From Beroe forskalii (Eukaryota; Ctenophora; Nuda; Beroida; Beroidae): DNA of 64,000 bases. Positions 1 to 64,000 of this stretch are shown here, piece after piece. Where the stretch lies: contig WFMF01000002.1 in assembly GCA_011033025.1 (NCBI GenBank), forward strand, positions 2,108,001-2,172,000. Reading direction: 5' to 3'. The notes under the pieces are model-generated. The model saw nothing but the letters and a program-made list of their open reading frames with translations. It was not told where the DNA came from and did no database searches. The position numbers were made by a program, and so were the translations under genes. The number at the start of each line of letters is the position of its first letter. Within the stretch, counting starts at the first letter, position 1.

Positions 1-592
1 TAACTAGGTACTAATCAACTTGAAACTTTGAAGTCTTATCTCCATAGTAACATTTATGTCACGTGAATTCTTCAAACAATTGTGCCAAATCATTGGCATA
101 TATCATCGATATTAGAAATCAGCTGGTTACGTCATCTTTTGTAGCATGTAATAGTCCATGATGACGTCACACCAATTTAAGGTTAAGATTCTGATTCATA
201 ATTAAATTTACTTAAGAGCCTAGGAGGACCAGAATTACAGTTTCAATATCCAAAATTTCTGAAAATGGGCATTTTTGACAAATTTTTCACAAATTTCGTA
301 ACAAATTTAGTGGATTTACTGCATTTTACCCTAAAATTTATACCATTTACCGTCTGCCGCTATCTGTTCGCTAGTTCGAAGTACCCACCCCCCCCCATGC
401 CCTTAAGTGTGATGCCGTCCCTGAGGCACTTACTGGACGGTGGTGGGGAGGGAGTAGGTGAGTCATGAATGTGGATGGATTGGAGTTGGTGATAGGAGTG
501 GAGATATTTCTACACAATTCTCCACTCAATACCGGAATATTCTGATTTACTAACTTCCCCAGTCCCTCTCATAACACCCTTCCTCTTACCAG
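1..592. other. Intronic sequence upstream of the first visible EPRS exon
   Basis: AT-rich sequence ending in a pyrimidine-rich tract and the acceptor at 591-592 used by the first EPRS exon seen here. I find no upstream EPRS exon, so the preceding exons probably lie left of the window. A short open frame at 265-468 overlaps a C-run and resembles no protein I know. Confidence 0.6.
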
Positions 593-2385
593 GTGTTCGC
601 CATCCTGGACTTGTACTACCGGGTATACAAGGAGTTGCTAGCCATACCCACTGTCAAGGGCAGGAAAACGGAGAAGGAGAAGTTTGCTGGAGGAGACTTC
701 ACTACTACTGTCGAGGGGTATGTGTAAATAATCATGTGAGAAGAAACGGTTGTAACATAATGTTTGCCGGAAATTTACTCGTCATGAAATGTTGGATTGG
801 TCTGTAACTTCGTGAAGCTGTATAATTTCAAATTCGTACCCTAACTCATTTCAAAATTCCGATAATTCCACGATACTCACATCGCTGTTTCCCCAGGTAT
901 GTTGGGGCCACCGGGCGAGGTATCCAGGGAGCCACCTCTCACCATCTCGGACAGAACTTCAGCAAGATGTTCGAGATCACGTTCGAGGACCCCAACTCGG
1001 ACTCGAAGGAGAAGATATACGCTCATCAGAACAGTTGGGGCCTGTCCACCAGGACCATTGGAGTGGTGGTCATGGTCCACGGGGACGATAAGGGGCTGGT
1101 GATGCCGCCAAGAGTTGCTATGTACCAGGTATTGGGGAGGAAAAGCCAGAGCCACGAATTGCACTTGTTTTATGTAATTTTGTAAATAAAGACACAGTAC
1201 AAAATAAACACTCGCCTTCATGTTTAAACAATGAGTAGTTTGTCCAGTAGTTTATACTGATGACGGACAGAATATGATAATTCCACGCAATATATGTGTA
1301 CTAGAACCCTCTTCATTAACCCCTCCCCAACCCTTCCTCCCCCTCTTCATTAACCCCTCCCCAACCCTTCCTCCCCCTCATGAAACCCTTCCTTCCCCTC
1401 TTCATTAACCCCTCCCCAACCCTTCCTCCCCCTCAAGAAACCCTTTAACCACCCTCTTCATTAACCCCTCCCCAACCCACCAGACAGTGATCGTGCCGTG
1501 CGGTATCACTGACTCCAACAAGGACGAGCTGAATGCCCACTGCACAGCACTACAGAAGTGCCTGAAGGGCGCCGGGGTACGTTGTCACGCGGACTTGAGA
1601 CCCAACTACAACACGGGATGGAAGTTCAACCATTGGGAGCTCAAGGGTGTTCCTCTCAGGATTGAAGTGGGACCGCGTGATGTCAAGAACAACCAGGTAC
1701 AGAATTATGAAAATCCATGCGATACAAATAATTTAGCCAGCATCTTTTCATTTATCTTCCAAAGAATTTATTCAATAATACAATTCCTCCGACTAAACTT
1801 CCTAAACGTCTTCTGGTTCTCTTATCACCCCATTTTCAGGTGGTTGTAGTGCGTCGTGATAACGGTGCTAAGACCACCATCTCGCGGGACAGTCTGGAGA
1901 CGAGCATCCCCTCGCTCCTTGACACCGTGCACGAGGACATGTACCAGAGGGCTCTGGTGGAGCGGGACGCTAACATGGTCGTCACGGAGCAGTGGGAACA
2001 GCTCTGCTCCCACCTCGACCAGAAGAAGATCATCATGGCTCCTTTCTGTGGCGGTGAGTGGAGACCTGCTAGTGCAAGACAGATTGGATCAAGCGAAATT
2101 GGCTGTTTTCAAAGGGCCATGTTTTATAATATCTACTTGTATCCAAACCTTGAATTGAATAGTTCCGAATCTAAAAATATCAATTTTGCAGAGATACCAT
2201 GCGAAGACCTTATCAAGAAGGACAGTGCTCGAGCTGAGGAGACTGACGATAAAGCCCCCGCCATGGGAGCTAAGAGTCTGTGTATTCCGTTCGACCAGCC
2301 TGGAGATGCCACTGCTCACAAGTGCGTTTACCCGCAGTGTGGCAATAAGGGCATGTTCTACACCCTCTTCGGCCGAAGTTACTAA
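593..2385 (+). CDS. EPRS1: Bifunctional glutamate/proline-tRNA ligase, C-terminal ProRS part (5' partial)
   Basis: Five exons, 593-717, 897-1128, 1484-1696, 1840-2053 and 2192-2385, join in consistent phase into about 325 residues that match the prolyl-tRNA synthetase half of animal EPRS nearly residue for residue. Visible landmarks are [15 protein letters not shown] (proline/ATP site), [14 protein letters not shown] with the class II motif 3 arginine, the anticodon-binding domain start ([22 protein letters not shown]) and the eukaryotic C-terminal domain ending in FYTLFGRSY. The enzyme charges tRNA-Pro in the cytosol and in animals sits in the multi-synthetase complex. The start is outside the window; the terminal tyrosine and stop are intact. 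Intron 2 (1129-1483) contains C-rich short tandem repeats around 1320-1480. Family assignment is very secure; fusion to GluRS is inferred from animal practice, not seen. Confidence 0.95.
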
Positions 2386-2595
2386 AACTAACTTTTAAAA
2401 CGTCTCAATTTGGTTTTAAAATTTAATGTCAATTTCCTTTTCGATATTTACGTTATGCTTATATGATTGTATGAATGAGTCAAAAATCTTAACCTTATGA
2501 TACATTATGATTATATTTGGGAAGATTAATTTGTTTTCGGTCGTTTCCTTGCGCACGCGCATGTGTGCAGACCATTCAATTACCGGAGGACCAGC

Positions 2596-2785
2596 CGCGG
2601 CGCTGATTCTCGAGAAGGTCGGTCAACGTCAGACACAAAACTAGATTGCCAGACGTTGTCTGCCCATATTTCTTCGAGTCTGGGTGAGCGGAGTGGGCCA
2701 GGCAACGCTTGGCAAAAACTATGCATATTGTATCTGGTTAGAGCTTGTCTGACGTTGACAGACCATCTCGAGTATCAGCGCCGCG
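2596..2785. mobile_element. Short inverted-repeat element in a GC-rich island
   Basis: Forty bases at 2596-2635 (starting CGCGGCGCTGAT) recur inverted at 2746-2785 with few mismatches, enclosing about 110 bp. There is no coding capacity. The arms can fold into a hairpin, as a MITE or foldback would. No target duplication was recognised. Confidence 0.5.
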
Positions 2786-3190
2786 CGCGGCGCGCGGCTG
2801 GCGTTAGCGGGTCACACATCGTACGACAAGTTAGAGCAAAAAACACGCGCTTCCCTTTCCCTGAGCCCGCATAGGTGTGTACGCGCCGCGCGCTTCCCTG
2901 AGGAAGCACGCAACGCTAACAGTGCAGGGATATACGTTGTTAGCAAGCTTCCCTTCGGGGGAGAGCGTGAGCTTGCCAAACGTCCCGACTTCGACGGACG
3001 TTGCCCGTCTATTTCCTCTGACATGGGGTTGGCGCCGAAGGCGCAAAGTGACGTCCAAATGTGAAACGTTGCGCCGCGCGCGCGAGGATAGGGTAACATC
3101 CGACTCTGCGAGTCGGACGCGCGGCGCTTTCCTACGGGAAGCGCGACGATAACAGGGGTATACGTGTTCAGCGAAGCAGCCAGCCACTTG
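2786..3190. repeat. CpG-rich island made of small hairpins
   Basis: GC- and CpG-dense block in AT-rich surroundings. It holds at least four compact stems with 3-4 base loops: 2892-2907 (GCTTCC/GGAAGC), 3032-3044 (GCGCC/GGCGC), 3100-3116 (CCGACTC/GAGTCGG) and 3124-3144 (GCGCTTTCC/GGGAAGCGC). A shorter, CpG-depleted relative lies at about 4068-4150. Open frames here are low-complexity and resemble nothing known. It may be a structured repeat or a non-coding RNA; function unknown. Confidence 0.45.
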
Positions 3191-3199
3191 TGGTATTTG

Positions 3200-4235
3200 A
3201 ATTGGTTCAATGAATGCTCTATAATAGTATATGGAATGCCTTGGAATGGAATATGTTTTACTATGTTCTTTTATATTTTTTGAAAAAATGTTGGTGGATT
3301 TTCATGATGAAAAGAATTTTATCTATATTTGGCCATGCTCTCTGTTGTCACAAAGTTGCATGTTATTGGTTTTCATCTATTTTGTATTTGACAAAATCCA
3401 CATCTGAAATCATGAAAAAAAACTTTCTCTCATTGCAATAACCTGATTTGTTTTATCACTTACAACTTTTATAATTGGATTCTATAGGCTATCAGCTTTA
3501 TTATCGAAAAATAATGCAAAAAATCTGTAATTGCCACATCACCATACTATCATAATATCAGAATATTGTGCAGTTCCTGAAGAAGAGATATTTTATCTCG
3601 AAACTGACAGTTGAATAGTGGTAAAAGTGTGTGGGTTTGATTTCATATTTGAGAATCTTTGTGTTTCACTGAAATGATCAATCACTTCAAAAATCTGTCA
3701 CTGTTATTGTCACTTTAATTGTCACTGTTATTCATTTAAATTGTTTCGACCTTTTATGGCCTTTTATTTAACCAACCCCAGTCCCTAACCAGCCCCTTTT
3801 ATTGATCTATGGACCAAAATTGAACCTTGCATTTTTGGTCTTCAAGGATTGTGGGCATCAAAATATCAGTCCATGTTGATGCTAAATGCCCTGAGACCTC
3901 CTCATAAAATGAGTGGATCATTATGCTGGGCTGCACTTTTTAGTATTGCTTACCCTGCCATCACGTTTGTTGACCTGGATATTGATGAAGTTCTCATAGT
4001 TACAATTAGTCCTTGTCAGATAATTATTACTTACCAAATGCTCCATCTTTTTAGTCCACAATCCTCGTGAGCTCGGTTTTCCTAAGCCTGCATAGGTGTG
4101 CATATGCGCAGCATGTGAGCCCCACATGGATTTATGTGTTAAGCAAGCTTGGTCTAGGATTGTTCAGGAAAAATCTGAAATTGTTAGTTACAAGACCACT
4201 TCCAAGTGTATCACACTGATTTAATTTGAGATAAG
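3200..4235. other. Intergenic AT-rich sequence before eIF4E
   Basis: No gene recognised. Small open frames at 3214-3441 and 3849-4070 lack similarity and codon character. The decayed copy of the upstream CpG-rich island is at 4068-4150, sharing GCATAGGTGTG and the AAGCAAGCTT segment. Confidence 0.5.
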
Positions 4236-6609
4236 ATGGCAACTGCTGATGTCGAAAAAGCTGCTGCTGTTGAGGTTTGTGTTAAATTATCATTCTCCAC
4301 ATTTAAGAAAATGGTGCAAAATTGGATATTTTGACTGCACAATCAACCACTGAAACCACTTCCCCACTCCCAGTAATCAAGTGTAGTCACGTGAAAACAC
4401 TCATTCCCACTAGATGATTACAAAATATGTGAATGATCCCGAGAAGGGGTATAACCACCCTCATTACTAATTTCATTTGAGGGGCCTGTTGAAGTAGCAG
4501 AACCACCCAAAAAGCATCCATTAGAGAATGCCTGGACATTATGGTTCTTCAAAGAAGAAAAAGATAAGGATTGGATCGAGTGTTATAAGAAGGTGGCATC
4601 CTTTGATACAGTGGAAGACTTCTGGGCTTTGTATAACTTCATAATGCCTCCCACAAAACTTGCAGTTAAATGTGAATACTCTGTTTTCAAGGTTTGTTTT
4701 TTGTATATATTTTTTATACCTATCTTTATGATATAAATACAGTCATCTTTCTACAGTCAAGGTACAATTATATCAAGTTTATTACAACTAACTAATAGAC
4801 AAATAAAATTTCTTCTACTTTTATGTTACTATCAAGGATCTATACTAAAAGTAAAATTGCAGAACTTGTTATGAATGTTTCTTAGGAGGGAATTCAGCCC
4901 ATGTGGGAAGATAAACGGAATTTAAAGGGAGGTAGATGGGTCTATGCAGCACAAAAAACACATTCTTTAGACAAACAGTGGATGGAAATGGTAAGACTAT
5001 ACTCAATGTTAGGAGCTATCCATATCCTATGTTAATATGACTAACCATTCCATTTGCATATCCTGAGTATAATATTAGCCTGTGATACATGGAACACTTA
5101 TGTCTAGTATCTCACCAAAGCTAATGCCCTCCCTTTGAGTCATATTAACATAGGAAGTGGAAGTTCCATGCCATGGCATAATTGCCATGGTATCCCATCT
5201 AGTTTTAGCTTGTACTTATTATTTTAGGAGGGGATAAGCCCAATGTGGGAGGATAAAAGAAATTGTAAGGGTGGAAAATGGCGGTACAACGTTCAACTGA
5301 AGCATCATGGAAATCTAGATGTGTATTGGAAAGAAATGGTGAGAGATAGAAATGATACCAAAAAGAAAAATTGTGTCATAAAATTCAGAGTTTCTAGAGG
5401 TAGTGTGCCAGTGTTCCAATTGCAGCTAAATTACCTTCTGATTGTTTGATTTGTGAGATCTGAGTGAAAATTTTCATTAAGATTGAAGTTTGCTCCTGCA
5501 TGATGCAGTAATTGGTCATGATGTGAACTCAGTCCTCAATTTTAGTTTGGGCTTGTTTTCTCAATGTGTCCAAATGATTTCTATACTTTTACTAAACACA
5601 TGATCTAATTTGGTTCTTTAAATACCACAATTCATGATTTCAGTGGAATATATTATTGTTTTGTATAATGGGTGTAGTTTCATAATGTAATTGAATAAGT
5701 CAATAGGTATAGGGCCACTAAGTATCATTCTATACCTAATGGCCATTTTCAATCAGTTTTGATCATTCTAAACATTTATCACAGTGTCACAGCTCATTTG
5801 CATTGTATATTTCACTCTAACATTATATCGCACTGCATTTTTAAAGTCAGGAACATTCCCATTCTCACATTTAACCTCTGTATTGACATATAATCTAACA
5901 AAATGTTATAAAATTTTCTTGCAGTTAATGAGTATGGTAGGGGAACAGTTTGATGAGCACTCCACTGAAGTGAATGGTGTGGTATTACAGAGGAGAGCAA
6001 GAAATGACAGACTGGCAATCTGGGTTGCAGACACCAACAACCTTAACTCTGTTCAAAGCATTGGGTTTGTTTTGAAAATCAAAACTTCAGAAAATTTTAT
6101 CATATGAAATAATGAATACACATAATAGATGCCATTACATAATAGGACGTATCACCAACTCCATTGCATCTTAAAATCACTTTATGCTTTCTTTGTACTG
6201 TTAGGTAAGCATTAAAGTAAAAAATCTTAAGAAGGCATGATTCATAGAATTTGATACCTATACTCATCTTCAGGTTGAAGTTCAAAACTACACTTGGGCT
6301 TCCTGGGAATGTTAACATACACTATGAGGTAAGTTTCATCATCACCAGACACCAAAATTCGAAAGTTAATAATATAATACTTAGGACCATTTATATAAAA
6401 GAATAAACAAATTTTGGTGCACTGCATAAGCTGATGTAACAGTGTCCAGTAGTCCAGTGTTCAAAAGAACATTTCTAACTAATGAAAGTCATTCATATAA
6501 TCTTTTTCTGACTGAAAACTTTTGCATGAGTTCAATGTTGTGTTGCTATGAGTCACACGCAGATGCTCAGACCAAAGCTTCGAGTCACAAGTTTTCTCTG
6601 AAGTTGTAA
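4236..6609 (+). CDS. EIF4E: Translation initiation factor eIF4E (mRNA cap-binding), with duplicated exon 3
   Basis: Exons are 4236-4274, 4482-4691, then either 4886-4990 (3a) or 5228-5338 (3b), then 5925-6064, 6274-6328 and 6553-6609, giving about 201-203 residues, normal for class I eIF4E. All phases agree. Features are HPLENAWTLWFF, the eIF4G/4E-BP-binding side FDTVEDFWALYN, the cap-stacking MWED motif (present in both versions of exon 3), basic QRRARNDRLAIW for the cap phosphates, and the end SHADAQTK. The protein binds the 5' m7G cap and recruits eIF4G. Start is the first ATG, with a short acidic leader as in other animal eIF4Es. The last exon is only 19 codons including stop. Cap-binding residues other than the MWED pair were not checked one by one. 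Confidence 0.93.
4886..4990 (+). other. EIF4E: eIF4E alternative exon 3a
   Basis: Thirty-five codons, phase 0 on both sides, acceptor at 4884-4885 and donor GTAAGA at 4991. It encodes EGIQPMWEDKRNLKGGRW and then a cap-pocket loop different from 3b. Because 3a and 3b encode the same structural segment, they should be used one at a time. Confidence 0.8.
5228..5338 (+). other. EIF4E: eIF4E alternative exon 3b
   Basis: Thirty-seven codons, phase 0 on both sides, acceptor at 5226-5227 and donor GTGAGA at 5339. It encodes EGISPMWEDKRNCKGGKW and then a distinct, more basic tail (NVQLKHHG). Clearly homologous to exon 3a about 340 bp upstream, so the exon was duplicated in tandem. Confidence 0.8.
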
Positions 6610-7073
6610 GGTTGGAAAGGGAAACAACCTTGCTTATGAATTGTTCTTAATTGTTGTAAATTGGGTTTGTTGAAGATGTTTCCCAGTACCTTCCTCACAT
6701 TTAAACATTTAAAAACAGAAACATTGTTTTAAAATATTGATTTTCATTAATACCGTACTGAATATCTGTTACACTTTGCATTAATGTTTCTGTTTGACAT
6801 TGGTATTTGTAAATTATATTTTGATATTCACAAATATTATTGCCTGTTCTTCGGTGCCAAGCTTTATTTTTTCAATTATGAAAATTATGAAATTCTGAAA
6901 GATTATCGAATAATGAAAATAATAACATTATAATGCAATGATGTAGGTACCTATGTTACAAAGATCACGGAAGTAAAAATTCTTTGCATATTAGTATCAG
7001 TTCAGTTTGCACCTGACTTCAAATATAATTAATTCTAATTGCAATTCTCACTGTAGGGTTTATAAGATCCAAG

Positions 7074-8186
7074 ATGGATGAATATAAAGTGGGTGACATA
7101 AGTAGCTTCTTGAACTCCGCTGTAAGTTCTCAAAAAGAAGACTCCAGCAAGTTATTTTCATCGAAACATCAAACTTCAATTTCTGTTGAAGAAATTTATG
7201 CCAATCCCAAACCTACCCTCATACCTGGAAAACGCCCAAAAAAGGGCAAGGCCAAAGCTGCCACTTCTGCTGAGCCTGAAATCTCACAGCCTGTATTCCC
7301 CAAACTCACTCCTGAAGAACAACTTGCTATTGATAAACGGACTATATTCATAGGGAACCTCCCTGTGGGGCTGAAAAGAAAGCAACTGAGGAAAATATTT
7401 GATGAGTTTGGTAAAATTGAGTCTTTGAGATTTCGATCAGTTGCTATTAGTGACTTGAAACTTGGTCGTAAAGTTTGCTTGAAGAGCAACAAAATTAATG
7501 AAAATGCAACCAGTAAAAATGCTTATGTGGTATTCAAAGATGAAGAAAGTGTGGTCAAGTCATTGACAAAGAATGGTGTGAATGTCAATGAGCATCACAT
7601 TCGAGTTGATAAGTTAGTAAAATCAAAACATGAAGTTGACAGTGACAGTAAAAACTCTGTATTCATTGGGAACATCCCATTTGCTGCAACTGAGGAAGAT
7701 ATAAGGACTGCTTTAAGTCAGTGTGGTGATATAGATTATGTGCGGTTACCACGAGATCCTAAAACCAATATAGGCAAAGGATTTGGGTATGTTAAGTTTG
7801 TTGATTCTAGTGGAGTCATGCTTGCAATGAAAGTTAAAGATACTGTGGAGATAAGTGGGAGAAAACTAAGGCTTCAGAGGTGCAAATCAAAAGTTGCTTT
7901 GGAACACAAAAAGAAAGGAAAAGAAGGAAAAGGCAAAAAGGAGACAGAAAAACAGTCAAATTTCCGAGGCAGAAAGTCAAAAGATTCAGATAAAGACATG
8001 TTCATTGAAAAGAAGACCAAATCTAGAAATAAAAGCAAAAATCCCAAGGCTAATCCCGATAATCGTCCAAAAGTCAAAAAGCAGAAAACTGTTTCTAAAA
8101 AAGTGTTAGATAAAAAGGTGAACAAAAAGTCAAAGAAAAGCGGTCAAGGTCCTGTTGTTAACACTAAGAAGAGATATTTTGAGTGA
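7074..8186 (+). CDS. RBM34: RNA-binding protein 34 (Nop12-like nucleolar protein)
   Basis: A single 370-codon exon. Two RRMs are visible: about residues 88-180 (RNP2 TIFIGNLP, RNP1-like NAYVVF) and 195-270 (RNP2 SVFIGNIPF, RNP1 GKGFGYVKF), with the basic linker and insertion in RRM1 typical of RBM34/Nop12. The tail from about 275 to the end is almost continuously Lys/Arg-rich, as expected for a nucleolar pre-60S factor. The N-terminal MDEYKVGDISSFL also resembles RBM34. The start follows an in-frame AT-rich leader. Function in large-subunit rRNA maturation is known for yeast Nop12 and inferred here. Confidence 0.88.
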   Translation: MDEYKVGDISSFLNSAVSSQKEDSSKLFSSKHQTSISVEEIYANPKPTLIPGKRPKKGKAKAATSAEPEISQPVFPKLTPEEQLAIDKRTIFIGNLPVGLKRKQLRKIFDEFGKIESLRFRSVAISDLKLGRKVCLKSNKINENATSKNAYVVFKDEESVVKSLTKNGVNVNEHHIRVDKLVKSKHEVDSDSKNSVFIGNIPFAATEEDIRTALSQCGDIDYVRLPRDPKTNIGKGFGYVKFVDSSGVMLAMKVKDTVEISGRKLRLQRCKSKVALEHKKKGKEGKGKKETEKQSNFRGRKSKDSDKDMFIEKKTKSRNKSKNPKANPDNRPKVKKQKTVSKKVLDKKVNKKSKKSGQGPVVNTKKRYFE

Positions 8187-8650
8187 TAAACTTATTCAAT
8201 ACGTTTCATATTAGACATAAATCCATATGATATGGTTGATCCTGTATTATTGAGTTTGATGGATCATGAGTTTAGACATGGTGATTGATCGGGAACTGAT
8301 TATTCGGTGATGGTTTGTTGGAGCTTGTTGAATTTGTTTTACTTTTTTTTCTAAAACATAATATGACAATTTTAATGAAGAACTTTTAGCCTTATCAGAT
8401 TTAAATGCCATTTCTTATGATGATATATTAAATTATTAAGCTTCGAATACATCTTCCTCGTTTGAATATGGCTTCAATGGATTTCCTCTAAAGAGCTATA
8501 GTAATTGATGTTACATTTCTGCCTATTTCGTTATATCAATAATTTCAATGATGTTCCCACTTACTACCAAGAAAAAGTGATCAGTGCTCTTGCAATGTTG
8601 CAATGTGTATGACATTTGAAAACTCTGACAATCAAATTTGAGATAGTAAC

Positions 8651-9679
8651 ATGGCTTTAGCTGCTACCAGACGAACCAATGTAAGTCGAAGTTTAACGTA
8701 CATTGAGACCCGACTGTTGCTTTCGAAAGATTTTGATTTGTTCTCATTTCTACATTTGTAAATATGTTATATGACCTCGTCATCTGTGCTTGCTGCCCCA
8801 TGATTCCAAACACTCTCAAATAGCAATAATTTCTCTACTGTATCAGCTTTTAACGTTGCAGGTGCGGCTGCCCCAGAGGTTAACAGGATCCTGTACGTTA
8901 GGAACCTGCCTTACAAGATAACAACGGAGGAGATATACGACATTTTCGGGAAGTACGGTCCAATCAGACAAGTCAGAGTGTGAGTCATCTAGGGGAGATT
9001 TCAATATGCATACCACTAATTGGTCTTTTAACCATCTTTAGTCTTTACTTATGGCATATGCCCATCTCACCTCTAAAGTCTTAAGTTGCCACTTTTACAG
9101 CTGTTTCTGCGGGTTTAAATATGATTTTTTGAAATTCTAATAGGGATAGCAGACATCTCAACGAAAATATTTCAATTAATTTGATAATCAAACTATTTTC
9201 CTAATTGGCAGGGGTGTGAATCCAGAAACCAAAGGCACAGCTTTCGTAGTTTACGAGGATATCTTTGATGCTAAGAATGCGTGTGATCACTTGTCAGGCT
9301 TCAACGTGTGCAACCGATATCTTGTTGTGTTATACTATCAGTCGACGAAGGTAAATCATTATTCTTTGTTATCTCACTATTGCTCTCAGTTTCAGTTTTC
9401 ACTTTCAGATTGAATTTTCATAGATGATCGGATGATTATAACTAAACATTATTAAAATGAAATTGCTTGTTCAGATCAGAATAACACTTTTCCTACAATG
9501 AAACTTTGACTTGGAATTTTATGAAATTCTAATTCTTGCCTAATTCCCGTCATCACTAGTCTTATACTCCTTCATCCTCATTTTCCCCACAGCTGTACCA
9601 GAAAGTGGATGCAGAGAAGAAGCAAGCGCAGCTGGATGCTGCCAAGAAGAAATACGGAGTTGAGGGGCTGGCTAAGTAG
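8651..9679 (+). CDS. SF3B6: Splicing factor 3B subunit 6 (SF3b14/p14), one-base frameshift in exon 2
   Basis: Exons 8651-8680, 8862-8979, 9212-9350 and 9593-9679. The protein is the U2 snRNP p14 subunit that contacts the branch-point adenosine and SF3B1: [47 protein letters not shown] and NRYLVVLYY are near-identical to animal orthologs. Exons 2-4 join in frame, but exon 1 ([10 protein letters not shown]) and the start of exon 2 (VRLP) are one base out of frame with the rest. The run C8871-C8874 has four Cs where five would restore the conserved PPEVN junction. This is either an assembly or allele indel, or translation uses an AG six codons into the exon (acceptor at 8877-8878), which restores phase but drops VRLPPE. 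A polyadenylation signal AATAAA is at 9923-9928. Confidence 0.85.
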
Positions 9680-10351
9680 CCAATCTTTGTGATAAACTCA
9701 AATTTCTTCAACGTTACTCGGAAGTCGGACATTCCCGCCGAGATGATACCCTGATCTCCTTTAAGTTCGCATAAATATCAGACATAGGATCCCGTTTGTA
9801 CAAGCACAGCTGGGCTTGCTTACTTGATGTGAACTGTGAATTCATTATTTGCAAAATGTGAAAGTTATCCAATTTATCTAATCTAGGACCGCGCACTGCT
9901 ATTTGAAGCTGATAACTAGAACAATAAACTTTCAGGACAAATGCTTATCTCAATTTCTTACCTTTGAGATCCAAGGAAATGATGAGGCTCGATAGCTTGT
10001 TGCTCAGGGCCTATAAATCGGCATCTCCGCGAAGCAACGTGAAATCGCAAGGTCATATAAAACTATACTATTGCTTGTATTTATCAATAATATTTGACTT
10101 CATTTATTGAAATTATACGGTCAATGACAATGGCTTTATTTCAAATTATTTTTATCGATCATCAATTTGCATATCATTGGTTTTCAGGGGATGAAAAATT
10201 GTCAAATTGAGTTTGAAATTTGGATATATTACGTTCTAATTCGATATTGTGCTGGCTCGCCTATTGGAGGCTTGTTAATAAGGGGTTTGGTTTTGGCACA
10301 GATTTCTAATGATATTTTACTATTAGATACTTCCTATTAGATACAGTTTCA

Positions 10352-11134
10352 ATGTCTGTTATGCCGGAAGCTGAAGAAATGGGCCTCGGTTCCAGTCCAA
10401 AGAAGAAACGTCGTTGTTCTCTCCCTCCTCCAAGTGCCCAAATATTTGACTTCTTCATTGTTCTGGATTTTGAATCCACGTGTTGGGTTCATAAAAGGAT
10501 GGAACCTCACAGGAGTGAAATAATCGAGTTCCCCGCTGTCCTGATGGATTCATCAACTGGTGAAATAGTGTCAGAGTTTCATCACTTCGTCATGCCCATG
10601 GAGGAGACGATTCTTTCTGACTTCTGTCGGAACCTGACTGGAATTAGTCAGGAAACGGTGGACTCTGCTGCCCCGCTACCCACAGTCATGAAACTGTTCT
10701 CTGATTGGATAAATCAAATCACTCAGTCGCACAACATGGTTTTGAACCCTCCTGAGAGATTACCCGATAAGAAACATGCCACTTTCATAACGTGGAGTGA
10801 TTGGGACTTTGGAACTCAGCTTCTGAACGAATGTAAACGCAAGTCAATCTACAGACCCCATCATTTCAACGCTTGGTGTGATCTAAGACAAGAGTTTAAG
10901 GAGTACTACTTTCTCCAACCGAAGGGATTGAGAGCCTCCCTCGAAGCCCGAGGCTTGATGTTTGATGGTAAAGAGCACTCAGGGATAGACGATGCGAAGA
11001 ACACGGCACGGTTAGCATTCAAGATGATAACAGAGGGGTGCTGTCTGAGAATCACGCACAATTTGACACCAGAGAAACCTGTTCTGTCCCTGAGACAGGA
11101 TGTGGGTCTGATTAAGCCGGTGCAAGGCACTTGA
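10352..11134 (+). CDS. ERI2-like DEDDh 3'-5' exoribonuclease, intact copy
   Basis: Intronless 260-codon frame. DEDDh exonuclease residues are visible: D39 and E41 in VLDFESTCW, D152 in TWSDWDFG, H209 and D214 in EHSGIDDAKN. FESTCW, EIIEFPAVL, the ECKRKS stretch and FITWSDWD match ERI2 (EXOD1) better than ERI1 or ERI3. The first 30 residues are basic (KKKRRC), a possible nuclear signal. ERI2 in vertebrates carries a C-terminal zinc finger, absent here. ERI-family enzymes trim structured RNAs (histone mRNA ends, 5.8S rRNA, small RNAs); the substrate of this protein is unknown. Lack of introns plus a tandem sister suggests a retrocopy later duplicated. Confidence 0.85.
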   Translation: MSVMPEAEEMGLGSSPKKKRRCSLPPPSAQIFDFFIVLDFESTCWVHKRMEPHRSEIIEFPAVLMDSSTGEIVSEFHHFVMPMEETILSDFCRNLTGISQETVDSAAPLPTVMKLFSDWINQITQSHNMVLNPPERLPDKKHATFITWSDWDFGTQLLNECKRKSIYRPHHFNAWCDLRQEFKEYYFLQPKGLRASLEARGLMFDGKEHSGIDDAKNTARLAFKMITEGCCLRITHNLTPEKPVLSLRQDVGLIKPVQGT

Positions 11135-11643
11135 ATCAGGCATGTTTTCGTTGAGGAATGCAGTTCAGTGCTGAGGCAAAGTCTAGTGTCTACTCGAGTT
11201 TTACGAATTCAAGTGAGATTTTTACATTTCATCTGCTCAAAATATTTATTGTTTGTTTTTAACTTTTATACCTACTGTACATTTTATATCGATGTGTTCG
11301 ATTGTATCTCTTTTAATTTGATTGCGTAATTCGAATGAAATTCTCTTCCAAATAATTTATGAATTGCTTGGTTTTTAATTTTTCATTTTTAACGAATAAT
11401 CTTATTTTGCAAGTTCATTTTTATAATGTTACGTATAATGGTTACTATTCTACTATCAAATTTTGAATTTTTGTTATCCTGACTGTCTCATCTATTGTTA
11501 TCGAAGTGATGACTTCAATCACATTTACCAGTTGCCTAAAACTTGACGTATTGTATTTCAAATTTTCATGGTTTAAACTTTTTGTTAGAAAGATTGCCTA
11601 AAAAGCAGTTGCATTATTTAAGTTTTATTAGATACATGGGTGA

Positions 11644-12416
11644 ATGGCAATGGCCACCAAACTGAAAGCAGAAGCACTTGGTCTCGTTTCTAGCCCGCTA
11701 AGGAAGCGTCGTCGTTGTCTTCCGAGCCAACGTACCCAGATATTCGACTACTTTATAGTCATTGACTTCGAAGCCACCTGCTGGAAAGACAAGGAAAGGC
11801 AGCCCTACAAGGGTGAAATCATTGAGTTCCCTGCTGTCCTAATGGACTCAGCAACGGGTAACATAGAATCAGAATTTCACCATTACGTCATGCCTGTGGA
11901 GGGCACCATGCTGTCCGAATTTTGCAAAAGTCTGACTGGAATCAGCCAGGACACTGTCGAATCAGCTGCCCCCCTACCCACTGTCATGAAACTCTTTTCT
12001 GATTGGATAACTCAGATATCAGCTTCACACAACTTGGTAATAAATCCATCTGAGACCCTGTCCGGTAAGAAACATGCCACTTTCATCACATGGAGTGATT
12101 GGGATCTGGGCACCCAACTACTGTACGAATGTAAACGCAAGTCAATCTACAGAGCCAGTCATTTCAACTCTTGGTGTGATCTACGACTGCAGTTCAGGGA
12201 GTTTTACCGCATTAAACCCAGGGGGTTGAAACTCGAGGCTTGCTGTTTGCTGGCAAGGAGCACTCTGGCATAGACGATGCGAAGAACACAGCGAGATTAG
12301 CGTTCAAGATGGTGACAGAAGGGTGCTGTTTGAGGGTTACCAAGACTTTGACAACAGGGAAAGCTGTTCTGTCCTACAGAAAGGGAGGGGTTGGTAAACC
12401 CGTGCAAGTCACGTGA
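11644..12416 (+). pseudogene. Second ERI2-like exonuclease, frameshifted before the last catalytic residues
   Basis: Tandem paralog of the preceding gene. The frame from about 11647 keeps D and E of VIDFEATCW and D of TWSDWDLG, then runs into a stop at 12271-12273 after 209 codons. Relative to the first copy, about 13 bases are missing just after the KPRGLK codons (near 12230-12236), and the correct continuation, including EHSGIDDAKNTARLAF with the catalytic His and Asp, is readable in another frame to a TGA at 12414-12416. The truncated product would lack two of five catalytic residues. The downstream half remains free of other breaks, so the deletion is recent or an assembly error. AATAAA lies at 12543-12548. 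Confidence 0.8.
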
Positions 12417-13085
12417 ACCCCGGTGTGTCAACTGTCAACTGTTCGTGTCAGAAATGCGGTAACTGGGCTTATCGAGTGTAATAATAAATTATATGCATTC
12501 CTTGGGATACTGAGCTGTGCTTGCATATTACGTTGATTTACCAATAAAATCTTCTGGTTATAATCAAAGTGTTTAACCTAATTTTTTTAAGTTACTAGTC
12601 TCATCTGCATCCTAGTCCTCCCTTTTTTAGCTCTTACTATAATAAATACTTTTGACTCATTTTTATATCCAATTTAATCTTGCTGTCAATAGCACATTTT
12701 ATTGTATGTTGTGTGTTTGGTACCTATTTAAATTATTTCATTTGTGACAATATTTATAAATAAATGCTTCATATTTCATTAAGTCATTTGTAACCACTAT
12801 TCCACTATTCCGTATCTTATTATGGCATCGAGTGTAGAGTGTGTTATTCAGTTCTTTACGTTTGATTTAATCAAAATTACAAGTTGTTGAACGTAACCTC
12901 ATCGTTCTGTGATCGTTTTGACTTTTGAAATTTCAAACATTTGAATTCAATGGAAGTGAATCTACTGTAAAAGAGTTGAAGCATCTTACCATTCGTTTGT
13001 CAGCATTGTTTTCCTATATTTGTTAATTGTAATTTTAATTTTGTAATTTTACTCTAGTGAAATGTAACGTGTTGAGGAATGGTAG
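12417..13085. other. Intergenic, 3' region of the ERI2-like copies and 5' region of SFT2D3-like
   Basis: AT-rich sequence with no coding exon recognised. Confidence 0.5.
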
Positions 13086-14673
13086 ATGGCGGCTGACTTG
13101 AAGACAATCACTTCCTTCTTCATCAAGCAAAACAAGGAACAAGGTAATGCTGTAGTAGTGTTTCTTAGTGAATTTTTTTCCTGCAAACCATTTTCCATAA
13201 CTTAATTAGGCTGTATAATTAGCTGCCAGACTGCTCTTTTGCCAGTCAATAATGATATACACAAAATTTACACCAAAATGCAATGAAGCAAACAATGTAC
13301 AATGTAGTGTTGTCTATGTACATCGTACTCAATCTATTCAAGCTATGTATAATGTAATGTGAGTATGTGGGACATGCATTGAACAGCACCTATGCTCTAT
13401 AGTCTATAGTCCTACTATACGTCGCCCCAAACCTCACCGAGCATTATCTAGATAATATCCTACTGTGGTTTGTCTAAATTACCAATCGTTGTCTAAGTAA
13501 GGGATAAAAGCACTGTGACCGAATATTGACGTATGTTGCTATTTAATGGAGGGATGGAGGATGTTAATCATAAAGATGGGATCGAAATACTGATGGTTAT
13601 GGAGCAATGTTTGATCTTTTGAATGTAAATTGATAAGATAATTATCAAGCTATGGCTAAGTAATTCAAGCTTCAGTATCATTTGAAATCTATATTCTTAG
13701 ATGCTAGAATATAGAATACAAACATTGACACAAAGATTCCGTAAATCAATGTGATTTCGTTATCCATGTGATTTCGCAATCGTTGCCAATGTTGACCTAT
13801 CATTAAGTTCCCTCTAGCTCCACATCATTGATTTTACCTCCCCAAACGTGTTGCATCATAATAGATAACCACTGGCCACTAAAGATTTAATAGAAAATCC
13901 CGAATTTCCATTTAAATTTAATTTATATAGGTAGTTACTTAATACTTATAACTTATAGTGATTATTTTACCGGTTCTCGGCAACTAAATTATTCCAGCAT
14001 CCTCTTTGACAGCATGATGTTATGTTATTTTATCACGCTTCTGTCCTCCCACTACATTACACCCTTAAAGATCCCAAGCTTTACTTTTCAAACCTTTTCA
14101 GACAGACAACAAGCGGAAGTTCTAATAGAATCGAGTGAAGCAGACGACACAATGTCCGAAGCAGACTCCTCCTACAACTCCTGGATCCCTAACGTGTGGA
14201 ACAATGCCATTCAGGAAGACCCCTACCTCCCCTCCATGACCAAGCGACAACGTCTCACTGGCTTCATGGTGTGCCTCATGGGGGGCTGGCTGTGTTTCGG
14301 ACTCTCCTTCATCTACATTCCCTTCATTCTGCTGAAAGCCCGGAAGTTCGTCCTGCTGTTCTCGTTAGGAAGTGTTTTCTCGATGGGGAGTTTCTCGATG
14401 TTGTGGGGACCCTGGAATCATGTGCAGCACTTGGTGAAGCGATCCAGGCTGCCGTTCACCGCAGCTTACTTCTCTACCCTCTTCCTTACTATCTACACGG
14501 CCATGGTTATGAAGAGCACTATTCTAACTGTTTTCTGTGCAGTAGCGCAGTTCGTAGCCCTCCTCTGGTATGTCTTTAGTTATGTGCCTGGGGGTGTCAC
14601 GGGGCTCAAGTTCTTCACTAAAGTCTTCTCTAAGTCCATGTTAAAAACAGCTCAGAATACACTACCGCTTTAA
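13086..14673 (+). CDS. SFT2 domain Golgi membrane protein, SFT2D3-like
   Basis: Two exons, 13086-13143 and 14102-14673, give 209 residues; the donor GTAATG and acceptor TTTTCAG join in phase 1. The N-terminal 70 residues are polar (MAADLKTITSFF, then acidic), followed by four hydrophobic segments in the SFT2/Got1 arrangement: FMVCLMGGWLCFGLSFIY, the ARKFVLLFSLGSVF helix, FTAAYFSTLFLTIY and ILTVFCAVAQFVALLWYV. The RKF(V)LLxSLGS and YVPGG motifs fit the SFT2D3 branch. Yeast Sft2 assists endosome-to-Golgi vesicle fusion; the same role is inferred. The frame also runs open upstream of exon 2 (from 14014), but the short first exon gives a better start and splice. Confidence 0.82.
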
Positions 14674-15188
14674 ATACTTAAATTCAGATCTGTAAATTGT
14701 ATGATGCATGAAGATAAAATTTTATTGCTTTGATAAACTTTAGTATTAAGATCTGATGATAATCCGGCATAAATTTACGTGTGCTCGTATTGCACTCAAG
14801 ATAAATTTGATTTTGCTAGTTTTCTTTTTTCTGATAATAATGCAATATTGTTGTACATAAGCTTTCGGTATTGGGTAATAATTTATTATTGTAAACTAAA
14901 TAGAACTGTACAGTGAGTGAATGAAAGATTTGCTTGATAGATTTTCGAGCATGATAAAAAATTAATATACCTACTCGTAACCCGGTTATGTTTTGAAAAC
15001 TCTAGTGGCATGAGTTAATTATTGAAGTATTACTCCTGGTGACGTAATGTAACGTTCGCATGCTCTGTTAGTTGTTTTTATTGAGTTTATGAAAGCTAAT
15101 TTCAAATCAATTGAATTTTTTCGTTGCTGCTCGCCTTGTTTTAATGAAAATAGGAGGAGGTTTTTTCGGTTTTTCAAAAACAAGTTCA
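14674..15188. other. 3' flank of the SFT2D3-like gene
   Basis: AT-rich, no gene or repeat recognised. Confidence 0.5.
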
Positions 15189-15884
15189 TTTAAAGGGGGG
15201 GGTGTCACTGTCCCAATTGTCCCAAGCTCAAGAAAAAGTGGATTGGGACAGGGACAATTGGGACAAATGGGACATTTGGGACAAATGGGACAATTGGGAC
15301 AAATGGGACAGAGAAAATAGAACAAATGGGACTCAAAAAGTGAATTTAGACTGGGAAAATTGGGACAATTGGGACAAATGGGACAATTGGGACAAATGAG
15401 GCAGAGAAAAATTGGACTCTAAAAGTGAATTGGGACTGAGACATTTGGGACAAATGGGACATTTGGGACAAAAGTAGCAGAGACAACTGGGGCTCAAATG
15501 TTTGTTTTTGAGTGACAGTTAAGTGTTTTTGTCTCTCAGCCTGTTGCATGGCGGCACTTGCTGCGTTGCAACTGCCACTGTCTTTTTCCTTTCATAGGTT
15601 TTGGTATAGGGCAGTGGGAACACTTAACCACTGCAAACAAACACAACCAAAATATGTACTTAGCATAGTAGTATGAATATAAATTTCATTACAATGTCCT
15701 AGAAAAACTTGGATCAATGTAAAAATGATAAATGACTGATTTTTTGAAACTTTTTATTTGTCCCAATTGTCCCAAATGTCCCAGTTGTCCCAATTGTCCC
15801 AAAAACCAGTCCCAAACTCAAAAAAAAGTAAATTGGGACAGGGACAATTGGGACATTTGGGACACTGATACTCCCCCCTTTAAA
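15189..15884. mobile_element. Foldback element built from GGGACAAnTG repeats
   Basis: Ends are mutual inverted repeats beginning TTTAAAGGGGGG, followed by TGTCCCAA-type repeats. The interior has 10-bp units alternating GGGACAATTG and GGGACAAATG (15235-15480) and the opposite orientation at about 15760-15810, so the whole can form a long hairpin. The frames through it are translated repeats, not genes. It stands about 170 bp upstream of the AAR2 start. Confidence 0.65.
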
Positions 15885-15921
15885 ATGATTTTACTCATTA
15901 TATTATCATCATTCGCTGATA

Positions 15922-16076
15922 ACTAACATTCCAAACCCTCACTCGATCAATAGAAAGGCCTCATCGCTGCCCCTGTAACATTCCAACCCCTCACTAGACC
16001 ACTAGAATGGCCTCATCCCAGCCCCTGTAACATTCCAACCCCTCAATAGAATGGCCTCATCGCAGCCCCTCTACAA
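15922..16076 (+). promoter_or_regulatory. Triplicated AAR2 leader with a uORF that copies the true start
   Basis: Three tandem units of about 45-50 bp share AATAGAATGGCCTCAT and CAGCCCCTGTAACATTCC. In unit 1 the ATG is AAG; unit 2 has an ATG at 16007 whose frame stops after seven codons (MASSQPL, TAA at 16028-16030); unit 3 carries the AAR2 start at 16051, encoding the same first seven residues before continuing. If transcription starts upstream, unit 2 is a short uORF in the same start context as the main ORF. Confidence 0.6.
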
Positions 16077-19000
16077 CCTGAACAAGGATCAGGTGGAGGA
16101 GGTCTATAAACACGGTAGTTTCCTGATCGTGGAGAACATGCCCCAAGGCACGCCCTACACAGTTTTAATAACTATAAGCTTTGCAACATTATAACAATGG
16201 AAAATCGTATTTTACGATACGTCGCTCATCTGAATTGTGCCGGTTGCTTCGTCGCATAGAGTTTTTTTTCAAATATACCGCTTTCCAATTACACTGCTCA
16301 GTGAAATTTGGAAGCGTCACATTCGGAAAAACGACTCTCTTGACTTTGGTTGAATGCTTATTATATATGCATCCGTTCAGGCACAGAGTTTGGCATTGAC
16401 TACGGGAGCTGGTCCACGGGGCCCAGGTTCATGGGCCTCAAGATGATTCCCCCGGGGGTCCACTTCGTGTTCTACAGTGCTGTCAGCAAGGAGGGAACTG
16501 TGGCTCCGAGGGCGGGGTTCTTCCACTTCTTCAAGGAGAAGGAGGTGAGGAGGAGGGGTGTGGACTGTGAGAATGGAGGGGTTTGGATTGTGGAGGGGTG
16601 TGGATTGTGGAATGTGGATTGTGGGGGGGGGGGGCATTATTTGTTTAGTTTCAAACTCAGTCTCTATTTAAATCTGTTTCACATCACTATCATCGCATCA
16701 GCACAATGAAATTAATTTAGGAAATGATCTAAGTACTTAATAAGTACAGTCTGCAATATTATATTGTATTTGACTGCCAGTACACACCACTCATTGTACA
16801 AGAGTACAAGTAACTAGACTATTCGACAGATCCTGGTTAAGAAGTACGATGCTGAGCAAGAGATCCTCGTTGACTCTGACACTCATTACACTACACAGGA
16901 AATAGACAAGATGCTCGCCCCCTACCCCTACCAACACTACCAAAGGTAGGTGGGCCAAAACCACTCTGTTTTGGGGATCGTTTTCATTGTAATCAACTTG
17001 CTGATTTCAACCCCCCTCCCCCTCGTAATCAAGTTTACAGTAGTTGTATTTGTTACAATAACATGTAACGTAATCATTCGGAAACCCCCTCCCCCCTCTA
17101 GGTGATTACGTAATATGTGAACAATCCCTTAGTGTATTCTCTTGCCACTTGCTGATATAAGTTAAGTACATTGCAGATGACATGCTTACATCTGCGAGAT
17201 AACCGTTGATGATTCACAGCTTAGACACTTCCTTATCCCATGTATTAAACCTTGAAGTTGAGAATATTTAAATTTTGTTGTCAACCCTATCTTAGGCATG
17301 TCACATACTCCTTATTTCCTTCCCGTGCCCCTGGACAAATTTGCTCTTAGCCGAACCTCCCCTTCTAGTCCTCTGATACTCTTATCGTAGTTTACAGCTA
17401 CGTAAAATATCATTTTTAGAGACTCAGATCAATTTATTCTCAAGCTTGAAAATGATTCGATCGCGTCTTGCATAGGGAAAGTTTTGGCGAGCACGTGTAA
17501 CAATGTTGGTCTCGTGATGGGTGTAGATCTGTGCTAATGGATGCAAATTGGTTTGGGTACCCGCGTCATCGAAATACGTTACAAAACCGTTAATAAATCA
17601 CATACATTGATGTCTGAATTGCTTTAAGGTGTTGTTGATAAAGTAAGTAAGTAACACAAATCGTGTAGGTAAGTTGACACTGCAATGCACTAAAATAGTG
17701 TATGGTCAAAAGAGGTAATTCTTGTTTCCATGATCACGAAACAATGACTATTGACTGCATATGAATTTTCAGAAAATATATTTAACAAAATAAAAGAATT
17801 TTAGAAGTTTTAGGTTACTACAAGTCCTCATCATCCAGTACCTCATGTGGAGCTTCGTGGATTGACATGTACTTTCTGAGGAGAACAGTCAGCGTGAAGC
17901 ACATGAGCAGAACGGCTCCTATCATTAAGTAACAGTAGGAATGCAGGTCAAACAAGGACGGGGCAAACATCGACAGGATGTAGAAGATAGAGAAACCCAA
18001 ATTATTTACGGAGTACCCCAAGGAAGCACCTTCGGCCCCATACACCTTACCAGCCACGCTGTAGTAGATGATGCTGATGCCACTGTCAGAGAGACCAATG
18101 CAAGCACCAATGGCAACACCGTAAGCTGCGTGGGGAGTGATGTAGGTCTCTATTGTTTCCACGTCTAGTATCTCAGATGCAGCGTCTTTGGGTAAGACCA
18201 AGACACAGAGAATCACAGCGGTTATAGCTAGACAGGATGCAATGATGGTGGAAATGGTGTTGCCTAGGATCCTGGTGGAGTAGGTCCACAGCACTGATCC
18301 GACAAGGAAAGCAGCTCCAAGTGACACAGTGCAGAGGGGAGTGAGATCTCTTTGATGAGAGATGGAGGCTAGAGCTGTGGGTAGCATCTTGATAGCTAGA
18401 CCCCACAGGAAGCCCCAGTAAATAAGGGGCAGGAGTAGCAACCAGAAAGCAGGTAGTCTGCACATCTTCCTGAACCACTCCTTCGCAGTAACAACTCTCT
18501 TGCGGGTTGTCTCCTTGTTCATAGGTTCCTCATCTGCTGCCCGGATCTCTTTACACTTCCTAACTTCGGAAACTCCAAAGAAACTGACCAGCGCCATCAG
18601 TAACGTGACAGCCGCACACACGCTGTAAATCACTATCCTGTTAGTCTCGGATATCTTGGTGACGTTATCAAAGTAGAAGTAGTTACAGAGTCCTCCGATA
18701 ATGAGTCCCAGAGAGACGCAAGAAAACCAGACTCCCATGTTCCACTGGAGTTTCCCATCCTTCGAGTTGTTGATGATAACCATCGGCCAGATTATCCACA
18801 TTCCACCAGTCCCGACGCCCGTTACGAAAGCTCCCAGGTATAGCACGTACTGGTTAACAATCCAAATCATGGCCCAGAAACGTCCTGTGATCAGCAGAGC
18901 TGTGAGCAAAGGCGGTAACCTTGATTCCTGCCCATTTGTAGAAGGAATGGTACACGAAACTCACGAGGTCGCTCCGATACACTTGGCTATTTCCGAGTAG

Positions 19001-22000
19001 TACCCTGCTTCCAGGGCAATATCCGAGGATTCGGCCAGAGCGATGTTTTGAACGGTTTCAGCTGGCCCAAGAGCGACGTAGCCCAATGTAATAACTATAC
19101 ATGCTATAACCACGTTCTTTTTCGTTTCAGAGTACTCGAGTTTCATACCTGGTGTTTTTTCAGTTTGTAATGATCCAAAACTTGTTGAAAGCAATTTAGT
19201 TCAATTCAAGTTTTTCATGAAAAGTGTTTTGAAACGCAGTAAAATAGTTATTTAGTCGCTTCTATAATATTCTATTTGATAGGGTTCTGAAGTCAGGAAC
19301 TACAAATTAAGAAATAAGGTAGGTACTGTTAAAGGTGTTTGGTCATCAATTTTAAGGTACAAGTTAATCGACGTAATTAGATGCACCTTATCATGACAAA
19401 CAACACGGTGAAATTCCGGTAGCGCTACGCCTTATATAGCGGAAGATATATGCATGTTAAGATTTCTGCTGATGACGTAGGATCGGTCACCGCGATATTC
19501 TATACATATCCACAGCACAGAATAAACACTGCATCTGCAGTATTATAACATCGTTATTCCGTGTTTTTGTTTGTTTTGCCGCCCAGCTAATTTCACCCAA
19601 TTATTTCACATAATCATTATGCTGCATTAATTATTATTTACTCGTATTATCAAAGTCAATTACTTCGTATATATCATAATCTTTACTTAAATAAACAAGC
19701 GTTTTTCAAACTTATAAAGCAATTGTTCCCGTACTGTACAGTGTACACTGTACAGCTGCCTGGTTTGAAGGTTCTTGGTAGAATGGTATCCAGAGATCCG
19801 TCAATGAAAAGTAGATTTATTGGCAACTAGTGTCAAAGTGTTAGATTATCTGGTTTCATAGCGATCAGTATCCTGGAGCTCCTTCACGAAACATTTAGGA
19901 AGGCATTAGGATTTCCTAACTGAAAGTTAGGAACCCTTAATTAGATTTGATGTTCACGAAACTCCACTTAGGAACACTATTTTCTATTTTAGGAATTCCT
20001 AACTCGGTCTAGAATTGTGTTTAGGAATTCTTAATTTTGTCGCTCCTAAGTCCGCGTGAGACCTCACGATAATTGCGTGATTCCTAAAATGGTGTTCCTA
20101 GGAAGTATTAGTTCCCGTTCCCCAAATTATATCGCTCCTAACTTTTTCCTAAGTGCTTCCTAAGTTGTCAAAAGTTAGGAGAGCTAAAATGCTGTCCTAA
20201 CTCCAAATTCCTAAATTTTCGGTGTCAATTTCACGCTGTGGCTGGGAGAATAATCTAATTCATAGCTGAAAGAGAGGTAATTCTTACGGAAGATACTTCC
20301 AATTACCCCACGCAGAAACGTTGCCATCCGACCCTCGTAGTTGATGGCATGATCTGTAATTTCTAAACCATTCGTTAGCCAATATAATAAGAATTTAGGG
20401 AGATTTAAGATCAAGCTGACTAATTGGAGGAATTAGGAAAACACAGCAATAAATCAAGGAAGTCATATTAGGATAGGTAAGACTCCAATTGTTTTTACTT
20501 GTTAAACTTAGAGAAGTGATGATTTGTTGATTTCAATCTGAATCAGGTGTTTCCTGCCCGAGGATTTGATGGTATTTTCAAATCCTTAAGTTCTGTGCAG
20601 CTGTTTTTAAACGTTGGTATCTCGTGCTTTTTCACTTCAAGAATTTGTTTTTTTAGGACAAACCCCTCAGCCTTGATGATCTGCAGTTTGCAATGCTCCA
20701 CTCCTCTAATTCAATAACACCGGAGCAGCGGTAATCCAATAGAAACGGGACACTTTGATTGGCTTGTGTTTGTTTTAGGAGTATCAACACGTGATCAGAT
20801 AATTGCGTGATCAGAATTCCTAACTGCAGTTTCGTGAACAACACCTCCACTAAGAATCTCAAATAGATTTAGGAAAATAAATTTCGTGAACCCTTCCTAA
20901 TTTGTTTCCTAAGCGTTTTCCTAAGTTACTTTCCTAAATGTATTCCTAAACTGCACTTAGGAATTTCTTTCGTGAAGGAGCTCCTGGTATCAGTGTTAAG
21001 CGAATTGGTGTCAAAGCGAACAGCGAATCATTTTCAGGGTGGTCAGTTAATTTGTTGTCGGTATGATCAGTAATCAGGTATCAGAGTGATCAGTGAATTG
21101 ATGTTGGAGTGTCAGTGATCAATGAATTGGTGTCAGCGTAAGCAGATTAAGTGAATTGGGGTCAGGGTGAGTAATAAATTGGTGTCACTGTGCGCAGTGA
21201 AATGGTGTCGGGGTGATCAGTGAATTGGTGTCAGGCTGATCAGTGAATTGGTGTCAGGGTGAGCAATAAATTGGTTTCAGGGTAATCAGTAAATTGGTGC
21301 CAGGTTGATCAGAGAATTCGTGTCAGGTTCATCATTGATCAGTGAATTGGTGTCAGGGTGATCAGTGAATTGGAGTCAGGGTGAGCAAGGTGATGCGACC
21401 TTTTTGCCCCCCGACTTTTTATCCCCCGACCTTTTACAGGTGCGACCTTTTACAGGTGCGACCTTTTACCCCCTGCTTTGCCTTTGATCTGTACTGTTTT
21501 CTAAGGGGGATAAAAAGGCGCACTTCTGCCATAGACTGCGACTTTTTATCCCCTATTGAAAACGAGCTCCAAATGAAGCAGGGGGATAAAAAGTCGTAGA
21601 TAGCAGTAGAACTGCGACCTTTTATCCCCGTTCAAGCTTCGATGGGGATAAACAGTCGTACCTAACCATAGAACTGCGACCTTTTACCCCCCACTGGATC
21701 ACATTTTGAGGAGAAACTCACGTGAATACGTTACGCTGTCTGGTTCGAGCAATGGTGTCAGGTACCAACTTACCAAGGATCGTATCATGATCCTTCAGTT
21801 CAAGCAGCAGGAACTCTTCCCTAAGTAAACCTTTGACCTCGGGAGAAGAAGCTTTCTGCTCTTTCCTTCGTTCTTCTCTGACTGCTGGTCTACTCGTGTC
21901 TGCCAACCTCTTTCCTTCCTGACGTGCTCCCCATCCTCCACTGGCACTACTTCGAATCAACTTGGATCGGACTCCTGTGTTCCCTCTCGTGATGTGGAAT

Positions 22001-25000
22001 GTCTACGACAGAGATGCTCAGGGATCCACCAGGACTACCTTACAGCATTCCATCACTCCATGAACAGCCCCATCAGCTATCAGCATCCCTCAATCTGGAA
22101 ACTCCCTGGAGTCCTTGGAGAAGCAGTAGACACACAGCAGCTACCATCCACGATATCCAGAGAGGAAATTCCTTCGCCCACTCTACCAGAGAGAAGGAGA
22201 ACGAACGGATCCAGGAGCTGGTCTCAGAGTACACTCTCCCTCAAGCTGACACACTTCGTGGAATTGGAACTACTTATTAAACACTTTCCATTTCTATACC
22301 AATGGGGGATAAAAAGACGGGGGGTAAAAAGTCGCACATGATCCTTAGGGTGGTAAAAGGTCGGGGGATAAAAAGTCGGGGGGTAAAAAGTCGCATACTC
22401 GTGAGCAATGAACTGGAGACAGGGCAACCTGTGACATGGTTTTAGAGTGATGAGTGATCAGTAACCTGGCATCAGATTGGTCAATGAATTAGTGTCCCGT
22501 GTCAGGGCGCACCTTCAGATGGTGATTGTTGGACTGGTCAAGAGTGTTCTCATCAGTCTGGTTTATGGCTGACCAGTGAAATGTTAACAAGTGACCAGAA
22601 AAGACCATCAGATTTATCATTAACTGGTATAACTCTAAGAGTTATTTCCGATCTGTCTGGGTGACCAGTGAAAGATTAAACCATAGACCACGTTGGAATT
22701 AAGCCGTTTTGCCAAAGTTAGGCCTTAGGGGTCAGGGTAAGGAGTTATAGGAAGGTAGAGATGGCACTTTTATTCCATGGATTGATTACTGATCACTTTG
22801 TGATAACTGTGGCAGATACGAAAATCCTCCAAAAATAGCCGACACAGATAATGCCTTAAAACAGACCTTTTTCAAAGTTTTACTTGCATTCGTACCTACA
22901 ATATTCAAACTTTAGAAAAGAACTATCTCCCATGAATAAAACTTGCAGTTTAATTCTCAAAATTTAACGTTATTTAAGTCAGATACGGTAAAACAAAACA
23001 AGCACCCATACACACAATAGTGATATTTTGCTTATACATTACACAGGATACGGGCTCCTGCAGAGCTGCAGGGGTGTTGCGGTCGTATCACTTACCTTGA
23101 TTACGTCACGCGCTACTTTATATAATCCCGGATATCAAGTGACACAGACATGCTAGAAACACCGGAATTTCACTGTTATACTAACAAAATAGTAATGTAC
23201 ATATTTTTATGTACTAGATCATAATTAAGGAAAGTGAATTTTTCATGACCAAACACCTTTAAACGAGGGACAGGCCTGTAAAATTTCTAAAAGCAACATC
23301 CCAAAGAGAAATATGCAGAAACTGATTTTACACCATGTGTCATAATCAGTAACTTGACACGCTGTTCAGACTGGTTCAGATTAATCAAAAATCCATGTCA
23401 TGTTAATTAAGTTGGATAAAATTATTTGTTGCACTCCTTGAATACGTCGTCCCTATGACCCCCTTCCCTACACTTCTCCCCTCCTCAGCTCCCCCTTAGC
23501 TCCCCCTCACCACGCTTACACTCCCTCACCTCCCTTACACTCCCTCACCACCCTTACACTCCCTTACCACCCTTACACTCCCTCACCACCCTTACACTCC
23601 CTCACCACCCTTACACTCCCTTACCACCCTTACACTCCCTTACCACCCTTACACTCCCTCACCACCCTTACACTCCCTCACCACCCTTACACTCCCTCAC
23701 CACCCTTACACTCCCTCACCACCCTTACACTCCCTCACCACCCTTACAATCCCTCACCACCCTTACACTCCCTCACCACCCTTACACTCCCTCACCACCC
23801 TTACACTCCCTCACCACCCTTACACCCCTCACCACCCTAACGCCCCCTTACACACCTTCTCCTCCCATAGCCGTCCATTACCCTCTCCGCCCCTTTACCC
23901 CTCCACCACTCTCAGGTGGTGCAGCCTGACAACGCACGTGACCCAGGTTGCAGTGGAGCGTGTACAGCCCGTGTGTACGCTCATACACGCCGCAACGCCG
24001 TTACTCAGCAACCCGCGCGCGGCGGAGGACACAGCACGTGCAACAAGTGTGGAAGACAAGTTAGACGCGCACTTCATTCAGGATGATAACCAAGTCATGA
24101 GGTTAGACCAGGATATCCTTTAGACTTCTCGAAAGAGTTGTTCATGCGAAAATTTTATTATCTGAATTATAGTTGAAACGGAAATGAGTCATGACTCATG
24201 AGCCATAAATTTGGTTCTAAAATGAAGGAAGACTTTCTTGGTCAGGTTTGTGGTTAAATGAAACTCTTTTGTACATTCAAATTAAGAGCCCCTTATTTTC
24301 CAGGTTCAGTAAGTTAGACCGCAAGAGGAATGCTGCTGGATTGAAGGCTCGGGATCTCAGTAACTTCTACATGGATTCTACGATATCACTAAACCGTTAG
24401 TCATTTTATCTGTTGTGTTTGTATAATGTTTTTTTGGGCATAGATCCGTTTGCCACTTTGTCCAGGCGCCAGTCTAATGCAGGTCTAGCGCCGGTTTAAT
24501 GCAGGTCTAACGCCAGTCTAGTGCAGGTCTAATGCAGGTTTGGCGCCGGTTTTGTGCAGGTTTAGCGCCGGTTTAGCGCGGGGCCAGCGCCAGTCTAATG
24601 CAGGTCCTGTGCCAGTCTAATGCAGGTCTAGCGCCGGTTTGGTGCAGGTCCAGCGCCGGTTGAGCGCGGGTACAGCGCTGGTGCAATGCAGGTCTAGCGC
24701 CGGTTTAATGCAGGTCTTGTGCCAGTCTAGTGCCACTCTAATGCAGGTCTAACGCCGGTTTGGTGCAGGTCCAGCGCTGGTTTAGCGCGGGTGCAGCGCT
24801 GGTCCAATGCACCTCGGATGCTATCTCAATATTACTTATGCATTTCATACAGATTTGGCGCCGATTAAATTATGCAGGTTTGACGTCTTTTCATGAATGT
24901 TTGGCGCTGTTTTAATGCAGGTGCAATGCAGGTTAGTTACCACCGTTAGCCATGGTAACGTCCGTTAGGGACCACCGGTAACCATGGTAACGTCCGTTAG

Positions 25001-26917
25001 CTCCCATCGGTAACCATAGTAACATACGTTACTACGTTAGTGACCAGTGACCACCGTTTACCATGAAACCCACGTTAGTTACCATCGATAACCATGGTAA
25101 CCCACCTAAGTTACCACCGGTAACCATGGTAACGTACGTTAGCTACCATCGGTAACCATGGTAACCCACGTTAATTACCAGGTCGGTAACCATGGTAACG
25201 TACGTTAGTAACCACCGTTAACCATGGTAACGTTCGTCAGTTACCACAGATAACCATGGTTATGTACGTAAGTTACCATCGGTAACCATGGTAACGTATG
25301 TTAGTTACCACCGGTAACAATGATGAAGTACGTTAGTTACCACCGGTAACTATTATTTATTATTATTATTATGAAGAGTCATGGGGCATAGAATTGAACA
25401 TGCTAAACCTGCATGAAACCGGCGCCAAACCCGCATTGGAATGGCGTTGCACCTGCATTAAAAACAGCGCCAAACATTCATGAAAGACGTCAAACCTGCA
25501 TAATTTAATCGGCGCCAAATCTGTATGAAATGCATAAGTAATATTGAGATAGCATCCGAGGTGCATTGGACCAGCGCTGCACCCGCGCTAAACCAGCGCT
25601 GGACCTGCACCAAACCGGCGTTAGACCTGCATTAGAGTGGCACTAGACTGGCACAAGACCTGCATTAAACCGGCGCTAGACCTGCATTGCACCAGCGCTG
25701 TACCCGCGCTCAACCGGCGCTGGACCTGCACCAAACCGGCGCTAGACCTGCATTAGACTGGCACAGGACCTGCATTAGACTGGCGCTGGCCCCGCGCTAA
25801 ACCGGCGCTAAACCTGCACAAAACCGGCGCCAAACCTGCATTAGACCTGCACTAGACTGGCGTTAGACCTGCATTAAACCGGCGCTAGACCTGCATTAGA
25901 CTGGCGCCTGGACAAAGTGGCAAACGGATCTATGCCCGTTTTTTTAGTTATTGTGTGTTGTTTGAATCGCTGTTTACTGCACTGAATGCTGAAGCCTTTA
26001 TCGCCCATGTCACATTACTAATGTTATGCCACTAAATTGAATAGAACTTCTTTTTCATTATTCAATATCTCATGAATATGTTCCATGATTTTAATAAGTT
26101 ATCTTTCACATTTAAATTCATGATTCCACTACAAATAACCTGTGCATTTGGCCTTTGGGATTAAATCTCACGAAAGATTCAACTCCAAAACCCTTGTTTT
26201 TATGATCTTTTGATTATGAAAATCTCTGAAAATCGAACAGCCCCCTCCCCAGATCGATTTTATTCTCTCCTGACTCATAATGTCAGATTTGTAAAGTGAC
26301 TCACTACAACATAACTTCCCTCAGATGTGATCGCTCAGTGCTCCTCCACAGACGAACTCTTGGCAGAACTCCAGATATCCTTTGTCGCATTCCTCCTGGG
26401 TCACGTGTATTCGGCCTTCGAACAGTGGAAACTCCTGGTGGACACGATCTGTCGGGCCCAACAAGCCATCGTCACTCAACCCTCCTTCTACAAGACGTTC
26501 ATCAGGACACTCCACTTTCATCTGAAGGAAACACCACGGGACTTCTTTGTGGATATCGTGTCACGAGATAACTTCCTGGTCAGGACACTCCAAGTTTTCT
26601 TTGAGAATGTGTTGGAAGAGGAAGAGAGTAGGGTGAGAGGAGTGGAGGTGAAGAGACTGAAACAGGGAGTAGAGGAGGAGGAAGTAGGAGGGGAAGAGGG
26701 GAAAAAGAGGAGAGGAGAGAGTGAGATGGAAGACTCTGATAAAGAGGAAGACACTCCGTCGGATGGTGTCATATCAGAGAGGAGTGAAGGAGGTGTAGAC
26801 CAGGAACTGAGGAACAGAGCAGTAAAGTTCAGGAATCATTTAGAGAAGTATTACTCATGGGATTTCAGTTCCACGGATGAGGATGATCCTGTAATCGTGG
26901 AAATGCTTTATCAATAA
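16051..26917 (+). CDS. AAR2: AAR2 splicing factor homolog (U5 snRNP assembly)
   Basis: Six exons: 16051-16147, 16381-16544, 16830-16945, 23916-24101, 24304-24395 and 26325-26917, about 415 residues (human 384). The N-terminal domain shows ENMPQG/TEFGIDYGSW, LKMIPPGVHF and APYPYQHYQ; the C-terminal helical domain shows AELQISFVAFLLGHVY, FEQWK, DFFVDIVSRDNFL and LQVFFENV. AAR2 holds PRP8 during U5 snRNP maturation. The extra length is an acidic Glu/Lys/Arg insert after LQVFFENV. Intron 1 has no GT donor at the position homology requires; a GC donor at 16148 (AAG|GC) fits exactly. Intron 3 (about 7 kb) contains an UNC93-like gene on the other strand and nested repeats; intron 5 a 1.5-kb foldback. 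The stop TAA overlaps an AATAAA at 26913-26918. A second copy of the last exon lies at 28735. Confidence 0.9.
17818..19146 (-). CDS. UNC93-like major facilitator protein nested in AAR2 intron 3
   Basis: The - strand encodes about 440 residues with roughly a dozen hydrophobic segments and UNC93-type features: KKNVVIACIVITLGYVALG near the N-terminus, YYSEIAKCIGATS, the glycine-rich GAFVTGVGTGGMW helix, and ASLGYSVNNLGFSIFY near the end, with an acidic tail (DDEDL). UNC93 proteins are MFS-fold, with roles such as K+ channel regulation (nematode UNC-93) or receptor trafficking (UNC93B1); substrate unknown here. Start is taken at ATG 19146-19144. Around 18900-18966 the frame carries an in-frame TGA. 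Either a 45-nt intron (18903-18947, GTGAGT to AAG) is spliced out, or two compensating one-base indels hide a conserved-looking FYKWAGIKVTA stretch readable in another frame. The second reading fits the family better. Confidence 0.75.
19877..20982. mobile_element. 1.1-kb inverted-repeat element, copy 1 (TTAGGAA-rich)
   Basis: Ends are AGCTCCTTCACGAAA and its inverse, flanked by CCTGG on both sides (19872-19876 and 20983-20987), a 5-bp target duplication. Subterminal regions are packed with CCTAA/TTAGGAA motifs in both orientations. By eye nearly identical to copies at 45697 and 46894. Short - strand frames (20211-20414, 20653-20862) are shared by copies but resemble no transposase. Confidence 0.75.
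20988..21392. repeat. Minisatellite, unit about 23-24 bp (GATCAGTGAATTGGTGTCAG)
   Basis: Tandem degenerate units. The same units appear left of the inserted 1.1-kb element (about 19840-19870) and right of the GCGACC element (22397 to about 22540), so one array was split by two insertions. Confidence 0.7.
21393..22396. mobile_element. GCGACCTTTTT inverted-repeat element carrying unrelated internal sequence
   Basis: About 37-bp imperfect terminal inverted repeats start ATGCGACCTTTTTGCCCC and continue through GACTTTTTATCCCCCGACC; the same GGGGATAAAAAGTCG motif recurs inside in both orientations (21500-21690). The interior 21710-22280 has different composition, with open frames on both strands (plus 21999-22280, including REKENERIQELVSEYTL; minus 21718-21960). 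It may be captured host exon sequence; I do not recognise it. Confidence 0.6.
23508..23850. repeat. Minisatellite, 19-bp unit CTCACCACCCTTACACTCC
   Basis: About sixteen near-perfect tandem copies immediately upstream of the acceptor of AAR2 exon 4 (23914-23915); the pyrimidine-rich strand matches the AAR2 sense strand, so it merges with the splice-site pyrimidine tract. Confidence 0.85.
24436..25937. mobile_element. Foldback with about 495-bp arms and a palindromic minisatellite core
   Basis: The left arm (24436 to about 24933) and right arm (about 25444 to 25937) are near-perfect inverse copies, themselves composed of roughly 20-bp units such as GCAGGTCTAGCGCCGGTT. The centre (about 24940-25355) has around thirteen 32-bp units containing GGTAACCATGGTAAC, self-palindromic. 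The element is flanked by an exact 8-bp duplication GTTTTTTT (24428-24435 and 25938-25945). It lies in AAR2 intron 5, so AAR2 pre-mRNA can form a hairpin of about half a kilobase. No protein encoded. Confidence 0.85.
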
Positions 26918-27230
26918 AGGGTTTATCTTTGATTCTGGTTGAAGTTAGAAAAATTGAATTATTTTCTATTTTTACAATGTTTTAACTACCCAAATATTTC
27001 ATTGGTGCTGGCCGCATTATCTTATTTAGTTCTCAGATAGAATTACATGTGTCCTTCACAGTAAAAGTATGGAAAGTTTAGAGATGATACTTTGATAGGT
27101 TACTGCCCCAGGTATGACATTGCTGCCAATACATATTGCACCTAGTTTAGTATGGTCTATTGTACTATGTTAGTATGTTATCTATTATGATGATTTTATT
27201 CTAATTTCAGTTCATTGAGTGAGCTGTAAT

Positions 27231-28740
27231 ATGGAAGAATGTCTTTGTTCTCAAAATGTAACTATTAAGACAGAACTCCAATCACCAGAGGTAGCTCAGA
27301 TAAAAACAGAAGAACTAGATGATACAGTAAAATTTGAAGAAGGAATCGGACTGTACTGTAAATGTGAATCAAATGATATCAAAGTTAAACTAGTTGAATC
27401 AAACAAAAGTAATGTTTATGAATTCAATAGTTCAACTGCCATCCAAGGTATTGAACATAAAGATCGATTGGCAATGGATTCCAATGAAAATTTTATCTAT
27501 ACAAAAGTACAATCGCCAGAGAAAGCTCTGAAGATAAAAACAGAAGAGATAAATGACACCGTAAAGCATGAAAAGTCTGAAGTTCTGTTCTATGAATGTG
27601 AATCGAATGATATCAAAGTTGAACTAGATACATCAAAAGCAATTGGTGTTTATGAATTGAGCAGTCCAACTGCTATCAAAGATTTAGAACAAAAAGATCG
27701 ATCAGAAATGGATACCATTGAAAATGGTATTGTATGTGAACCTAAATTGATATCAGTTGCAAAATGCAAAATTGTTAGAGACAATTGTGCTCAATATGCG
27801 AATTCATCCCATATTAAATTCTTTGCATGTTCAAATTGTCCTTATTCGACAACTAACCATGTCGACTACTCAAGACATCAGGAAAGACATGGTGTGTTAA
27901 CAAAAAGGAAATCTGTCCATTCAGATAAATGTCCATACCAATGCAGTGAATGCAGTTCAAAATTCAAAGACCGCAGTTCTTTAAAGAAGCATTTGTGTAT
28001 TTTTCATGATCTTGATGCAAGTGATGTTAATCTTTTTCAATGCAATGAGTGTAATGAAAAGTTTAAAAGGAAAAACGATTTAGTTCAGCATTTACAGCTT
28101 ATTCACCCTGTTGTTCATGCATATCACTGTGATTGGTGCAAAGAACACAATGTCAGATTTGGCTCATCATTCAAAAACTAATCACTCAGATAAATATCCC
28201 CATGGATGCAATCAGTGTAACAAAAAGTTCAAGTGCAGAGCTGAAATGAAGAAACATGTACTTGTCCATTCAGATGACCGTCCATTCCATTGTAATCAGT
28301 GCAATGCTAAGTTCAAGCAACGTAAAGGTTTGCAACATCACATAAAAAGTGTTCATTCAAATTCCTCGCCATATTGTCATGAATGTAAGCAATGCAGTGC
28401 AACATTTAGAAAGAATGCTGGTTTGCAAACGCATGTGAAAACTGTCCATTCAGATGCTCGACCATACCAGTGCAGTGAATGTGATGCTGCATTTAAGCGC
28501 AAAGGTAAATTAACAACTCATCACAAGGTTGTTCATTCAGAACATCGTCCATTCCAATGCAATCAATGTAGTTCCAAGTTCAAACTAAAGTGCAAACTCA
28601 GTAAACATGTTAGAAATGTTCATTCTGGGTGTCCATATGAATGCAGTCACTGTAATGCTAAATTCAGGTTCAAGGATTTTTTATATGACCATAAATGTAC
28701 TCCTCTTGTTCAACCTTCCCCAGATCTCTTGCAGATGTAG
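27231..28740 (+). pseudogene. C2H2 zinc-finger gene copy A, frameshifted by an 8-bp deletion
   Basis: The ATG at 27231 opens a frame with the same two-repeat acidic N-terminus as copy B (about residues 1-165) and fingers starting at FACSNCPYSTTNHVDYSRH, one finger that copy B has lost. At about 28140-28150 the codons for CNEQFRTMSD are reduced by eight bases relative to copy B, shifting the frame; the first frame ends at 28181, while fingers continue in another frame to a stop at 28738-28740. The 3' end fuses directly to the duplicated AAR2 exon, so its last codons (LLQM) come from the duplication junction. Could make a truncated product with three fingers. Confidence 0.8.
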
Positions 28741-29306
28741 TCAGTAGTGCATACGAACTCATGGCAGAACTCCAAATCTCCTTTGTCGCATTCCTCCTGG
28801 GTCACGTGTACTCGGCCTTCGAACAGTGGAAACTCCTGGTGGACACGATCTGTCGGGCCCAACAAGCCATCGTCACTCAACCCTCCTTCTACAAGACGTT
28901 CATCAGGACACTCCACTTTCATCTGAAAGAAACACCACGGGACTTCTTTGTGGATATCGTGTCACGAGATAACTTCTTGGTCAGGACACTCCAAGTCTTC
29001 TTTGAGAATGTGTTGGAAGAGGAAGAGAGTAGGGTGAGAGGAGTGGAGGTGAAGAGACTGAAACAGGGAGTAGAGGAGGAGGAGGAAGTAGGAGGGGAAG
29101 AGGGGAAGAAGAGGAGAGGAGAGAGTGAGATGAAGGACTCTGATAAAGAGGAAGACACTCCGTCGGATGGTGTCTTATCAGAGAAGATTGAAGGAGGTGT
29201 AGACGAGGAACTGAGTAACAGAGCAGTAAAGTTTAGGAATCATTTAGAGAAGTATTACTCATGGGATTTCAGTTCCACGGATGAAGATGATCCTGTGATC
29301 GTGTAA
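28735..29306 (+). other. Duplicated AAR2 terminal exon (exon 6B), open and spliceable
   Basis: Near-identical to AAR2 exon 6 (26325-26917). It is preceded by an AG acceptor (CTCTTGCAG, 28733-28734); joined to AAR2 exon 5 it continues in frame as HVVSSAYELMAELQISF. It keeps the helical domain and acidic insert (one extra Glu) and ends at VIV with TAA 29304-29306, five residues shorter than exon 6. AATAAA follows. Could serve as an alternative last exon, at the cost of skipping exon 6 and zinc-finger copy A. Transcription is not shown. Confidence 0.7.
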
Positions 29307-29937
29307 ATGTTATAATAAAGGGTTTATCTTTGATGCTGGTTGAAGTTACGACATTTTGAATTATTTTCTATTTTACAGTTTTCTTCAACCCTCATTTTTC
29401 ATCGGCGCTGGTTGCAATATCTTATTTATTTTCTGAAAGAAATAAGCATTACGGACAGTTCTTGACAGTCTTGTTTGAATGTCTCAGAATTTTGGTTCAA
29501 AATTTTCAATTTTGTTTCATTGACTCCAGTGTTTGGATATTATTATAAACGGAAATCCATTTAACGTCATGATAAAATAATAAGGATGTTCTTTTTTAAA
29601 GTTCTAAATTTTGTACATGCTAAACAATTTATAAATCATGTCGATTGCGACTGTGTCATGTGATAAAATTTCATTTGTATCACTTACATTGGGCAGTAAT
29701 TGAAGCACCTATAAAGGTATTGACTCAAAGCAGTATACATACTTGTACAACATAGTGTATCCTTCACACTACAAGTGTGGAAAGTTTATAGTTGATACTT
29801 TGATAGTTTACTGCCCCAGGTATGGCATAGCTCTCAATACAAATTGTACCTAGTTTAGTATGGTCTATTGTAATTTTTAGTATATTATCTATTATGATGA
29901 TTTAATTCTAATTTCAGTTCATTGAGTGACCTGTAAT

Positions 29938-31314
29938 ATGGAAGCATCTCTTTGTCCTCAGAATTTTATAAAGACAGAAGTCCAATCACCAGAGATAGCT
30001 CAGATAAAAACAGAAGAGGTTTATGATACTGTAAAGTGTGGAGAAGGAAATGGAGTCCTGTACTATAAATGTGAATCAAATGAAATCAAAGTTGAACTAG
30101 TTGAATCAAATGAAAGTAATGTTTCTCAATTCAATATTTCAACTGCCATCCAAGATATTGAACATAGAGATCGATCGGAAATGGATTCCAATGAAAATCT
30201 TATCAATTCGGAAGTCCAATCGCCAGAAGGAGCTCTGAAGATCAAAACGGAAGAGATAGATGGTACAGTAAAGTATGAAAAGTTGGAAGATCTGTATTAT
30301 GAATGTGAATCGAATGATATCAAAGTTGAACTAGATGAATCAAAAGCAATTGGTGTTTATGAATTGAGCAGTCCAACTGCTATCAAAGATTTAGAACAAA
30401 AAGATCGATCAGAAATGGATACCATTGAAAATAGGTGGGACTACTCAAGACATCAAGAAAGACATAGGTTGTTAACAAAAAGGAAATCTGTCTATTCAGA
30501 TAAATGTCCATACCAATGCAGTGAATGTGATTCAAAATTCAAAGACCGCAGTTCTTTAAAAAAACATTTGTGTATTTGTCATGATCTTAATGCAAGTGAT
30601 GTTCATCTTTTTCAATGCAATGAGTGTAATGAAAAGTTTAAAAGGAAAAACGATTTAGTTCAGCATTTGAAGCTTAATCACCCTGATGCCAATCCATATC
30701 ACTGTGATTGGTGCAATGAACAGTTCAGAACAATGTCAGATTTAACTCATCATTCAAAAACTAATCACTCAGATAAATATCCTCATGGATGCAATCAGTG
30801 TAACAAAAAGTTCAAGTTCAGAGCTGAATTGATAAGGCACGTAGTTGTCCATTCAGATGACAGTCCGTATCATTGTAATCAATGCAATGCTAAGTTCAAA
30901 CGAAATGATGGTTTGCAATATCACATGAAAACTGTCCATTCAAATTCCTTGCCATATGAATGTAAGCAATGCAGTGTGAAATTTAAAAAGATTGCATATT
31001 TCCAAAAGCATGTCAAAATTGTCCATTCAGATACTCGACCATACCAGTGCAGTGAATGTGATGCTGCATTTAAACGCAATAAGAATTTAGTAACTCATCG
31101 CAAGGTTGTTCATACAGAACATCGCCCGTTCAAATGCAATCAATGTAGTTCCAAGTTCAAACTAAAGTGCACACTCAGTAAACATGTTAGAGATGTTCAT
31201 TCTGGGTGCCCACATGAATGCAGTCAATGCAATGCTAAATTCAAGTTCAAAAGACTCCTGTATAACCACAAATGTACTCTACTTGCCCTCAAAGCCTCCC
31301 CAGATCTAATGTAG
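29938..31314 (+). CDS. C2H2 zinc-finger protein, copy B, with SUMO-motif N-terminus
   Basis: Intact frame of 458 residues from ATG 29938 (Met-Glu-Ala-Ser). Residues about 10-165 are two tandem repeats of roughly 75-80 residues, each with SPE, IKTEE and IKVEL motifs and ending DRSEMD(S/T)xEN; they contain six matches to the SUMO acceptor pattern (I/V)KxE. Then eight C2H2 fingers follow (from YQCSECDSKF to FKCNQCSSKF) with H-S-D-x-x-P linkers rather than TGEKP, and a ninth degenerate finger lacking its last His. Likely a nuclear DNA-binding regulator; target unknown. A splice acceptor ATTTCAG lies 20 bp before the start, so a non-coding 5' exon is probable. Confidence 0.8.
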   Translation: MEASLCPQNFIKTEVQSPEIAQIKTEEVYDTVKCGEGNGVLYYKCESNEIKVELVESNESNVSQFNISTAIQDIEHRDRSEMDSNENLINSEVQSPEGALKIKTEEIDGTVKYEKLEDLYYECESNDIKVELDESKAIGVYELSSPTAIKDLEQKDRSEMDTIENRWDYSRHQERHRLLTKRKSVYSDKCPYQCSECDSKFKDRSSLKKHLCICHDLNASDVHLFQCNECNEKFKRKNDLVQHLKLNHPDANPYHCDWCNEQFRTMSDLTHHSKTNHSDKYPHGCNQCNKKFKFRAELIRHVVVHSDDSPYHCNQCNAKFKRNDGLQYHMKTVHSNSLPYECKQCSVKFKKIAYFQKHVKIVHSDTRPYQCSECDAAFKRNKNLVTHRKVVHTEHRPFKCNQCSSKFKLKCTLSKHVRDVHSGCPHECSQCNAKFKFKRLLYNHKCTLLALKASPDLM

Positions 31315-33330
31315 TAACTCATTACTCAGTATAGTGATGTTTCTTCCAGTCCAATATTCTTTTTCAAGCATCATGCAATATCAAATGTTGTAATTTAGTA
31401 CAAGAAATTAAGAACGCAAAATATTAGGCAACATCAAATTAAGTATTTTTCCAAGCTCTTGTACATACTGGGATCATTGAATTAAGCAAGTTTCAAGACG
31501 AATAAAACGAAAAAGTATTATTTTAGACATTTCATGTTAGAACTTTCATGTTAGAAATTTCATGAGACGTTAATAAATTCCAGTATTAACATGATACGTC
31601 GAATGTATTGAAACGTTGGGTACTAATGTCTTAATGTAATTGTTGTTTTGATATTTCGGTATGAAATTTCAAATTTCTAACATCATACTTTGTCTTTTTA
31701 TTCGTCTTGAAACTCTTGTGCATAGTTCATAGTTATGACTTTATCATGTCATATCAATGTCATATCAATTCTTGATGTTACACCAAATTAAGCATTTATC
31801 GCATTGAGAATTGAGGGCTTAATCTTAAGTTATCTTAATTTCCTGTACTAAGGTATATTGTGTTGTCTTGTATATGATGAAAGAGTTCTATTTACCTTAT
31901 TGGCCCTTATCTAACCAGTCCTTAATAAGTTCTAACCTAAGGACAAACACGGTTTTGAGTTGTTTTTGTTTTTGGTTATTTTCAAAGGGTTAGTTTTAAA
32001 AATACCGGTATGCCGGTTAAACTGGGGACAATTATTGAAATAAAAGCCCCGACTTTTTAATTTAAGTCATATGAAACTTTTATTAACTTGCCTTGTACAG
32101 TGTTTAAGTTGCTTGAACATTATGTTATCATGACCTAATCATTATATGATACTAGGATTTGGTTTTGAAGATACAATTCACTTAGTATAGATTTTTAGAT
32201 TTGTTTTTGTGGCTCTTTTCGAGCAAAAATTCCTTGGTTGGGCAACTGCTAGTCTGAATGCTGATATCCCCAGAAATAAGGAAGGTATTCAATAATTAAA
32301 TATTAACTTCAAATAGAATTGGGTGTCTTGTGGTGCAGTCCTAGAACTCTAGAAGCCAGGGGGCCGAGAAAAAATAATTCATGAAATTAAACTCTCCTGG
32401 TTTGTAATATCTTTAATATTGGACCTCCCTTATATTTTGAGTATTGATGCATGTATAAAATCATCATTGGTTGTGACCTTTTCCAATAACAAAACCCTTG
32501 ATTTTGATGTTGTTGAAATTACCATAAGTTGAGGTTTTTCTTTCCAGTAAAATAGTTAGCCACAGGCCCACCCTCGGATGCTGGGTTTTTCGTCGTTCAG
32601 GCCCACTTTTTTCCACCACAGACCCACTTTTTAGAAGTCAGAAGAAACTTGATGACAAAAATAGTCCCATTTGAGACAATGTATGCCCATTAATCGATAC
32701 ATCACTGGCCCATTGCATTTGAGACATTAAAAAGCCCAAATGAGATCACACATATCCGTTTGAGACAAAACAGCTCCATTTGAGACACCACAGGCCAATA
32801 AAGGATTGCAGGCCCAAAATTTCACCACCACTACCCCCTATTTTTCAAAAATTCTCGGATTTCGAAATTAAAGACAAAATTTCAAAATACAGAAAAAAGT
32901 TCGTTCTAAGATGCCAGCCATCAGCGCATCCAGGAAAGAAAAACCTTACCATGAGTGAAATAAATCCAGTCCATAAGAGTGGCAAGTGAAGCTATAAAGA
33001 TTCAATACTGGCCCTCTGACACAGTGTAACTCGTCCTATAGGACCCATCAGGCCCTCATTATAGTGTAACAGACTCACCTCCAAGTGCCTTTTGGGCCAT
33101 CGGAGGCTCCCTTGTACCATTGGGATTGCTATAAATCTGTCAAGACTTGTCTCCAAGGGCCTTTATGCCTTTTGAGACTTGCTTATTTCGAGCATGTTAT
33201 CCTCACGAAATTGTACCTTCAAGCCCTATGGGTTTCGAGCATGTGAAGTGCCATGGGGACCTATCAACCCCTTGATAAGTTGATAAGTTGATAAGTTGAT
33301 ATATTGATACAATGTAATCAATAGAAGATG
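31315..33330. repeat. Segmental duplication, left copy of the spacer between zinc-finger genes
   Basis: Matches 57966-59960 closely over its whole length (same order, small indels). It includes an inverted-repeat element at about 31397-31853 (TTAGTAC ends, related to 39999-40185) and, at about 31896-32070, a piece related to the CCTTATTGGCC element at 41157. I see no coding exon. Confidence 0.75.
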
Positions 33331-33332
33331 TA

Positions 33333-33563
33333 ATGAATATCCATTCCACCACTAACAAGATATTCATGCAGATGAATGGAATTGGGTATAATGCAAGTCA
33401 ACCCTACGAATGTGTGCTTGGAAATGAATCGAACCAGCTTGAAGATATCTTCTCAGATCCTCTACCATATCAGTGTGATGGATGCAGTGCAAAGTATAAA
33501 TTTAATGATGATTTAGAAGCTCACAGGAAATCTGTTCATTTAGATAACCGTCCATACCAATGC
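33333..33563 (+). pseudogene. Truncated zinc-finger copy C
   Basis: Seventy-seven codons near-identical to the start of intact copy E (59963), through the first finger and YQC of the second. Homology stops abruptly at 33563; what follows (CCCCCCATTTCTAGG onward) is unrelated. The frame runs on to 33626 with non-homologous residues. Confidence 0.8.
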
Positions 33564-34200
33564 AGACCCCCCATTTCTAGGGGGACGGCGACATTTTCAG
33601 TTTGTCATTTTTCTTGCATGTTTTGACACATTTCTCGGCGCTTTTGTCACTTTTGTCGTTTCGACACTTTTGTATTTGACACCATTCTGTCATAGTCTCT
33701 TTTGTTTCATTTTGGACAGTTTTTGACGCTTTGTCGCGTTTTGACCTTTGTACTCTTTTACTGTTTGTCGCTTTTGACCCTTTTGTCGCATTTAGTTTTT
33801 GGCGCATTTCGACGTTTTGGCATTTGGCGCTTTTGGGTTTTCCTTTTTGGCTTTTATCGCATTTTTGACCTTTTGGGCGCCATTTGTCGTGTTTATCAGG
33901 TTGATTTACGTCATAAAATCAGTTTGATGCATCACATGGCACTCATTCCATAGAAGTGATATTTCTCATAAATCGGCCTTCGTGCAAGCCTAAAAAGTGG
34001 GCGTGGTCCAGACAGGAGCCTTGGAGAGAAATATCGTTGGTTGCATCGCGTTTCTCTGCATGGACTGTATATAATGCGGATTCATTCTACATTAATTCTA
34101 GTATTTTACGATTTTGGGCGCGAAGTGCCATAAATGACCGTGGCCCAAAATGGGTGGCGACAATGAAATAATTATAAACATTGTCGCCAAGTCTAAAATC
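33564..34200. repeat. TTTTGTCGC-rich low-complexity region and GGCGACA inverted motifs
   Basis: From 33590 to about 33890, T-rich sequence with repeating TTTTGNCGC-like words; CTAGGGGGACGGCGACA near the left end and GGGTGGCGACAATG / CATTGTCGCC near 34150-34190 hint at an inverted-repeat element. No gene recognised. Confidence 0.45.
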
Positions 34201-34693
34201 CAATGTCTTATCTATAGAGGTGTATGGGTATACTAAAAACATAACAAAATACTGAATATCGATTTCCTAATTCAAAGATTGACATAAGAGGCGGAAGAGA
34301 CTAAATTGTGAATCATCAGCGGTTACCCTACAGTTGTAAGGTCTCCCTGCCATCGCAAAGAACCATTTCCAACTTTGTATAATATAATTAAACATTCCAC
34401 ATGCACGGTATTCCATCTGATCTTTTATTATTACGAATTTTAACTGAAACTCTCGATCTTTTACTAAAATAACTAAATATACTTTTTTGGCGTACCTATC
34501 TATCACTTATTCTACTATTCTAAAATCACTATTATAGGTACTAAAATTTTAATCTAACTTTTGATTTAAATTTTAATTATTTTTGAAATGAAATTTTATT
34601 TAAATATAATGATACTCCGACTGTTAGGTCTAAACAATTGGAGCTTTCTCAGCTGTATATAATATTATTTTGATTCAAATTTCTTTAACTCAG

Positions 34694-35249
34694 CTGATAG
34701 GCAACTATGTCTCGTTGTTAAATCAACATTTGACGGGCAGCAGAGCACAGGTCACCGGAAGCAGAGTCCTCTTTACTCCTGGTACTCTGGTAGGTACACT
34801 CCTGATACACTGAACCAGCCTGAGCATATTATTATTAAAGTATTAAGAGATTAAGATATTGGCCCGTATCAGAAAAGAGGGATCCCCTTAAAATCGGGAA
34901 ACGCTTAAAAATAAGGAAAATGCTCCAAAAGTAAAGAAAAAGGTCGCTTGAGGAGCATAGGGTGGGTTATGACTTATGAGTGGAAAGGGGTGGGTTATGA
35001 GTGGAAAGGGGTGAGTTATGAGTGGAAAGGGGAGGGTTATGAGTGGAAAGGGATGGGTTATGAGTGGAAAGGGGTGGGTTATGAGTGGGTTATTATAGGT
35101 ATTTTATCATTGATAAATACTTTAATTACTTAGTAACCTTTCAGCCACAGTCTGTAAGCTGTGACTGCAGTTCCTCTGGCTGCGTTGTTTATCAGTCGTC
35201 AAGAGAAGCTTACGCCGCCACAGAGCCGTACACCATCGCAGAAGAGTGA
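34694..35249 (+). CDS. Possible two-exon coding fragment (uncertain)
   Basis: Two stretches with good splice sites: 34694-34789 (acceptor TTTAACTCAG, donor GTAGGT, 32 codons, LIGNYVSLLNQHLTG onward) and 35145-35249 (acceptor CCTTTCAG, ending TGA). They join in phase into about 66 residues. I do not recognise the protein and see no upstream start. It may be a fragment of a gene interrupted by repeats, or chance. The intron contains a 21-bp minisatellite. Confidence 0.25.
34955..35090. repeat. Minisatellite, 21-bp unit TATGAGTGGAAAGGGGTGGGT
   Basis: About six tandem copies. The open frame across it is translated repeat. Confidence 0.8.
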
Positions 35250-35513
35250 TCGTCAACAGTCGCAACTCGCAACACCCACAGATTCACAGCCAAGCACAGG
35301 TACTGACACTGGGCCAGCATAGGAGCATATCAATAGGAAGTATTTCTGAAAATGTTATTGCTTTAGACTTGTTTGAAAAAAAACCCACAATGGGGCTGCA
35401 GGCATGTGCCGAAACATAAATAAAACTACATTGAATGTAATGGTTAAGTAAGTGAGTAACCACAATCAATCAACAATGATCAACTCCTAGCCGATTGCCC
35501 AATTTGGGTGGGC

Positions 35514-35708
35514 GACATGTCATCTCACGACATTTCATCTCAGGACACTTCATCTCCGTGTCCTGACCCTAACCATAACCCTAACCCAAACCCTAACCCA
35601 AACCCTAATCCTTACCCTAACCCTAACCCTAACCTTTGCGTAGAGCTGACACATTGCGAGATAAAGTGTCCTGAGATGAAGTGTGAAGTGTCGTGAGATG
35701 AAATGTCC
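35514..35708. repeat. Small inverted repeat around a telomere-like CCCTAA core
   Basis: Flanking words such as CATCTCACGACATTTCATCT recur inverted at 35666-35705 with a core of CCCTAA/CCCAAA repeats (about 35565-35635). The core resembles the animal telomere repeat but is short, degenerate and enclosed. Similar GAGATAAAGTGCCGTGAGG words recur near 36400, 38240 and 38545. A poly-C run follows at 35711-35726. Confidence 0.6.
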
Positions 35709-35751
35709 GTTCCCCCCCCCCCCCCCAATTTATAGGCCTTAAAGTTAAATA

Positions 35752-36212
35752 CCTTAACCTCCGAAAATATAGTCGGCCTATTTCTTAGTCTAAATTCGAA
35801 TTTCGACTATAAATTTGGCAAACCATAATTATTACCGACTATAGAAACCGCAGACTTCAGTTTTCCCATCATAATTTTTGTAGGTTTTTGGGATTCAGCA
35901 TATTATGAGAGAGCAACCTGGTCTGAGAATGGATTGATACGGCGTCATTCTAGCATTTGAGATCGTTTTGTTAGAATTAAGAATGTTGTAGGGATGTACT
36001 CAGTCAGCCATACTAAAATTTACGATTTTCGATAATCGGAAATAGAAATTTAAGGAAAAACGCTTTGAAAATCAAAATTTGAGGCTTGAAATCGCCAAAA
36101 ATGCCGACTAAAACTTTGGCCGACTATATGCCCAGACCCTCTGTGACTAACATTTTACGACTATAATAATTCCGACTATATTTCTACCCAACTAAAATAT
36201 TGGAGGTTAAGG
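35752..36212. mobile_element. MITE with CCTTAACCTCC ends and TA duplication
   Basis: Terminal inverted repeats CCTTAACCTCC / GGAGGTTAAGG with further inverted words (TATAGTCGG) just inside; flanked by TA at 35750-35751 and 36213-36214. 461 bp, non-coding. Confidence 0.8.
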
Positions 36213-36478
36213 TATACACAATTACCATAACCCTATTAGTATATTCCATAATATTAATATGAACAAATGTATTATAGAGTTACTAGATTCTTGCAAGTTA
36301 GGGTTTATATGGTTAATATGATATGGGTCAGGGTCAAGGGTTTTGGTAAGGTTCGGGTTATGGTTAAAACTTAAAGTCAGAGTCAGAGAAAGAGAGAGAA
36401 AGTGCCGTGAGGTAGTGTCGTGAGGTAAAATATCAAAACCTGTAATATGGGAGGGTTCCGTTAAAACTTGATTATCTG

Positions 36479-39400
36479 CTACTGCATTTGGCTATGATCC
36501 TGCGCTGCAGGTTCGTTGTCGATAAAAACTGTCTTCAAGAAATGGAGGCCACCCTTTTCGAAAGAGCTCTGGATAGCGTCAGGATAGCGGTGCTTCTGAA
36601 ATTGGATAAAACTTTGGTACTTTGGTGACAATGACACGTTACGATTTTTCATTTACAAGCATTAAGTTCACAATTGAGGTACTGATATGACATATTAAAT
36701 TAAGAAACCTTCTTCAAGATCTTTGTGGGGACCTTTTCCACGAGGTGGTTAAGGTACAAGTCAGAACTCAGCACCAATGCTTCCAATGCATGTCCGAGGT
36801 TGCGTTGGAAGCTTCCATGCCATGAGCGATGTGCCCTGATAAAGAAATTGACACCGTGACCAACATTTTAAATTATCATAATGAATGCTTTGGACGACTG
36901 GCTAAAAACTGTTGGACTTAAGTCCACAGCGGACCCTCAGCGGGTCCGCTGTGGACTTCACTAAAGTCCACCATGGAAAATTTTTTGTGGACTTTGGTGG
37001 ACTCCAGCTACGGACTTTTTGAAAGTCCGCCACGGATCAGTGATAGACACTCCACCGAAAAAGTCCACCAAAACAGTCCGCCGCGGAGTGAAATCGCGTG
37101 GAGTAAAGTCCACCTCGGAGTTTTTGTCCACCTGTGGAGTCCACCAATGGAGTCCACTACAGCGTAGGCCAATATTTATAGAGTGGAGTCCACCAGCAGA
37201 GAGGGGCAAAGTTTTACCACAGGAACATGGCCAAGATTAGCCTCCATAAACCTCCATGGAAGCTCAGTGGAGGCTCCATGGAGGCTGAGTGGAGCCTAGT
37301 GGAGGATGAGTGGAGCTTACTCCTAGTGGAGGCTGAGTGGAGACTAGTAGAAGCTGAGTGGAGCCTAGTGAAGGCTGAGTGGAGCCTAGTGGAGGCTCAG
37401 TGGAGCCTAGTGGAGGCTCAGTGGAGCCTAGTGGAGGCTCAGTGGAGCCTATTGGAGGCTGAGTAGAGCCAAGTGGAGGCTGAGTGGAGCTTAGTGGAGG
37501 CTTGTTGGAGCCTAGTAGAGGCTGAGTGGAGCCTAGTGGAGGCTGACTGGAGCCTAGTGGAGGCTAAGTAGAGCCTAGTGGAGGCTGAGTGGAGGCTGAG
37601 TGGAGCCTATTGGAGGCAGAGTGGAGCCAAGTGGAGGCTGAGTGGAGGCTTGTTGGAGCCTAGTCGAGGCTGAGTGGAGCCTAGTGGAGGCTGAGTTGAG
37701 CATAGTGGAGGCTGAGTGGAGACTAGTAGAGGCTGAGTGGAGCCTAGTGAAGGCTGAGTGGAGCCTAGTGGAGGCTCATTGGAGCCTAGTGGAGGCTCAT
37801 TGGAGCCTAGTGGAGGCCGAGTGGAGCCTAGTGGAGGCTGAGTGGAGCCTAGTGGAGGCTGAGTGGAGCCTAGTGGAGGCTGAGTGGAGGCTGAATGGAG
37901 GCTGAATGGAGGCTGAGTGGAGCCTAGTGGAGGCTGAGTGGAGGATCAGTGGAGCCTCCTGAAGGCTGAGTGGAGCCTATTGCCCTAATGGAGGCTGAGT
38001 GGAGGCTGAGTGGAGCCTAGTGGAGGCTGAGTGGAGCCTAGTAGAGGATGAGTGGAGCCTAGTGGAGGCTCAGTGGAGCTTAGTGGAGGCTGAGTGGAGC
38101 CTAATGGAGGCTGAGTGGAGCCTAGTAGAGGCTCAGTAGAGCCAAGTGGAGGCTCAGTAGAGCCTATTGGAGTTTTTTAGCCGAACGACTTACTATAAGT
38201 ATATTTATAGGACAGAGTTAAGGTCAGAAGAGCGAGATAAAGTGCCGTGAGGTAAAAACTAAAAGTATACTGTACTCCTCATTTTCATTGGTCAATTGGC
38301 ATTACGAGATCATATAATCTCACCTTGCGAAGCGTACATGCTTTTGAAGAGCTTCTATTCCCTCCTCCGACATCTCACTCAGTCCACGTCCATCATTTTC
38401 CTCGATGATTTCCCAGCTATGTGCTAGAACCTGGATCAAGGTAAAAATTAGAAGTTTGATTGGGAAATATAATTGAATTGAATTGAATTGAATTGAATTG
38501 AATTGAATTGAGTAAAACAGGAAATGGTCAAGATAAACCGATTAAGTGTCGCGAGATAGAATGCCCTGAGATGTAATGTCCAGTTTAAGTTTAACAACGA
38601 TACAGCATTTTTCTCAGTAAAAAACGATAGAAGTCCGTAGAACTTACAGCGTGTAGGGTCTCATTCATGACGGCCCAAGGGAAGTGATGAATTATGTGAA
38701 TCCCTATGAGATGGCACACCCTTTTGTACACGTCGAGATTGACTTTCCTGTTGGAGTTTATCACCCTGATCACAACGTGTAACAGTTCTGATATAAGAGC
38801 AAGCTTTTCGCCCTTAGCCTTGCTTGTCATGATTTCTGGAAGAACGTCTTTACCATAGTAGATGAAATCCTTTGCCTTGTTTCCTGAAATAGATGCAATT
38901 CATTTTATACCAACTGCTATAATACTGCGATCAACGAGTACCTTCTTTTTTATAAAAGTGAATACCAGCCTGTAGGTGAAGTTACAAATGATAGAAATTT
39001 ATATCAAGACTTATGGTCAACTTATGAATATGTGATAACCTACTAATCCTCCTCCAGTATGTCCGCTGCCAACATCTTTCAGAACTAGCTTAAAACGACC
39101 ATGTTTCAACTGAAAATATGATATGTTTATATACTATCGGGCATTATTAGAGTATTTGGGTGGACATTTATATAAGTCCAATTTATATAAATTGATTCAA
39201 CCAGCCGTGCGTGGTCAATGGCCATTTTTTTGAAGGTTTTACTTCTATTCCAATTACAGCCGTACGGCCAATGACAGGAATCGAAGGATTCAAGTATAAT
39301 CAAGCCAGTGACGGTTAAGGAAGTGTAATCCATACTTTCGTCGCCCGAGACTTCGCTGCAATGGGCAGCTCCTCATTTAACCCTCCCGCACAGTTTCCTG

Positions 39401-42400
39401 TACGCTCGGCTGAGTGAACCGTCGGGCTGCATAGGCTCAAGATGAATCTTTTACCCTTAGCTCAGTGGCGCTGGACCGGAATCGAACCCCGGATCTTTCG
39501 ATCCTGTGCTCAACTCGATACCAATACACCACTGGCCAATACCAAGAGGAAATTGCTCAAAATTGACAAGAAGTGTATAAATCACCTTATTCAGAACAAC
39601 ACTCTCCTCTGCACTGAAAAGATCCTTTAATTCACCCGTCATGTTCCACTGTTCTTTTCCGTCGTATTGTTTGTTGGCGGCGTAGCTGAAGTTTTAATTA
39701 TTTATCATATTCATAATTTAACAGATAACGTCATGAGATCTAAATTCTAATTGCAATAGCATTTGTCTTGAATCTCTTGAAAATTTATTAATTTATCGTC
39801 ATATTTAGGCAAATGAAAATCGCTTGTCAGTTGTCCAACGCCGATCACTGATTAGCGCCGATCAGCGCCTACCAGGCGCTGATCGGCTATATACCGCCGA
39901 TCGGCGATGATGGAAAATCGACCTCTCCTTTCTCTATTAGCGGTCGTCAGCGCTGATCAGCACCGATAGAAAGAGGTCAAATTTCCATTAGCACTCTACC
40001 TTAGTACATGAAATTAAGAACTCCGAAAATTAAGAACGCACATTATTAGGCAACACCAAATTAAGCATTTTTCATAGCTATTTTGCTTATTATCTATCAT
40101 ATCAATTTTTGACGTTACACCAAATTAAGCATTTTTTGCGGCCTGAGTGCTTAATTTTCTGCTTACTTAATTTCATGTACTAAGGTATATCGGCGTTGAT
40201 GAGCGCGCCAATCGGCGCTGACAACTCCCGATAGATTGAGGTCAATGTTCCATCATCGCCGATCAGCGCCTATAGGGCCGCATAGGCGGTACAGCCGATC
40301 TGCAGCGCCTGGTAGGCGCTGGACAGGTGCCGATCGGCGCCGAGTCGTTGATTTTGCAATAATATGATCAATTGCCATATCGCTAAAATAGATGATTTTA
40401 GTATTCAATGGACTCTTTGAACATTTGAAGTAATAATTACATGTTTGATTTCACTGCAACAGTCAGAACCCATCTGGCGATGTTAATTGCTGCATGAGTT
40501 ATGACGATACCATGTGCGATTCCGTAAGGTATCTGTGTCCACCCATTCCTATCGCCACTGAGCATCTCAACGTCAATTGTGCCATCTGCGGCCAGGAACT
40601 TCTTGTACTCCTCCATTTTCTCTTCTTTGTTGAACTCAATGAAGGAGTCCTGTGATCATTAGATTATGTCCTATTTTCAGTATCATAATTAATATCACTT
40701 GTTTGGCTGCGGAATAATGTGCAGAAAAATGCAGAAAATACCTATTTTGGAACAGCAACTCACATGCACCCTGACTCCTCCTGCCGTATGATACTGAGCT
40801 TGTGTAATACTGCACAGGGTGCAGTATGCCCCTCCACGTCCCATCATTGCCTTGCGAGACTTTCCGTCCAATTTGCAAGTCTTGTATTCGCAAAATACCG
40901 CAAACTCTGTTTTGTCAACCTTGTATGTGTAATGCCACTTTCCGTCAGGATAACTGGGTAATTGATTAGTATATATAAATGATCGATGACCATTATTAAT
41001 ATTTATAATATTGGTGGATTAGAAATTTGGCGTAATCATTACACCGAACAATTTTTCCCGCGCCCACCTAGTATATAGCTATATGTCTAGGCAAAAATAT
41101 ATGAATATCAGATATCTTACAAATTGTTTGCATTATTTTGGAACTTCAAAACGATACCTTATTGGCCTTTATTTAGCCGGTCTGTTTTTAACCGGCCCTA
41201 TGGACAAAATCGAATCATTTTTGAACCATTTTAACCGGCCCCTTGGACAACATTTCTTCAAGTGGTTGCCAAACCAAGAAATTTTTGCCCGAAAATAGTC
41301 ACGAAAACGTACTTATACTGTGTAAATTGCATCAAAAACCCATATCCTGGTCTAATATCATGATTCAGGTCATTATTTGTGTTCTTCAATGACGGTCAAA
41401 TGAATTTAACACTACATAAGTAGTAAAAGTTTCATCTGACCTTAATCAACTGGGCTTTAATTAAATCGGCCCCAGTTTAATACCGGCCATTTTTTAACCG
41501 GCCCTTTGGACAAAAATATCAAAGTTGTTTTGTCCTTAAGGGCCGGTTAAATAAGGGCCAATAAGGTAATAGGGAAAATAATGAGCGCATGACATATAAT
41601 TTGGCACACATTGAAATTGCTATTCAACTATATGAACTTTGATTCAACCAGCCCTTAATTTAACCTTGTAATTAGTGGCCTTATTGTCAAAAAATTATCC
41701 AATTAACTGAAAACTATACAATATACCTTTCCATTAGATACTGTTGCAATTCAGCTGTTTCCTTCTCCATGACCAGAGAAAGCGGCTTAAGATTCTTGTA
41801 AGAGCTGGGATCTTTGACTCTGTAGAAAACTTTTCCAGGGGTCACATCTGGGTTACCTTCTTCTAGAGTGTCGCCCTGGTACGGTATATCTTTATAAGGA
41901 GACAAACTGATAGTTATGATAAAGATTAGCTTATAAACATGTTTATAAGATAATAGCTTATAGACATCGATAGTACGAGCGAATGTCGCTGACACCCTGC
42001 CCCACGAGTGTGACACACGTTGCCATGTCATTGTTGAGTCACGGGATGTGTCAGAGCCGTGTCAAAATTGTTTCGTTTTCAGTAATATAACTATATAACA
42101 CTTGTATCGCGGCAGGTGTGTCACAGATGTGTCGCAGGTGTGTCAGCGTCATTAGCTCGTACAATCCAATATGATGTTTAGGTATTACGAGGTTGGAAAT
42201 ACCTTATCGGACATAATTATCACGGACATTACATTCACGCTGAGCACCTCAGCGTGAATATTAATGTCCGTGAAAATTTTGTCCGTGATACTTATGTCCG
42301 TGATTTTCAGGTCCGTGAAAATCAAGTCCGGTATTTCCTCTTAAAATTTCTTGGGTAGAGACGCAAAATTTCTGACTTCATCTCATTAAATGCACAAATA

Positions 42401-45400
42401 ATAAAATTTTTAAGGAAATTATACTTCTTTTTCATGCTTAGTACCAGCAATATGGAAATTTATCATATCAATTAACGAAAAATATTGAAAAAATCTTCAA
42501 TTCAGAGTATTCAAATCGTGGAAGGAAATGGGAAAAATCGAGCCGAAAATTTAGAATTTTCACATGAAATTTTAAGTGGCAGGATCGAGCGTGAATATAT
42601 TTATGTCCGTGAAATTTTAGGTCCGTGAAACTAAAGTCCGTGATAATTATGTCCGATAAGGTAAGACAGTACCTATACTGTGACGGCAACGATTATCAAC
42701 CGCCAGGATTTTTTTCCAATTTTCCAATTCATGAGAGCAAATAAAATCTGTCCCAGTAATTATACAGGGTGCGCCAAAAGTCTTGTCCCCTTTTACTTTT
42801 TTGATTATTTGAAAGATACAGCAGATATTTCGATTTTCTAAAAAGTTTCTTTAAATATAACCAAAGAATGGCGGATTCTGAGATTTTTAGGTTGCTGTGA
42901 CGTCCATAGCAACGACAGGAGTTCCCATAGCAACCGACCTAAAAATTGAAGATTTTTTACATTTTTGACATATAGATCAAGACCACATTTTATCTTTTGA
43001 TTGGTCATCATTAAGGAAAGATATTTCGATTCTGTGAAAAGTTTCAGTGATCATAACCAGTCAATACTGAATCCTGAGATTTTCAGGTTGCTATGACTTT
43101 CATAGCAACCACACGAGTTTCCATAGCAACCAGAATCAAAATGGAAGAATCTGGGCTTCTTTAAAAAATAAAACTCGCTAATTGCCATTTATTTCAATTC
43201 TATTGCTGGTAGATAGGGTAGTAAACACTACAAAATGTTCAATTACAGTGAATCTAATTCAATAGGGGTTCAATGCATGTTCAAAGTAGTCTCCTTGGGT
43301 GGAATTTGGGGCTAATTTCAGTGAAAATCCTTGAATTTTAAGCCTGGTTGCTATGGAAACTCGTGTGGTTGCTATGAAAGTCATAGCAACCTGAAAATCT
43401 CTGAATTCAGCGTTGACTGGTTATGATCACTGAAACTTCTCACAGAATCGAAATATCTATTTTTTATGATGACCAATCAAAACAGTAAATTTGGTCTTGA
43501 TTTATATGTCAAAAATGCCAAAAATCTTCGATCTTTAGGTCGGTTGCTATGTGAACTCGTGTGGTTGCTATGGACGTCACAGCAACCTAAAAATCTCATA
43601 ATCCGCCATTCTTTGGTTATATCTAAAGAAACTTTTTACAGAATCGAAATATCTGCTGTATTTTTCAGATAATCAAAAAAGTAAAAGGGGACAAGACTTT
43701 TGGCGCACCCTGTAGTTGCTTATTTGTAGATTATATAAGCTGACCCGGTTAACTTGAATTGTATAGGTCCTTTCAACGGCAAGCAATTGCGATTGTTACA
43801 GATGTGATTGCACTCAAAAATTATAAGATTCTTCGTTTGGCAACAAACTTCATTAATTTTACCAAATGAGTAATTATGGTCTACCATTATCGCAAAAATT
43901 GTCTTATTTGAGAAAAAAAACTTACACTTTTTTCTTCCGCACTGGAGCAAGTTATAAGAGTTACTGCAAATGTCTGACAGGATTTTAGACTATGTCCGGC
44001 CTTCGATAACTTCGACGTGTTGCTATCGAAGACTTCTTGGTGAGATGAAGCCCCGTCCATACCTGAGAAGGGAGTAAACTATAGTATTCAAAAATGAATT
44101 AATAGGTCTAGGGTAATTCATGAAACAAATGTCCTTGAGAAGGAAATTCCTTGAAAACGGCCATGCATTTAAGATTCCATCTATTTACTTATCCACTATG
44201 ACGCAGATGCACTGCACAGCTTAATAATTTACTAATAAATTCTAACTCGCGCAATTTTATATTATATAGCGCTTATAAGTGGGAAAGCTTCTATGCGCGT
44301 AAAACTAAACAGAAACTTGAACTTATAATCCTCGCTCGCGTTTTCACCTTCCAGATAAAATATAATTCGATAATTCATGCGAAATTTTGGAACAATTACC
44401 TAAATAGCTTGAGGTTTTCTAGAAAATTTAGTCGGGAGATTATCCAAACAAATTTCCATAAATTTGTCATTGATGCAACCGACATTCAGTCGTTTTTCAG
44501 TATTTTCAGTGATCTCACTGTAGTGAAATAATATTTTCTTAATCAATTTATCTCAAGGTTCTGGAAATAATTTCAATCCTGACCACAGTAAATTTCATCT
44601 TTGAAATATGCTGTGGTCAGGATTGAAATTATTCTCCGGAAACTCGAGGTAAATTCTTAAATTGGCTGAGAAAATATTCCCAGTTTTAGGTGTGCCGATT
44701 GTGCGGCACATTTCAATATAGTTATGCGAAATGAAACGTTACGACATGATCATGGTTGGAAACGACGAATTGGTTATCTTCTACCGCCTATTTCTGTGTT
44801 CAACTTTGGTACAGCGCTTCAGACATTCTGCCACACCAATTTCTGAGAGACTCAAAGTCTCAAAGTTTTAAAGTTTTAGAGAATAGTTACCCACTATAAT
44901 ATTGTCTTTTTGTACATACGAAGAAATGTCACGATCAAGCAATGTCACGTTTCACTCTCATATCTTAAACTATGATAATGAAGTCATTTTTGTGTTTTGA
45001 TAACCCCTAATTGCACAAAGGGTCGAAAATCAGTTCAAATATTGAATTATGTTGCTGGGGGTCCTCCACGAACGGAGATAAGTACACTTAAGGAATACTT
45101 ATGATCGATTTTAAGAGTGCTCCTAAATATTCTGTTCACGAAACTTGAGTTAAGAAGATATTTCGCACTTATCTTTTTCTTCTTACGAACTTCCTAAATA
45201 TTTAAGAAGACTTATCATAAACCCTTCCTAAGTCTGCGTTACCCTCCATATTTGATGCGTGAGTCAAACGTGAGCTTAATTGGGGTCTTCCTAACTCACT
45301 AAGTGCACTTAACTTTCTTCTTAACTTCACTATATTTAGGTGCATCACTAAGAGCGGTTTTATCCTTCTTAACGTCTTCTTAGCGTGATCCTAACTCGGG

Positions 45401-48400
45401 AATGGGATTCAATTTCAATCAAATAATTATCATATCGCCCCGCATTATTGAGTTAGAACAGTAAATTGGAAATGTTTTCATAGCAGCGATAGGAAATACT
45501 ATCTTAATTAGGTTATGCTTGGCGTGACACAAAATCAATTATCCTTTCTTGGCCTCTGATTGGCTTGTGCACTATACATGTGATTTGCGTTAGCTTAATC
45601 ACGTGTCACATCCTACAACACTTAAGAAGGGTTTCGTGGACAAGAAAATCCATCTTAAAAACAATATTGGTTAAGAAGAAAAGTTTCATGAACAGGAGCT
45701 CCTTCACGAAACATTTAGGAAGGCATTAGGATTTCCTAACTGAAAGTTAGGAACCCTTAATTAGATTTGATGTTCACGAAACTCCACTTAGGAACACTAT
45801 TTTCTATTTTAGGAATTCCTAACTCGGTCTAGAATTGTGTTTAGGAATTCTTAATTTTGTCGCTCCTAAGTCCGCGTGAGACCTCACGATAATTGCGTGA
45901 TTCCTAAAATGGTGTTCCTAGGAAGTATTAGTTCCCGTTCCCCAAATTATATCGCTCCTAACTTTTTCCTAAGTGCTTCCTAAGTTGTCAAAAGTTAGGA
46001 GAGCTAAAATGGTGTCCTAACTCCAAATTCCTAAATTTTCGGTGTCAATTTCACGCTGTGGCTGGGAGAATAATCTAATTCATAGCTGAAAGAGAGGTAA
46101 TTCTTACGGGAAGATGCTACTTCCAATTACCCCACGCAGAAACGTTGCCCTCCGACCCTCGTAGTTGATGGCATGATCTGTAATTTCTAAACCATTCGTT
46201 AGCCAATATAATAAGAATTTAGGGAGATTTAAGATCAAGCTGACTAATTGGAGGAATTAGGAAAACACAGCAATAAATCAAGGAAGTCATATTAGGATAG
46301 TTAAGACTCCAATTGTTTTTACTTGTTAAACTTAGAGAAGTGATGATTTGTTGATTTCAATCTGAATCAGGTGTTTCCTGCCCGAGGATTTGATGGTATT
46401 TTCAAATCCTTAAGTTCTGTGCAGCTGTTTTTAAACGTTGGTATCTCGTGCTTTTTCACTTCAAGAATTTGTTTTTTAGGACAAACCCCTCAGCCTTGAT
46501 TATCTGCAGTTTGCAATGCTCCACTCCTCTAATTCAATAACACCGGAGCAGCGGTAATCCAATAGAAACGGGACACTTTGATTGGCTTGTGTTTGTTTTA
46601 GGAGTATCAACACGTGATCAGATAATTGCGTGATCAGAATTCCTAACTGCAGTTTCGTGAACAACACCTCCACTAAGAATCTCAAATAGATTTAGGAAAA
46701 TAAATTTCGTGAACCCTTCCTAATTTGTTTCCTAAGCGTTTTCCTAAGTTACTTTCCTAAATGTATTCCTAAACTGCACTTAGGAATTTCTTTCGTGAAG
46801 GAGCTCCAGTCACAACTCGCGTTCCTAAATATGAAAAGTGTTCATAACTTTATGATCACTTTTAAGAAGGAAGTTTCGTGGAGGAGCTCCAGGGGCTCCT
46901 TCACGAAACATTTAGGAAGGCATTAGGATTTCCTAACTGAAAGTTAGGAACCCTTAATTAGATTTGATGTTCACGAAACTCCACTTAAGAACACTATTTT
47001 CTATTTTAGGAATTCCTAACTCGGTCTAGAAATGTGTTTAGGAATTCTTAATTTTGTCGCTCCTAAGTCCGCGTGAGACCTCACGATAATTGCGTGATTC
47101 CTAAAATGGTGTTCCTAGGAAGTATTAGTTCCCGTTTCCCAAATTATATCGCTCCTAACTTTTCCTAAGTGCTTCCTAAGTCGTCAAAAGTTAGGAGAGC
47201 TAAAAATGGTGTCCTAACTCCAAATTCCTAAATTTTCGGTGTCAATTTCACGCTGTGGCTGGGAGAGTAATCTAATTCATAGCTGAAAGAGGTAATTCTT
47301 ACGGGAGGATGGTACTTCCATTTTCCAATTACCCCACGCAGAAACGTTGCCCTCCGACCCTCGTAGTTGATGGCATGATCTGTAATTTTAAACCATTCGT
47401 TTGCCAATATGATAAGAATTTAGGAGATTTAAGATCAAGCTGACTGATTGGAGGAATTAAGAAAACACAGCAATAAATCAAGGAAGTCATATTAGGATAG
47501 TTAAGACTCCAATTGTTTTTACTTGTTAAACTTAGAGAAGTGATGATTTGTTGATTTCAATCTGAATCAGGTGTTTCCTGCCCGAGGATTTGATGGTATT
47601 TTCAAATCCTTAATTTCTGTGCAGCTGTTTTTAAACGTTGGTATCTCGTGCTTTTTCACTTCAAGAATTTGTTTTTTACGACAAACCCCTCAGCCTTGAT
47701 TATCTGCAGTTTGCAATGCTCCACTCCTCTAATTCAATAACACCGGAGCAGCGGTAATCCAATAGAAACGGGACACTCTGATTGGCTTGTGTTTGTTTTA
47801 GGAGTATCAACACGTGACCAGATAATTGCGTGATCAGAATTCTAACTGCAGTTTCGTGAACAACACCTCCACTAAGAATCTCAAATATATTTAGGAAAAT
47901 AAATTTCGTGAACCCTTCCTAATTTGTTTCCTAAGCGTTTTCCTAAGTTACTTTCCTAAATGTATTCCTAAACTGCACTTAGGAATTTCTTTCGTGAAGG
48001 AGCTCCAGGTATCTAGGAATTTGGAGAAACAATGTAAGTGGGATTGAGATAATTTCTTAACATACACACGTGCGAGACAGGAATTATACCCATGCCTGGA
48101 GAAATTCCCCTCGAGTTCACGACGGGAGCTGAAAAATGAAAAAAAAAAAACGAACTGAAAACTTCGAGAAAATTTTAATTACTGTTGGAATATCAAATTC
48201 AACTGTTGCCAAATAAACTGCCGGTATAGTTCCATGTTCCAATTGAAAATTTGCTCTGGTGTACTGTATTGAAGCAAACTATTTTGAAACTGAACAAACC
48301 GTTAACTCTGGCAATATTACCTGATTTTTGGAGTAAAACGATATAACATAAACGGCTGTTAGAGTTAACCAATAGCTGTTGACTGCAATTTTGATGTCCA

Positions 48401-51400
48401 TGCCGTTACATACTTTTTCGAGCTAGTAGGGGCCAAGGCCCCCCTATTTGTTTTCTGGGGGGGGGGGGGGGGGGGGAGGGGGAGGGGCTTTTGAAAACTA
48501 AGGGGGGCCTAAATTTTCATTAGCGAATTTTCCCCATTGAAAAGTCCTATAATTTTGCATAAAAATATGTAACTAAAATCATGTTTACTGTTTGCTTTGA
48601 TTCCGAAGAAGGATTCCTAAGATGGATTTCAAGGAAACTTAAGTTTATTTGCACTTTCTTTCACACTTCATTTTAGGACATTTTAATGTTCAAATTTTTG
48701 AGAAAATCTTAGGCCCCCTAAGATTTTTCTAGGGGAGCCTTTCCTATAAAAGGGTAGACCTGCCACCCCCCTCCCCCTAGGCCGTCAAGTCATCAATTCA
48801 GTTTGACACCGGACTGAATCAGTTTACCGGTAAATACAGATTTTCAGCTCGATGTAAAACCTTCAAATTTCCCCTGCAGTGGGCTTTTGTGGCTTAAGTT
48901 TCAGAAAATGGGTTTTGGAGCGGCCGGCTCCAAATATTTAAAAAAAACCTTAAAATTTGCGGGAAGTTGTTGTAAAGGTGAAACCAAATTGTTTTGGTAC
49001 TTCAGTATACTGAAGTACCAAAACAATATGGTTTCACCTTTACAACAACTATCACTTTCTGTGAGCGAGGTAGCTTGACCAAACTGAGGATAAAATCTCG
49101 AGAACTGAAAATAAACTTTTTTCCACTGGAAATACTGCGCTTCATTTTCGTGAAGAATTTTATCCATTTTACTCTCTATACGGAAGGCTAACTGCGAAAG
49201 GCTGTTTAAAGTTGACATGGAGGATAACATTAAACTGTAAAAGCTCGACTTTAGTCGAGCTCTTACAGTTTTAAGTAGTATGAATCTCTGTGAATTCACA
49301 GAAATTCATACTACTGAAGCAGCATATGTTACTTAAATATTGATTATTAAGATAGACACCTACCACCACCAGCGCTTATAAACTGTGTTGGACCATGTAA
49401 AGATAGGAACCTATATTAACAAGGTTGATAACATAGCAGATAGCCATTTAAAATTACCTTGGTAAAACAGCATATGTAGGACCACACGAGGTTGTCCATT
49501 AGCAATAATATGCTTCAATTCTAACAGCTGTTGCAAGCATTGCTTAACCATGTCAGAACGCTTGATGAAGACCCCAACATTTATGGTCTCCTCACTCCCA
49601 TCCTCATGTTGAACCGTAACTGGCCTGTTTGAAATTTGTTATGGATGTGTGAATTAAAACAAACCCGCCACAATTGATAGACTCGAGGGCGTAGCCCAAT
49701 TAGTTTGCATAATCCACGATTTTTGCAAGTTCACCTGAATTCGCGGCGAATTCGCCGCGAATTCAGGTGAATTCAGGTGAATTCAGGTGAATTCAGGTGA
49801 ATTCAGGTGAATTCAGGTGAATTCAGGTGAAATCAGGTGAATTCAGGTGAATTCAGGTGAATTCAGGTGAATTCAGGTGAATTCAAGTGAGTTCGCGGCG
49901 GAGTCCGCCAAAAAAATATTTTGGCGGACTCCGCCGGAGACCGCCGCGAATTCACCTGAATTCGCCTGAATTCACCTGAATTCGCCGCGAATTTGCCGCG
50001 AATTCAGGTGAATTCAAGTGAATTCGCGGCGGAGTCCGCCAATTTTTTGGCGGACTCCGCCGCGAATTCACTTGAATTCACCTGAATTCGCCGAATACAC
50101 GCGGATTCGGTGTACTATAGTTTGCCAATTTTCCAGTTCACCCAGGTACGCCCAGGTGAACCCAGGTGGACAAGTTCGCCGCGAATTCGTGGCGAACTGA
50201 CGTCCGCCGCGAATTCGGGTGAACTTGGGCAAACTCAGGTGAACTCAGTTCGCAGCGAATTCACCTGAACTTTGAATGAACTTTGTCAAGCTAATGTAAG
50301 GTTGAAGATGCGATTAACAATGTCTACCGTATTATGTGTGACGTCATGGATCCAAAGAACCTTGTATTTGTAATGCTTCAGGGTACTCGGGGCACAGAGC
50401 ATATGTTGACTTTGCAATCGGCGCCGATTCACCGCCGATATAGGCGCTGCACTGATTTAAATCCATGCATACGGAGCCTTATTTTGGGGTGTGTTATGAG
50501 TTGATTGGGTTATGTTATGAGTTGATTGGGGTGTGTTATGAGTTGATTGGGGTGTGTTTTGAGTTGATTGGGGGTGGGTTATGAGTTGATTGGGGTATGT
50601 TATGAGTTGATTGGGGTGTGTTATTAGATGATTGGGGTGGGTTATGGGTTGATTGGGGTGTGTTATGAGTTGATTGGGGTGTACTACGAGTTGATTGGGA
50701 TGTGTTATGAGTTGATTAAAGTATGTATTGAGTTGATTTGCGGTGTGTTATGAGTTGATTGGGGTGTGTAATGAGTTGATTGGGGTGTGTTATGAGTTGA
50801 TTGGGGTGTGTTACGAGTTGATTGGGATGTGTTATGAGTTGATTGAGGTATGTAATGAGTTGATTGGGGTGTGTTATGAGTTGATTGGGGTGTGATATGA
50901 GTTGATTGGGGTGTGTTATGAGCTGATTGGGGTGGGTTATGGGTTGATTGGGGTGTGTTATGAATTGATTGGGGTGGGTTATGGGTTGATTGAGGTGTGT
51001 TATGAATTGATTAGGGTGTGTTATGTGTTGATTGGGGTGTGTTATGAGTTGATTGGGGTGTGTTATGAGTTGATTGGGGTGTGTTACGAGTTGATTGGGG
51101 TGTAAGAGTTACCTGTCAGTCAGGTAAGAGTCATCAGTGGGCCAGAAAGAAAGTAACCAGTGGGGCAGGAAAGATTCACCGTATGAATCAATCCTCTTGC
51201 ATTCATAAGTAACCGTATTAAACTCCTACATAGCCCTCACATACTCTGTGAAGCCTTAGATTGTTCAGGATTGTGGAGGCTTACGCAGGACCGCACACAT
51301 AACCCACTCCAATCAACTCATAATCAACCTCAATCAACACATAACCCAACCCGAACAACACATAACCCACCCCAAACAACACATAACCCACCCCAATCAA

Positions 51401-54400
51401 CTCATAACACACCCTAATCATCCCATTACATACCCCAATCAACTCATAACACATCCCAATCAACTCATAACACACCCCAATCAACTCATAACATACCCCA
51501 ATCAACTCATAACATTCTCCAAACAACTCATAACACACCCCAATCAACTCATAACACCCCAATCAACTCTTAACATACCCAATCAACCCACAATACACTC
51601 CAATCAACCCATAACCCACCCCAATCAACTCATAACATACCCCAATCAACTCATAACATACCCCAATCAACTCATAACCCACCCCAATCAACTCATAACC
51701 CACCCCAATCAACTCATAACCTACCCCACTCAACTCATAACACACTCCAATCAACTCATAACATCCTAATCAACTCACAACCCGCCCCAATCAACTCATA
51801 ACATACCCCGATCAACTCGTAACATACCCCAATCAACTCATAACATTCCCCAAACAACTCATAACACACCCCAATCAACTCATAACATACCTCAATCAAC
51901 TCATAACCCACCCCAATCAACTCATAACACACCCCAATCAACTCATAACATACCCCAATCAACTCACAATACACTCCAATCAACCCATAACCCACCCCAA
52001 TCAACTCATAACATACCCCAATCAACTCATAACATACCCCAATCAACTCATAACCCACCCCAATCAACTCATAACACACCCCAGTCAACTCATAACACAC
52101 CCCTATCAACTCATAACACACCCCAATCAACTCATAACCTACCCCACTCAACTCATAAACACTCCAATCAACTCATAACACACTCCAATCCACTCATTAC
52201 ATACTCCAATCGACTCGTAACAAACTCAAATCAACTCATAACAATACCCGCATAAAACTTTTTGAAATTCAGTTAACGTGAATTCACGTGAATTCATGTG
52301 AACTCAGTACAAGTGAATTCATGTGAATTCACGTGAATTCACGTGAATTCACGTGAATTCACGTGAACTAGTCCGCCTGAATTCGCGGCGAACTGCTCAG
52401 AACTGCTCAGGCGAACTAGTTCGCCGCGAATTCGCGGCGAACTGGCAGTTCACTTGAGTTCACCTGGGTGAACTGGAAAATTGGCGAACTAGTACACCGA
52501 ATCCGCGTGTATTCGCGGCGAATTCAGGTGAATTCGCGGCGGACTCCGGCGGAGTCCGCCAAAATATTTTTTTGGCGGACTCCGCCGCAAATTCACTTGA
52601 ATTCACTTGAATTCGCGGCGAATTCAGGTGAACTTGCAAAAATCGTGGATTATGCCAATTAGTTATAAAATGTGACATCAGTTAATTTGAAAGGGGTTAA
52701 CAGCCATAACCTCTCTCGAGCTTTCATTGCCTTAAATATACTTTCATCAGGTCGGACATTGCGATTGTAATTGTTTAATTCCTGTTCAATTCCTGTTTAA
52801 TTCCTGTGACCTACGGCATCAAATATGGACGAAGTTACTATTTACAGTATTACCATAACGCATAAGGGCGAACACCTGAGTTCGGTTATAAATTATTAAA
52901 ACTATGTATGCAGATTCATATTCAGATTATAACTACTGTGGTGAGTAACGACTGGTTACTGCTTTACTGGTCATAACAATTACCAATAAAATTCTTACTG
53001 CAGTAGGTAGTATTTTGATGTTGACGACTTCTTAGGGAATCATATTTGTTTATAGTCTCATATAGATAGCTGGCAATCGTGATGTTTTAAATATCGTATC
53101 GGTACAGCTATGGAAATATGACATTTGCCCACCTTCCTAAAGTGTAAGGTGGAAGTCTCTTTTTCCTCTCCCGTCGCAGTGCTCGTTCACCAGGCACGTA
53201 GAGGTCAAATTTCTTCGCAAACTGGGACATACTCGTGGCCGTTCTTTTGGTAGCTTTAAGATTAACCATATGAGCCTGAATGAAATTTATGAATCAAAAT
53301 ACCATATCGGACATAATATACCGGGTGTACCACGAAAAACGTTACAAAAGTAAACGTTTATAACTCGGCTTCTGTTTAGAATTTCTAGATGAAATTTTGA
53401 AATGTCATAGATATAGGCTGAAAGTTTTTGCACAAAAAGTTTGAAGCGTCCAGCTCAAAAATTGTCTGAGTTATCAACAAAAAACCGCTTTTTCGGCCAT
53501 ATTTCAGTTTCTGAGAGTCAATTACTCGGCTTGTGTTCAGAGTTTTTTAATGAAATTTTGGGATGTCATAGGTATAGGCTATAAGTTTTTTTGCGCTTAT
53601 CTCTGTTTCTTTGCCCATATCTCTGTTTCTGGGACTCAAAAATGTTAGCTATTCTAGGGTCATATTGGTCAGATGTTACCCGAAATATCCTGGAAGTTTC
53701 ATCAAGATTGCTCGAAAAACCTCGGAGATATGCGCGTTATTACAACGTAAAAAGTTGTTTATACGCAAGCGTGCACAGTTCTAACTTCCTCTATGACACA
53801 TTAATTACACGCTATACTGATAACATGTAAACAAAAAGGCTTATATCTCCAAGACAATTCTTGAGTTATACGCTTCAAATTTTTTGTGCAAAAACTTTCA
53901 GCCTATATCTATGACATCTCAAAATTTCATCCAGAGACTCTAAACAGAAGCTGAGTTATTTAAACGTTTACTTTTGTAACGTTTTTCGTGGTACACCTTG
54001 TTGTTATACAGCCGGGATATATAAAGAATAAAGACGGAAATTAACGTAGGCGCTCGAAGGAAATTAGAAAATTCTTTTGAAAATTTGGAACATTTTTTTC
54101 AAAACACCGATTATTGCTAAGTTCAGTTTAATACTTCAATTTGCTTGGACTGAACTTAGCATTAAGTGTTTTTTAAATAGCCACGTAATTAGGAAAAATT
54201 TCAAAAGATTTCAAAATGGCCGAATATTTCATATGGCCGGACATTTAAAGTCGACTTTAAATGTCCGGCCATATGATCAGGGAACATAATTTGGATATAC
54301 CTAATTCAAAATTATGGCTTGAATATTCTTCCAAAATCGCTTAACAAGGGCCTGCAGTGACCGATGATGTGATATTTTTTATCATGGGTCCTTTCAAAAT

Positions 54401-55023
54401 CGCAAAAAATCATCCTATGCAAATTAGACAATTGTAAGTTTAATTGTTCACAAATCACAGTTAAGCTATGAGAATTCTTACTAGGGCCTCCAATGCTGTT
54501 GGGCTGGTTCTCTTCCGTAAGTCACTAGAGGCGTAAATCTTTCTCAGAACTTCATCAATGCATACCCTAGGCACGTCTTCACTCCGGCATATCTGATCAA
54601 TACAAAAAGATAAAACCATTATATACATCAGAAGAAATTGAATTGATCTTCAAATTTAAAAAAAGATCAAATCACTCTTCGCTTCTGTTATGTTCGCATA
54701 GATTTTCAAATTTCTACTGCCGACAAGTCAACGTCGAATTCGGGAAGAAATGAATCAGTCATTTCTTTACATCATTATATTTTATAAATAACAATGGAAA
54801 TAGTTCATTCATGATAACTCACCTCATCTATAGCAAACAGAACCTTCTTCCAGCATTCTTCAATTCTATAGTCTTGACCCTGGCGACTCAAACTGTTGAA
54901 CTCTTTTTTCCGCTCTCGAGAATTCCTTGGAGTGACACTCCCACTAAAATCGTAAACAACGTCATTGTCAGGGAGATCAGCTTTCCAACCTCTGGATGTC
55001 GTGATCTTTCTCAGGTTATCCCT
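36479..55023 (-). CDS. RAG1-like recombinase/transposase (RAG1/Transib superfamily), multi-exon, N-terminus incomplete
   Basis: Fourteen - strand exons (5' to 3'): 54823-55023, 54482-54592, 53133-53275, 49458-49624, 43926-44062, 41727-41875, 40764-40953, 40470-40649, 39586-39685, 39040-39109, 38648-38883, 38324-38430, 36709-36835 and 36479-36595; all junctions agree in phase except 40470/39685. In the resulting roughly 677 residues: D210 (GMDGASSHQ), D332 (KLDGKSRKA) and a Glu near 587 (SEEGIEA) correspond to mouse RAG1 D600/D708/E962; C347/C350 (AYCTLC), H560 and H565 (LHAVLAH) correspond to C727/C730/H937/H942. Spacing is 122 and 255 (mouse 108 and 254). GSGHTGGGLVGNKAKDF resembles the motif shared by Transib relatives. 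Such enzymes cut DNA at paired terminal repeats by hairpin formation. No ATG, RING or upstream exon was found above 55023, where a truncated zinc-finger duplicate begins. The E8/E9 junction may hide an exon or indel. Confidence 0.85.
36900..38182. mobile_element. Foldback with a 21-bp minisatellite, in RAG1-like intron
   Basis: Ends GGCTAAAAACT and AGTTTTTTAGCC are inverse; flanks GACGACT and GAACGACT look like an imperfect 7-8 bp duplication. The left part (36913-37200) has AGTCCACNNNGGA-type inverted words; the rest (37240-38165) is about forty copies of GTGGAGCCTAGTGGAGGCTGA. Open frames here are translated repeats. Confidence 0.7.
38468..38512. repeat. (GAATT)n microsatellite
   Basis: About nine uninterrupted GAATT units in the intron between exons ending 38648 and starting 38430 of the RAG1-like gene. 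Confidence 0.9.
39345..39540 (-). mobile_element. tRNA-derived SINE-like sequence
   Basis: On the - strand, about 39540 to 39465, a tRNA-like 5' region shows an A-box-like GTGGTGTATTGGTATCGA and a B box GGGGTTCGATTCC at normal spacing, but the anticodon arm is a GGATC-GAAA-GATCC hairpin, not a 7-base loop, so it is not a functional tRNA. It is followed by about 120 bp of body (CGGTTCACTCAGCCGAGCG region). Inside an intron of the RAG1-like gene. Confidence 0.45.
39838..40330. repeat. Palindromic GATCGGCGCTGATCAGCG repeats split by a MITE
   Basis: GC-rich words built from GATCAGCGCC and its inverse on both sides of a 187-bp insertion; many short palindromes. A related word occurs near 50420-50450. 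Confidence 0.65.
39999..40185. mobile_element. MITE with CCTTAGTACATGAAATTAAG ends, TA duplication
   Basis: The 20-bp terminal inverted repeat is perfect on both sides; TA at 39997-39998 and 40186-40187. Interior motif AACACCAAATTAAGCATTTT is shared with the longer relatives at about 31397 and 58030. Confidence 0.85.
41157..41566. mobile_element. MITE with CCTTATTGGCC ends, TA duplication
   Basis: Ends CCTTATTGGCC and GGCCAATAAGG, subterminal CCGGTTAAA/TTTAACCGG words repeated in both orientations; TA at 41155-41156 and 41567-41568. 410 bp, non-coding. Confidence 0.85.
42202..42661. mobile_element. MITE with CCTTATCGGACATAATTATC ends, TA duplication
   Basis: Perfect inverted repeats of at least 26 bp, continuing into repeated GTCCGTGA words; TA at 42200-42201 and 42662-42663. 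460 bp, non-coding. A fragment of the same end appears at 53302-53318. Confidence 0.9.
42775..43712. mobile_element. mariner-type foldback with CAGGGTGCGCCAAAAG ends
   Basis: Arms of about 420 bp are inverse copies with scattered differences, including GGTTGCTATGGACGTCA words; ends CAGGGTGCGCC are typical of Tc1/mariner-like elements, with TA at 42773-42774 and 43713-43714. The centre is unique AT-rich sequence; no transposase. Confidence 0.85.
44529..44682. repeat. Inverted repeat with a perfect 23-bp stem
   Basis: 44566-44588 and 44611-44633 are exact inverse copies around CCTGACCACAG; the arms extend imperfectly outward to AATATTTTCT words. Confidence 0.8.
45061..46888. mobile_element. 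Relative of the 1.1-kb element, interrupted by a fresh copy
   Basis: Left end GTCCTCCACGAA and right end TTCGTGGAGGAGCT are partial inverse copies; interior rich in CTTAAGAAG/CCTAA words. Positions 45697-46805 are a separate, younger insertion; the remaining sequence (45061-45696 plus 46806-46888) is about 720 bp. Confidence 0.6.
45697..46805. mobile_element. 1.1-kb inverted-repeat element, copy 2
   Basis: Near-identical to copy 1 over its entire length. Flanks ACAGG and CCAGT do not match, unlike the other copies. Inserted in the related element described above, inside the intron between RAG1-like exons 4 and 5. Confidence 0.8.
46894..48004. mobile_element. 1.1-kb inverted-repeat element, copy 3
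   Basis: Same orientation as copies 1 and 2, slightly more diverged, flanked by CCAGG on both sides (46889-46893 and 48005-48009). Lies at the exact right end of the interrupted relative. Confidence 0.8.
48005..48958. other. RAG1-like intron sequence with a poly-G run
   Basis: No exon recognised. A run of about 20 G at 48459-48478 with G-rich flanks, and CCCCCC-rich words near 48430-48440 and 48760-48780. Confidence 0.5.
48965..49316. repeat. Cluster of three long hairpins
   Basis: 48965-49050 is a near-perfect palindrome centred on ACTTCAGTATACTGAAGT; 49237-49266 (AGCTCGACTTTAGTCGAGCT) and 49275-49316 (TATGAATCTCTGTGAATTCA and its inverse) are further stems. Open frames here are by-products. 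Confidence 0.8.
49706..52655. mobile_element. 2.95-kb giant foldback with inverted minisatellite arms
   Basis: Ends TGCATAATCCACG and CGTGGATTATGC are inverse and flanked by an exact 9-bp duplication CAATTAGTT (49697-49705; 52656-52664). Order from the left: 10-bp GAATTCAGGT repeats with GGCGGACTCCGCC hairpins, about 30 copies of the 21-bp unit TGTGTTATGAGTTGATTGGGG, a unique centre (51106-51290), about 45 copies of the same unit inverted, and inverted GAATTCACGTG repeats. It fills the intron between RAG1-like exons 3 and 4. Flank length suits Mutator-like or Drosophila FB-type elements. Confidence 0.85.
53331..54001. mobile_element. Foldback with GTGTACCACGAAAAACGTTA ends
   Basis: Arms of roughly 150 bp or more are inverse copies (AAGTAAACGTTTATAACTC; CATAGATATAGGCTGAAAGT); centre AT-rich. 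Ends resemble mariner-type CCGGGTGTNCC. Target duplication not resolved. Confidence 0.75.
54116..54275. repeat. Hairpins including a perfect 46-bp palindrome
   Basis: 54230-54275 reads CATATGGCCGGACATTTAAA then its exact inverse with no loop. A second stem at about 54116-54160 pairs GCTAAGTTCAG with CTGAACTTAGC. Confidence 0.9.
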
Positions 55024-55284
55024 CTGCACAAAACTCTGATTAAAGTTAAAAAAATACAAATTAGCAGTGAAGGAATAAAGGCCATCGTATGAATAGGCAT
55101 TGTTAGTGTGGAAATAACATTAGATTTCACTGCCAAGTGGATACTGATCAATGTACAGCTTCAATCAACCATTCAATGGGTAGATTATTAAAGCATCAAA
55201 ACATAAATTACTAACATAACGGTTTATGCTTGTCGCTGCATCCTTTTTTACTCTATTCGGGCATTCATAAAAAAATTCCCAAAA

Positions 55285-56136
55285 GAAAAAGACATGGGTT
55301 GTTAACAAAAAATCTGTCTATTCAGATAAATGTCCATACCAATGCAGTGAATGTGATTCAAAAATTCAAAGACCGCGGTTCTTTAAAAAACATTTGTGTA
55401 TTTGTCATGATCTTAATGCAAGTGATGTTCATCTTTTCAATGCAATGAGTGTAATGAAAGTTTAAAAGGAAAAACGATTTAGTTCAGCATTTGAAGCTTA
55501 ATCACCCTGATGCCAATCCATCACTGTGATTGGTGCAATGAACAGTTCAAAACAATGTCAGATTTAACTCATCATTCAAAAACTAATCACTCAGATAAGT
55601 ATCCTCATGGATGCAATCAGTGTAACAAAAAGTTCAAGTTCAGAGCTGAATTGATAAGGCACGTAGTTGTCCATTCAGATGACAGTCCATACCATTGTAA
55701 TGAATGCAATGCTAAATTCAAACGAAATGATGGTTTGCAATATCACATGAAAACTGTCCATTCACACTCCTTGCCATATGAATGTAAGCAATGCAGTGTG
55801 AAATTTAAAAAGATTGCATATTTCCAAAAGCATGTCAAAATTGTCCATTCAGATACTCGACCATACCAGTGCAGTGAATGTGATGCTGCATTTAAACGCA
55901 ATAAGAATTTAGTAACTCATCACAAGGTTGTTCATACAGAACATCGCCCGTTCAAATGCAATCAATGTAGTTCCAAGTTCAAACTAAAGTGCACACTCAG
56001 TAAACATGTTAGAGATCTTCATTCTGGGTGCCCTTATGAATGCAGTCAATGCAATGCTAAATTCAAGTTCAAAAGACTCCTGTATAACCACAAATGTACT
56101 CTACTTGCCCTCAAAGCCTGCCCAGATCTAATGTAG
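55285..56136 (+). pseudogene. Truncated zinc-finger copy D (copy B relative) with several indels
   Basis: Homologous to copy B from GGTTGTTAACAAAAA onward. The first 230 bases carry multiple one- or two-base indels; from about 55522 the frame is clean for fingers 3-9 and ends at TAG 56134-56136 with nearly the same residues as copy B. The N-terminal SUMO-motif repeats are absent. The left limit of homology is about 260 bp from the last recognised RAG1-like exon. Confidence 0.8.
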
Positions 56137-56155
56137 TAACTCATTACTCAGTATA

Positions 56156-57965
56156 CGGGTATTTGACCCACAAAATATATACGATTTTTCAAATACCTCT
56201 TGTCCAGAGAAATTGAGTAGGATGTGACTAATAAGGATTCCTTATAGTAGCAAAAGTTTTTCCACGCCGATTTTTTAACAAAAATTAAGCCTTTTAGTGG
56301 ACGAAAATTTTCTGTGAAAACACCCTTCATTTTTGCCATGACCCACAAAATATACAACATGAAAAATATGAAATTGTTTCAAAACATTAACCGTAACAAA
56401 AATTTCGTTCGATTATACTATTTTGATACTTTTCAAATCTCCAAACTAAACAATTTGGGATTCCATCATCTTTACTGTTGATTTCATGATCCACGAAAGC
56501 TGTAAGAGCCCCACAAAATGACACTCAAATCAAGGAAAACCGTTATATTTTTTTGAAGTTATGATTTAGATGAAATTTCTCTTTATAAATTTGTCCTTCA
56601 TTAGCTCAAATAACGTAAACTGCAAGTCATATGCACTATGCCAACTCAGAGTTTTCCTAAAATTAATTTTTTGGGTTATATATTTTGTGGGGCAATAGCT
56701 TATAAGCTTCAAATTTTGTATAGTCGAACACCCAAGACTACTTTAGATGTTGGTCTGACAAGTTTATGAAGATAGAAAATCATTGTTCGAGGGTTTAAGG
56801 GTTTTATACTGAAAAATTATGATGTGTTGGGGGGCATCTATGTATATTAGCTTATTGGATATTGCTCAGATGCATTTTGTCCTTTGATTAAAGTTCAGGC
56901 TATTATGTCCAGTCTATAAATTGACATGAATTAGACGTTTTATTTGCATACATTTTAAACCAGGTTGGGTGGTTATTCTGCTATTGCTTATGTCATTTTT
57001 GTGGTATTTTTGGCCAGGAACCTCTATCATAATTTGCAATCATTACGTGAAAACAGTACAGTAGGTCATGAAACCAGATGATCATGAGAATCAAATAATT
57101 GTTAAGTTTATTAGTACTTTAGTAGTAGTGAAAGAGTCACATTCAATCACATTGATTTGATCTTCAAAGTTCAAATTCAAACCTTAACACTGCACTGATT
57201 TTGATGAAATTTATCAGTCACCTGTAGATAAATCTGCAAGAATTCAAGAATATTGATGCTCATAGCAAACAATTTTCTGCTTTTTGATATGTAAACTACC
57301 TTCAATTAGTGGTCCTTACATGATTCATCTTTATTTTACTGTATTTGCTTTCACCCACAACTTTGTATGGAACTTAGATATATTTTGTGGGGCATATTTG
57401 AAATATAGTGTTATTTTGTGGGGCATGGTAAATATTGGCTTTTTACACTCTCTTCATAAACTTTATGTCTCATTGTGAATTACATGCTTCTTGAATACTA
57501 TTCATCATATAATGAAGTCAAATAAGCATTGTAGACTTGTTGAAGTTCATGAAAACCTGAATTTAGCTATGTTATTTTGTGGGGCATTCCATGTTATTTT
57601 GTGGGGCTAAGTCAATTTTTTTTGAATAATTCCTATACTTTTCGAAATTTGATCATGGAATTTCTTATATCAATTTGAAATTAATGGAGAAGTATTCAAC
57701 TACTCGATTTATAACAAATTTCTCAAAAATAATGAGGATATATGCAAATCAATTTTCCTAATCACCATCATTTTCACTTTCAAGGGAAAATTGGAATGAA
57801 AAAAATTCACCTAAAGCCATGATTTTTATCAGAAATCTTCACATAAGATACTAGTTTATGTGTTATTAACTTCAACAGTATGAAAGATCATATTTATTTA
57901 CTTATATGATGAAAAAGAAAATTATGTATTTTGTGGGGCGTGTTATTTTGTGGGGCATATACCCG
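56156..57965. mobile_element. 1.8-kb TA-flanked element full of TTTTGTGGGGC motifs
   Basis: Ends CGGGTATNTGNCCCACAAAATA are inverse. The duplicated block at 31327-31340 keeps the empty site (CAGTATAGTGATG), whereas here the element interrupts it with a TA duplication, defining borders exactly. Interior AT-rich with about eight scattered TATTTTGTGGGGC words; no transposase. Confidence 0.9.
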
Positions 57966-59962
57966 TAGTGATGTTTCTTCCAGTCCAATATTCTTTTTCA
58001 AGCATCATGCAATATCAAATGTTGTAATTTAGTACAAGAAATATTAGGCAACATCAAATTAAGTATTTTTCCAAGCTCTTGTACATACTGGGATCATTGA
58101 ATTTATCAAGTTTCAAGACGAATAAAACGACAAAGTATTATTTTAGACATTTCATGTTAGAACTTTCATGTTAGAAATTTCATGAGACGTTAATAAATTC
58201 CAGTATGAACATGATACGTCGAATGTATTGAAACGTTGGGTACTAATGTCTTAATGTAATTGTTGTTTTGATATTTCGGTATGAAATTTCAAATTTCTAA
58301 CATCATACTTTGTCTTTTTATTCGTCTTGAAACTCTTGTGCATAGTTTATAGTTAATTAGTTATGACTTTATCATGTCATATCAATGTCATATCAATTCT
58401 TGATGTTACACCAAATTAAGCATTGAGAATTGAGGGCTTAATCTTAAGTTATCTTAATTTCCTGTACTAAGGTATATTGTGTTGTCTTGTACAGTATATG
58501 AGCACATGAAAGAGTTCTATTTACCTTATTGGCCCTTATCTAACCGGTCCTTAATAAGTTCAAACCTTAGGACAAAAACGGCTTTGAGTTGTTTTTGTTT
58601 TTGGTTTTTTTTTTTCAAAGGGTCAGTTTTAAAAATACCGGTATGCCAGTTAAACTGGGGACAATTATTGAAATGAAAGCCCCGGCTTGTTAATTTAAGT
58701 CATATGAAACTTGCCTTGTACAGTGTTTAAGTTGCTTGAACATTATGCTATCATGACCTAAATCATGATATGATACTAGGATTTTGTTTTGAAGATACAC
58801 TTATTAGTATAGATACACTTATTAGTATAGATTTTTAGATTTGTTTTTGTGGCTCTTTTCGAGCAAAAATTCCTTGGTTGGGCAATTGCTAGTCTGAATG
58901 CTGATATCCCCAGAAATAAGGAAGGTATTCAATAATTAAATATTAACTTCAAATAGAATTGGGTGTCTTGTGGTGCAGTCCTAGAACTCTAGAAGCCAGG
59001 GGGCCGAGAAAAAATAATTCATGAAATTAAACTCTCCTGGTTTGTATCTTTAATATTGGACCTCCCTTATATTTTGAGTATTGATGCATGTATAAAATCA
59101 TCATTGGTTGTCACCTTTTCCAATAACAAAACCCTTGATTTTGATGATGTTGAAATTACCATAAGTTAAGGTTTTTCTTTCCAGTTAAACAGTTAGCCAC
59201 AGGCCCACCCTTGGATGCTCGGTTTTTTCGCCGTTCAGACCCACTTTTTTCCACCACAGACCCACTTTTTAGAAGTCAGAAGAAACTTGATGACAAAAAT
59301 AGTCCCATTTGAGACAATGTATGCCCGATACATCACTGGCCCATTGCATTTGAGACATAAAAAAGCCCAAATGAGATCACACATACCCGTTTGAGACAAA
59401 ACAGCTCCATTTGAGACATCACAGGCCAATAAATGATTGCCGGCCCAAAATTTCACCACCACTACCCCCTATTTTCAAAAATTCTCGGATTTCGAAATTA
59501 AAGACAAAATTTCAAAATCCAGAAAAATTTCGTTCTAGGATGCCAGCCATCAGCGCATCCAGGAAAGAAAAGCCTTACCATGAGTGAAATAAATCCTGTC
59601 CATAAGAGTGGCAAGTGAAGCTACAAAGATTCAATACTGGCCCTCTGACACAGTGTAACTCGTCCTATAGGACCCACGAGGCCCTCATTATAGTGTAACA
59701 GACTCACCTCCAAGTGCCTTTTAGGCCATCGGAGGCTCCCTTGTACGATTGGGATTGCTATAAATCTGTCAAGACTTGCCTCCAAGGGCCTTTATGTCTT
59801 TATGCCTTTTGAGACTTGTTTATTTCGAGCATGTTAGCCTCATGAAATTGTACCTTCAAGCCCTTTGGGTTTCGGGGCATGTGAAGTGCCATGGGGACCT
59901 ACCAACCCCTTGATAAGTTGATAAGTTGATATATTGATACAATGTAATCAATAGAAAATGTA
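57966..59962. repeat. Segmental duplication, right copy of the zinc-finger spacer
   Basis: Counterpart of 31330-33332, in the same orientation, with scattered substitutions and small indels. No gene recognised. Confidence 0.75.
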
Positions 59963-60979
59963 ATGAATATCAATTCCACCACTAACAAGATATTCATGCA
60001 GATGAATGGAATTGGGTATAATGCAAGTCAACCCTACGAATGTGTGCTTGGAACTGAATCGAACCAGCTTGAAGATATCTTCTCAGATCCTCTACCATAT
60101 CAGTGTGATGAATGCAGTGCGAAGTATAAATTTAATGATGATTTAGAAGCGCACAGGAAATCTGTTCATTTAGATAACCGTCCATACCAATGCAGTGAAT
60201 GTGATTCTAAGTTCAAAGATTGGCGTGTTTTAAGAAAACATTTATGTGATTGTCATCATCTTGATGCAAGTGATGTTCGTATATTTCAATGCAATGAGTG
60301 TAATGAAAAGTTTAAAAGGAAAAGAGAACTAGTTGAGCATGTGCAGCTTAATCACCCTGATGCCAATTCATATCCTTGTAATTGGTGCAATGAACAGTTC
60401 AAAACAATGTCAGATTTGTCTCATCATTCAAAAACTAATCACTCAGATAAATATCCTCATGGATGCAATCAGTGTAACAAAAAGTTCAAGTGCAGAGCTG
60501 ACTTGATAAGGCACGTAGTTGTCCATTCAGATGACAGTCCATACCATTGTAATGAATGCAATGCTAAATTCAAACGAAATGATGGATTGCAATATCACAT
60601 GAAAACTGTCCATTCGCATTCCTCGCCTCACAAATGTAAGCAATGCAGTGCAGCGTTTAAAGTAAATGAGGGTTTACAAAGGCATATAAAAAGTGTCCAT
60701 TCAGATGCTCGAATACACCAGTGCAGTAAATGCGATGCTACATTCAACAGAAAGAGTACATTGGCAACTCATCAACAGGTCGTTCATTCAAAAGATCGTC
60801 CACACCAATGCAGTCAATGTAGTTCCAAGTTCAAACAAGAGAACGAACTCAGTAAACACGTCAGGAATGTTCATTCTGCATGTCCATATGAATGCAGTCA
60901 ATGCAATGGTAAATTCAAGTTCAAAGTTCTCTTGAATAAACACAAATGTACTCCACTTGACCAACCCTCCCCAGATTGA
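59963..60979 (+). CDS. C2H2 zinc-finger protein, copy E (intact)
   Basis: Uninterrupted 338 residues. Nine C2H2 fingers (YQCDECSAKY to HQCSQCSSKF) with H-S-D-type linkers and a tenth degenerate finger, nearly end to end. The N-terminus (MNINSTTNKIFMQM, about 45 residues) has no SUMO-motif repeats, unlike copy B, so the two genes differ in effector region. Fingers 3-6 are close to copy B; fingers 7-9 differ in the residues that contact DNA, suggesting different targets. Intact frame beside two broken siblings argues for function. Confidence 0.82.
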   Translation: MNINSTTNKIFMQMNGIGYNASQPYECVLGTESNQLEDIFSDPLPYQCDECSAKYKFNDDLEAHRKSVHLDNRPYQCSECDSKFKDWRVLRKHLCDCHHLDASDVRIFQCNECNEKFKRKRELVEHVQLNHPDANSYPCNWCNEQFKTMSDLSHHSKTNHSDKYPHGCNQCNKKFKCRADLIRHVVVHSDDSPYHCNECNAKFKRNDGLQYHMKTVHSHSSPHKCKQCSAAFKVNEGLQRHIKSVHSDARIHQCSKCDATFNRKSTLATHQQVVHSKDRPHQCSQCSSKFKQENELSKHVRNVHSACPYECSQCNGKFKFKVLLNKHKCTPLDQPSPD

Positions 60980-61364
60980 ATGCAATGAAACCTGATGTTA
61001 GTTAATCAAGTTTCAATATATTCCTAATTCCACTATCAGTGTTACACTGTATGATATGTTACTATTGCGCTGTTATAGTATTTTATGGTATTTGATAAAC
61101 AGAAAACAATAATAATGAATGTTATGACTATGATGATGTATGATTTGATTGTTTGATAATTGATTACTGTATGCTTTAATTTTTAATGTTTTGAACATAG
61201 CATACCCGTTTACTTTCCTACTTTATGATTTCAGGCATAAATTATACATTTTAATGTTTTAATCAGTGATCCAATTAACAATTCTTACATCTGTGTGGCT
61301 GAACCCCATTGCATTTTACATCTGATTTAAAACTTATCCTTAATTAAATTAACTAACTGAGGCA
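60980..61364. other. Intergenic between zinc-finger copy E and WDR45
   Basis: AT-rich; no feature recognised. Confidence 0.5.
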
Positions 61365-62435
61365 ATGTCCAATGCGACAGCTAAATCCATCCAGAACATC
61401 ACCTTTAATCAGACGAATTCATGTTTTGCTGTAGCTATGGACTCAGGATACAGGGTGTACAACTTAGAACCACTTGCTGAGCTCACCCAGGGGTCTTTTG
61501 AAGAGTTCGGCTCGCTTCGCATTGTTGAAATGCTCCATCGGACAAACTTCATTGCCGTTGTAGGCGGCGGTCACCAGAGCAAATTTAGTGCAAAAATGGT
61601 TCGAATCTGGGATGACAAACAGAAGGCATTTATCCTGGAGTTCTCCTTTGATTCAGTTATCCGGGGTGTCAAGTTAAAGAGGAACCGACTGATCGTGGTT
61701 CTGTCTCACAAGATCTGTATCTTCAGCTTTCCCTCCGACCCCCAACACTTGCAGAGCATTGAGACACGGCCCAACTCCCGCGGGCTGTGCGAGGTGTGCC
61801 CCAGCGTCTCGTGTGACGTCATCATCTTCCCCGGAACCCGGGCCGGTAGTCTCCAACTATTCGACATTTCGACGGCAGGGGCGGCAGTGGGCGCCATCTC
61901 AACGCCGCCCACCATCAACGCCCACCGCACAGACTTGCAGTGCATCGCACTGAACCACGGGGGGACGCTGGCCGCTACGGCGTCCGGCAAAGGGACGCTG
62001 ATCAGAGTGTTCGACATGCGGACGCGGCTCCTCGTTATAGAGCTCCGGAGAGGGACGGACACGGCCACCGTGCAGAGCATCACCTTCAACGACGACAGCT
62101 CGTACTTATGTGTCAGCAGCGACAAGGGTACCGTTCACATCTTCGCTATCAAGAACCCCGAGCTCAACAAGAGACTGACTGTCGCCAACGTGGGGTATTT
62201 GGGTCGCTACGCCGGCTCGCAGTGGGGCATGACTTCGTTCAGCCTCCGGTCCGAGTGTCCGTGTATTTGCGCCTTCGCGCCGCCCAGCAGCACGCCCGGA
62301 ACGGCGGTGAAAAACGCCGTTATAGCGCTGTGTTTCGACGGTACCTTCCACAAGTACGTGTTTACTGCGGATGGGAATTGTAACAGAGAGGCGTACAATG
62401 TGTTCCTGGACATTACGCAGGATCTGGAGATTTGA
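61365..62435 (+). CDS. WDR45: WD-repeat phosphoinositide-binding autophagy protein WIPI4
   Basis: Single exon, 356 residues. A PROPPIN seven-blade propeller: NQTNSCFAVAMDSGYRVYN, VEMLHRTNFIAVVGGG, KGTLIRVFDMRT and the phosphoinositide-binding LRRG at 227-230 (IELRRGTDTAT), with SSDKGTVHIF and GTFHKYVFT...NCNREA near the end, as in WIPI4. The family binds PI3P/PI(3,5)P2 and partners with ATG2 at forming autophagosomes. The first 300 bases are AT-rich like the neighbours; from about 61740 the codons turn strongly GC-rich. The intronless state suggests a retrocopy or intron loss. Confidence 0.92.
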   Translation: MSNATAKSIQNITFNQTNSCFAVAMDSGYRVYNLEPLAELTQGSFEEFGSLRIVEMLHRTNFIAVVGGGHQSKFSAKMVRIWDDKQKAFILEFSFDSVIRGVKLKRNRLIVVLSHKICIFSFPSDPQHLQSIETRPNSRGLCEVCPSVSCDVIIFPGTRAGSLQLFDISTAGAAVGAISTPPTINAHRTDLQCIALNHGGTLAATASGKGTLIRVFDMRTRLLVIELRRGTDTATVQSITFNDDSSYLCVSSDKGTVHIFAIKNPELNKRLTVANVGYLGRYAGSQWGMTSFSLRSECPCICAFAPPSSTPGTAVKNAVIALCFDGTFHKYVFTADGNCNREAYNVFLDITQDLEI

Positions 62436-64000
62436 TAGGGTCTTGGGAGCCTGGAACTGCTTTGTGAAAAGGGCAAGACTGAAGGGGCAAAAAGAGATAT
62501 TGGGGGATACCTACGGCAATTATTGTACGAATATTTTGGCCAAAAAAAGGTTCAGATGCGCATCAATTCGACGTATTTTTCAAAATATTTTTAATCCGCA
62601 GAGCTAAGTAATTTCAATGACATATAAAACAGCTTCAACAAACTTCAGTATTAAATGGACTAATTATATGGCGCGCAAGAACCATCTCAATCAAAGCCTT
62701 GTCGCGTGTCAGCGTGTGTACTGTGAGTTCATTACACATTAAACACACTGTCCAGGTAGTGACTATTTGTCACGCAATCTGGTTACATTTATGTTATTAA
62801 ATATACTCAGGAAATTTCCCTGTAAGGAATCTATTTATATATTTCCTCCAGTACTATATAGGACGCACACGAGGACCAGGTATTACGTCATCAATTTACC
62901 ATTGTTAGCCCTGATAAAGACGTCACTTCAACTTGCTTGGTATATTTGTACGCTACTCCCTTCCGCTAATTAATAACGTAGCTGTCTTGGAGCTGTTATG
63001 CGGGGTATGTTCATTTATTGGAGTTGTTGTTGATTTGTACATTCCTGTAATCGTTGACGAATGACCATACCGTACCCTTTACAGTAATTAGAAAATGTGC
63101 ATTCTTAAACTTGATAAATGAAGCTAATATTGGACCACGCTCCTGAAAAATGTAACACAGATGAAATCTACTGTTCACTTTTTCACGGAAAATTGTTTAA
63201 TGTTTTTAATTTATGGTTTTGTTACGTTTGGTTGTTAAAAGCCATTTTCTATTACTTCAAGAATTTCTTAATTAAGTTTCAGAGATAGTGAAGTAGTGAA
63301 GAATGTTATTTTATAACTTGACATAAATTAAATTGATAATTTGAAATTGAAACTGTAATTTATCTTTGATTGTTTGTTCGATTTTTAGTTACGAAAGGTT
63401 GTGTGTATCATTCGACTTTGATTTTCCTATCAACTTCCAAATTTCAAGTAATTTCAAACTGATTACATACATCATCTCGGTATATGTATAGTTATTTTAT
63501 GTTACAATGAGCAAGCACAACCGAGTAAGCTCTCTCTTGAATGTTAATGCATTATAATCGTAGTGTTAGAGTTAAATTCGAGACTCCTTTCGGCTCTCTA
63601 TACACGTAGGGCACTATTAACTGTATGATTTACCCAGTTTCTACTTTAAACAGAGGACAGGTTTGCTAATAGCACTATAGTATCAATTTTATAGCTGAGT
63701 CTTTCTCAATACTGTTTCATAGTGTACCAGTCTATTTTTATCAAACATTCGTACTATTATAATTTTCATGATGTTGCAAATTTAGTTTCTCGCTTTTTGA
63801 GCATGAGTTATGACCAATTGTCACAACGTATTGGCAGTGCAATCTTCAAAATTGGCAGCAATGGTATGTGAAGAATGGCAATAATGTCATTATTATTACC
63901 AATGTGTCTTGAGTTAATCGGAAGTTTTTCAGTTTTCACAAGGTCCATTCCAATTCTGATTTTTATCGATTCTGACAATATATACCCAATATATTCTCCC
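62436..64000. other. AT-rich 3' flank, no gene seen
   Basis: No exon, repeat array or RNA gene recognised; scattered short frames only. Confidence 0.5.

Follow-up and report, generated by a model that had tools for sequence, protein, structure and literature searches.

Proteins of the HzTransib/RAG1 type dimerise, bind DNA sites in pairs, and nick DNA and form hairpins by means of a DDE triad. V(D)J recombination is the well-characterised host use of the superfamily, and the cases proposed in sea urchins lie on the RAG1L branch. Mouse RAG1 has its catalytic residues at D600, D708 and E962 and its zinc ligands at C727, C730, H937 and H942 (as quoted in an earlier note on the DNA analysed here). 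Ctenophores may be the sister lineage to the rest of the animals. Six ctenophore Transib-like proteins appear in Tao et al. (2022, PMC9435367), whose Transib clan includes proteins of Mnemiopsis and Pleurobrachia, and the sea-urchin genes PlRAG1La/b were judged domesticated in the accessible text of PMC9885083. We found no description of an intron-rich resident Transib/RAG1-type family in ctenophores in the open-access literature searched; Transib and RAG1 go unmentioned in the accessible text of a survey of transposon-derived transcription factors that includes ctenophores (PMC10027918), and both words are absent from the accessible main text of the Beroe ovata genome paper (PMC11184263).

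Here we describe a locus in a window of 64,000 nucleotides from Beroe forskalii (contig WFMF01000002.1, positions 2,108,001 to 2,172,000) that we consider likely to belong to an old, intron-rich, resident ctenophore gene family derived from a Transib-like transposase, with the window copy beheaded; the family has probably been domesticated. The locus resembles Transib (HzTransib, PDB 6PQN) in being its best sequence match, in its DGK...CxxC and HxxxxH...E layout and in having no RAG1L-type tail, but differs in its exons, at least 14, its longer ZnB linker, the purifying selection on two isolated copies, and in that no TIR/TSD or young copies were found. With the RAG1L of ProtoRAG and invertebrate RAGL elements it shares the DDE/CCHH core, several exons and a long linker, whereas its score against them is weak, no CTT motif is present, a paired RAG2L was not seen and no TIRs were found. 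PlRAG1La/b are likewise immobile and multi-exon, with several paralogues and pseudogenes, in the accessible text (PMC9885083), but they come from a different phylum and, it appears, from a different superfamily branch, with the window family on the Transib side. Vertebrate RAG1 has corresponding catalytic residues and zinc ligands at roughly similar distances, but differs in giving neither a PDB match up to E 10 nor a RAG1 Pfam match.

Results

Gene structure and superfamily membership

Between positions 55023 and 36479 of the window, on the minus strand, 14 exons (A–N, Table 1) chain in phase into a frame of 691 residues and one stop. All the exons that the earlier note had reported were thus present, with no stop inside the chained frame, and the spliced 2073 bp are free of frameshifts. 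Every internal exon end lies at AG or GT, and the ends of 12 introns are regular GT-AG. The weakest splice site, and the sole odd one, is the GTGTAA donor of exon E, which is needed to keep the frame open into exon F. Because splicing in the earlier note had been done by eye, its residue numbers were off by 0 to ~14: D210 stands, D332 becomes D336, the Glu near 587 becomes E601, C347/C350 become C351/C354 and H560/H565 become H574/H579, all of these residues being present. The spacing that it had compared with mouse RAG1 (D-D 108, D-E 254, H-H 5) holds for the two histidines, which are 5 apart, while the other distances are now 126 and 265 instead of 122 and 255.

Table 1 Coordinates of the gene and its surroundings in the window, with identities to the paralogue on contig C202.
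Feature	Position	Strand	Remarks
Exon A	54823..55023	-	201 bp, cag...gtgagt; 45% to C202 exon A
Exon B	54482..54592	-	Spliced frame; 66% to C202 exon B
Exon C	53133..53275	-	Spliced frame; 75% to C202 exon C
Exon D	49458..49624	-	Spliced frame; 56% to C202 exon D
Exon E, first catalytic Asp D210 (GMDGASSHQE)	43928..44062	-	73% to C202 exon E
Exon F	41727..41889	-	Spliced frame; 64% to C202 exon F
Exon G, second catalytic Asp D336 (LDGK), zinc ligands C351, C354 (YCTLC)	40764..40953	-	77% to C202 exon G
Exon H	40441..40649	-	Spliced frame; 64% to C202 exon H
Exon I	39586..39685	-	Spliced frame; 39% to C202 exon I
Exon J	39040..39109	-	Spliced frame; 45% to C202 exon J
Exon K, zinc ligand H574	38648..38883	-	63% to C202 exon K
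Exon L, zinc ligand H579 and catalytic Glu E601 (SEEGIEAL)	38324..38430	-	72% to C202 exon L
Exon M	36709..36835	-	Spliced frame; 65% to C202 exon M
Exon N with stop codon, C-terminal tail without Cys	36479..36595	-	C202 counterpart read by eye
Probable remnant of exon 0, last ~14-20 codons (...NRVKKDAATSINRY then gttagt)	55216..55275	-	tblastn with C202 exon 0
Segment carrying the gene, between two zinc-finger gene segment copies	33566..55287		Self-blastn
5'-truncated zinc-finger gene copy, frameshifted; neutral-decay yardstick	55288..56133	+	Against 30458-31311

We compared the spliced protein with PDB sequences using phmmer, where HzTransib matched with E 1.7e-8 and amphioxus RAG1L (6B40) with E 0.066. 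A two-sequence profile of the window protein and its C202 paralogue gave HzTransib as the best match (42.1 bits, E 3.6e-10) and amphioxus RAG1L as the second (17.4 bits, E 0.011), with nothing beyond these two up to E 10. Vertebrate RAG1 chains, which we take to be present in PDB, gave no match up to E 10 in either search. The significant alignment to HzTransib covers profile positions 462-655 of 706, from the ZnH2 region to the C-terminal domain, and includes E601 and H574/H579, while D210, D336 and the CxxC pair lie outside it and are putative assignments by motif and conservation in C202. The E values against HzTransib, together with a paralogue elsewhere that keeps the same exons, argue that the family match is not due to chance, and bear out the earlier reading of the protein as a RAG1/Transib superfamily member with intact DDE and CCHH residues.

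Neither Pfam (RAG1 Pfam included) nor NCBIfam matched the window protein, and Pfam matched neither the C202 protein, its parts, nor the frame of a further relative, C300. The only NCBIfam line for C202, a staphylopine enzyme match (E 0.011), has the look of chance. Genome profile searches with Pfam RAG1 and Pfam RAG2 were silent, as were the controls of the first and all 14 controls of the second. Among 125 pattern-matching stretches of genome contigs and 100 of viral contigs, no relative was confirmed. The N-terminal third of the protein had no detectable relative; a nonamer-binding-domain reading of exons A-B was based on SLTRQGQKYR, which presumably resembles mouse RAG1 sequence, and was dropped after a PDB search of these exons gave no RAG1 match.

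Two 1.1-kb repeats occur inside intron D/E (45695-46807 and 46888-48013) and a third copy at 19871-20991, the three being 96-99% identical with inverted GGAGCTCCTTCACGAAA termini. Elsewhere in the window, tandem 3'-5' exonuclease-like frames (ERI1-like by eye) at 10313-11131 and 11644-12270 are 74% identical in DNA.

A diverged paralogue under constraint

The paralogue on another contig (C202:50749-60860) retains all of exons A-N and carries a further one upstream, exon 0, in which no CxxC pair occurs; no first exon with an ATG was found there. The two proteins are identical at 428 of 683 aligned residues (62.7%), with pN 0.233 and a saturated pS of 0.782, and identity at codon positions 1, 2 and 3 is 73, 81 and 42%. 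D210, D336, E601, C351, C354, H574 and H579 (window numbering) are all identical in C202. Twelve of the 13 introns are common to both genes in position and phase, the sole mismatch being E/F (phase 1 vs 0), and DNA matches between the loci are the exons plus one dispersed repeat (assigned by eye). With pN low against saturated pS and intact frames in both copies, the pattern is that of purifying selection on two isolated copies.

Apparent loss of the 5' end at a zinc-finger duplication

The window match to exon 0 covers residues 79-98 of the C202 exon, 20 residues with 45% identity. Taken by itself it is weak (E 2.0 within the window), but it lies on the right strand ~190 bp from exon A and reaches the last exon residue in phase 0 with a GT donor. 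Genome matches to the rest of exon 0 were found at C202 only (3 matches in all), and the retained window exons have no in-frame ATG before residue 107. Immediately upstream, a zinc-finger stretch (55288-60195) matches 30458-33565 at 93-97% in a self-blastn comparison, the right copy being interrupted at 56156-57965. The original 5' end of the window copy appears to be gone, cut off at ~55,280 by the duplicated zinc-finger segment, probably in the same rearrangement as that duplication. The earlier note had missed this truncation, and the gene seems to have had at least one further exon upstream. False haplotype duplication is made less likely by the single genome match of a neighbouring gene, with no second haplotype seen there, but the junction may be a misassembly.

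We used the duplicated zinc-finger segment to gauge decay. Its truncated gene copy differs over 845 aligned bp by 1.8% mismatch and 6 gaps, each of a length not divisible by three; several of the gaps fall in homopolymers, where they could be assembly errors. In the remaining 2181 bp of the duplication there are 16 gaps and 2.9% mismatches. At the rates of this larger part, a frame of 2073 bp would escape every stop and frameshift with a chance of 0.0006, compared with 0.033 when its gap rate is cut to a third and 0 of 5000 trials with the zinc-finger yardstick. The calculation presupposes a single event behind truncation and duplication; if that holds, the improbability of an intact frame at neighbouring decay rates favours continued constraint on the window frame after truncation. 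These rates also bear on the reading of the window copy as a dying duplicate, a beheaded young pseudogene that leaves C202 as the sole working gene. The cut exon 0, the late first ATG and the E/F junction shifted relative to C202 are consistent with such a fate, which we nevertheless regard as a possible but unlikely one, given an unbroken frame next to a zinc-finger copy with six gaps (several in homopolymers) and ordinary ends at the other twelve introns.

Mobility and the wider family

Transposon termini were sought as CAC..GTG pairs with at least 14/20 matches and 4-5/5 TSD bases in flanks of 7-9 kb, although the 5' flank of the window gene before the zinc-finger junction is only ~264 bp. 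The screen returned no pair for the window gene and none for C202, compared with 0-2 pairs per shuffle in five shuffles of each. Between the window flanks there are two 44-bp inverted matches (89-91%), both of which fall within the duplicated zinc-finger segments. The dispersed repeats examined in the introns and downstream have TACCTTATCGGAC-, GGAGCTCC- and TACCTTAACCTCC-type ends, not CAC-type ones. One dispersed repeat of ~470 bp at 35748-36216 has TACCTTAACCTCC ends and ~40 listed genome matches at 79-90% identity.

Relatives in the genome (216 Mb, 1134 contigs) were assessed by a six-frame search with the spliced window protein, in which the best 50 places were scored. The window gene accounted for 14 and C202 for 12, followed by C1112 (8), C469 (5), C300, C166, C447 and C870 (2 each), and C1024, C980 and C614 (1 each). 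The 24 places outside the window gene and C202 were at most 63% identical, and no near-identical second copy was among the 50, identity outside the window gene being no higher than 77% per exon. C300 is ~26% identical to the window protein, and C614 is an intron-bearing homologue of the C300 type, 33-60% identical to it per exon (stretches below E 0.1), that matches the window protein directly in two short stretches (39% and 48%). By eye, introns F/G, G/H, H/I, J/K and K/L of C614 are at matching places (the G/H acceptor having been chosen to fit), whereas L/M is unmatched, K has an extra intron, exons I and J are fused, no clear donor follows J and exon L looks frameshifted. Since introns are common to the window gene, C202 and C614, the intron-bearing form appears to predate the divergence of these lineages. 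The copies at C300, C469 and C447 are intronless across several shared intron positions and mostly broken.

Two clusters on C1112 (112959-117861 and 133686-135765) contain eight scored places resembling exon H (13 local matches), at intervals of ~0.6-1.2 kb, a layout suggestive of tandem multiplication of one exon. Intronless Transib-like fragments at C447:22000-38500 and on C469 have nearly the same start, and two of them lie just downstream of reverse-transcriptase-like frames (by eye); they may be retrocopies, or fragments carried with a non-LTR element.

The earlier note had taken the fragmentation of the gene as a sign of residence. Introns by themselves do not carry that argument, because amphioxus ProtoRAG and the RAG1L of sea urchins likewise have several exons in the accessible text of PMC9885083. 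The conclusion that the gene is resident rather than mobile is retained on better evidence, namely selection, introns common to diverged paralogues, and no TIR/TSD or near-identical copies found. The same evidence bears on whether the locus could be an old, low-copy, intron-bearing Transib/RAGL-type transposon, now immobile and intact through recency or horizontal arrival and not through host selection. Membership of the superfamily, the multi-exon structure of mobile or formerly mobile relatives (ProtoRAG and urchin RAG1L; accessible text of PMC9885083) and the Transib-like proteins reported from ctenophores (PMC9435367) lend this idea some appeal, but the saturated synonymous divergence of two intact copies with common introns, next to a search that found no TIR/TSD and no near-identical copies among the scored places, makes it in our judgement quite improbable.

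Transib or RAG1L

Whether the protein is RAG1L or Transib, which had been left undecided, can now be weighed. The window sequence LDGK...YCTLC compares with MIDGK...CYLC in HzTransib and VDEK...CTLC in amphioxus RAG1L, both in stretches where the alignment is not significant. Exon N has no cysteine in the window copy or C202, so that the Cx2Cx3GHx4C tail is missing, a motif that virtually all RAG1L of protostomes and of invertebrate deuterostomes possess according to the accessible text of PMC7204232. The length of the ZnB linker points the other way: C354-H574 spans 220 residues, compared with 165 in HzTransib (C227-H392) and 207 in mouse RAG1, and D336-E601 spans 265, compared with 211 (D208-E419) and 254, where the HzTransib distances were counted off printed alignments whose D/C part is not significant and the mouse distances follow from the positions quoted in the earlier note. 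In this respect the window protein would be nearer RAG1 than HzTransib. A longer ZnB region is shared by RAG1L, bacterial Transibs and Subgroup I Transibs (Tao et al. 2022, PMC9435367), of which Subgroup I is said to carry CTT1 (Tao et al., PMC9435367); CTT1 is absent from the window protein.

Because HzTransib scores higher (42.1 vs 17.4 bits) and the RAG1L C-terminal zinc motif is missing, we provisionally place the protein on the Transib side. A RAG1L gene of the ProtoRAG lineage that lost its RAG2L partner would share the DDE and CCHH arrangement and the long, mouse-like ZnB region, but is very improbable in view of the E value of only 0.011 for amphioxus RAG1L, the absent tail, a DGK like that of HzTransib and not the DEK of amphioxus (both alignments insignificant there), and no RAG2-like frame noticed by eye among the listed window frames (up to ~18 kb and beyond ~23 kb).

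Mitochondrial contig

One contig of the assembly (C1134, 13.3 kb, 17.5% GC) is mitochondrial, with TGA within COX1 read as Trp. Pfam recognised 6 of 10 frames or frame parts (COX2, COX3, CYTB, ND1 and two Proton_antipo_M), COX1 was also found, and the recognised genes are all on one strand. ARAGORN found no tRNA gene and Rfam no rRNA. After the presumed ND5, frames of 368 and 313 aa (7546-8649 and 8929-9867) had no Pfam match. The published Beroe forskalii mitogenome has, in the accessible text of PMC6991124, no tRNAs, no ATP6/8, code 4 and two unidentified frames after ND5 of 384 and 222 aa. From its sequence, the contig fits ctenophore mitogenomes, and this description especially.

Discussion

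Our preferred reading is that of a resident ctenophore gene family that would derive from a Transib-like (RAG1-superfamily) transposase, and the Transib-like proteins reported by Tao et al. (PMC9435367) from ctenophores could be orthologous to it. The protein would keep the RNase H-type DDE core and a zinc-binding domain and, by homology, most likely still binds and cuts DNA with Transib/RAG-type chemistry, as a homodimer without RAG2; retention of cutting is suggested because DDE and CCHH residues are strictly conserved between copies whose synonymous sites are saturated. Both genes, window and C202, keep intact frames under constraint and show nothing that points to recent mobility. The window copy seems to have been rearranged into a zinc-finger cluster with loss of its 5' exons, and might now be expressed from a new first exon or internal ATG, or be a recently beheaded copy.

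Several observations weigh against this resident-family reading. With no start codon visible and exon 0 cut, the window copy may be on its way to becoming a pseudogene, and, as intron-bearing elements such as ProtoRAG exist, the family may represent an extinct or horizontally arrived element. The E/F splice site is atypical, and the N-terminal third is without a detectable relative.

A further-reaching possibility, which we put forward as speculation and think rather unlikely, is that ctenophores possess a domesticated, catalytically competent recombinase family of Transib descent, independent of RAG1-RAG2, that makes programmed DNA cuts, for example in somatic or germline rearrangement or in element surveillance. 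Even without such a role, a resident Transib-side family with an intact catalytic core in a ctenophore would suggest that this recombinase was tamed more than once, and without RAG2, and the C202-type protein offers a testable candidate for host use of RAG-type cleavage.
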